Source of the DNA: Thiobacillus sp.
Lineage (GTDB): Bacteria > Pseudomonadota > Gammaproteobacteria > Burkholderiales > Thiobacillaceae
NCBI GenBank assembly: GCA_019459705.1
Contig: JAIBFE010000215.1
Location: 1-33,639 of the forward strand
DNA length: 33,639 nucleotides
Direction: 5' to 3'
Shown in pieces: positions 1 through 33,639 of the stretch. The position numbers and the translations under genes are program-made. How positions within the stretch are numbered: position 1 is the first letter of the stretch; each line of letters starts with the position of its first letter. The notes under the pieces are model-generated. The model did not search any database and was not told the DNA's origin. It saw only the letters and a program-made list of their open reading frames with translations.

Positions 1-527
1 TAGCCGCATATGGTCGCGGGCGGGGGGTTGGTGCGGTGCGCGGGGTCCGTCTCTTTTATCTCGCGCCGGGGGGTGTCCGCGCGCGCGTCGTGGTAGGCGC
101 GGATCATCGCCACCCCGGCGAATTCGCCGTGCGCGCCTGCCATCGGCGCCATCGACACGCCAGCCATGCCGGTCACGTCCTTCAGCATCTCCTGCAGCTC
201 GAACATGCTGGCGAGGAAGCCCTGTCCCGTCTCGTCCGGGCTCGCAGGATGGCGCGCCAGGAACTGCGGCAGCATCGCCAGCGAATTGCACGCGCGCGGG
301 TTGTACTTCATGGTGCACGAGCCGAGCGGATAGAACTGCGTGTCGATGGAGAAGTTGAGCTGGCTCAATCGCGTGTAGTGGCGTACCACATCGAGCTCGG
401 AGACTTCGGGCAGCGCCGGCGCATCCTTGCGTCTGAGCGCGGCGGGCAGGTCGTCGAGGCTGCCGCCGGCAGCGGGCAACTGGGCGGCGGCGGTGCGGCC
501 GGGGCGGGAATGGTCGAATATCAGCAT
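1..527 (-). CDS. gcvPB: glycine dehydrogenase (decarboxylating) subunit 2, N-terminal part (truncated by window edge)
   Basis: Not in the ORF track because it runs off the window. I read it from the ATG at 527: MLIFDHSRPGR, then VVRHYTRLSQLNFSID and FYPLGSCTMKYNPR, a GcvPB hallmark, and later APMAGAHGEFAG. GcvPB is the PLP-binding half of the split P-protein. With GcvPA it decarboxylates glycine and passes the aminomethyl group to lipoyl-GcvH. About 175 codons are visible; the PLP-lysine region lies outside. The +36..542 ORF is its antisense shadow. It is the last gene of the gcv operon, separated from tpx by a heptamer inverted repeat that leaves no clear Shine-Dalgarno. The last ~25 visible codons fit the family poorly (AHRTNPPPA where AHGTNPxSA is expected), which suggests sequence errors near the edge. 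The family call is secure. Confidence 0.93.
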   Translation of the reverse strand, partial: MLIFDHSRPGRTAAAQLPAAGGSLDDLPAALRRKDAPALPEVSELDVVRHYTRLSQLNFSIDTQFYPLGSCTMKYNPRACNSLAMLPQFLARHPASPDETGQGFLASMFELQEMLKDVTGMAGVSMAPMAGAHGEFAGVAMIRAYHDARADTPRREIKETDPAHRTNPPPATICG

Positions 528-532
528 GGTGG

Positions 533-641
533 TAGGGGCTAGGATCTAGGAATTAGGGGCTAGGGGGAGCTGGAGCCTAATTTAAGGTGCGCGGCGAAGC
601 CGCACTTTCCCTAAATCTTGGCCCCTAGCTCCTAGTCCCTC
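533..641. repeat. heptamer inverted-repeat element, copy 1 (tpx-gcvPB gap)
   Basis: The left arm is tandem TAGGNNY heptamers (TAGGGGC TAGGATC TAGGAAT TAGGGGC). The right arm, read on the minus strand, is the same kind of array (TAGGAGC TAGGGGC). The centre is a GCGGC-GAA-GCCGC hairpin. The element begins at the tpx stop codon and ends 5 bases before the gcvPB ATG, so it makes up the whole spacer. In minus-strand mRNA it would fold into a long hairpin abutting the gcvPB start. Confidence 0.85.
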
Positions 642-1128
642 ACAAAACAGCCAGCGCGGCGTCGTAGTTCGGTTCCTGCTTGATTTCAGGCACCAGTTCG
701 GCGTGGAGCACCTTGTTGTTTTCGTCCAGCACGACCACGGCACGCGCGGTGATGCCGCAGAGCGGGCCGCTGGTAATGGCGACGCCGTAGTTCGTCATGA
801 ACTCGGCGCCGCGCATGGTCGACAGTGTGGTCACGTTGTTGGTGCTCTCGGCGCCGCAGAAGCGGCTCATCGCGAACGGCAGGTCGGCCGAGATAATCAG
901 CACGGCGGTGTTGCCGATGGCGGCGTCGTTGAATTTCTTGGTCGAGGTCGCACACACCGGGGTGTCGAGGCTGGGCACGATGTTGAGGATTTTTTTCTTG
1001 CCGGCGAAATCGGCCAGCGAAACGTCGGCCAGATCCTTGTTGACCAGCTTGAAGTCGGGCGCGGTGTCGCCGACCTTGGGAAACGTGCCTGCGACGTCGA
1101 TGGGGTTGCCGCCTAGAGTCACTGCCAT
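640..1128 (-). CDS. tpx: thiol peroxidase, atypical 2-Cys peroxiredoxin
   Basis: Reduces hydrogen and alkyl peroxides in the cell using thioredoxin. The translation [14 protein letters not shown]...[15 protein letters not shown]...[11 protein letters not shown] matches the Tpx family along its length. Peroxidatic Cys59 sits in the PxxDTxVC motif with Thr56, and resolving Cys91 is in RFCGAE. I chose the start at 1128 (162 aa) over the ORF-track start at 1155. AAGGAGAG lies a few bases upstream of 1128, and E. coli-type Tpx proteins begin at this point. The gene lies inside the gcv operon between DUF3144 and gcvPB, in the same direction, an unusual position. It probably shares the gcv transcript, but a promoter in the 71-nt gap upstream cannot be excluded. 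Confidence 0.95.
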
Positions 1129-1199
1129 GTTTGCTCTCCTTGAAAAATCAATCAAATGTCGGGTGCATCAACGATTGTGCCCGATTCGTTCCATGCCAA

Positions 1200-1484
1200 T
1201 TAACTGCTTTGCTGGTCATGGCGAGCCATGTGCTCGTCCAGATTCTCGCGCAGCATGGTTTCGTACTGGTTCAGAAAATACGCGATTGCGGATTCCTTCT
1301 CCACCATCAACTGTGCCTTGTTCTCGGCTGCCGCCGCGATGACGAAGGCATTGAAGCGCGAGGCCGCAAAGAGCGCAGCCGCGCTCACCCGACTGGGTTT
1401 CGTCTCATTCAGCTGGGTGTTGGCCAGCGCAATATACGCATCGGCCATGTCATAGAACTGCTTGTCGCGCTGCACGTCGCTCAT
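1200..1484 (-). CDS. DUF3144 family protein
   Basis: A 94-residue helical protein beginning MSDVQRDKQFYDMADAYIALAN, with a conserved-looking middle (AAALFAASRFNAFVIAA) and C-terminus (YFLNQYETMLRENLDEH). I recognise it as DUF3144, a small proteobacterial family of unknown function. It has no signal peptide and no cysteines. Its ATG lies 9 nt after the gcvPA stop, with AAGGA overlapping that stop codon, so it is translated from the gcv transcript. Its neighbours gcvPA and tpx do not reveal its role. Confidence 0.85.
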   Translation of the reverse strand: MSDVQRDKQFYDMADAYIALANTQLNETKPSRVSAAALFAASRFNAFVIAAAAENKAQLMVEKESAIAYFLNQYETMLRENLDEHMARHDQQSS

Positions 1485-1493
1485 GCGGGTTCC

Positions 1494-2870
1494 TTAGCTC
1501 TTGTACGCGCACGGCGGCGCTTCGCGGCGCTTGGACAGGATACGTTCCAACTGTTGCGCGTAGTGATCGAGGTCGGCGGCGGTCTTGGTTTCGGTGACGC
1601 ACACCAGGATCGCCTGCCCGAGCTCGGGATACCAGCCGGAAATGTCCAGCCCGCCGAGGATGCCCTGCGCACGCAGCGCGCGCAGCACGGCCTTCGCGTT
1701 GTCGTTGAGCTTCAGCACCACTTCGTGGAAGTAGGGCGAGGCGAACGCGCGCGTGACGCCGGGAATCGTTGCCAGCTTGTCGGCCAGCGCCACGGTGTTG
1801 GCGTGGCTGTTGGATGCGACCTTGGCCAGACCCTGCGGCCCCAGCAGCGACATGTACTGTGTCGCCGCGGTGACCACCAGGCCCTGATTGGTACAGATGT
1901 TGGAGGTGGCCTTGGAGCGGCGGATGTGCTGCTCCCGTGCTTGTAATGTGAGTGCGAAGCCCGGCTTGCCGTCGAGGTCGACGGTGCGGCCGACGATGCG
2001 CCCCGGCATCTGCCGCACGAAGTCCTGGCGGCAGCACATGAAGCCGAAGTAGGGGCCGCCCGAGGCCATCGGTGCGCCGAGCGGCTGGCCTTCGCCGACT
2101 GCGATGTCGGCGCCTTTCGTTCCCCACTTGCCGGGCGCTTCCAGCACCGCCAGCGTGGTCGGGTTGACCAGCGCGATCGCCAGCGCGCCTTTGGCGTGCG
2201 CCCAGTCGGTCATGGCGTGCACGTCTTCCAGAACGCCTAATAAATTGGGCTGCGGAATGACGAGGCCGGCGAACGCGCCGGGGTCGGCCGGCAGCACCGT
2301 TTTTCCAGTAGCGGCGTCGTAGTCGAGTTCGACCAGTTCGATGCCCTGATTTTTTACGGTAGTGACGACCACGCTGCGGTAGATCGGATGCACGGTCTTC
2401 GGCACCAGCACGCGGCGCGAGGTCTTGTGCGAGCGGACCGCCATCAGCACCGCCTCGGCCAGCGCCGACGCGCCGTCGTACAGCGAGGCGTTCGACACGT
2501 CGAGTCCGGTCAGCCGCGTCATCATGGTCTGGTATTCGTAGATCAGCTGCAGCGTGCCCTGCGAGGCCTCGGCCTGATAGGGCGTGTAGGCGGAGTAGAA
2601 CTCGCCGCGCGTGGTGATCTGCCAGATCGCCGCCGGGATGTGGTGTTCGTAGACGCCGGCGCCGATAAAGTTGGACCAGAAGCCGTCCTGCGAGGCGCGT
2701 TCCTGCATCAGCCGCGCGACCGCCATTTCAGGCAGCCCGTCCGGCACATCCTTCAACTTGCCGGTCTTCAGCGCGGGCGGGATTTCGTCGAACAGCTCCT
2801 CGATGCTGGCCGCGCCAATGGCGCCGAGCATGGTGGAGACGTCTTCTTCAGTGTGGGGAATGAAGGGCAT
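1494..2870 (-). CDS. gcvPA: glycine dehydrogenase (decarboxylating) subunit 1
   Basis: 458 residues, the usual size for the N-terminal half of the split P-protein (EC 1.4.4.2). It starts [15 protein letters not shown]. Family blocks include [27 protein letters not shown] and GPYFGFM. It pairs with GcvPB to decarboxylate glycine. The -1 position relative to gcvH is filled by repeat copy 2, so the ATG is preceded by CCTAGCCCCTAAAGCAAA with no Shine-Dalgarno. The downstream neighbour is DUF3144 after 9 nt. No anomaly in the coding sequence; the overlapping ORFs at 1450-2127 and 1131-1946 are shadows. Confidence 0.97.
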
Positions 2871-2876
2871 TTTGCT

Positions 2877-2970
2877 TTAGGGGCTAGGAATTAGGAGTTA
2901 GGGCAGGCGGGGCCGAATCAAGGGGCGCGATGACGCCGCACATTCCCTAAATCCCAGCCCCTAGATCCTC
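2877..2970. repeat. heptamer inverted-repeat element, copy 2 (gcvH-gcvPA gap)
   Basis: The left arm reads TTAGGGGC TAGGAAT TAGGAGT TAGGGC. The right arm on the minus strand starts in the gcvH stop codon (TGAGGATC TAGGGGC TGGGATT TAGGGAA). The centre GGCG-CGATGA-CGCC is degenerate compared with copy 1. It fills the whole gap between the gcvH stop and a point just before the gcvPA ATG. Confidence 0.82.
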
Positions 2971-3358
2971 AGTGTGCTTCGGATTCCACCAACTTCTGGT
3001 ACGCAGCGGCATCCAGCAGTTCGGCGACATCGCCGGCGTTGGCGACTTTCATCTTGAACATCCACGCGGCGTAGGCGTCCTTGTTCACCGACTCGGGGCT
3101 GGCTTCGACGTCCGCGTTGGCGGCGATGCCTTCGCCTGCGACCGGGGCGTAGACGTCGGAGGCGGCTTTGACCGATTCGACCACTGCGCACTCTTCGCCC
3201 TTGGCGAGGGTGCGGCCGGCAGCCGGGGTTTCGATGAACACCATGTCGCCGAGCAGATCCTGCGCGTGATGGGTGATGCCCACGGTCAGCGTGCCGTCGG
3301 CTTCGACGCGCACCCATTCGTGGCTGGGGGTGTATTTGAGGTCTGCGGGGATGGTCAT
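2969..3358 (-). CDS. gcvH: glycine cleavage system H protein
   Basis: Lipoylated shuttle of the glycine cleavage system, carrying the aminomethyl group between the P, T and L proteins. 129 residues, normal length. [12 protein letters not shown] at the N-terminus and [14 protein letters not shown] are family signatures; Lys64 in ESVKA is the lipoylation site. GGAG a few bases before the ATG serves as ribosome binding site, unlike the other repeat-flanked genes here. It lies in the gcvT-gcvH-gcvPA order, with repeat elements on both sides. Confidence 0.98.
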
Positions 3359-3364
3359 GGTTTC

Positions 3365-3472
3365 TCCAGGGTCTAGGAATTAGGAGTTAGGGGCTAGGGA
3401 AGCGAGTCATTCAGGAGGCGCGGCGAAGCCGCACATTCCCTGGATCCTGGCCCCGAGTCCCTGGCTCCTCAA
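3365..3472. repeat. heptamer inverted-repeat element, copy 3 (gcvT-gcvH gap)
   Basis: Left arm TCTAGGAAT TAGGAGT TAGGGGC TAGGGA. The centre contains GCGGC-GAA-GCCGC, identical to copy 1. The right arm on the minus strand (GAGGAGCCAGGGACTCGGGGCC) is more diverged. It occupies the gap between the gcvT stop and the gcvH ribosome binding site. Confidence 0.82.
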
Positions 3473-3476
3473 AAAA

Positions 3477-4556
3477 TCAAATCAATACCTTGCCGTTGCG
3501 CACGAACGGATATTTCACTACTTTGGCTTTCAGCTTCTTGTCGCGGATCTCGACTTCGACTTCCTCGCCCGGGGCGATGCCGAGGGGGATGCGGGCGAGT
3601 GCGATCGATTGCTGCATCGTAGGCGAAAACGTGCCGGAGGTGATTTCGCCGTTGCCATTCTTGGTGTGGATTTTCTGGTGACTGCGCAGCACGCCCTTGT
3701 CCAGCAGGATCAGGCCGGCTAGCTGCTTCGTCACTTCGCTCGCTTCGAGCGCCTTGCGGCCGACGAAGTCGCGCTCGGTCTTCAGGTCCACGGTCCAGGC
3801 GAGGCCGGATTCCAGCGGGCTGGTGGTCTCGTCCATGTCCTGACCGTAGAGGTTCATCCCGGCTTCCAGCCGCAGGGTGTCGCGTGCGCCGAGGCCGATC
3901 GGCTTGCCGCCGGCCTCCATCAGCGCCTTCCAGAAGAAAGGTGCCGACTTTGCCAGCACCATCACATCGAAGCCGTCCTCGCCGGTATACCCCGTTCTTG
4001 CGATGAACATTTCGCCCATGGCGGCGGCGTTGAAGGGCTTGAGGGTGGCCGTGATCTGGTCGACGCCGGGCAGTGCCTCGTTCAGCGCCTGGGTGGCGTT
4101 CGGGCCCTGGATCGCGATCATTGCCAGATCGCGGCGCGGGGTGAGGGTGAGGCCCATGCCCCAGCCGGCGTTCATTTTTTCCATCCACGCGAGGTCTTTT
4201 TCTGCAGTGCCGGCGTTGACCACCAGGCGGAACCAGGATTCGTCCATGAAATAGATGATGAGGTCGTCGATGACGCCGCCGGCTTCGTTCAGCATGCAGG
4301 AATACAGCGCCTTGCCGGACACCTGCAGCTTGTCGACGTTGTTCGCCACCAGTCGGCGCAGGAAGGCGCGCACGTTGGCGCCCCTGATGTCGAGCGGCAG
4401 CATGTGAGAGACGTCGAACAGGCCGCAGCCGGAACGCACGGTGTGGTGTTCCTCGATCTGCGAGCCGTAGTTGACCGGCATGTCCCAGCCGCCGAAATCG
4501 ACCATTTTGGCGCCGAGTTCGCGGTGGGTGGCGTTGAGCGGAGTCTGTTTGAGCAT
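3477..4556 (-). CDS. gcvT: aminomethyltransferase (glycine cleavage T protein)
   Basis: Transfers the methylene group from aminomethyl-lipoyl GcvH to tetrahydrofolate, releasing ammonia. 359 residues. The N-terminus [20 protein letters not shown] and the block LFDVSHM are typical, and GYTGEDGFD is the folate-site motif. The C-terminal barrel ends [11 protein letters not shown] prefer this frame over the overlapping 366-aa ORF (3469-4569), which has no family features and very high Arg/Gly content. The gene is first in its operon and starts about 14 nt after the riboswitch terminator U-tract. The only ribosome-site-like sequence is a weak GGTGA. Confidence 0.98.
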
Positions 4557-4569
4557 GTCGAGTCACCAA

Positions 4570-4605
4570 AAATAAAAAAGGGTGAAGCGAGGATTCGCTT
4601 CACCC
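4570..4605 (-). terminator. intrinsic terminator of the glycine riboswitch (expression platform)
   Basis: On the minus strand GGGTGAAGCGA pairs perfectly with TCGCTTCACCC (11 bp, 4-nt loop ATCC), followed by TTTTTTATTTTT. It ends only ~14 nt before the gcvT ATG. The GGGTG that starts the stem can instead pair with CACTC just 5' of aptamer 2, giving an antitermination switch. Confidence 0.92.
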
Positions 4606-4808
4606 CACGGTCCTTGGGAACTGAGAGATTACGGCGCACTGAGTTGAATCAAACCAGCGCGCCGCTGCCCCTTCGGTGGCGATCGTGCGACCGCGCTCTC
4701 CAGAGTGTTTTCCCAGGATATTTGCCTGGGTGTTGCGGTCCTTTTGCCTGAGCGATTCCGGGTGAATTGCGCCTTCGGCGGCGTGCGGTGCACGCGCTCT
4801 CCCGCAAC
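4606..4808 (-). promoter_or_regulatory. tandem glycine riboswitch upstream of gcvT
   Basis: Two glycine aptamers read on the minus strand. Aptamer 1 (about 4733-4808) has GGGAGAGCGC, GCCGAAGGCGCAA and CTCAGGCAAAAGGACCG, closed by GTTGCGG/CCGCAAC. Aptamer 2 (about 4608-4704) has TGGAGAGCGC, CACCGAAGGGGCA and CTCTCAGTTCCCAAGGACCG. These are canonical glycine-riboswitch core motifs. The linker is about 30 nt and contains its own CCCAGG/CCTGGG hairpin, longer than I expect for this class. Known biology: tandem glycine aptamers switch on gcv operons when glycine is abundant. The overlap of aptamer 2 P1 with the terminator stem fits an ON switch. Confidence 0.95.
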
Positions 4809-4818
4809 GGGAAGGCGA

Positions 4819-4824
4819 ACTATA
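4819..4824 (-). promoter_or_regulatory. candidate -10 box of the gcv operon
   Basis: TATAGT on the minus strand about 10 nt before the first aptamer, in the short gap between the DUF3426 stop and the riboswitch. No good -35 hexamer is seen 16-18 bp upstream, so this is a position-based suggestion. Confidence 0.4.
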
Positions 4825-4860
4825 CCGAAGAAGCGTCAGGCCGACCAGCCTGGCGGCGAC

Positions 4861-5913
4861 TCAGTAGGTTAGTTGCATGTCGAAGCCCATGGGGGCCAGG
4901 TCACGCACCGTCAGCGGCAGGCTTAAGGGTTGTTCGCTGCGAGGGGGGATGCCGGCGGCAATACGCTGAGCGTCACCGAGGTATTCGCTGGGTGCAAAGC
5001 TGCGACGAGCCAGAGGGCGATTGCGCTGGTCGGTGAGGGTCAGCACGAGTACGGGCCAGGCCTGGGCATGGCCCGCCCGGTTGCCGAGGGTGAGGGTGAG
5101 CTTCAGGCGACCGCTGGCTTCGGTTTCCAGGTCGGAACCGACGACCTGCAGCAAGCCCAGGTTTTTTGGCAGGGAGAGCGTGCATCCCAGCACGGCACAG
5201 GCCTGCTCGAATGCCGGGCGGGCGTGCGGCAGCCGGCTGACCAGGGTGTCGCGCAGGAAATAGGTGGTTTGCGCAAGCAGCAGCGCCAGCAGCAGTGCGC
5301 TGGCCATGGCCCATACCCAGGGTTGTGTACGTCGCGCCCAGGGCTTGAAGCGGCGCGGTGCAGCCGGGGCGCGGGCCGTGCCGGGCATGGGGGCCGCATA
5401 TTCGATGCGTGTGGCAGGCAGGGGCGCTGCAACGGGCGCGGCCGGTGTGGCTGGGTATGCGGGTGTAACCGGCACGGAAGAATAGGCAGGCGCAGCGGGC
5501 GCCGATGGGTATGTCGAAGGAGCGGGATATATCTGCGGCAGCGGGCCGAGATCTTCCGACACCGGAATATCGGGGTCGATGAGAATGATCGAGGGCAAAT
5601 CGAGTGGCTCCTCGCGCTGGGCGATGCCGCGCGGGATGTCGGCAGGCGTGCTGTCCTCCTCAGGGGGGGGGGCCTCGGCCAGGGCGGTATCCGGAAGGGG
5701 CGCCGGCACGGTTTCCGGCAAAGGGGACGCTTCGGCAGGAACAGGTTCGGCTACCGCAGGAAGCGGCGATCCGTCTTCCATGAGCAAACTCAGGCGCGCA
5801 TCGAACGCCGCGCCACACACGCTGCATTGCACCCAGCCCTGCGCGGCGTCGAGCTGATCCGCTCCGAGGCGAAACACGCTCGCGCATTGAGGGCAGGTGG
5901 TGCGGTAGTTCAC
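4861..5913 (-). CDS. DUF3426 family zinc-ribbon membrane protein
   Basis: 350 residues. The N-terminus has a zinc ribbon (MJ0042 type) with paired Cys7-xx-Cys10 and Cys30-xx-Cys33. A long Pro/Ala-rich linker (about 50-190) follows, then one membrane segment (WVWAMASALLLALLLAQT) and a C-terminal DUF3426 domain. Function unknown; this family regularly follows prmA in betaproteobacteria. Start is GTG at 5913, overlapping the prmA stop (GTGA), so translational coupling is likely. The linker contains a run of ten C on the coding strand (5663-5672), giving Ala-Pro-Pro-Pro. A slip there would shift the frame before the membrane segment. Confidence 0.88.
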   Translation of the reverse strand: MNYRTTCPQCASVFRLGADQLDAAQGWVQCSVCGAAFDARLSLLMEDGSPLPAVAEPVPAEASPLPETVPAPLPDTALAEAPPPEEDSTPADIPRGIAQREEPLDLPSIILIDPDIPVSEDLGPLPQIYPAPSTYPSAPAAPAYSSVPVTPAYPATPAAPVAAPLPATRIEYAAPMPGTARAPAAPRRFKPWARRTQPWVWAMASALLLALLLAQTTYFLRDTLVSRLPHARPAFEQACAVLGCTLSLPKNLGLLQVVGSDLETEASGRLKLTLTLGNRAGHAQAWPVLVLTLTDQRNRPLARRSFAPSEYLGDAQRIAAGIPPRSEQPLSLPLTVRDLAPMGFDMQLTY

Positions 5914-6800
5914 TGCTTGACGCCTGCCAGGCGCACCCAGCCCTCGTCGATTGCGGGCGGATCAAAGACAAACCAGGTGCGGTAAACCGCCATCACGTCC
6001 TCGGCCTGCTCGGCCAGAATGCCGGACAGCACCAGTTGCCCGCCCGCCCGCACCCGCCCGGCCAGCAGTGGTGCCATGCCCTTGAGCGGATTGGTGAGGA
6101 TGTTGGCGACGACGACGTCGTACTGACCCGGCGCGAGTTCGCCGGGCAGGCAAAAATGCGCAGCCACGCCGTTCAGGTCGGCGTTGTCGCGCGAGGCGGT
6201 CACTGCCTGCGCGTCGATATCGACGCCGTCGACGTCTGCCGCGCCGAGCTTGACGGCGGCGATGGCGAGGATGCCGGAGCCGCAACCGTAATCGAGCAGG
6301 GTTTCGCCGCCCTTGATATGGGCGTCGAGCCAGCGCAGGCACAGCCGCGTGGTGGGATGGCTGCCGGTGCCGAAGGCCAGGCCGGGGTCGAGCTTGAGGT
6401 TGATCGCGCTGCTGTCGGGCGCATCGTGCCAGGTCGGCACGATCCACAGGCGCGGCGAGATCGGGATGGGATCGAACTGCGACTGGGTGAGACGTACCCA
6501 GTCCTGCTCGGCCACGGTTTCGACCGTGTATTCGGTGGGGGCGGGAATGCCCGCCTGTTTCGCCGCGGCGGCCAGTGTCGCCGCCACGTCAGCGCTCTCT
6601 TCCAGCAGCACCACCGCGATGCTGTGCGGCCACAGTTCTGCAGTCGGGTGATCCGGTTCGCCGAACAGCGGAGTTTCGTCCACCGTGCCGGCGTCGGCGT
6701 CTTCCAGCGACACCGACAGCGCACCCACGTCCATCAAAGCATCGGACAATGACTCGGCCTGTTTGGAGTCGACGAGGATGCGAACGGATTGCCAGGACAT
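5910..6800 (-). CDS. prmA: ribosomal protein L11 methyltransferase
   Basis: SAM-dependent methyltransferase that trimethylates ribosomal protein L11 in the cytoplasm. 296 residues, normal size. The N-terminal substrate-recognition part is followed by KLDPGLAFGTGSHPTT and the SAM motif LDYGCGSGILAIAA, then VVANIL in the active-site position. The gene precedes DUF3426 with a 4-nt overlap. Upstream is accC, separated by repeat copy 4; the ATG follows CCCATCTCCTAAAAA, with no Shine-Dalgarno. Confidence 0.97.
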   Translation of the reverse strand: MSWQSVRILVDSKQAESLSDALMDVGALSVSLEDADAGTVDETPLFGEPDHPTAELWPHSIAVVLLEESADVAATLAAAAKQAGIPAPTEYTVETVAEQDWVRLTQSQFDPIPISPRLWIVPTWHDAPDSSAINLKLDPGLAFGTGSHPTTRLCLRWLDAHIKGGETLLDYGCGSGILAIAAVKLGAADVDGVDIDAQAVTASRDNADLNGVAAHFCLPGELAPGQYDVVVANILTNPLKGMAPLLAGRVRAGGQLVLSGILAEQAEDVMAVYRTWFVFDPPAIDEGWVRLAGVKQ

Positions 6801-6803
6801 TTT

Positions 6804-6933
6804 TTAGGAGATGGGAGCTAGGGGCTAGGATTTAGGGGCTGGGAGCTAGGGGCTTGGTTTCGGGCACCAGTTTTAAACATACGCGGCCAATGGCCGCCCA
6901 TTTCCCCAGCCCCTAATTCCTCGTTCCTGATTC

Positions 6934-6937
<4 letters not shown>
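6804..6937. repeat. heptamer inverted-repeat element, copy 4 (accC-prmA gap)
   Basis: The longest copy. The left arm has at least six units (GGGAGC TAGGGGC TAGGATT TAGGGGC TGGGAGC TAGGGGC). The centre is GCGGCC-AAT-GGCCGC, a hairpin with a different sequence from copies 1-3. The right arm on the minus strand begins in the accC stop (TTAGGAATCAGGAACGAGG). It fills the spacer between the two genes. Confidence 0.8.
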
Positions 6938-8286
<1,349 letters not shown>

Positions 8287-8289
8287 GGT

Positions 8290-8394
8290 TTTTGAGGGGC
8301 GAGGGGCTGGGATTTAGAGACTAGGGGCGGTCACGCTGCGCGCGGCCATTTTCCCTGGCTCCTGGTTCCTAGCTTCTAGCCCCTAGACTCCTCA
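8290..8394. repeat. heptamer inverted-repeat element, copy 5 (accB-accC gap)
   Basis: Left arm GAGGGGC GAGGGGC TGGGATT TAGAGAC TAGGGGC. The right arm on the minus strand starts at the accB stop codon (TGAGGAGTC TAGGGGC TAGAAGC TAGGAAC). The centre CTGCGCGCGGCC is not a perfect hairpin. It fills the whole gap, ending 4 bases before the accC ATG. Confidence 0.8.
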
Positions 8395-8841
8395 GGCAAT
8401 CACAAACAGCGGCTCGCCGTACTCAACCGGCTGGCCGTTTTCGACCAGGATGGCCTTGATGACGCCGCCCTGGTCCGATTCGATTTCGTTCAGGAGCTTC
8501 ATCGCCTCGATGATGCACAGCGTATCGCCGGCATTGACGCTCTGGCCGACTTCGGCAAAGTTTTTCGAGCCGGGTGCCGGGGCGCGGTAGAAAGTGCCGA
8601 CCATGGGCGAACGTACGATGTGTCCTTCGGGCACGGCGTCTTCTGCCGGAGCGGCCGCAACCGGCGCCGCAATGGCCGGGGCGGCGGCATGCATCATCTG
8701 CGGGGCGTGGTGCATCATCATCGGCGTGCCCGCAATGCTCTTGGCGATGCGGACTTTTTCCTCGCCTTCGGTGATTTCCAGCTCGGCGATGCCGGAGGCT
8801 TCGACCAGGTCAATGAGCTTTTTCAGTTTTCTGAGATCCAT
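8392..8841 (-). CDS. accB: biotin carboxyl carrier protein of acetyl-CoA carboxylase
   Basis: Carries biotin between AccC and the carboxyltransferase. 149 residues from ATG 8841 ([17 protein letters not shown]); the 227-aa ORF in the track only extends this upstream through aroQ in the wrong frame. An Ala/Pro/Met/His-rich linker ([16 protein letters not shown]) joins to the biotinyl domain, with the biotin lysine in [16 protein letters not shown] weak AGGA lies before the start. The start lies 32 nt inside the end of aroQ, so the two are translationally close. Order aroQ-accB-accC is common in proteobacteria. Confidence 0.96.
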
Positions 8842-9340
8842 GGGAGGTCCTGTTTTGGAGGTGGCGCAAGGCGAATTCCAGCGCCAGTTCGTAGCCGTGC
8901 GCGCCCAGTCCGGACACCACGCCGACCGCGAGGTCGGAAAAATACGAGTGATGGCGGAAGGCTTCGCGCGCGTAGATGTTGGAAAGGTGTACTTCGACGA
9001 ACGGGATGGCGGTGGCTGCCAAAGCGTCGCGCAGGGCGACGCTGGTGTGGGTGTAGCCCGCCGGGTTGATGACAATGAAGTCGACGTGGTCGCGCGCAGC
9101 CTGGTGGATGCGGTCGATCAGGGCGCCTTCGTGGTTGTGCTGAAAGGTTTCGACCTGGGCGCCGGCGGTTTCTCCGCGGCTGACCAGCGCACGGTTGATG
9201 TCCTCAAGTGTGGCGAGGCCGTAATGCTTGGGCTCGCGGCTGCCCAGTAAATTGAGGTTGGGGCCGTGCAAAACCAGCACGTGGGGGTGCAGACTGGGGA
9301 CCGATTTGGCCGCGGCGCGGCTGGTTCGTTTAGTCGTCAT
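8810..9340 (-). CDS. aroQ: 3-dehydroquinate dehydratase, type II
   Basis: Third step of the shikimate pathway, dehydroquinate to dehydroshikimate. Core motifs: [65 protein letters not shown] chose ATG 9340 (176 aa: [13 protein letters not shown]) because the ORF-track start at 9430 lies further upstream than the family normally extends. Even so it carries a ~20-residue basic N-terminal tail. No strong ribosome site at either start. The C-terminal tail ([12 protein letters not shown]) overlaps accB. Confidence 0.95.
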
Positions 9341-9398
9341 GGCGGCGAGTTTGCCGTAAATGAGGGTAAATTGTCCAGATATTGACGCTAAATCGCAA

Positions 9399-9941
9399 CT
9401 ATGCGCCAATTTTCCGCAAGGTGGCTTCAAGCGTCGCGCGCGGCAGCCGCCCCAGGTGGCTCAGCACGAGGTTGCCGTCGCGATCGAGCACGATCGTGTA
9501 GGGGAGGGCCCCGCTCGGGTTACCGAGTTGGCGCGCCAGGCGGTGGGCGGCGCCCTCGCCGATCAGGATCGGATAGCTGACCGGCATTGTCCGCAAAAAT
9601 TGCGACACGCTGGCCGGGTTGTCGATGGCGATGCCGACGAATTCGATTCCGTCGGGCTGGAATTGCCTGCGCAGGGCATCAAAGTCCGGCATTTCCTCGC
9701 GGCACGGCGTACACCAGCTGGCCCAGAAATTCAGTACCACCACCTGCCCGCGCCACTGTGACAGCGGCTGTTCGTGTCCCCGAACATCCGGAAAACCGAG
9801 TTGCCATAGCGCGGCGACTGCGGGTGCGGCAGGCGCTTGCGGCGCATAGCGCATCTGCGCCAGCCAGATTCCCGCCGCCAGTGCAGCCAGCGCAAGGGGT
9901 GCGAGATAAAGCCATTTTTTCTGCATGGGGGCGGTCAGCAT
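9399..9941 (-). CDS. TlpA/ResA-like thiol-disulfide oxidoreductase
   Basis: Membrane-anchored periplasmic thioredoxin-fold protein, 180 residues. An N-terminal anchor ([18 protein letters not shown]) precedes the domain. The redox motif is WASWCTPC (Cys77, Cys80), and the family cis-Pro is in [12 protein letters not shown]. Placed directly after the ccsA-type gene, it most likely keeps apocytochrome CXXCH cysteines reduced for System II heme attachment, the role of ResA/CcsX. The start may instead be the second Met (9926). Confidence 0.9.
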
Positions 9942-9998
9942 GGGTCGGGGAGGCAGGTTTCACGAAATTGTCCGGCATCCTGCCGCCCCGATGCCTGC

Positions 9999-11138
9999 TT
10001 ACAGCGTGCCGTAGGAGTGCAGCCCCGACAGTAAAATGTTCACGCCGATGAAGGCGAAGGTGGTGACGAACAGGCCGACCACTGCCCACCACGCCAGCAT
10101 GGGGCCACGCAGGCCCTTGACCAGACGGATGTGCAGCCAGGCCGCGTAGTTCAGCCACACGATCAGCGCCCAGGTCTCCTTCGGATCCCATGACCAGTAG
10201 CCGCCCCAGGCCTCGGCTGCCCACATCGCGCCGAGGATGGTGGCGATGGTGAAAAAGGCGAAGCCGACCGCGATGGTCTTGTACATGACGTCGTCGAGCA
10301 CTTCCAGCTTGGGCAGGCGGCTGGCGAGGATGCCGCGTGATGCCAGCAGGTAGGCACCGCCGAGCATGGCGGCGATGGAGAACGCGCCATAGCCGACGAA
10401 GTTGGCCGGCACGTGCAGTTTCATCCACCAGGATTTGAGCGCCGGCACCAGCGGCTGGATTTCGTGCGCGCCGCGGTCGAAGGTGTACCAGAGGATGAAG
10501 CCGACCGCCGCCGAGATCACCAGCAACACGAAGGCGCCCATCTGGCGGGCCTGGTAGCGTGCTTCGTAATACAGATACATCATCGCGGTGATCAGGCAGA
10601 ACAGTACGAACACTTCGTACAGATTGGACACCGGGATGTGGCCGACGTCGGCGCCGATCAGGTAGGACTCGTACCAGCGCACCATCAGGCCGATGAAGCC
10701 CATGGCCACGGCAGACCAGGTCAGCGTGCTGCCGCTTTTCAGCATGAAATCGGAGCGCGCCAGCAGGCCAGCCCAGTAGGCCAGCGTGGCCAGTCCGAAC
10801 AGCGCGCACATCCACATGATCGCGGCCTGGCTGGAAATCAGGTATTTGAGGAAGAAGGCCTCTTCCATGCGCGCCAGATTGCCCTGATACTGGCTGAAGG
10901 CGAACAGGCTGATCGCGCCGACCACCAGGAACAGCGGACGGAACGGTTTCCAGAACCAGCCGAACACCGCCAGCGACGGGATCACCGCCAGCAGAATGGC
11001 TTTTTCATAGATGTCCATGTAGTCGCCGAAGCGCGACAGGGCAAACAGGGCACCCGTCGCGACGATGGCGGCGAACAGCCAGTCGAACCAAGACAGGCGT
11101 TTCAACAGCGGGGCGGGTTGATTGAGGGCGAGTTCCAT
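9999..11138 (-). CDS. ccsB: cytochrome c biogenesis protein, CcsA/ResC family (c-type maturation System II)
   Basis: Polytopic membrane protein of 379 residues. It contains the tryptophan-rich heme-handling WWD motif (WGGYWSWDPKETWALIVWL) and about eight hydrophobic segments. With ResB it exports heme and ligates it to CXXCH motifs in the periplasm. The name varies: this family is often labelled CcsB in betaproteobacteria and CcsA elsewhere. It starts 15 nt after the resB stop, with a GGAGG-like site (CCGGAGGCTCA) before the ATG. Confidence 0.95.
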   Translation of the reverse strand: MELALNQPAPLLKRLSWFDWLFAAIVATGALFALSRFGDYMDIYEKAILLAVIPSLAVFGWFWKPFRPLFLVVGAISLFAFSQYQGNLARMEEAFFLKYLISSQAAIMWMCALFGLATLAYWAGLLARSDFMLKSGSTLTWSAVAMGFIGLMVRWYESYLIGADVGHIPVSNLYEVFVLFCLITAMMYLYYEARYQARQMGAFVLLVISAAVGFILWYTFDRGAHEIQPLVPALKSWWMKLHVPANFVGYGAFSIAAMLGGAYLLASRGILASRLPKLEVLDDVMYKTIAVGFAFFTIATILGAMWAAEAWGGYWSWDPKETWALIVWLNYAAWLHIRLVKGLRGPMLAWWAVVGLFVTTFAFIGVNILLSGLHSYGTL

Positions 11139-11153
11139 GATTGAGCCTCCGGT

Positions 11154-13187
11154 TTATTTCGCGGACGTGGACGTTTGCTGGGTAAGCGTGTCCAGTGCCT
11201 GCGCATGCTGGACGAATTCTTTTTCGAAATCGATGGTATGTTTGGCCGACGACATCGCCAGCAGCGCGTGGCCCGGCTTGATGCGAACCCAGACCCGACG
11301 TTCGCGCACGTAAAGCATGAAGAATACGCCGAGTGTCAGCAAAAGCGAACCGAAGTAGACCACGTTCTTGCCGGGCGAGCGGGTGAGCTGCAGGCCGCTC
11401 GCCTTGACCTCGTCGTACTGCATCAGTTGCAGATAAATCGGCGCGCCATAGACGAACATGTCACTCATGCTGTTGAGCGTGTCGCGCACCAGCCAGCCAG
11501 TGGCATCGTCAGCCGCGGGAGCGGGCAGGCTGGCCTGGCGGTTGGCAATCTGCAGCGCTTCGAACGCAGCAAGCTCCAGAATGCGCAGATAGGTGCCGGC
11601 CGCCTTGTCGCGTTCGGCCTCGGGGACCTTGTCTTCGATGAATACCCCCAGCGACTGGAAGCCGCCTTCGGCGAACAGGGCTAATACCTGGGTGGCGCTG
11701 AATTTCAGCTTGTCCTCGATTTCGGTGCCCCAAGCCTCCTGCGGCAGCGCCTGGCGGGCGAATCGGGCGGCAATTTCGGGGCGCAGTTCCGCATTCAGCA
11801 GGGCACCGCGCAGGCGCATGAAGCTGTCGATATCGCCCCCTGCATCGAGCGGCATGCGCAGGTAGCGGAAGGATTCGTTCGGCGATTCGCGCACCCCCGA
11901 CATCAGGTACCAGCGGCCGTCGAGTTCCAGCGGCAGCATGTAATTGCTGAACTCGCGCGCCTGGCCGCGTGCATCCCGCAGCTTGTACTGGAAACTCGGG
12001 CCGACGTTGCGCAGATGCCGTTTGTCGCTCACCGGGCTGCCGCCAAGCACGCTCATGGTGTCGCCGGATGCCTCGACTTCGCCGCCCATGTTCTCGATGT
12101 TGAACGGGCGGAAGTCGGTGAATTCGAGCGTGTAGTTACCTGCTGCGCTGGTCAGCGTGGTGTTCTGGTGCACCGTGCCTTCGATGGGGAAGGTGGCGAT
12201 CGTCGGCGCGAACAGGTTCCAGCCGCGCAGGCTCAGGCGGGTGCCGCCGTCGGCAAAGCTCGCCTGATAAATGGCGATATTGTCGTGGATCAGCGGATGG
12301 TTGACTGCAATCGTCGCTTCCCGGATTTTCTTGCCGGAACGGTCGAACAACTCGATGTCGCTTTCAAAGCTCTTCGGCTGACCGGTGCTGTAGTGCTCGA
12401 TGCGGAACTGCTTCAGCGCCACGGTGAAGGGCAGATCCTGCACCAGGTAGCCGTCTGCCACATTGAGGAAAGCCACATCCGCGCTGGAGCCTTCGGGAAT
12501 CTGCACGCTGCCGCGGAACGACGGATTGGACGGCGACAGGCGCGAAATTGCCGGCACCTGGCTTTGCGGAATGTCGCGCGTTTCGATTTTTTTGTACCCC
12601 AGCACCTGCTGTGCCTTGAATACCAGGTTGCCATCCATCAGCCCGCCAATGCAGATCATGACGATGGCCGAGTGCGCCAGAAAATAGCCGAGGCGGTTCC
12701 AGCTGCCGGCTTTGGCGGCGAGCAGCATGCCGTCTTCGCGCAGCAGGCTTTTCACCTTGTAGCCCTGGCCTTCAAGATAGCGCTGGGCGCTGGCTGCCAG
12801 CATCTCGGGCGGCTGTTCGGTAACGGCTTCGTGCTTGTGTTTGAATGCAGCGAGCGACTGTTCGCTGACGTGCTCGCGGAAACTTTTCATTTCGCGCGCA
12901 AAATTCGGCGCGTTGCGGTAGATGCAGACGCTGGTGGAGGCGACCAGGAAGGTCAGGATGACCAGAAACCAGGCAGCGTGATAGACGTCGTACAGTCCCA
13001 GCTTTTCGAATACCTGGAACCAGAAGGGGCCGAACTGGATGATGTAGTTGCTGTACGGTTCGGCCTGCTTCAGTACGGTGCCGACAATGGATGCGACCGC
13101 GAGAATGGACAGCAGGCTGATGGCAAAGCGCATCGAGCTCAGCAGTTCAAACAGGGACTTGCCGAAGTAGTGGGTGGCAGTATTCAT
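11154..13187 (-). CDS. resB: ResB-like cytochrome c biogenesis protein (System II)
   Basis: 677 residues. Three N-terminal membrane segments are visible: around FAISLLSILAVASIVGTVL, AWFLVILTFLVASTSVCIY and LAHSAIVMICIGGLM. A large periplasmic domain follows, then a C-terminal membrane segment (VVYFGSLLLTLGVFFMLYV). It forms the heme export and ligation complex with the CcsA-type protein downstream. The ATG is only about 9 nt after the U-tract of a terminator and lacks a Shine-Dalgarno, so its transcript should come mostly from read-through of the cytochrome c4 promoter. Cytochrome c4, a likely client, is the gene directly upstream. Confidence 0.95.
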   Translation of the reverse strand: MNTATHYFGKSLFELLSSMRFAISLLSILAVASIVGTVLKQAEPYSNYIIQFGPFWFQVFEKLGLYDVYHAAWFLVILTFLVASTSVCIYRNAPNFAREMKSFREHVSEQSLAAFKHKHEAVTEQPPEMLAASAQRYLEGQGYKVKSLLREDGMLLAAKAGSWNRLGYFLAHSAIVMICIGGLMDGNLVFKAQQVLGYKKIETRDIPQSQVPAISRLSPSNPSFRGSVQIPEGSSADVAFLNVADGYLVQDLPFTVALKQFRIEHYSTGQPKSFESDIELFDRSGKKIREATIAVNHPLIHDNIAIYQASFADGGTRLSLRGWNLFAPTIATFPIEGTVHQNTTLTSAAGNYTLEFTDFRPFNIENMGGEVEASGDTMSVLGGSPVSDKRHLRNVGPSFQYKLRDARGQAREFSNYMLPLELDGRWYLMSGVRESPNESFRYLRMPLDAGGDIDSFMRLRGALLNAELRPEIAARFARQALPQEAWGTEIEDKLKFSATQVLALFAEGGFQSLGVFIEDKVPEAERDKAAGTYLRILELAAFEALQIANRQASLPAPAADDATGWLVRDTLNSMSDMFVYGAPIYLQLMQYDEVKASGLQLTRSPGKNVVYFGSLLLTLGVFFMLYVRERRVWVRIKPGHALLAMSSAKHTIDFEKEFVQHAQALDTLTQQTSTSAK

Positions 13188-13196
13188 TTTGGCAGC

Positions 13197-13227
13197 AAAA
13201 AAAAAAGGGTGACTCGCGTCACCCTTT
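13197..13227 (-). terminator. intrinsic terminator between cytochrome c4 and resB, possible attenuator
   Basis: Minus strand: AAAGGGTGAC, loop GCGA, GTCACCCTTT, then ten T in all. It lies 27 nt after the cytochrome c4 stop and 9 nt before the resB ATG. No promoter can fit between the U-tract and the resB start. Confidence 0.93.
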
Positions 13228-13253
13228 CATCGACTCAGGTGCGGTCGATAAGT

Positions 13254-13880
13254 TTAACGCAAGCCCTGAATATAAGAAGCCACGGCCTTCATGTCGGCGT
13301 CCGTCATCTTGGCGGCGATGCTGCGCATCATCTTGGCGGCGGCGTTGGCACGCGTGCCAACGCGGAATTCATTCAGCTGCTTGTAGATGTAATCGGCATG
13401 CTGGCCAGCCAGGCGCGGAAACTGGACGGGAATGCCTTTGCCTTGCGGGCCGTGGCACGAGGCGCAGGCCGGGACGCCGGCACCCTGCACGCCGCCGCGA
13501 TAGATTTTCTGGCCGAGTAGCGCCAGTTCCTGATCCTTGGAGGTGCCCGGCTTGGGCTGCTGGGCGCTGAAGTAGGCGGCCAGATTCAGCATGTCCTGCG
13601 GGCTCAGGTCCTTGACGATGCCCGCCATAACCGGGTTCTTGCGCTCGCCCGATTTGAAGTTGGTGAGCTGCTTGTTGATGTACTCGGCATTCAAGCCGGC
13701 AATCTTGGGGTTGGCCGGCGTGGCGCTGTTGCCGTCCGCAGCGTGGCACGCTACGCAAACCTTGGTGACGATGCTTTCTGCCGCCTTGGGATCACCTTTG
13801 CTGGCCGGGGCAGCGGCGGGGGGATTGGCAAAAGCGGAGGTGGCGGCCAATGCGGCGACCAGAGAGACGACGAGTTTCAT
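13254..13880 (-). CDS. diheme cytochrome c4
   Basis: Periplasmic electron carrier, usually donating to terminal oxidases. 208 residues with a signal peptide (MKLVVSLVAALAATSAFA, cleavage near Ala18). Two class I heme sites: CVACH (Cys42, Cys45, His46) and CASCH (Cys139, Cys142, His143). Candidate axial Met residues follow in NPVMAGIV and AAKMMRSIA. I chose ATG 13880, with AGGAG seven bases upstream; the ORF track uses TTG 13883. Its position before the ResB/CcsA genes ties it to heme attachment. It is divergent from engB. Confidence 0.96.
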   Translation of the reverse strand: MKLVVSLVAALAATSAFANPPAAAPASKGDPKAAESIVTKVCVACHAADGNSATPANPKIAGLNAEYINKQLTNFKSGERKNPVMAGIVKDLSPQDMLNLAAYFSAQQPKPGTSKDQELALLGQKIYRGGVQGAGVPACASCHGPQGKGIPVQFPRLAGQHADYIYKQLNEFRVGTRANAAAKMMRSIAAKMTDADMKAVASYIQGLR

Positions 13881-13919
13881 CAAAAGCTCCTAAAGCTTGC
13901 AAAACTTGGGAAAACGGGT

Positions 13920-13948
13920 AGTTTAGCGGCAACTAATATGACTGCCAA
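13920..13948 (-). promoter_or_regulatory. candidate sigma-70 promoter of cytochrome c4
   Basis: On the minus strand TTGGCA (-35, 5 of 6 consensus), 17 bp spacer, TAAACT (-10, 4 of 6). The -35 lies inside the first codons of the divergent engB gene, so the two genes' start regions overlap. Confidence 0.55.
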
Positions 13949-14588
13949 GCCCGTGCTCAATCGCGCCCAATTCCATACCTCGGTCGCACAGCTGCGCGAT
14001 TTGCCTTATAGCCGTGCCGAAATCGCGTTTGCCGGGCGGTCAAATGCCGGAAAGTCGAGTGCAATCAATCTCTTGACGCGCAAGAATCGCCTGGCGTTTA
14101 CTTCCAAAACGCCAGGGCGCACGCAGCTGATCAACTTTTTCGAGCTGGATGCCGACACGTATCTGGTCGACCTGCCGGGGTATGGATACGCAAAAGTGCC
14201 GCCGGCGGTGAAAGCGAAATGGGAGGGCCTGCTGTCGCGTTACCTGCAGGAGCGTGGGGCGCTGGTCGGGATGGTGCTCATCATGGATGCGCGGCACCCG
14301 CTCACCCCGCTGGACAGGCAGATGCTCGACTGGTTCACGCCCACCGGCAAGCCGGTGCACATCCTGCTGTCCAAGGCCGACAAGCTCTCCAACAGCGAGA
14401 AAACGCTCACATTGCGTCGCGTCGAACAGGAGCTTGCCGCATTGGGAAGCGTCAGCGTGCAACTGTTTTCCAGCCTGTCGCGTCAAGGCGCAGAGGATGC
14501 GGCGGCCTTGATCGAAGACTGGCTGGCCCGCGCCTTGTTGCCGGATTTGCAGACCGCCGAGGCAGTGGGTAGGCCCGAGCCGCAATAA
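13938..14588 (+). CDS. engB: ribosome biogenesis GTP-binding protein EngB/YsxC
   Basis: Essential GTPase for large-subunit assembly. 216 residues from ATG 13938 (MTAKPVLNRAQF); the 281-aa ORF only adds antisense cytochrome c4 sequence upstream. GTPase motifs: G1 GRSNAGKS (33-40), G3 DLPGYG (78-83), G4 LSKADK (144-149), and an SS pair for G5. The start overlaps the cytochrome c4 promoter region. No strong ribosome binding site is visible (CGGCAACTAAT before ATG). Confidence 0.97.
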   Translation: MTAKPVLNRAQFHTSVAQLRDLPYSRAEIAFAGRSNAGKSSAINLLTRKNRLAFTSKTPGRTQLINFFELDADTYLVDLPGYGYAKVPPAVKAKWEGLLSRYLQERGALVGMVLIMDARHPLTPLDRQMLDWFTPTGKPVHILLSKADKLSNSEKTLTLRRVEQELAALGSVSVQLFSSLSRQGAEDAAALIEDWLARALLPDLQTAEAVGRPEPQ

Positions 14589-14618
14589 AAAAGCCCCGAC
14601 CAAGGGAGGGATCGGGGC
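14587..14618 (-). terminator. distal terminator of the candidate antisense RNA
   Basis: Minus strand GCCCCGA, 12-nt C-rich loop, TCGGGGC, then TTTTTTATT. There is no U-tract on the plus side, so it does not serve engB well. Confidence 0.75.
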
Positions 14619-14619
14619 C

Positions 14620-14647
14620 AAAAAATGCCTTAAGGGGATTAAGGCAT
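14620..14647 (-). terminator. proximal terminator of the candidate antisense RNA
   Basis: Perfect 9-bp inverted repeat ATGCCTTAA/TTAAGGCAT with loop TCCCC, followed on the minus strand by TTTTTT. Confidence 0.72.
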
Positions 14648-14727
14648 CCCGCTCAGGGAGGAGAAGCGGGAGACGATACGAGATCGTCTATTCCACAGAG
14701 TAGGCCCCCTTTAATAAAGTTCCATAG

Positions 14728-15765
<1,038 letters not shown>

Positions 15766-15834
15766 ATTTTTACGCGTGGCAAGCCGTTAAAAGGCATATG
15801 CAGGCATATTTTCCAGCGGGGCAGGTGAATCCAG
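15766..15834 (+). promoter_or_regulatory. hemB to acyltransferase gap with a GGCATAT direct repeat
   Basis: A 69-bp spacer. It holds GGCATAT twice (15793-15799 and 15803-15809), one helical turn (10 bp) apart, with GCATATGC as a palindrome between them. This could be a protein-binding site for control of the acyltransferase operon. No sigma-54 motif with correct spacing and no good terminator were found. Confidence 0.3.
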
Positions 15835-16614
15835 GTGACAAGCAATATTAGCAAGTTGATCGGGCGTGGCCAGAACAAAGCTGATGATTTCGATCGAACC
15901 ATCATCAGCTTTGAGTCGCCCTATCGACTCAAGGACTTAAGCCCGTCGCTCGGTGGGGATCCTGACGTTCACGAAGAGAAAGTGAGTGAAAAGGTTTTCA
16001 AGTTGCGTTTTGCGCAGCAGGACGAGGTATTCAACAGCGCCAGCTTGCTGGTGCAGAAGCGCTATGAATGGCGTGGCATGCCGAAGGCGCAACTGGCAAA
16101 GCATCCCAATCGCATCACGATTCTAACTTTCCACCAAGAGAAGATCGTCGGTACTGTTACGGTTGGCTACGATTCGGAAGAAGGATTGCTGGCCGACGAA
16201 ATGTTCAAGCCTGAAGTTGATGCCTTGCGCGCCCAAGGCAAGCGTATCGGCGAACTCAGCAAGCTCGCCATTGACGAAAATATCGGCTCCAAACAATTGC
16301 TGGCGAGCCTGATTCATGTCGCCTATTTATATGGCGTCATCCACAAATGCACAGACGCCATTTTTGACATCGTTCCCCATCACAAAGCCTTCTACGAGAA
16401 AATGCTGGGCCTTGTCCAGATCGGGGAGGAAGTAATGAGTAAGCGGGTGCATGTCCCGGTGATGCTGATGCATCTGGATCTGGAATACATGCGTCAAAAG
16501 ATAGAAGAGTTCGGTGGCAAAGGTAAAACGGTTAAAGAACGCAGCCTTTATCCTTATTTTTTCTCTCCTAAGGATCAGGAAGGGATACTGGCCCGGCTAT
16601 TGCGAGAGGAATGA
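15835..16614 (+). CDS. FeeM-like N-acyl amino acid synthase / PEP-CTERM-exosortase-associated acyltransferase
   Basis: 259 residues from GTG 15835. I assign it to the GNAT-fold family that includes N-acyl amino acid synthase FeeM and the exosortase-associated acyltransferases. The core is recognisable in LLVQKRYEWRGMP, RITILTFHQEKIVGTVTVG, GKRIGELSKLAID and FDIVPHHKAFYEKMLGL. Family members load a fatty acyl group from acyl-ACP onto an amino acid or similar amine. Here the substrate is unknown. It is first of a three-gene operon, its stop overlapping the ThiF-like start (ATGA). A PEP-CTERM gene lies just beyond the operon. The N-terminal ~50 residues are polar and not recognised. Confidence 0.78.
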   Translation: MTSNISKLIGRGQNKADDFDRTIISFESPYRLKDLSPSLGGDPDVHEEKVSEKVFKLRFAQQDEVFNSASLLVQKRYEWRGMPKAQLAKHPNRITILTFHQEKIVGTVTVGYDSEEGLLADEMFKPEVDALRAQGKRIGELSKLAIDENIGSKQLLASLIHVAYLYGVIHKCTDAIFDIVPHHKAFYEKMLGLVQIGEEVMSKRVHVPVMLMHLDLEYMRQKIEEFGGKGKTVKERSLYPYFFSPKDQEGILARLLREE

Positions 16615-17489
16615 TGTTGGCAGCGGCATTTGATTACCACGAGGCGTTTTCCCGCAACCTTGGCTGGCTGACGCCGGATGAGCAAAATACGCTGCGCGGC
16701 AAAAGGGTCGCCATTGCGGGGATGGGTGGCGCAGGCGGCGTGCACCTGCTGGCGTTGACCCGGCTTGGGGTGGGGAAATTTCATGTGGCGGATCTTGACC
16801 AGTTCAACCTGGTCAACTTCAACCGCCAGGCTGGCGCCACTATGAAAAGCTTGGGCCGGGACAAGGTGGCCGTCATGGCGGAACAGGCGTTGGATATCAA
16901 CCCGGAACTGGATATCCGTACCTTCCCCGAGGGGGTGCAGCCGCACAACGTCGATGCTTTTCTGGACGGCGTAGACCTCTATGTGGACGGTCTGGATTAC
17001 TTTGTTTTTTCCGCTCGCCGATTGGTATACGACGCATGTCGTGCGCGAGGCATCCCCATCACCTTTGCTGTTCCTCTTGGCATGGGCGCTGCGCTGCTTA
17101 ACTTCCTGCCGGGTGGGCCGAGTTTTGAGGAATATTTCCGCCTCGAGGATGGCCCTGAGGAGGAATGGCCCGTTCGTTTTTTAGTGGGTATTGCGCCTGC
17201 CTTGCTGCATCGGGGCTATCTCGTCTATCCGGAAATCGTCGATTTTCAAACCCAGCGGGTGCCATCCACCGGCTTGGCCTGTCAGCTATGCGCCGGAATG
17301 GCGGGAACGGAAGCGATGAAGCTGTTGCTGGGGCGCGGTAAAGTGGCTGCTGTTCCCCGCACCCTGCAATTCGATGCCTACACCGGGAAGCTCAAACAAA
17401 CCTGGCGGCCGGGGGGGAATCGCCATCCCTTGCAACGTCTGTCCATGGCCTATGTGAAATGGCGTCTGCAACGGGCGCGGCAGGAGTAA
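16611..17489 (+). CDS. ThiF/MoeB/E1-like adenylyltransferase family protein
   Basis: 292 residues. Rossmann nucleotide loop GMGGAGG (37-43), the acidic-Arg block DLDQFNLVNFNRQ (61-73) with the arginine finger, Lys85 in GRDKV, and VDGLDY (125-130) are all E1-like. Only one CxxC (CQLC, 224-227) is seen, so the four-Cys zinc site of MoeB/ThiF looks incomplete. No ubiquitin-like or ThiS-like partner is nearby. It may therefore adenylate a small-molecule or protein carboxylate, possibly the product of the acyltransferase encoded just upstream (inference). It overlaps the previous gene by 4 nt and is followed by the nitroreductase-like gene after 3 nt. Confidence 0.85.
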   Translation: MMLAAAFDYHEAFSRNLGWLTPDEQNTLRGKRVAIAGMGGAGGVHLLALTRLGVGKFHVADLDQFNLVNFNRQAGATMKSLGRDKVAVMAEQALDINPELDIRTFPEGVQPHNVDAFLDGVDLYVDGLDYFVFSARRLVYDACRARGIPITFAVPLGMGAALLNFLPGGPSFEEYFRLEDGPEEEWPVRFLVGIAPALLHRGYLVYPEIVDFQTQRVPSTGLACQLCAGMAGTEAMKLLLGRGKVAAVPRTLQFDAYTGKLKQTWRPGGNRHPLQRLSMAYVKWRLQRARQE

Positions 17490-17492
17490 GCA

Positions 17493-18560
17493 GTGGACGC
17501 GGTATTGCGGGACATTCTGGAACTGGCCCGCTGGGCGCCTTCTGCGGACAACACGCAACCCTGGCGTTTCCAGGTGCTGGGCGAGCGAGAGCTGGTTTTA
17601 TGGTATGCCCCCGGCCCGGATTTGAGTGTCTTCAACCTGGATCATTTTGCCGGCTGTTTGGCCATGGGCGCCTTGCTGGAAACCCTGGCCGTGGCCGCTA
17701 CGGTGCACGGTCTGATAGTCGCCGACACACGCACTGAGCCCGCTTTCCACAATTATCCGTGGGGTATTCACGTGGTATTGCGCGCTGAAGTCGGGCTGGC
17801 GCCTTCCCCTCTCGTGCCCGTTGTTTCCCGCCGCACCACTCAACGCCGTCGGATGTCTCTTGTTTCCCTGTCCGCCGCGCAAAAGCAGGCCTTGGAGGCC
17901 AGTGTCGGAAAACTTTACAGAATCCTGTGGCTTGAGGACTGGGCAAGCAAGTTGAAGATGGCCTCTTTATTGAACCGGGTCGGCAAAGTCAGGTTGCTGA
18001 TGCCGGAAACCTTCGCCGTGCACCGGGATACGATTGCCTGGGGCGCGCAACATAGCGACGACCGCATCCCTTCCGGGGCGATCGGCGCGGACCCCCTGCT
18101 GCAACGCATCATGGCGTGGACCATGAAGTCCCAGGCACGCGTTCGCATGCTTAACCGCATGGGCGGTCATTTGTTGCCCAGAGTGGAAATGGATTTATTG
18201 CCCGCTTTGGCCTGTGCCGGGCATTTTCTCGTCTGGAGCGAGCGGCCCCTGGACGACCCTGCCGCCCAAATGGAGGCAGGGCGTGCCCTGCAGCGTTTCT
18301 GGCTAACGGCTGAGAGCCTTGGCTTGCAGTTTCAGCCGGAAATGGTTGCCCCGCTTTTTTGTCGCTATATCAGGACAGATCGACTTTTTACACGTGATGC
18401 ATGGGCGGCGACCGAGATGGCGGTGCTATGCAAGCGGTTTTCGCAATGGATGGGCGCCCAGCCATGGGCGCAAGCCGCGTTCATGGGACGTCTGGGGCGA
18501 AGCCAGCCGGTTGTTAGCCGGTCATTCAGACAGCCATTGAACGCTTTGCTGATTCCCTGA
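17493..18560 (+). CDS. nitroreductase-family protein
   Basis: 355 residues from GTG 17493; GGAG just upstream overlaps the end of the ThiF-like gene. The N-terminal ILELARWAPSADNTQPWRF is the FMN-binding entry motif of nitroreductases. The rest is longer and more divergent than classical NfsB-type enzymes, with a middle region rich in Met/Arg and a C-terminal half LQRFWLTAESLGLQFQPEM that fits the fold. It probably catalyses an FMN-dependent oxidation or reduction on the operon's product. As I recall, ThiF and nitroreductase domains also occur fused in other bacteria; this should be checked. No signal peptide. Confidence 0.8.
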   Translation: MDAVLRDILELARWAPSADNTQPWRFQVLGERELVLWYAPGPDLSVFNLDHFAGCLAMGALLETLAVAATVHGLIVADTRTEPAFHNYPWGIHVVLRAEVGLAPSPLVPVVSRRTTQRRRMSLVSLSAAQKQALEASVGKLYRILWLEDWASKLKMASLLNRVGKVRLLMPETFAVHRDTIAWGAQHSDDRIPSGAIGADPLLQRIMAWTMKSQARVRMLNRMGGHLLPRVEMDLLPALACAGHFLVWSERPLDDPAAQMEAGRALQRFWLTAESLGLQFQPEMVAPLFCRYIRTDRLFTRDAWAATEMAVLCKRFSQWMGAQPWAQAAFMGRLGRSQPVVSRSFRQPLNALLIP

Positions 18561-18666
18561 ATGTGTCGGTGGACTTTACACTTCGGCCTTCACGCGCTGG
18601 AAACGTGCAGGCTGCCAACAAGAAAATTCCTTTAAAAACAAACTATAACTCATGTTCTCCTGGAGG

Positions 18667-18682
18667 TGGCACAGTCGGTGCT
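18667..18682 (+). promoter_or_regulatory. sigma-54 (-24/-12) promoter of the PEP-CTERM gene
   Basis: TGGCACA-GTCG-GTGCT matches the consensus TGGCACG-N4-TTGCW except for two bases, with the GG and GC dinucleotides exactly 12 bp apart. A start site near 18692 would leave a leader of about 50 nt. PrsR, encoded in this window, is a sigma-54 activator and the likely partner. Confidence 0.82.
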
Positions 18683-18744
18683 TTGTTAGGGGCATGACAG
18701 CCATCTTGGCGTCAATGTCTAACCTCTACTCAAGGAGAGTAACG

Positions 18745-19647
18745 ATGATTAAGAAAACAGCAGTGGCCCTTGCGCTGATGGCTGGCTTTGCGGGCAGCGC
18801 CCACGCCGGGATTGATTTCACCTTCAATTACGCGTTGGCCAACGCCGTCGAAGGCTATACGCCGCCGGCTGTAACGGTCCCTGGCTACAACAGCTACGAT
18901 AGCGCCCTGTCGAAAGTAACGGACGAGATGAAGTTCACGGCGGAATCCTTGGTTAGTTTTAACGGGGGCGTTCCTTTCCAGTCGGGCTCCACGTTCACGG
19001 ATTACGTCATTGTGCGCATTGACCAGCTGTTCAATGACGGCAACAACAATTTTGACGTCTATAACCTCGGTAGCGACCGTCAGGTAACGGTGGCAATTGT
19101 GATGGACGGGTTGTTCGTCAGCAATCAGAACTATGTCTTCACTTCGCTCAGCCGGTTCGACGTCTATTATGATGCGGGCGACAATGCAGCGGGTGGCGCT
19201 GTCTACACTGCAGCCAATTTTAACGGCCCCCTTGGCAACTTCGTCGACGGCACGCTGGCTGAAACTGGCTCCAATCTGTCAGGCGGTGGTGTGACCGGCG
19301 TCACGGTGACTGATGGCGCGCTCAACCTGAGTGTGCTGTTGACCGATCAGCTGGCGAACGGCGATTTTGAAGTGGGCCCGACGGGTCAGCTGTTTACCAA
19401 GCTGGTGAGCGCCTTGGTGAACGGCAATAACGCCCTTTGTACCGACGACGGCGGCACCCAACAGGCTTGCGGTACGACGGAGGCCGGTTTGGCTGCATTC
19501 TTTGGCACGTCGGCTGGTGCGACCGTGTTCCACACTCGGACGGATGGCTCGCTGTCCAAAGCCGTGCCTGAACCCCAAACCCTCGCGCTCATGGGCTTGG
19601 GCCTGCTGGGGATGGGTTTCGCTGCACGCAGCCGCAAAGCCAAATAA
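18745..19647 (+). CDS. PEP-CTERM sorting domain-containing secreted protein
   Basis: 300 residues from ATG 18745, with AAGGAG eight bases upstream; the track's start at 18652 would bury the sigma-54 promoter and the ribosome site. Signal peptide MIKKTAVALALMAGFAGSAHA. The body is Asn/Asp/Gly-rich and predicted beta-rich, with one cysteine pair (CTDDGGTQQAC). The C-terminus is a standard PEP-CTERM signal: VPEPQTLALMGLGLL, hydrophobic stretch, then RSRKAK. Exosortase (XrtA/EpsH, not in this window) should recognise it and release the protein to the surface or matrix. The specific function is not recognised. It has its own promoter and terminator, so it is a single-gene unit. Confidence 0.93.
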   Translation: MIKKTAVALALMAGFAGSAHAGIDFTFNYALANAVEGYTPPAVTVPGYNSYDSALSKVTDEMKFTAESLVSFNGGVPFQSGSTFTDYVIVRIDQLFNDGNNNFDVYNLGSDRQVTVAIVMDGLFVSNQNYVFTSLSRFDVYYDAGDNAAGGAVYTAANFNGPLGNFVDGTLAETGSNLSGGGVTGVTVTDGALNLSVLLTDQLANGDFEVGPTGQLFTKLVSALVNGNNALCTDDGGTQQACGTTEAGLAAFFGTSAGATVFHTRTDGSLSKAVPEPQTLALMGLGLLGMGFAARSRKAK

Positions 19648-19666
19648 GGTCATCCAGCTTCTCCTG

Positions 19667-19693
19667 AAACCCCGGCGAGTCCGGGGTTTTTTT
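19667..19693 (+). terminator. intrinsic terminator of the PEP-CTERM gene
   Basis: AAACCCCGG, loop CGAGT, CCGGGGTTT with seven T in all, 20 nt after the stop codon. Confidence 0.95.
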
Positions 19694-20303
19694 ATGGCTG
19701 CGGGCGGGACGTTACTGATGGCATAAAGTGCTCCTTGCCCTACCATGAAGCCAAATTTCTCGGGGGCGCCCATGTTGCCGAACTATTCCTGGTCGGCGCT
19801 ACATGGGCGGCCCGCTTTCTTGAACGCATGGGTTTCGCCGATGTCAGCAGGTATGACTAACCACCCGCGATCCCGGCTGCCTCTACATGCCTGGGGGGTA
19901 TGGCATAAGAACGCGGATCTCGGGCTTCGGCCCAGCAGGTTGCCTTGTTGAGGGAATCGGGTTGGACGCGGTGAATCGTCCGCTTGCTACGGGTTGCCCG
20001 AGCTGATCCCGGTGCAAGCCGCGACGGGTCTTTGGGATTTGATCGCAGCGGCGAAAGATAGCGCCCCCAGCATCTTCATGTTTTTAAGGCTATTTTTGCC
20101 AGGGGCCGTGCTTGGCGATCTATCCGAAGCGCTCGCCTTTCCGTTCAGCCGACTTTCTACTGGAGCTTGAGTTGGGGGGGGGGCGGCCGAGCATCGACGG
20201 TCGGAGCCAGCCCTTGGTGAGCCTCTTTGATCCTTGGTCACGCTCGGAAAGCTGATGGGTGCGGCCTTGTTGCCGTACTAATCAAGAACACTCGCACCTT
20301 TCA
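19694..20303. other. ~600-bp gap without a convincing gene; possible decayed coding remnants
   Basis: No ORF here has a start, ribosome site and family resemblance together. Two plus-strand stretches look protein-like. About 19718-19859 ends KFLGGAHVAELFLVG...ERMGFADVSRYD-stop with no start codon. About 19965-20171 contains LPELIPVQAATGLWDLIAAA and stops at TGA. They are in different frames and I recognise neither. They could be debris of a gene lost between the PEP-CTERM gene and the prs operon. A run of ten G is at 20174-20183. ORFs of the track here (19745, 19987) are not supported. Confidence 0.3.
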
Positions 20304-20336
20304 ACAAAAAGCGGCCTTCCTTACGGATGCCGCTTT
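20304..20336 (-). terminator. terminator downstream of the prs/prsT operon
   Basis: On the minus strand AAAGCGGC, 13-nt loop, GCCGCTTT continuing TTG. It lies about 60 nt beyond the stop of the last prsT gene. The stem also has T-rich sequence on the plus side, so it may work in both directions. Confidence 0.65.
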
Positions 20337-20396
20337 ACCTTTTCCGCTATCTTGCGTGCCTTGGCCCTCAGTTAAGGGGGGCCACGCCTGGCACCC

Positions 20397-23171
20397 TTAA
20401 CGTAGCCCCGCCTCAATATTCCGGGCTTTGTCGCCCAGCGGCCCCTTGAGCCTGATCAGCGGAGCGAGCTGTTGTCGCGCCTGGGAGCGGGCATTTTGTT
20501 TGGCTAGGGCTTGGGCATAGTGCAGTCGGTAGACCGGAACCTGGGGAGCCAGTTCGACGGCCTTGGATAGCAATGAAGTGCCCCTTTTCAAATCACGTCC
20601 GCTGGTAGTCAGCAGCCAGCCGAGCGTGTCCAGGATATTGGCCTGCAAAGGGGCCAATTGGTAGGCTTTCTCTGCGTATTGCTGTGCCTGGTCGGGCGCG
20701 CGGTCTTGCACAATGAAAGCCAGGTTGTTAAGGGCCTGGAGTTGATCGGGATTGATTTTCAGCACCTCCCTATAGTCCGCCTCGGCTTTGGGTAAATCCA
20801 TGCGGGACAGGCGCAGATCGGCCCGGGCTAAGCGCACTCGCACATCTTCAGGATGTTGCTCGATCCATTTGTCGAGCAAACCGTCGGCTTGGGCTAAAGC
20901 ACCATTATGGGAAACGGCCCGGTGCAGCTTGACCAGGGTCTGGCTGTCCGGTGCCAGGGTTTGAGCCCGACGGTAGGCGTCAGCGGCCTGTGACCAGTTT
21001 TTTGCAGCCAGATGAATATCGCCTTCCAGTATCTGGGCCTCGGTCTGGGTGGGGAATTGGCCCTGTGCCTGCTTGGCGATCTTCAGGGCATCGCTAATGC
21101 GGCCCTCGCGCATGTGAAGCAATACCAGACTGCTGTAGGCGGGATAGAACTGGGGCGCCTGGTTGAGCAATTTTTCCAGGTGCGAGCGCGAGGCCTTGAA
21201 ATTGCTCAGACCGAATTCGGCCTGAGCCAAGCCATGGCTCCATTGAGGGGTTTGCGGAGACAGTTTCTGTGCGCGCTGGAAGCTAATGCGGGCGCTTTCG
21301 GAATCGCCCAGGGCGAGTTGAGCTTCGCCCATGAGGCCTAGCAAACCGGCGTGTTTGGGATGGGTCTGCTGGGCACTCTTGAGGGTGGCCAGGGCCTTGT
21401 CCGGCTCGCCTCCTTGCAACTGTTGACTCGCCACCCTGAGCACCAACGCGGCAGAATCGGGCGCGGCCTTTTGGGCGCGGGCAAGCCACTGGTTGGCTTC
21501 CTTGGGGTTGCCGGCCTGAAGGGCGATGTCGGACAAGGCCAGCATCGCTTCAATATTGTCAGGGTTGCGTTCGAGTACGTCTTTCCACAGGGCTTGCGCC
21601 TGGCTGGGTTGCTTGTCCTTGAGATAGAGGTGGGCTAGCGCGCGCACGGCAGGCAACGAGCCGGGCTGGAGTTTGAGCGCGAGTTGCAGATGCTCACGGG
21701 CTTTGGCGACCTGGTTGAGGTTGCTGTGGGCTTCGGCTGCCAGCAGATGGGCTTGGGGCAGTTTGGGATCTTTGCGGATCAGGTTGTCGGCGCTGGTCAG
21801 GGCCTCTCTATATTGCCGCGCTTTGAGCTGGGTCAGGATGATGAGGATGTCGGCCTCCCGCCCGCCCGTTTTGCCGGCGGCCTCCTGGAACAGCGCCAGA
21901 GCTTCCTGGGTCTGTCCTTGGCGGGCCTCGGATTGGCCCAGGCTGGTTAGCAGCTGGGCGCTGCCGGGTTTGAGGCTTAAGGCCTGGCGGTACAGATTCT
22001 CCGCCTCGACCCAGCGACCACGTGACATTTCTGCATCTCCGGCCAGCTTGAGGGCGAAAACGTCGGGCGGGTTCTGTCGTAGCAAGGGGGCCAGCAGTTC
22101 CAGGGCTTCATCCGGGTTGCCCTGGCGCATAACGGTGACGGCCCTGAGCTTGCGGGCAAAAATGTGGCCCGGCAAGACCGCGAGTACCTGAGAGAAAGCC
22201 TTGCCCGCTTGCTCCAGCGATCCGAGGTCAAGCTGGATTGTGCCAAGGAGCAATTGATACCCGGGCAATTCCGGACGGACTTTGACAGCCTGTTGAATAA
22301 GCGGGAGTGCCTGTGCAGGCTGTTTCTGCAAGTAGAGAGAAAACGCCTTGAGATAGGCCGCATCAGGATGGCCGGGGGCGATTTTTTCGATTTTGTCGAT
22401 CTGTTTTTGGGTGTTCTTGAAATCGCCTTCGGAGAGATGGGCCAGGCCTAACTGGCCAAGTGAGCCGATATCTTTGGGTGCAATTTGCAGGGCTTTTTCA
22501 AAGCCGCTGATGGCTTCTTTCAGTTTACCTTCGTTGAACAGCTGCTGGGCAATCAGGCGCAGGGTCCTGGCGTTTTGGGGCTCTATGGCGAGGGCCTGGT
22601 CAAGCCAGTCTTTGGATTTCTGGCTGTCGCCAGTGACTTTGGCACAGGCGGCCAGGCCCCAGTAGGCGGGGATGTTTTTAGGGTTAGTCGTCCTGGACTG
22701 GGCGTAGAGCTCACAGCCGGCTTGCAGTTTGCCCAAGCCGATCAGGGCATCCCCTCGGGCGCTTTCCAGACGGGCGCGGTTGAGACTGGAAAATTGCGGG
22801 GGCGGCAGAATTTCATCCAGAACCCGCTGGTATTGCTTTTGCTCCAGCAGGCTTTCTGCAAGCAGGGGAAGAACGGATTCAGCGCCGACCCCCAGACCCT
22901 GGGCGCGCTTGAGCTCTCTCTCCGCATCTTCAGCATAACCGGATTTGAGATAAGCCTCGGCCAGCAGCAAGTGGGTGCCGGGGTTGTCCGGCGCTTTTTG
23001 GTCCGCGTTCTTGAGTTCGATCAGGCTGGTCTTGTAATCGGATTGGCCCATCGCATCCTTGGCCCGCTGGATGTGCTCCTCGGCAGTCAGGCTGGAGGTG
23101 CGGTCGCAGGCGCTGATCCCGAAAGCCAGGACCAGGGACAGCACGACAGGGGTAAGTTTGGTTCTGGGCAT
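20397..23171 (-). CDS. prsT: PrsT-type TPR-repeat lipoprotein (XrtA/PEP-CTERM system), second tandem copy
   Basis: 924 residues. Lipoprotein signal MPRTKLTPVVLSLVLAFGISAC with lipid Cys22, then TPR repeats throughout (e.g. HLLLAEAYLKSGYAEDAEREL, ALNNLAFIVQDRAPDQAQQYAEKA). Members of this family accompany PrsK/PrsR and exosortase A clusters and probably act as periplasmic or outer-membrane scaffolds for polysaccharide or protein export. It starts 9 nt after the preceding prsT copy, with AAAGGA overlapping that stop. It appears clearly diverged from the upstream copy and somewhat less GC-rich, so it is probably an old duplicate or acquired paralog. It remains intact, whereas its neighbour is frameshifted. 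Confidence 0.9.
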   Translation of the reverse strand: MPRTKLTPVVLSLVLAFGISACDRTSSLTAEEHIQRAKDAMGQSDYKTSLIELKNADQKAPDNPGTHLLLAEAYLKSGYAEDAERELKRAQGLGVGAESVLPLLAESLLEQKQYQRVLDEILPPPQFSSLNRARLESARGDALIGLGKLQAGCELYAQSRTTNPKNIPAYWGLAACAKVTGDSQKSKDWLDQALAIEPQNARTLRLIAQQLFNEGKLKEAISGFEKALQIAPKDIGSLGQLGLAHLSEGDFKNTQKQIDKIEKIAPGHPDAAYLKAFSLYLQKQPAQALPLIQQAVKVRPELPGYQLLLGTIQLDLGSLEQAGKAFSQVLAVLPGHIFARKLRAVTVMRQGNPDEALELLAPLLRQNPPDVFALKLAGDAEMSRGRWVEAENLYRQALSLKPGSAQLLTSLGQSEARQGQTQEALALFQEAAGKTGGREADILIILTQLKARQYREALTSADNLIRKDPKLPQAHLLAAEAHSNLNQVAKAREHLQLALKLQPGSLPAVRALAHLYLKDKQPSQAQALWKDVLERNPDNIEAMLALSDIALQAGNPKEANQWLARAQKAAPDSAALVLRVASQQLQGGEPDKALATLKSAQQTHPKHAGLLGLMGEAQLALGDSESARISFQRAQKLSPQTPQWSHGLAQAEFGLSNFKASRSHLEKLLNQAPQFYPAYSSLVLLHMREGRISDALKIAKQAQGQFPTQTEAQILEGDIHLAAKNWSQAADAYRRAQTLAPDSQTLVKLHRAVSHNGALAQADGLLDKWIEQHPEDVRVRLARADLRLSRMDLPKAEADYREVLKINPDQLQALNNLAFIVQDRAPDQAQQYAEKAYQLAPLQANILDTLGWLLTTSGRDLKRGTSLLSKAVELAPQVPVYRLHYAQALAKQNARSQARQQLAPLIRLKGPLGDKARNIEAGLR

Positions 23172-23180
23172 GGCAATCCT

Positions 23181-23861
23181 TTAGCGTGAGGAGAGTTGCT
23201 GATAGAGCTGTCGGGCCTGAGCTTGGGCAGGGAAGACGATTTCACGGTCCAGCAGGGTCTTGAGTTCCTGTCTGGCACGCATCGTGTCACCTGCCAGATA
23301 CAGTCCATAGGCCAGATGCCAGTGGATTTCAGCGGCATCCGGCGCCTTGGATAGCGCTTGCTGCAGAAGCTTGAGGCCGCGTTCAGGCTGCCCCTGCCGA
23401 ACCAGGATCCAGCCCAGGGTGTCCATCACGGCAGGATTGTCGGGTTTGAGCTTGAGCGCCTGCTCGGCAAATGCAAGCGCGCGGCTGTCCTTGGATTCGA
23501 AGAGAGACCACGCAAGGTTATTCAGGACAAGAAGGTTGTTTGGGTTGCTCTTGTTCAATATCAAATAATGTTCAACCGCGGCTTGATGCTGCTTGCGCTT
23601 GATCAGACTTTCGGCCAGCGCTGCGCGGGTGTTGGCGTCTTGCGGGTGGCTGGCCAGCCAGCTGGCGAGGCGCTTTTCGCCTTCTTCTGTACGCTGGGTG
23701 GCATTGAAAACCTGCAGCTGGCGGATGAGCCATGCACCGGAAGGCGCCAGTTTCTGTGCGCGTTCGAAGGCGGCGAGTGCGGCGGAGTAGTCCTTGCGCG
23801 CAAAGGCAGCGTCGCCTTCGAGGATGAAGCCGGCCGGGCTGCCGGGTTTTTGCTGCTGCAC
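23181..23861 (-). CDS. prsT: PrsT C-terminal fragment (second half of frameshifted prsT)
   Basis: 226 residues of TPR protein with no lipoprotein signal of its own and no ribosome site before its GTG. The frame is open upstream to about 23898, where it joins the 689-aa ORF after a 1-nt shift. The joined sequence (VEIQ-ARFDEALKLARQ...FILEGDAAFA) aligns with ISDALKIAKQ...QILEGDIHLA of the neighbouring PrsT. It is best read as the C-terminus of that gene, not an independent gene. Confidence 0.85.
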   Translation of the reverse strand: MQQQKPGSPAGFILEGDAAFARKDYSAALAAFERAQKLAPSGAWLIRQLQVFNATQRTEEGEKRLASWLASHPQDANTRAALAESLIKRKQHQAAVEHYLILNKSNPNNLLVLNNLAWSLFESKDSRALAFAEQALKLKPDNPAVMDTLGWILVRQGQPERGLKLLQQALSKAPDAAEIHWHLAYGLYLAGDTMRARQELKTLLDREIVFPAQAQARQLYQQLSSR

Positions 23862-23886
23862 CTGTCGGGCGAGCTTGAGTGCCTCG

Positions 23887-25956
23887 TCAAAGCGTGCCCT
23901 GAATCTCGACGCCGCCGAGCATCAGTTGCGCATCGAGGAAATCGGGCTGGATGCTCAGGGCATCCTGCAGGGTTTTGCGTGCGCCGGCCATATCCTTGGC
24001 GGCGATCTGCGCGGTGGCGACCTTGGCCAGCGGCGCGGCCTGGCGGGGCAGGCGTTCGGCCAGCTTGCGGTAGCTGCCCAACGCGTTGGTGGTGTCTCCC
24101 AGCGCCAGCTGGATGGTGCCGAGAAGATCGAGTGCGGCTGGGTTATCGGGCTGCGCATTGACCGCTTCGCGCGCGGTGGCGAGCGCCTTGTTCTTGTCGC
24201 CCCTTGCGAGTTGATGGCGCGCCAGTGCCACCCGCGGCTGCAGTGCCTGCGGATGTGCGGCGGCGGCCTTCTCCAGCCAGCTTGCATAGACTTTTTCATC
24301 CTTGTTGCGCAGCCCCAGGTCGGCTAGCGCGAGCATGGCGCTGAGATGCTTGGGATCGGCCTTGAGGATGCTTTCGAAGCGTTGGCGTGCAGCCTCGGGT
24401 CGATTGTCTTTCAGGTCGAGTTGCGCCAGATTGGCTGCCGCAGGAAAAAACGCGGGGTCGAGCTTGAGTGCCTGGTTGAAGCTGTCACGTCCTCGGGCGA
24501 CGTCCTGTTTGCCAAGATAGGCCGCGCCCCGGTAGTTCCAGACGATCGGATCAGCGGGCTGTTTCTTTTCCAACGCGGCAATGCTGGCCAGCGCAGCGTC
24601 GAACTGTTTCTTTTTCAGCTGATTGAGAATGATGAAGGTGTCGGCGCGACTGTTGGCGCCTTCCATCGCAGCGGCGGTCTGCAGGTCGGCCATGGCACGG
24701 TTGTCGCCCTGGGCCAGTCGGGATATGCCGAGCTCGGTGCGAATGGCTGCGCTGTCGGGGCTGCGCTGTGCGGCCTGCTCGAAATAGGCCGAAGCCTGGG
24801 AAAAGTTCTTTTTGGCGAGGGCGATTTCACCGGCGACGACCAGCATACCGGCGTCCTGGCTGGCCGACTTGAGCGCCGGCGCCAGCGTGCGTGCCGCGTC
24901 GTCCGGGCGTCCCAGCCGCAGCTGCGAGGCGGCCAGCAGACGCAGTGCATAGAGATTGCCCGGCGTGGCCTTGACCACCTTGTTGAGATGCGCTTCCGCG
25001 GTCTGCAGGTTGCCGAGCGCGTATTCTATCGAGCCGCCCAACAGCAGTGCAGGGACGTAATCAGGTGCCGTCTTCAGTACCGAAGCAAGGCGATCGCGTG
25101 CGCGTTCGGTTTTCTTCTCGCGGAAATCGATCAGCGCCTGGGTATAGCGCGCCTGCAGGCTGTTGGGGGTGATTTTCAGGGCGGCCTCGACTTCCTCGCG
25201 CGCCAGGTCCAGCTTGTTTTCGGAAATGGCGATACCCGCCAGTGCGAGCCGCGTGCTGCTATGACGCGGATCGATTTTCAGCACGTCGCGATAGACTGCG
25301 GCGGCTTCCGCCGGCTTGCCCGCAGTGCGCAACAGGTCGCCTTTAAGCAATAGGCTGTCACGGTGTTTGGGGTCGATGCGCAAGGCCTGGTCGAGATCCT
25401 TCATGGCCTTGCCGGCGTCGCCGTCGGCAAGGGCCAGTTGCGCCATCGCGAGATGGATTTCGGCATTGGCGGGCGCAATCGCCAGCGCGCCTTGCAGCAT
25501 CTTGCGCGCGTCCTCCTTGCGCCCCAGTCCGAGCTCGGCGGTGGCGCGCAGGGCTTGCAGGGTGGCGGCATCGGCGTCACCGGCGGCCGGTACGGGCAGT
25601 TCGTCCAGTACACGCTGGTATTCGCGCTGCCCCAGCAAGGCCCGGGCGATCATCGGCTTGACGGTGGCGGCGGGAAAACCGGCTTCACGGGCCCGCCGGA
25701 ACTCTTTTTCCGCGCTGGCCAGATCGAGTTGCTCGAGATACAGCTTGCCCAGTTCAAAGCGTGCTTCGGCGTTGTCTTCGTCACCCGCCACGGCGTTCTT
25801 CAGCTGAATCATCGCCGCCTTGTGATCCCCCGCCGTGATCTTCGCCCGGGCATCGGCCACCAGCGAAGCTGGCTCTTCTCCGCTGCAGGCGGTCAGCAGG
25901 CTGGCGCCGAGAATCAGGGCCGGAAGTAGCCGGCGCGCGGGGACGGGAATAGACAT
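23887..25956 (-). CDS. prsT: PrsT-type TPR-repeat lipoprotein, N-terminal 689 residues (frameshifted gene)
   Basis: Lipoprotein signal MSIPVPARRLLPALILGASLLTAC (lipid Cys24), then a long series of TPR units such as ARFELGKLYLEQLDLASAEKEF and LLKGDLLRTAGKPAEAAAVY. The frame ends early at VEIQGTL-stop. Removing one G from the GGG at 23897-23899 continues into ARFDEALKLARQ and restores a 924-residue protein, exactly the length of the downstream PrsT. GGAGG sits five bases before the ATG. It is the first gene after prsR, with a possible promoter in the 47-bp gap. Either a recent inactivation, a sequencing error or recoding. Confidence 0.88.
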   Translation of the reverse strand: MSIPVPARRLLPALILGASLLTACSGEEPASLVADARAKITAGDHKAAMIQLKNAVAGDEDNAEARFELGKLYLEQLDLASAEKEFRRAREAGFPAATVKPMIARALLGQREYQRVLDELPVPAAGDADAATLQALRATAELGLGRKEDARKMLQGALAIAPANAEIHLAMAQLALADGDAGKAMKDLDQALRIDPKHRDSLLLKGDLLRTAGKPAEAAAVYRDVLKIDPRHSSTRLALAGIAISENKLDLAREEVEAALKITPNSLQARYTQALIDFREKKTERARDRLASVLKTAPDYVPALLLGGSIEYALGNLQTAEAHLNKVVKATPGNLYALRLLAASQLRLGRPDDAARTLAPALKSASQDAGMLVVAGEIALAKKNFSQASAYFEQAAQRSPDSAAIRTELGISRLAQGDNRAMADLQTAAAMEGANSRADTFIILNQLKKKQFDAALASIAALEKKQPADPIVWNYRGAAYLGKQDVARGRDSFNQALKLDPAFFPAAANLAQLDLKDNRPEAARQRFESILKADPKHLSAMLALADLGLRNKDEKVYASWLEKAAAAHPQALQPRVALARHQLARGDKNKALATAREAVNAQPDNPAALDLLGTIQLALGDTTNALGSYRKLAERLPRQAAPLAKVATAQIAAKDMAGARKTLQDALSIQPDFLDAQLMLGGVEIQGTL
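23897..23899 (-). other. frameshift site in prsT
   Basis: Coding strand ATT-CAG-GGC-ACG-CTT-TGA. With GG instead of GGG it reads ATT-CAG-GCA-CGC-TTT-GAC, which continues the TPR protein. Confidence 0.85.
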
Positions 25957-25980
25957 GGGAGCCTCCGAAGTGACCGTGTA

Positions 25981-25986
25981 ATTATA
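25981..25986 (-). promoter_or_regulatory. candidate -10 box before prsT
   Basis: Perfect TATAAT on the minus strand, about 25 nt before the prsT ATG, in the prsR-prsT gap. The region 17 bp upstream (AAATAA) is a poor -35, so strength is uncertain. It would let prsT be transcribed apart from prsK-prsR. Confidence 0.45.
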
Positions 25987-26003
25987 AAAAGTATGGGTGA
26001 GGC

Positions 26004-27352
<1,349 letters not shown>

Positions 27353-27356
<4 letters not shown>

Positions 27357-29437
27357 GCGGCGTCTCCTCCAGCATATGCATTATTGTCCAACGGCAGGCT
27401 GAGGCGGAAGCGGGTGCCGCGGCCCGGCGTGCTGTCCACCTCGATATTTCCATTCAGGGCGCGCAGCGTTTCGCGACATTCATACGCGCCGATGCCCATG
27501 CCCGCCCCCTTGGTGGAATCAAACGGCTGAAACAGTCGGGTGCGGATGAATTCGTCGTCCATGCCGTTGCCGGTGTCGATGATTTCAATGATCGCCAGCC
27601 CGGCTTCCTCGAATGCGCGCACAGTGACATGGCCATTCTGGGGGGTGGCCTCCAGCGCATTTTGCAGCAAATGGCCGATGGCGCGGGTGAGGCGTTCACG
27701 TTCGGCGCGAACGCGGAGGGCTGCGGGCGGCAATTCCAGCACGGGACGCAGCTTGTATGCCTGCTTGCTGGCGGCGGCATCATTCAGGATATCAGCCAGC
27801 TCGACCGACTGTGCCTGCGCCTCGCCGCTGCCCCGGCGCAATTGCGCCAGCACCTTGTTCATGCGGGCAACCGCGTTTTCCACGGTGTCCAGCATGTCGG
27901 CCTGAAACTCGGGGTTGTGCTTGTGTTTTTCGGCATTGGCCAGCAGCAGCGACAGCTGGGCAATGAGATTTTTCAGATCGTGGATGATGAACGTGGTGGT
28001 GCGGTTGAACGACTCGAACTGACGCGCCACGATGAGCTGGTTGGATGCGCGCATTTGCGCCAGGTGTGCCGCGGCCTGACGTGCTGCCACCTTGAGCAGG
28101 TCACTGACTTCCCAGTTGAAGCTGACGTTGCCGAGCGAATGCTTGAGAACCACAAAGCCGAGCAGTTCGTCGTGCAGCATCAGTGGCACCACCAGCCAGG
28201 CGTCGTCGGCACGCTGAATCCACGCCGGCGTATCGAGATCGCCGTACAGATCGCGACGGGTTTTCATTTCGTCCAGGTCCACCACCCACTGCTTGCTGGC
28301 GAGCCACTGGATGAAAGGCGAATCGGCCGGCTCAGTGCCCTGTATATCGGCCCAATTCCAGTGGCTGGCGCGTTGATAGCCGGCGTTGTCTTCACGCATC
28401 CACAGCGCGCCGCCCGGACTTTCGAGCAGCTTGGCCAGTGCCTCGACCGCGCGTTCGCACAACTGCTCGCCGGGCTGGCCCTCGGTGAGGGTGCGGGTGA
28501 AATTGAGCCATTCTTCGCGGTAGTCGTAGCGGTAGCTGAAAAAATGCTTGGAGAGAAACACCCGCAGCCGCGCGCGCAGAGTGCCAGAAAACATCAGCAG
28601 CACCAGCAGCATGGCGGCGGCGAAGATGAACACGGTCTGTACCACGTCGCCCCACTCGCCGCCGAACAGGCGCAGGTAATAGCCGGCGCCGGCCATCAGC
28701 AGCAGGTAAATGCCCGCACCGAGCAGGCTGGCGGTGTGGAAAGCCATGCTGCGTGACAGCCCGACCGGTGCTGCCCACTCCGGATTGCGTGCGGCGGAAA
28801 CCGCGATCAGTGGCGTCACCAAGGCCGCCACATAGCCGCGCGCCGCCCACACCCGAGCGTCCATTGCGTTGAACAGTGCGGCATTGGCGTAGAGATAGAA
28901 GTCGTATATGAACAGTCCGCCCAGCCCGAGGCAGAGAAACTTGATTGCCCAGCGGTCTTCCGGACGGGTGCTGCGGTAGACCTGCTCGACCAGTACCAGG
29001 CCCATGACAGTGAGCAGAACCAGCCCCAGATTCCCGGCCCATCGCGCCAGCACCGGTTGGGTGGGAGCGATGAAGGGCATGACGCTGGCAAGCAGCAGAC
29101 CGATCACAAGCACGCTGGCCAGGGTACGGATAAGGTGCAGGGGTGCCGGCAGGCTTGCACCTGGCGGCAGCCGCAGCCGCAGGATATAAAGTAGCAGTGC
29201 CAGCCATGCACCGTTGCGCACGACTTCGGCGGCGAGTTCCAGCCGTGGCGGCAGCATCCCCCAGGCGGCCAGTGCCGACATTCCCCCCCAGGCCGCGCTG
29301 AGTCCGGTGGCGAGCATCAGCAGACGACCCTGCGGACGTTGCCGCCAACTGGCGATGATGAGTCCGGACAGCCCCAGATAGGTCAGCGCCGCCAGGCCAT
29401 AACCGACGGCAGCGAGGAGGAGCAGGGTGTCGGGCAT
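27353..29437 (-). CDS. prsK: XrtA/PEP-CTERM system histidine kinase PrsK
   Basis: 694 residues. The N-terminal half is a multi-pass membrane sensor of about eight segments (LLLAAVGYGLAALTYLGLSG at the start). A GAF-like domain follows (about 310-460), then the phospho-acceptor helix with His486 in FIIHDLKNLIAQL, and an ATPase domain with N-box NALEATPQ and G-box GNGMDDEFI and GAGMGIGAY. It autophosphorylates and passes phosphate to PrsR. What it senses is unknown. It begins 22 nt after the sugar transferase gene, in the same operon. Confidence 0.95.
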
Positions 29438-29459
29438 GGTCGGTTTCAGGCGTGCGCGT

Positions 29460-30854
29460 TCAGCGTACGCCCTTTCCCCACAACACGACTTGTGCGGTCT
29501 GGAACAGGATCATGAGATCGAGAAACAGGCTGTGATTCTTGACGTAATAAAGATCGTATTGCAGCTTGTGCATGGCGTCGTCGTCGGTTGCGCCATACGC
29601 GTAGCGTACCTGTGCCCAACCGGTGATGCCGGGTTTGACGGTGTGACGTACCCCGTAATAGGGAATTTTCTGGGTCAGGTCCTGCACGAAATAGGGGCGC
29701 TCGGGGCGCGGGCCGACGAAGCTCATGTCGCCGAAAAACACGTTGAATATCTGCGGCAGCTCGTCGATGCGGGTGCGCCGGATGAAACGCCCGGTGAGCG
29801 TCACGCGGCTGTCGTTCTGTCCGGCCCAGCGCGGCTTGCCGTCTTTTTCGGCATCGACGCACATGCTGCGGAACTTGAGGATGGTGAAATTGCGGCAGCC
29901 CTGGCCTACGCGCTCCTGGCGGTACAGCACCGGGCCGGGACTTTCCAGCTTGATCAGCAGCGCGGCCAGCGCCATGATCGGCAGGCAGACCACCAGCATG
30001 GCCGCGCTGACCAGCAGGTCGAACAGGCGTTTGACGGTGTCGCGCACGATCCCCTGGTGGAAGCCTTCGGCCAGGATCATCCAGCTGGCGTTCATCGAAT
30101 CCAGCTGCAAATGGCCGTTCTCGCGCTCGAAGAAGCTTGACAGTTCCAGGACCCGGATGCCGTACAGCTTGCATTTCAGCAGTTCCTGCACCGGCATGCC
30201 GCCGCCCCGGCGGTCACGCACGGCGAGGATGATCTCGCTGATTTGCAGACGCAGCGCCAGTTCGGGCAGGGATTCCTGGGTGTCGAGAATGCGCGCATGG
30301 TCGACGAAATGATGACTGCCGCCCATCGGCAGGTAACCGACCACCTGGGTATTGCTGGCGTGGCCGCGCTTGGTCAGCAGCGCCTCGACGTGGGCGGCGC
30401 GGCTGCCGGTGCCGATCACCAGGGCGCGGGTCTTGAGTGCGCCCGCCCGCGCCCAGCGGATGAATAGCGCACGGCTGAGCAGGATGCCCAGCAGCGCCAG
30501 GCCGAATGACAACAGGAAAGCCCCGCGCCCGACCAGCAGGGGGGGGAAGAAATAAAACAACAGGCTCATCGTCACCAGGCCCAAACCGAAGCTCAGGCCG
30601 AGACGCTGCAGCAGGGTGCGAACGCCGCCCTGCCATTCCAGGTCGTAGAGACCGCTCGCGGTCATCAGTCCCAGCATGACGATGGCGAAGGTCAGGGCCT
30701 TGGGCAGCAGGGGATTGAGATCGTCCGGAATCACGCCGCCGTCGAAGAAGCGCGCGCTGACACCCGCGTAGATGGCGCCACCGAGAATCAGCGACTCGAT
30801 CAGCACCAGCAGCAATAAATTCAGGGGCACGTAGTGCCGGAAAAATCGGATCAC
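29460..30854 (-). CDS. epsB: PEP-CTERM system-associated sugar transferase (EpsB-type, undecaprenyl-phosphate)
   Basis: 464 residues from GTG 30854. Four N-terminal membrane segments (LLLLVLIESLILGGAIYAG, etc.), a Rossmann-like middle (ALVIGTGSRAAHVEAL), and the bacterial sugar-transferase domain (KRLFDLLVSAAMLVV, FTILKFRSM, IDELPQIFNVFFGDMSFVGPRP, KPGITGWAQVRY). It should load the first sugar phosphate onto undecaprenyl phosphate to start exopolysaccharide synthesis. First gene of the operon with prsK-prsR. A five-codon reading frame (ATGAGTAAACGGCCGTGA) overlaps the GTG start and may couple translation. A run of eight C lies in the coding strand near 30540. Confidence 0.93.
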   Translation of the reverse strand: MIRFFRHYVPLNLLLLVLIESLILGGAIYAGVSARFFDGGVIPDDLNPLLPKALTFAIVMLGLMTASGLYDLEWQGGVRTLLQRLGLSFGLGLVTMSLLFYFFPPLLVGRGAFLLSFGLALLGILLSRALFIRWARAGALKTRALVIGTGSRAAHVEALLTKRGHASNTQVVGYLPMGGSHHFVDHARILDTQESLPELALRLQISEIILAVRDRRGGGMPVQELLKCKLYGIRVLELSSFFERENGHLQLDSMNASWMILAEGFHQGIVRDTVKRLFDLLVSAAMLVVCLPIMALAALLIKLESPGPVLYRQERVGQGCRNFTILKFRSMCVDAEKDGKPRWAGQNDSRVTLTGRFIRRTRIDELPQIFNVFFGDMSFVGPRPERPYFVQDLTQKIPYYGVRHTVKPGITGWAQVRYAYGATDDDAMHKLQYDLYYVKNHSLFLDLMILFQTAQVVLWGKGVR

Positions 30855-30891
30855 GGCCGTTTACTCATAAGAAATCATGGCTAAAGCCAAT

Positions 30892-30908
30892 GAGCATCTT
30901 CCATGCCA
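30892..30908 (-). promoter_or_regulatory. sigma-54 (-24/-12) promoter of the epsB-prsK-prsR operon
   Basis: Minus strand TGGCATG-GAAG-ATGCTC matches TGGCAYR-N4-TTGCW with one mismatch in the -12 box, and GG to GC spacing is exactly 12 bp. Start of transcription would be near 30883, leaving a ~28-nt leader before the GTG. Confidence 0.75.
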
Positions 30909-30931
30909 GGGTCGGGTTGCAATGAGAATGG

Positions 30932-31507
30932 TCAAGTCAGGGTCCGCACCTGAGGCAGGCGCACGCGCCGCGGGTTGCCGTCGGCCTGCAGGCGTTTCAT
31001 GCCACGCAGTTCGGCGGCCGGGTAGACGATGATTTCGATCGTTGCGCGAGGATCATCGATGACAAATCGGGGATAGATCCGTCCGGGGGCATCCGCTGCG
31101 CGATATTCGGCGACTTGATACGGGGTCGTCAGGCGCAGCAACAGAAAATCGACATCCTTTTGCTGATCGGTAAAGAGTTGCAGGTTGATGCTGGCGTGGC
31201 GCCCGGCCGTGCCATTGAGCACCGGCCCGGTCAGATGGGGGTCGAAGTCGGCCAGCTGTTCCATGTACTCGATGGCGACCTGCCGCAGCAGGGCCAGTTG
31301 TGCGCGGGTTTCGTCAGCCTGGTACAGCGCCTGATAGCTGCGCAGCGCCTCTTCGATCTGCTGGTTGTCCGGAAGGTTGCCGCTGTCGGGTGCGCCAAGC
31401 TGGCGCGCCGCCTTGCGCTTGGCACTGCCGTAGTCAAGACTGCCGTCTTCGGCCAGTATGCGTGCCGCCGCGTGCGCAATGCGGCGGCGCATGTCCTGAT
31501 GTTTCAT
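30932..31507 (-). CDS. uncharacterised proteobacterial protein, possibly nucleotidyltransferase-like
   Basis: 191 residues, cytoplasmic, no membrane segment. The N-terminal part is helical and basic (RRRIAHAAARILAEDGSLDYGSAKRKAARQLG). The C-terminal half is beta-rich (ASINLQLFTDQQKDVDFLL, ATIEIIVYPAAELRG). I know similar betaproteobacterial proteins only as hypothetical or loosely called nucleotidyltransferases; the classical GS...DxD motif is not seen. Its ATG overlaps the PBP1A stop (ATGA), so it is coupled to peptidoglycan synthase translation. Confidence 0.7.
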   Translation of the reverse strand: MKHQDMRRRIAHAAARILAEDGSLDYGSAKRKAARQLGAPDSGNLPDNQQIEEALRSYQALYQADETRAQLALLRQVAIEYMEQLADFDPHLTGPVLNGTAGRHASINLQLFTDQQKDVDFLLLRLTTPYQVAEYRAADAPGRIYPRFVIDDPRATIEIIVYPAAELRGMKRLQADGNPRRVRLPQVRTLT

Positions 31508-33639
31508 GGTGCGGTTCCGGGTGCGTCGACAGGCGGTTCGGCCGGGACGTCCGGGTCGGCGCCCCAGCTGGCTGCGGGTGCCTCGGGCGGCGGGAATTCC
31601 TGATAGAAATGCTCCGTCATGCCGGCGGGTGCCACTCCCAGCAAATCGCCCAGCAATTCATCCACGACCGTGTCGGGCAGGCGGGTGCCGGTGGCCGGGT
31701 CGATTTTGACCGTGATGATGCCCGCAGGCATGGCCCAGCCTGTTTGCGGGACGCCCTTCAGCGCCGCGCCCATGAAGCTCATCCAGATCGGCAGCGCGGA
31801 TTGTGCGCCTGTCTCGCTGCGGCCCATCGAGCGAGGCTGGTCATACCCCATCCAGGTGATCGCCACCAGGCCGGGGTTGTAACCGGCGAACCAGGTGTCG
31901 CGCGCGTCGTTGGTGGTGCCGGTCTTGCCGGCGAGATCGCTGCGCCCCAATTGGCCGGCGCGTGCGGCCGTACCGTAGCGCACCACGTCCTGCATCATGG
32001 TGGTCATCAGCCAGGCGTTGCGCGAGTCGATCACGCGTGGTGACGTGCCACCGGCCCGTTGCGGGCTGGCCTGCATCAGAAGGCGTCCATCCTTGTCGAG
32101 CACCTTGTCGATCAGATAGGGTTTGACGCTGAAGCCGCCGTTGGCGAACACGCCGTAGGCCGCCGCCATCTGCAGCGGCGTGACGCTGCCTGCACCCAGC
32201 GCCATGGTGAGATAAGGCGGGTGGCGGGCCGGGTCGAAGCCGAAGCGACGGATGTAGTCGCGCGCGTAATGTGGGCCGATCCCCTGCAGGATGCGCACCG
32301 ACACCAGATTGAGTGATTTGGTCAGTGCGCTGCGCATGCGCACCGGGCCGCTGGCGCCGCCGTCGTAGTTTTTGGGTTCCCAGGCGGTGCCGCCGGCCTC
32401 CTCGGCGCTCAACACCAGCGGCGCGTCCTGGATGATGGTGGCCGGGGTGTAGCCTTTTTCCAGTGCGGCGGAATAAATGAAGGGTTTGAAGCTCGATCCC
32501 GGCTGGCGCCAGGCCTGGGTCACGCGATTGAATTTGTTACGATTGAAATCAAACCCGCCGACCAGCGCGACGATGGCGCCGTTATTCGGATTCAGGGCGA
32601 CGAGCGCGGCCTCCACTTCGGGCAGCTGCGCCAGCCGCCATTGCGGCTTGCTGCCGACCGCCTGTACGCGCACCACCGCGCCGGGGGCGAGTTGCCGGCC
32701 TTTTTTCCCGGCGACCCAGCTTGCAACCCATTTGAGCGAATTGCCGGTGATCTCCACCAGCTTGCCATCCTGCAATTGCGCGCGAATCAGTTTGGCGTCG
32801 GCACTCACGACCACCGCAGGGTGCATGTCGCTCACCGGGGCAAGCTCTTCCAGTGCGCTGGCAATCGCCGATTCGCGCTGCGTCTTGTCGGCGGGCAGGC
32901 TGATCTGTTTTTCCGGCCCGCGATAGCCGTGGCGCAGGTCGTAATCGGCAATGCCCTGCCACACTGCATGGTTGGCGGCGGTCTGTTGTGCGCGCTTCAG
33001 CGTAGTGACGACCTTGTAGCCCGAGCTGTAGATGGATTCGCCATATTTCTCGAACAGGCTCTGGCGCACCATCTCGGCAGCGAAGTCTGCGCTGACGTCG
33101 GCCTGCTGGCGTGCCTGGCGAATCACCAGTTTCTGCTTGATGGCGGCCTGCCACGTCGGCTGATCGATAAACTTGAGCGTCTTCATGCGTCCCAGCACGT
33201 ATTCCTGTCGCGCCTTGGCGCGCGGGAAATTGACCACCGGGTTGTAGCGAGACGGCGCCTTCGGCAGCCCTGCCAGCATGGCGAACTCGGCCAGCGACAG
33301 TTCCTTCATGGGCTTTCCAAAATAGGTGCGTGCAGCGGCCTCGAAGCCATAGGCGCGCTGTCCGAGATAGATCTGGTTGATGTAGAGCTCGAGAATTTTG
33401 TCCTTCGACAGGTTGTGCTCGATCTTCATCGCCAGCATCGCTTCCGACAGTTTGCGGCTGAGCGTCTTTTCGTTCGACAGGAAGAAATTGCGTGCCACCT
33501 GCAGGGTGAGGGGGGCGGCCCCCTCCTTGGCGCCGCCAGACAGCAGGTTCGCGCCCGCCGCGCGCAGCACGCCGAGGGTATCGACGCCGCCGTGGGTGTA
33601 GAAGCGCTCGTCTTCAGCGGCGATGATCGCCTGCTTCAT
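31504..33639 (-). CDS. mrcA: penicillin-binding protein 1A (bifunctional transglycosylase/transpeptidase), N-terminus cut by window edge
   Basis: At least 711 residues; the codon at the edge is internal, since the family starts further upstream with a membrane anchor. Glycosyltransferase domain: EDERFYTHGGVD with the catalytic Glu, QVARNFFLS, and KILELYINQIYLGQ. Transpeptidase domain: SSFK (active Ser), SLN and KTGT motifs in order. It polymerises and crosslinks peptidoglycan in the periplasm. The second glycosyltransferase motif reads GAAPLTLQ where GASTITMQ is expected, possibly sequence errors near the window end. The C-terminus is Pro/Ala-rich. Confidence 0.93.
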   Translation of the reverse strand: MKQAIIAAEDERFYTHGGVDTLGVLRAAGANLLSGGAKEGAAPLTLQVARNFFLSNEKTLSRKLSEAMLAMKIEHNLSKDKILELYINQIYLGQRAYGFEAAARTYFGKPMKELSLAEFAMLAGLPKAPSRYNPVVNFPRAKARQEYVLGRMKTLKFIDQPTWQAAIKQKLVIRQARQQADVSADFAAEMVRQSLFEKYGESIYSSGYKVVTTLKRAQQTAANHAVWQGIADYDLRHGYRGPEKQISLPADKTQRESAIASALEELAPVSDMHPAVVVSADAKLIRAQLQDGKLVEITGNSLKWVASWVAGKKGRQLAPGAVVRVQAVGSKPQWRLAQLPEVEAALVALNPNNGAIVALVGGFDFNRNKFNRVTQAWRQPGSSFKPFIYSAALEKGYTPATIIQDAPLVLSAEEAGGTAWEPKNYDGGASGPVRMRSALTKSLNLVSVRILQGIGPHYARDYIRRFGFDPARHPPYLTMALGAGSVTPLQMAAAYGVFANGGFSVKPYLIDKVLDKDGRLLMQASPQRAGGTSPRVIDSRNAWLMTTMMQDVVRYGTAARAGQLGRSDLAGKTGTTNDARDTWFAGYNPGLVAITWMGYDQPRSMGRSETGAQSALPIWMSFMGAALKGVPQTGWAMPAGIITVKIDPATGTRLPDTVVDELLGDLLGVAPAGMTEHFYQEFPPPEAPAASWGADPDVPAEPPVDAPGTAP

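Follow-up and report, generated by a model that had tools for sequence, protein, structure and literature searches.

The window (the whole stretch of 33,639 nucleotides analysed here) carries three genes on the same strand, followed by a PEP-CTERM gene and, on the opposite strand, by genes of the XrtA exosortase/PEP-CTERM context:

15835..16614, + strand: FeeM-type N-acyl amino acid synthase (259 aa, GTG start), proposed step 1
16611..17489, + strand: ThiF-like ATP-dependent carboxylate adenylating enzyme/oxazolone cyclase (292 aa, ATG start), proposed step 2
17493..18560, + strand: nitroreductase-fold flavin-dependent oxidase of the Acg/TrzS C-terminal type (355 aa, GTG start), proposed step 3
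18667..18682, + strand: probable sigma-54 promoter (TGGCACAGTCGGTGCT) of the PEP-CTERM gene, with 1 mismatch
18745..19647, + strand: PEP-CTERM protein, PepA-like, a probable exosortase substrate outside the pathway (PF07589, E=1.3e-7)
20397..30854, - strand: prsT, a second prsT in two frames, prsR, prsK and a TIGR03013 glycosyltransferase (epsB), XrtA/PEP-CTERM context

The first two genes overlap by 4 nt (ATGA) and, as the ORFs read, 3 nt separate the second from the third; the coordinates and families given in an earlier note on this DNA are confirmed, as is the PEP-CTERM gene which it had placed next to the operon. The hemB gene lies upstream, with feeM close behind it. The three-gene operon is real and exceeds what chance would produce; scans of positions 15500-20500 for sigma-70 promoters and terminators gave nothing above chance. 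The first protein matches the Pfam profile PF21926 (E=1.1e-42), also matches the solved FeeM structure 2g0b (E=2.9e-7), and its gene is the only FeeM match in the window's genome. An identity as exosort_acyl (TIGR03694) was rejected for it: this is a different family, with no match over the cut-off in the window's genome. The second protein matches PF00899 (E=4.1e-42) and belongs to the NCBIfam family PRK08223 (NF006077), with 457.8 bits for a cut-off of 266; judged by this protein, the nearest relatives are Thiobacillus and other Hydrogenophilales genomes. The third protein matches Nitroreductase PF00881 (E=3.6e-10), scores 101 bits against the Acg/Rv3131 subfamily NF047509, which is under that model's cut-off of 199, and aligns over its whole length with the C-terminal half of the Rv1355c (TrzS) family NF005901 (95.5 bits, profile 375-717), in keeping with a flavin-dependent oxidase of the FDO-A nitroreductase group. 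Residues invariant across 17 relatives were identified in it; its structure model is poor (pLDDT 47.6), with a shallow alignment.

In an alignment of the ThiF-like protein to E. coli MoeB, the adenylation residues R15, the GxGGxGG loop 37-43, D61, D63, N69, R72, Q73, K85 and D129 are retained, so that all the equivalents of MoeB R14, D62, D64, N70, R73, Q74, K86 and D130 are present. These ATP-site residues are near-invariant across 49 relatives, as scored on the MoeB columns rather than on the column of TrzS D217 itself, the aspartate whose change to alanine abolished cyclisation by TrzS (PMC12856293). No cysteine is found at the positions equivalent to the zinc ligands of MoeB (C172, C175, C244, C247), and the catalytic cysteine (MoeB C187 position) is missing too; the CQLC of residues 224-227 lies in a different place and is variable within the family. 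The earlier note had seen an incomplete zinc site and had taken it as a sign of an unusual substrate, but the protein is without any zinc site, which is normal for this cyclase family. The loss of the zinc and sulfur-carrier cysteines is family-wide, as expected for an intramolecular cyclase, and a carrier protein may be missing because the adenylate would be attacked from inside the same small molecule, which fits the retained ATP site and the lost cysteines.

By sequence and fold the best solved relatives of this protein are TcdA, ThiF and MoeB; its structure model is good in the N-terminal half only (mean 53.8), and Foldseek led to the generic E1 fold only. Against the MoeB/ThiF/TcdA equivalogs it scores about 46-85 bits, as compared with the 457.8 bits to its own family, and housekeeping relatives, which score much lower, occur as separate copies in almost every genome. 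The earlier note had also named a grouping with TcdA or MoeB as evidence against a single pathway; by profiles and on the tree the protein does not group with MoeB, ThiF or TcdA of E. coli, although its separation from them on the tree involves long branches. An identity as a MoeB/ThiF sulfur-carrier adenylyltransferase was rejected on the missing zinc-binding and catalytic cysteines, and one as TcdA on the tree position and on a score of 55.7 bits to the TcdA (ct6A synthase) equivalog, far below the cut-off of 304. Anti-phage E1-E2 systems were set aside as well: the similarity is weak and confined to the E1 domain, and the other two proteins have no match there.

The strongest evidence that the three genes serve a single pathway, as first proposed in the earlier note, is domain fusion. 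The 989-residue NCBIfam family PRK14852 comprises FeeM, ThiF and oxidase regions, the PRK14851 and Rv1355c/TrzS families comprise ThiF and oxidase, and the separate proteins of the window match all of them piece by piece. ThiF-oxidase fusions occur in eight Burkholderiales loci, and plasmid pDVUL01 of Nitratidesulfovibrio vulgaris encodes all three domains in a single protein of 989 aa, some 700 bases away from PEP-CTERM genes, with XrtA EPS genes nearby. Judged from the sequences, these fusions confirm a single pathway. Linkage and co-occurrence agree with this. Among 200 Burkholderiales genomes (ThiF family over the cut-off, FeeM at >=90 bits), ThiF is present in 35 and FeeM in 37, both being found together in 32 (P=2e-28). 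The neighbourhood, whose conservation the earlier note had wished to see checked, is conserved: FeeM lies at most 1.2 kb from the ThiF gene or is fused to it in 33 of 49 loci, and at most 10 kb away in 40.

Our main reading, to which we give a probability of roughly 0.78, is that the three genes form an acyl-oxazolone (azlactone) pathway of the Oxz/Tyz/Trz kind, which a Thiobacillus-like bacterium uses along with its XrtA exosortase/PEP-CTERM/exopolysaccharide system. Very probably their products link a fatty acid to an amino acid, form a reactive oxazolone ring and oxidise the result; each of these reactions, like the amino acid and the chain length, we infer from characterised relatives. The FeeM-type enzyme would take an acyl group from ACP or CoA and attach it to the amino nitrogen of an amino acid that is most likely aromatic. 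The ThiF-like enzyme would then adenylate the free carboxylate with ATP, and attack of the amide oxygen on the acyl-AMP would yield the five-membered oxazolone ring, a step for which neither a sulfur-carrier protein nor zinc nor a thioester cysteine should be required. Finally, the flavin oxidase with O2 would put in the 2,3-double bond; the result would be a conjugated acyl-dehydro-oxazolone or, if this is hydrolysed, an N-acyl dehydroamino acid. The final product may be something other than the oxazolone, because Sauer et al. found open N-acyl dehydrotyrosines only, and no oxazolone, in the Massilia, Thalassotalea and Stieleria producers (PMC12479983). The order acylate, activate the carboxylate, cyclise and dehydrogenate, already suggested in the earlier note, is well supported. 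That note had left the last step as 'cyclised or reduced': ring closure and dehydrogenation stand, but reduction is less likely, the characterised relatives being O2-dependent oxidases (desaturases). An azole-peptide pathway was rejected; the small-molecule precedent fits better, the substrate being supplied by the N-acyl synthase.

The second half of the main reading concerns the surroundings. TIGR02917, TIGR02915, TIGR02916 and TIGR03013 all match above their cut-offs in the 20397..30854 region, and a further contig of the window's genome carries an XrtA exosortase/EPS locus. The PEP-CTERM neighbour scores 68.8 bits against floc_PepA, under the cut-off of 80, and its start is likely the ATG at 18745 behind AAGGAG, not 18652. 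The sigma-54 site in front of it is the sole site of the window with 1 mismatch, the total at <=2 mismatches being equal to chance; it resembles the mapped RpoN1 promoter of pepA (PMC9850573), and sigma-54-type sites precede the PEP-CTERM genes of most relatives as well. For the feeM operon no sigma-54 promoter was found in the window or in the Thiobacillus loci; clear sites do precede feeM in 6 other loci, one of them being that of the D. vulgaris fusion.

The association with exosortase (called at >=100 bits) is also statistical. Exosortase is found in 33 of the 35 ThiF carriers and in 40 of the 165 non-carriers among the 200 Burkholderiales genomes (P=4e-15), which bears out the co-occurrence that the earlier note had proposed to look for. 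When, to lessen the influence of kinship, carrier labels were permuted within 16 mixed families, 25 of 26 carriers had exosortase, with 16.6 expected (P=7e-7), and in a phylum-wide sample, which has a few genomes in common with the Burkholderiales one, the counts were 7/8 carriers and 43/291 others. The exosortase-negative carriers are G013 and G135 among the 35 and G321 in the phylum sample; G135 does have prsR, prsT and a PEP-CTERM gene. By position, 34 of the 49 loci have a PEP-CTERM gene no more than 3 kb from the ThiF gene, and several families share the arrangement hemB - module - PEP-CTERM gene - prsT. In another gammaproteobacterial family the ThiF gene stands beside PEP-CTERM and TPR genes in 3 of 4 members; no FeeM or oxidase was detected within about 8 kb of ThiF in those three genomes. 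The module is thus coupled to exosortase/PEP-CTERM/Prs genes both phylogenetically and by position, and the tie to the PEP-CTERM surface that the earlier note had supposed holds. It is from this genome context only that we infer a role for the product at the EPS/PEP-CTERM surface, as a lipid, a modifier or a signal. Genetic work done independently is in favour of the main reading: a mutant of Methylomonas sp. LW13 in a PEP-CTERM-associated N-acyl amino acid synthase did not form its polysaccharide band (PMC11072679). A literature search, which did not extend to Craig 2011 or de Rond 2021, found no article tying the oxazolone pathway to exosortase; a single paper contained both terms, each of them one time. 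Craig, Cherry and Brady reportedly described exosortase-linked N-acyl amino acid synthases in 2011.

The third gene behaves differently from the other two. By single-sequence and profile search, a full relative of it is missing genome-wide from 9 of 11 related Thiobacillus-kind genomes, among them that of the isolate T. thioparus DSM 505, and the same searches found none anywhere in G167, a 99% complete genome of the window's genus. These ten close relatives keep FeeM-ThiF, the contig of one ending inside the ThiF gene with FeeM out of view; four more distant ThiF carriers are likewise without the third gene. On the ThiF tree, a quick tree with several weak forks, oxidase presence switches at least 7 times. 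Several relatives are incomplete assemblies, which makes single absences soft, but not the pattern across ten. By its distribution, the oxidase is not an obligate partner, and the core of the family is acylation plus cyclisation; where the oxidase is absent, one would expect either a saturated, reactive azlactone or an N-acyl amino acid to be formed. The relatives with FeeM and ThiF and no oxidase are the least explained observation of this study.

On this observation one may speculate further. It is possible, though unlikely, that in exosortase bacteria the conserved core is acylation and ThiF cyclisation without the oxidase, giving a saturated azlactone or an N-acyl-aminoacyl adenylate that would acylate a surface component or be the signal which PrsK/PrsR read, and that the oxidised oxazolone of the window is one elaboration of this. 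More doubtful is the specific proposal that FeeM and ThiF produce such an adenylate or azlactone as an activated acyl donor, and not a stable metabolite, for some component of the exosortase/EPS pathway, be it a sugar, a PEP-CTERM protein or a lipid, with the oxidase as an add-on. The ten close relatives that retain FeeM and ThiF, the repeated switches and the three gammaproteobacterial genomes mentioned above are consistent with it, and so is the finding that O2-limited TrzS alone accumulates the saturated cyclic compound (PMC12856293). However, the oxidase of the window is intact and translationally coupled, it is adjacent to or fused with ThiF in most other Burkholderiales carriers, and no acceptor or transferase was identified.

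We find it similarly unlikely that the trio belongs to a secondary metabolism apart from exosortase, making an N-acyl dehydroamino acid antibiotic or surfactant, with its adjacency to prs genes due to shared ancestry. The stieleriacine, thalassotalic acid and kyonggic acid clusters do employ the same genes (PMC12479983), and the Tyz and Trz pathways operate in mycobacteria; but the association with exosortase survives both within families and phylum-wide, the gene order from hemB to prsT is recurrent in several of them, and some feeM genes are preceded by sigma-54 sites. As to a housekeeping MoeB/ThiF/TcdA enzyme with unrelated neighbours, the common E1 fold and the solved relatives would suit it, but the profile scores, the separate housekeeping copies, the tree position and the linkage and fusions conserved across families all speak against it, and co-occurrence and fusion data effectively refute it.

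If the main reading, an acyl-oxazolone pathway used with the exosortase system, is right, its interest lies in function. The physiological role of oxazolone lipids has been called 'a major unresolved question' by the authors who study them (PMC12856293). The tie between module and exosortase, which is statistical, positional and seen at the level of fusions, lets this question be tested in harmless environmental bacteria, and hints at what acyl-oxazolone lipids do; conversely, the exosortase system gains a candidate small molecule. The oxidase-less relatives, for which a different product is predicted, offer a natural control.

Contrary to the earlier note, which knew of no published pathway made up in this way, the literature does describe oxzAB, tyzABC, trzAS and the Massilia/Thalassotalea/Stieleria trios (PMC10404671, PMC12856293, PMC12479983). 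Our comparison with TyzB, TyzC and OxzB is judged from NCBIfam profile matches. In Pseudoalteromonas rubra, acyl-oxazolones are the products of OxzA and OxzB (de Rond et al. 2021, as cited in PMC10404671); according to the citing papers, this system likewise pairs an N-acyltransferase with ThiF and oxidase and yields acyl-tyrazolones and phenazolones, but OxzB is fused. In the acyl-tryptazolone pathway of M. tuberculosis, TrzA (Rv1356c) acylates tryptophan, while TrzS (Rv1355c), in which ThiF and oxidase are fused, closes the ring with ATP and introduces the double bond with O2 (Kleetz et al. 2025, PMC12856293). The ring is destroyed when samples are quenched with acid or methanol, but acetonitrile or butanol/methanol mixtures are known to leave it intact. 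The ThiF and oxidase proteins of the window each match the corresponding half of the Rv1355c profile NF005901, but they are encoded by two genes, and the ThiF protein is nearer to PRK08223/14851/14852 than to Rv1355c. The acyl-tyrazolone pathway of the same species, TyzA/TyzB/TyzC (Rv2336, Rv2338c, Rv2337c; Grigg et al. 2023, PMC10404671), resembles the window in having three separate proteins, a FeeM/AHL-synthase-like N-acyltransferase, a ThiF-like cyclase and a single-domain flavin oxidase, and the TyzC subcluster FDO-A23 spans Betaproteobacteria and Hydrogenophilalia, the group of Thiobacillus (PMC10404671); unlike in the window, tyzA is on the strand opposite to tyzBC, in a context of mmpL9 and cysteine genes and no exosortase. 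Finally, the NasY-ThiF-nitroreductase operons of the betaproteobacterium Massilia kyonggiensis and of Thalassotalea sp. PP2-459 have the same three separate genes, equally tightly spaced (gaps <10 bp or overlaps), and their products, isolated from these carriers, are N-acyl dehydrotyrosines (Sauer et al. 2025, PMC12479983, where exosortase is unmentioned). The composition of the operon is therefore already described, and its chemistry, known from 2021 on, is close to the earlier guess; what the present analysis adds is the association of the ThiF gene with exosortase, its usual place next to PEP-CTERM genes, and the absence of the oxidase from ten close relatives.

The pair FeeM-ThiF is present in the Thiobacillus-type genomes or loci L002, L003, L005-L010, L012 and G167 (one contig ends inside the ThiF gene, and FeeM is not visible there), and the flavin oxidase was not found genome-wide in any of them by single-sequence or profile searches. 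Just ~100-600 bases separate the ThiF gene from the PEP-CTERM gene in these oxidase-less cases. Near the expected start of the ThiF frame (about 7990) in the Thiobacillus loci L005 and L008, the latter from T. thioparus DSM 505, ATG, GTG and TTG are all absent; in both, translation might begin at a CTG overlapping the stop codon of feeM.

In the window, the FeeM protein (15835-16614) carries D at residue 178, where 50 of 52 relatives have E, and L at residue 193, where F is found in 51 of 52. The second prsT of the window reads as follows:

23181-25956, - strand: second prsT, split into two ORFs of 689 and 226 aa

The Thiobacillus relatives, in contrast, have a single ORF of about 925-935 aa, and the split could be due either to a frameshift or to an assembly error.

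Beyond these genomes, PEP-CTERM and TPR genes adjoin the ThiF gene in three loci of another gammaproteobacterial family (L142, L143, L144), with both FeeM and oxidase undetected within about 8 kb of it. A distant ThiF relative lies on a Rhodococcus plasmid (L075, 3846-6729) near a GNAT N-acyltransferase, an IS256 transposase being located between the two; the oxidase is not among the genes listed there. All three domains are joined on the D. vulgaris megaplasmid (L074):

7062-10031: FeeM-ThiF-oxidase, one 989-aa protein

A sigma-54-like site is found 63 bases upstream of the start of this fusion, and PEP-CTERM genes lie downstream.

Follow-up and report, generated by a model that had tools for sequence, protein, structure and literature searches.

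The closest described system to the locus analysed here is the PEP-CTERM system of Haft et al. (2006; PMC1569441), which shares with it the regulators PrsK and PrsR and an occurrence in betaproteobacteria including Thiobacillus. The promoters of that system contain two motifs. Motif 2 is a -24(GG)/-12(GC) sigma-54 site, and motif 1 is a 17-nt sequence ending in TTTACA that was predicted to be the PrsR site and lies about 63 nt before the -24/-12 element of PEP-CTERM genes, a distance given only as a mean and SD. For Aquincola tertiaricarbonis RN12, the available parts of the report by Xia et al. (PMC9850573) describe a mapped, RpoN1-dependent pepA promoter with TGGCAC and CTGCTT elements and note a predicted enhancer upstream of it. 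RN12 has the same epsB2-prsK-prsR gene set, and insertions in epsB2 and prsK abolish its flocs; the promoter mapped in RN12 is that of pepA, none being reported as mapped for epsB2-prsK in those parts, and the loss of rpoN1 is stated there to leave prsT transcription unaffected. In enhancer-binding-protein cascades and autoregulated sigma-54 operons generally, the genes downstream of the sigma-54 promoter likewise include one for a sigma-54 activator. We found no report in the literature on what turns the prsK and prsR genes on.

The stretch of DNA analysed (33,639 nt; hereafter the window) comes from a fragmented Thiobacillus genome, and the relatives of its EpsB at 82-95% identity, which include T. 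denitrificans and T. thioparus, are mostly from records named Thiobacillus. A PBP1A gene is followed on the minus strand by a gene for a 191-aa protein, epsB, prsK, prsR and two prsT genes:

31504..33639, minus strand: PBP1A-family penicillin-binding protein (family match)
30932..31507, minus strand: upstream gene of 191 aa without a Pfam or NCBIfam match (family search)
30893..30908, minus strand: sigma-54 (-24/-12) promoter of the epsB operon, TGGCATGGAAGATGCT (geometry and conservation)
29460..30854, minus strand: epsB, XrtA/PEP-CTERM-type glycosyltransferase with a GTG start (TIGR03013; 547 bits against a cut-off of 393)
27353..29437, minus strand: prsK, PEP-CTERM system histidine kinase (TIGR02916; 944 bits)
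26004..27356, minus strand: prsR, sigma-54-interacting response regulator (TIGR02915; family match)
23887..25956, minus strand: first part of prsT (TIGR02917 positions 6-680; the frame breaks after it)
23181..23861, minus strand: second part of prsT (TIGR02917 positions 695-899; family match)

Overlaps of 4 nt join the end of the PBP1A gene to the 191-aa gene and prsK to prsR, and the gap between epsB and prsK is 22 nt. The same-genus loci examined share the window's gene order between the 191-aa gene and prsR, and the position of the 191-aa gene, with pbp1A on one side and epsB on the other, is conserved in Thiobacillus and several further genera. The product of epsB is a glycosyltransferase of the PEP-CTERM system and is not itself a PEP-CTERM protein. 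The prsT gene probably belongs to the epsB-prsK-prsR operon. In this assembly it is split by a frameshift (23861-23895, minus strand) that could reflect either a genuine lesion or a fault of the assembly; relatives have a single intact frame of 924-929 aa.

The element TGGCATGGAAGATGCT heads the epsB-prsK-prsR operon. Its minus-strand letters read TGGCATG-GAAG-ATGCT-C from 30908 down to 30892, with GG at 30907-30906 and GC at 30895-30894 separated by exactly 10 bases (GG-N10-GC) in a TGGCAY/TGCW context. The 16-mer ends with a T at 30893, 38 nt upstream of the epsB GTG at 30854, and transcription is predicted from the -12 geometry to start near 30883. The site resembles motif 2 of the PEP-CTERM promoters. 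Unlike those promoters it lacks motif 1, and it drives regulator genes rather than a PEP-CTERM gene. The pattern TGGCAYGNNNNNTGCW has a single exact match in the window, which is the epsB site; six matches were found when one mismatch was allowed, as against 4.4 expected. Since such matches are expected by chance, the consensus alone is weak evidence and conservation decides. No sigma-70 promoter or terminator was found between the 191-aa gene and epsB. The rpoN gene was present in all four genomes tested, and the fragmented genome of the window has two partial pieces of it.

Within Thiobacillus, the GG-N10-GC arrangement is kept 33-42 nt upstream of epsB in 31 of the 32 readable loci, with the exception of L044, which has TAGCATGGAAAATGCT. 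The bases around the promoter and the intergenic length vary across these loci. Information averages 1.74 bits per column across the 16 columns, whereas the flanks reach about 0.26 (upstream) and 0.25 (downstream). Among 56 Thiobacillus genomes, 36 copies of the pattern TGGCAYGGAAGMTGCT were counted; no genome holds more than one, except for a single genome with two copies. Twenty nine of the thirty fetched sites directly precede an epsB start and the thirtieth lies at a contig edge; the second copy in the one genome precedes a small secreted protein gene. A site scoring at least 20 was found before epsB in 46 of 48 named Thiobacillus loci, where the score is a weighted consensus written from the general sigma-54 consensus and serves as a ranking, not as a calibrated probability. 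In two Thiobacillus loci (L183/L044 and L209) the -24 G or the whole site is lost, and epsB and the surrounding genes are still kept; these loci offer a natural test of the need for the promoter.

Sites reaching the same score were also observed before epsB in 15 of 32 other betaproteobacterial loci, whereas 20 was not reached in any of 1,311 control stretches taken from these loci. The promoter tracks the gene order, as it is present in thirteen of the fifteen non-Thiobacillus loci with the 191-aa gene upstream and in two of the seventeen without it. It was absent from six outgroup loci of other families (L071-L076) and is therefore not universal to epsB. Judged by its letters and by this conservation, the site is confirmed as a genuine and strongly conserved sigma-54 promoter, which bears out the part of an earlier note on this DNA that claimed a -24/-12 promoter with exact spacing 38 bp before the epsB GTG.

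Two other readings of the 16-mer were weighed against this one. It contains a partial dyad, GCAT-N5-ATGC, and might be a repressor operator or some other site instead of a sigma-54 promoter; the spacer GGAAG is itself conserved within Thiobacillus, and L044 has a perfect AGCAT-N5-ATGCT although its -24 GG is lost. However, the variable positions follow the degeneracy of sigma-54 sites (Y at the sixth base, A or C before TGC) with no dyad-like covariation. Outside the genus the dyad and the spacer vanish, the spacer letters changing to AAAAAC, AAATTC or GGAGTA, while TGG..GC persists with TGGCAY and TGCW retained. This drift fits a sigma-54 promoter and not a dyad operator, and we consider an operator improbable. 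Alternatively, coding constraint might explain the conserved letters, whether from a short frame upstream of epsB (ATGGAAGATGCT) or from the upstream gene; in several species ATG GAA GAT GCT is open, and the frame sometimes runs to an end over the start of epsB. Species with TGGCACGG have no ATG, however, the downstream codons and frames are unconserved, and in every aligned locus the 191-aa gene has ended ahead of the site, so that a coding origin of the letters is very hard to credit.

The PrsR box, in turn, proved to be sharply defined in Thiobacillus as YGTCGRN5TTTACA, with 8-18 copies per genome compared to 0-2 for the reversed pattern. The boxes stand 63, 74, 85 or 97 nt before sigma-54 promoters. 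Across sites drawn from Thiobacillus and other betaproteobacterial genomes, the distance from box to -24 is quantised into classes of 61-64 nt (30 sites), 73-76 nt (18), 83-87 nt (13), 95-98 nt (9) and 105 nt (1), and these recur roughly every 11 nt (Rayleigh R 0.83, n=74, the sites being partly orthologous). Such quantised spacing fits a face-of-helix mode of activation. In the window, a box of this kind precedes a pepA-like gene:

18564..18580, plus strand: PrsR box of pepA, TGTCGGTGGACTTTACA (box match)
18667..18682, plus strand: pepA sigma-54 promoter, TGGCACAGTCGGTGCT (86 nt after the box, in phase)
18652..19647, plus strand: pepA-like PEP-CTERM gene (NF033554 at 68.5 bits, below the cut-off of 80; PF07589 motif above cut-off)

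The true start of the pepA-like gene is likely to be 18745. A second exact box, TGTCGGAAAACTTTACA, lies at 17903-17919 (plus strand) within a nitroreductase-like gene (17493-18560), and no good sigma-54 site was found downstream of it. Boxes were also observed before an XrtB-type polysaccharide operon in two genomes:

12888-13125 of locus L137 (genome G011), and also in L138 (genome G023): PrsR boxes before the XrtB-type operon, the nearer box 97-98 nt before TGGAACGGCCATTGCT

In G011, where the operon encodes EpsD, EpsL, EpsF and EpsG, the distance is 98 nt, and in G023 the box lies 97 nt before an identical TGGAACGGCCATTGCT. The XrtB-type operon probably belongs to the PrsR regulon. The broader idea of the earlier note, that PrsR co-ordinates matrix protein and polysaccharide, may therefore hold by another route than the epsB promoter.

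No PrsR box was found from -2000 to +600 around epsB with a weight matrix applied to both strands of the same-genus loci and six outgroup loci; the best score was below 10 in every locus, compared to about 20-29 for the defining sites. Box scores were also averaged at each offset across an alignment of 46 Thiobacillus promoters, and the phased offsets showed no rise. The offset that stood out most in this profile was 228 (z = 3), and individual scores did not exceed 7.6. Synonymous constraint was absent from the final 18 codons of the 191-aa gene, whose synonymous sites vary as freely there as in the rest or more, which argues that no conserved enhancer is hidden in the coding DNA near the epsB promoter. 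Codons 22-28 of the same gene, some 570 nt ahead of epsB, form a patch of low variation; the protein itself is conserved over this part. Taken together, the box, offset and synonymous searches found no upstream activating element for the epsB promoter in Thiobacillus, and in this the locus differs from the general cascades and autoregulated operons named above.

A conserved element of another kind, AAAACATCGTCAT, stands ahead of the epsB sigma-54 promoter in one further genus within the same order; it was found in eight of eight sampled genomes of that genus and in none of 391 other genomes of the order. It consists of an invariant CAAAACATCGTCAT, a short gap and then TGACGA-like letters, and is located about 100-110 nt before the -24 of epsB (loci L236, L240, L241, L243, L244, L246 and L248). 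Apart from chance coding matches it is restricted in those genomes to the epsB promoter, and we regard it as a candidate site for an enhancer-binding protein. Six of seven tested genomes with this element hold PrsR boxes elsewhere (7-16 compared to 0-5 for the reversed pattern); the remaining genome, which is fragmented, has none. These comparisons of sequence suggest that the core promoter stays fixed while the enhancer, and perhaps the activator, changes between lineages. A search for the TCGTCA..TGACGA element in Thiobacillus gave no convincing match. One look-alike in the window, at about 31030 over the codons for IEIIVY, was rejected as it has no nucleotide-level conservation.

The epsB operon itself encodes PrsR, with its sigma-54 interaction domain, and autoregulation is common in two-component systems; PrsR might regulate its own operon positively, using a site that is degenerate, distant or non-canonical, or acting from solution when its concentration is high. 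Sulfuriferula (L221) and L215/L217 do have isolated half sites like TGTC/CGACA ahead of epsB, and weak, half or distant sites could escape a box search. Against this stand the missing box in every Thiobacillus locus searched, the flat score at every phased position upstream of -24 in the 46 loci, the unconstrained overlapping coding DNA and the different element before epsB in the other genus. Moreover, Thiobacillus genomes encode about ten full-length enhancer-binding proteins, so that the proximity of a sigma-54 promoter to prsR is not enough to implicate PrsR. In the complete genome G011, the nine full enhancer-binding proteins typed were NtrC, a GlrR-like protein, PrsR and six others, and no evidence favours any of them as the alternative activator. 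We consider positive autoregulation unlikely, at a level that still keeps it in contention. The claim of the earlier note that PrsR activates its own operon is accordingly left unsupported: the shared box that it proposed to seek in both upstream regions is present in phase at pepA and missing at epsB, and is likewise missing before epsB in every Thiobacillus relative with the same gene order. The all-or-none switch for matrix production was stacked on that same step.

Another activator is likelier than PrsR, as the box is absent at epsB yet stands in phase before the PEP-CTERM-type and XrtB promoters. It is rather probable that the genes form a cascade, in which another sigma-54 activator would turn on epsB-prsKR and PrsR would then act on its targets. 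In such a cascade, RNA polymerase with sigma-54 would bind 30908-30893 and require an ATP-driven enhancer-binding protein; an activator other than PrsR would switch on epsB together with the PrsK/PrsR sensor pair; and phosphorylated PrsR would, through its boxes, activate the genes for pepA-type matrix proteins and for polysaccharide export. The fuller reading, a two-tier sigma-54 cascade in which the site of the upstream activator is replaced between lineages while the core promoter stays fixed and the PrsR boxes are helically phased, is one that we hold at slightly less than even odds (about 0.45).

In many betaproteobacteria, PrsK and PrsR are predicted to be the master switch that controls flocs and exosortase-sorted matrix proteins. 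The locus is not a new kind of system. For floc and biofilm specialists, the data should be useful in giving a conserved entry point to this switch, namely one promoter and one operon, together with a prediction that separates self-activation from a cascade. The sharper PrsR box and the helical spacing rules make the regulon predictable genome by genome.
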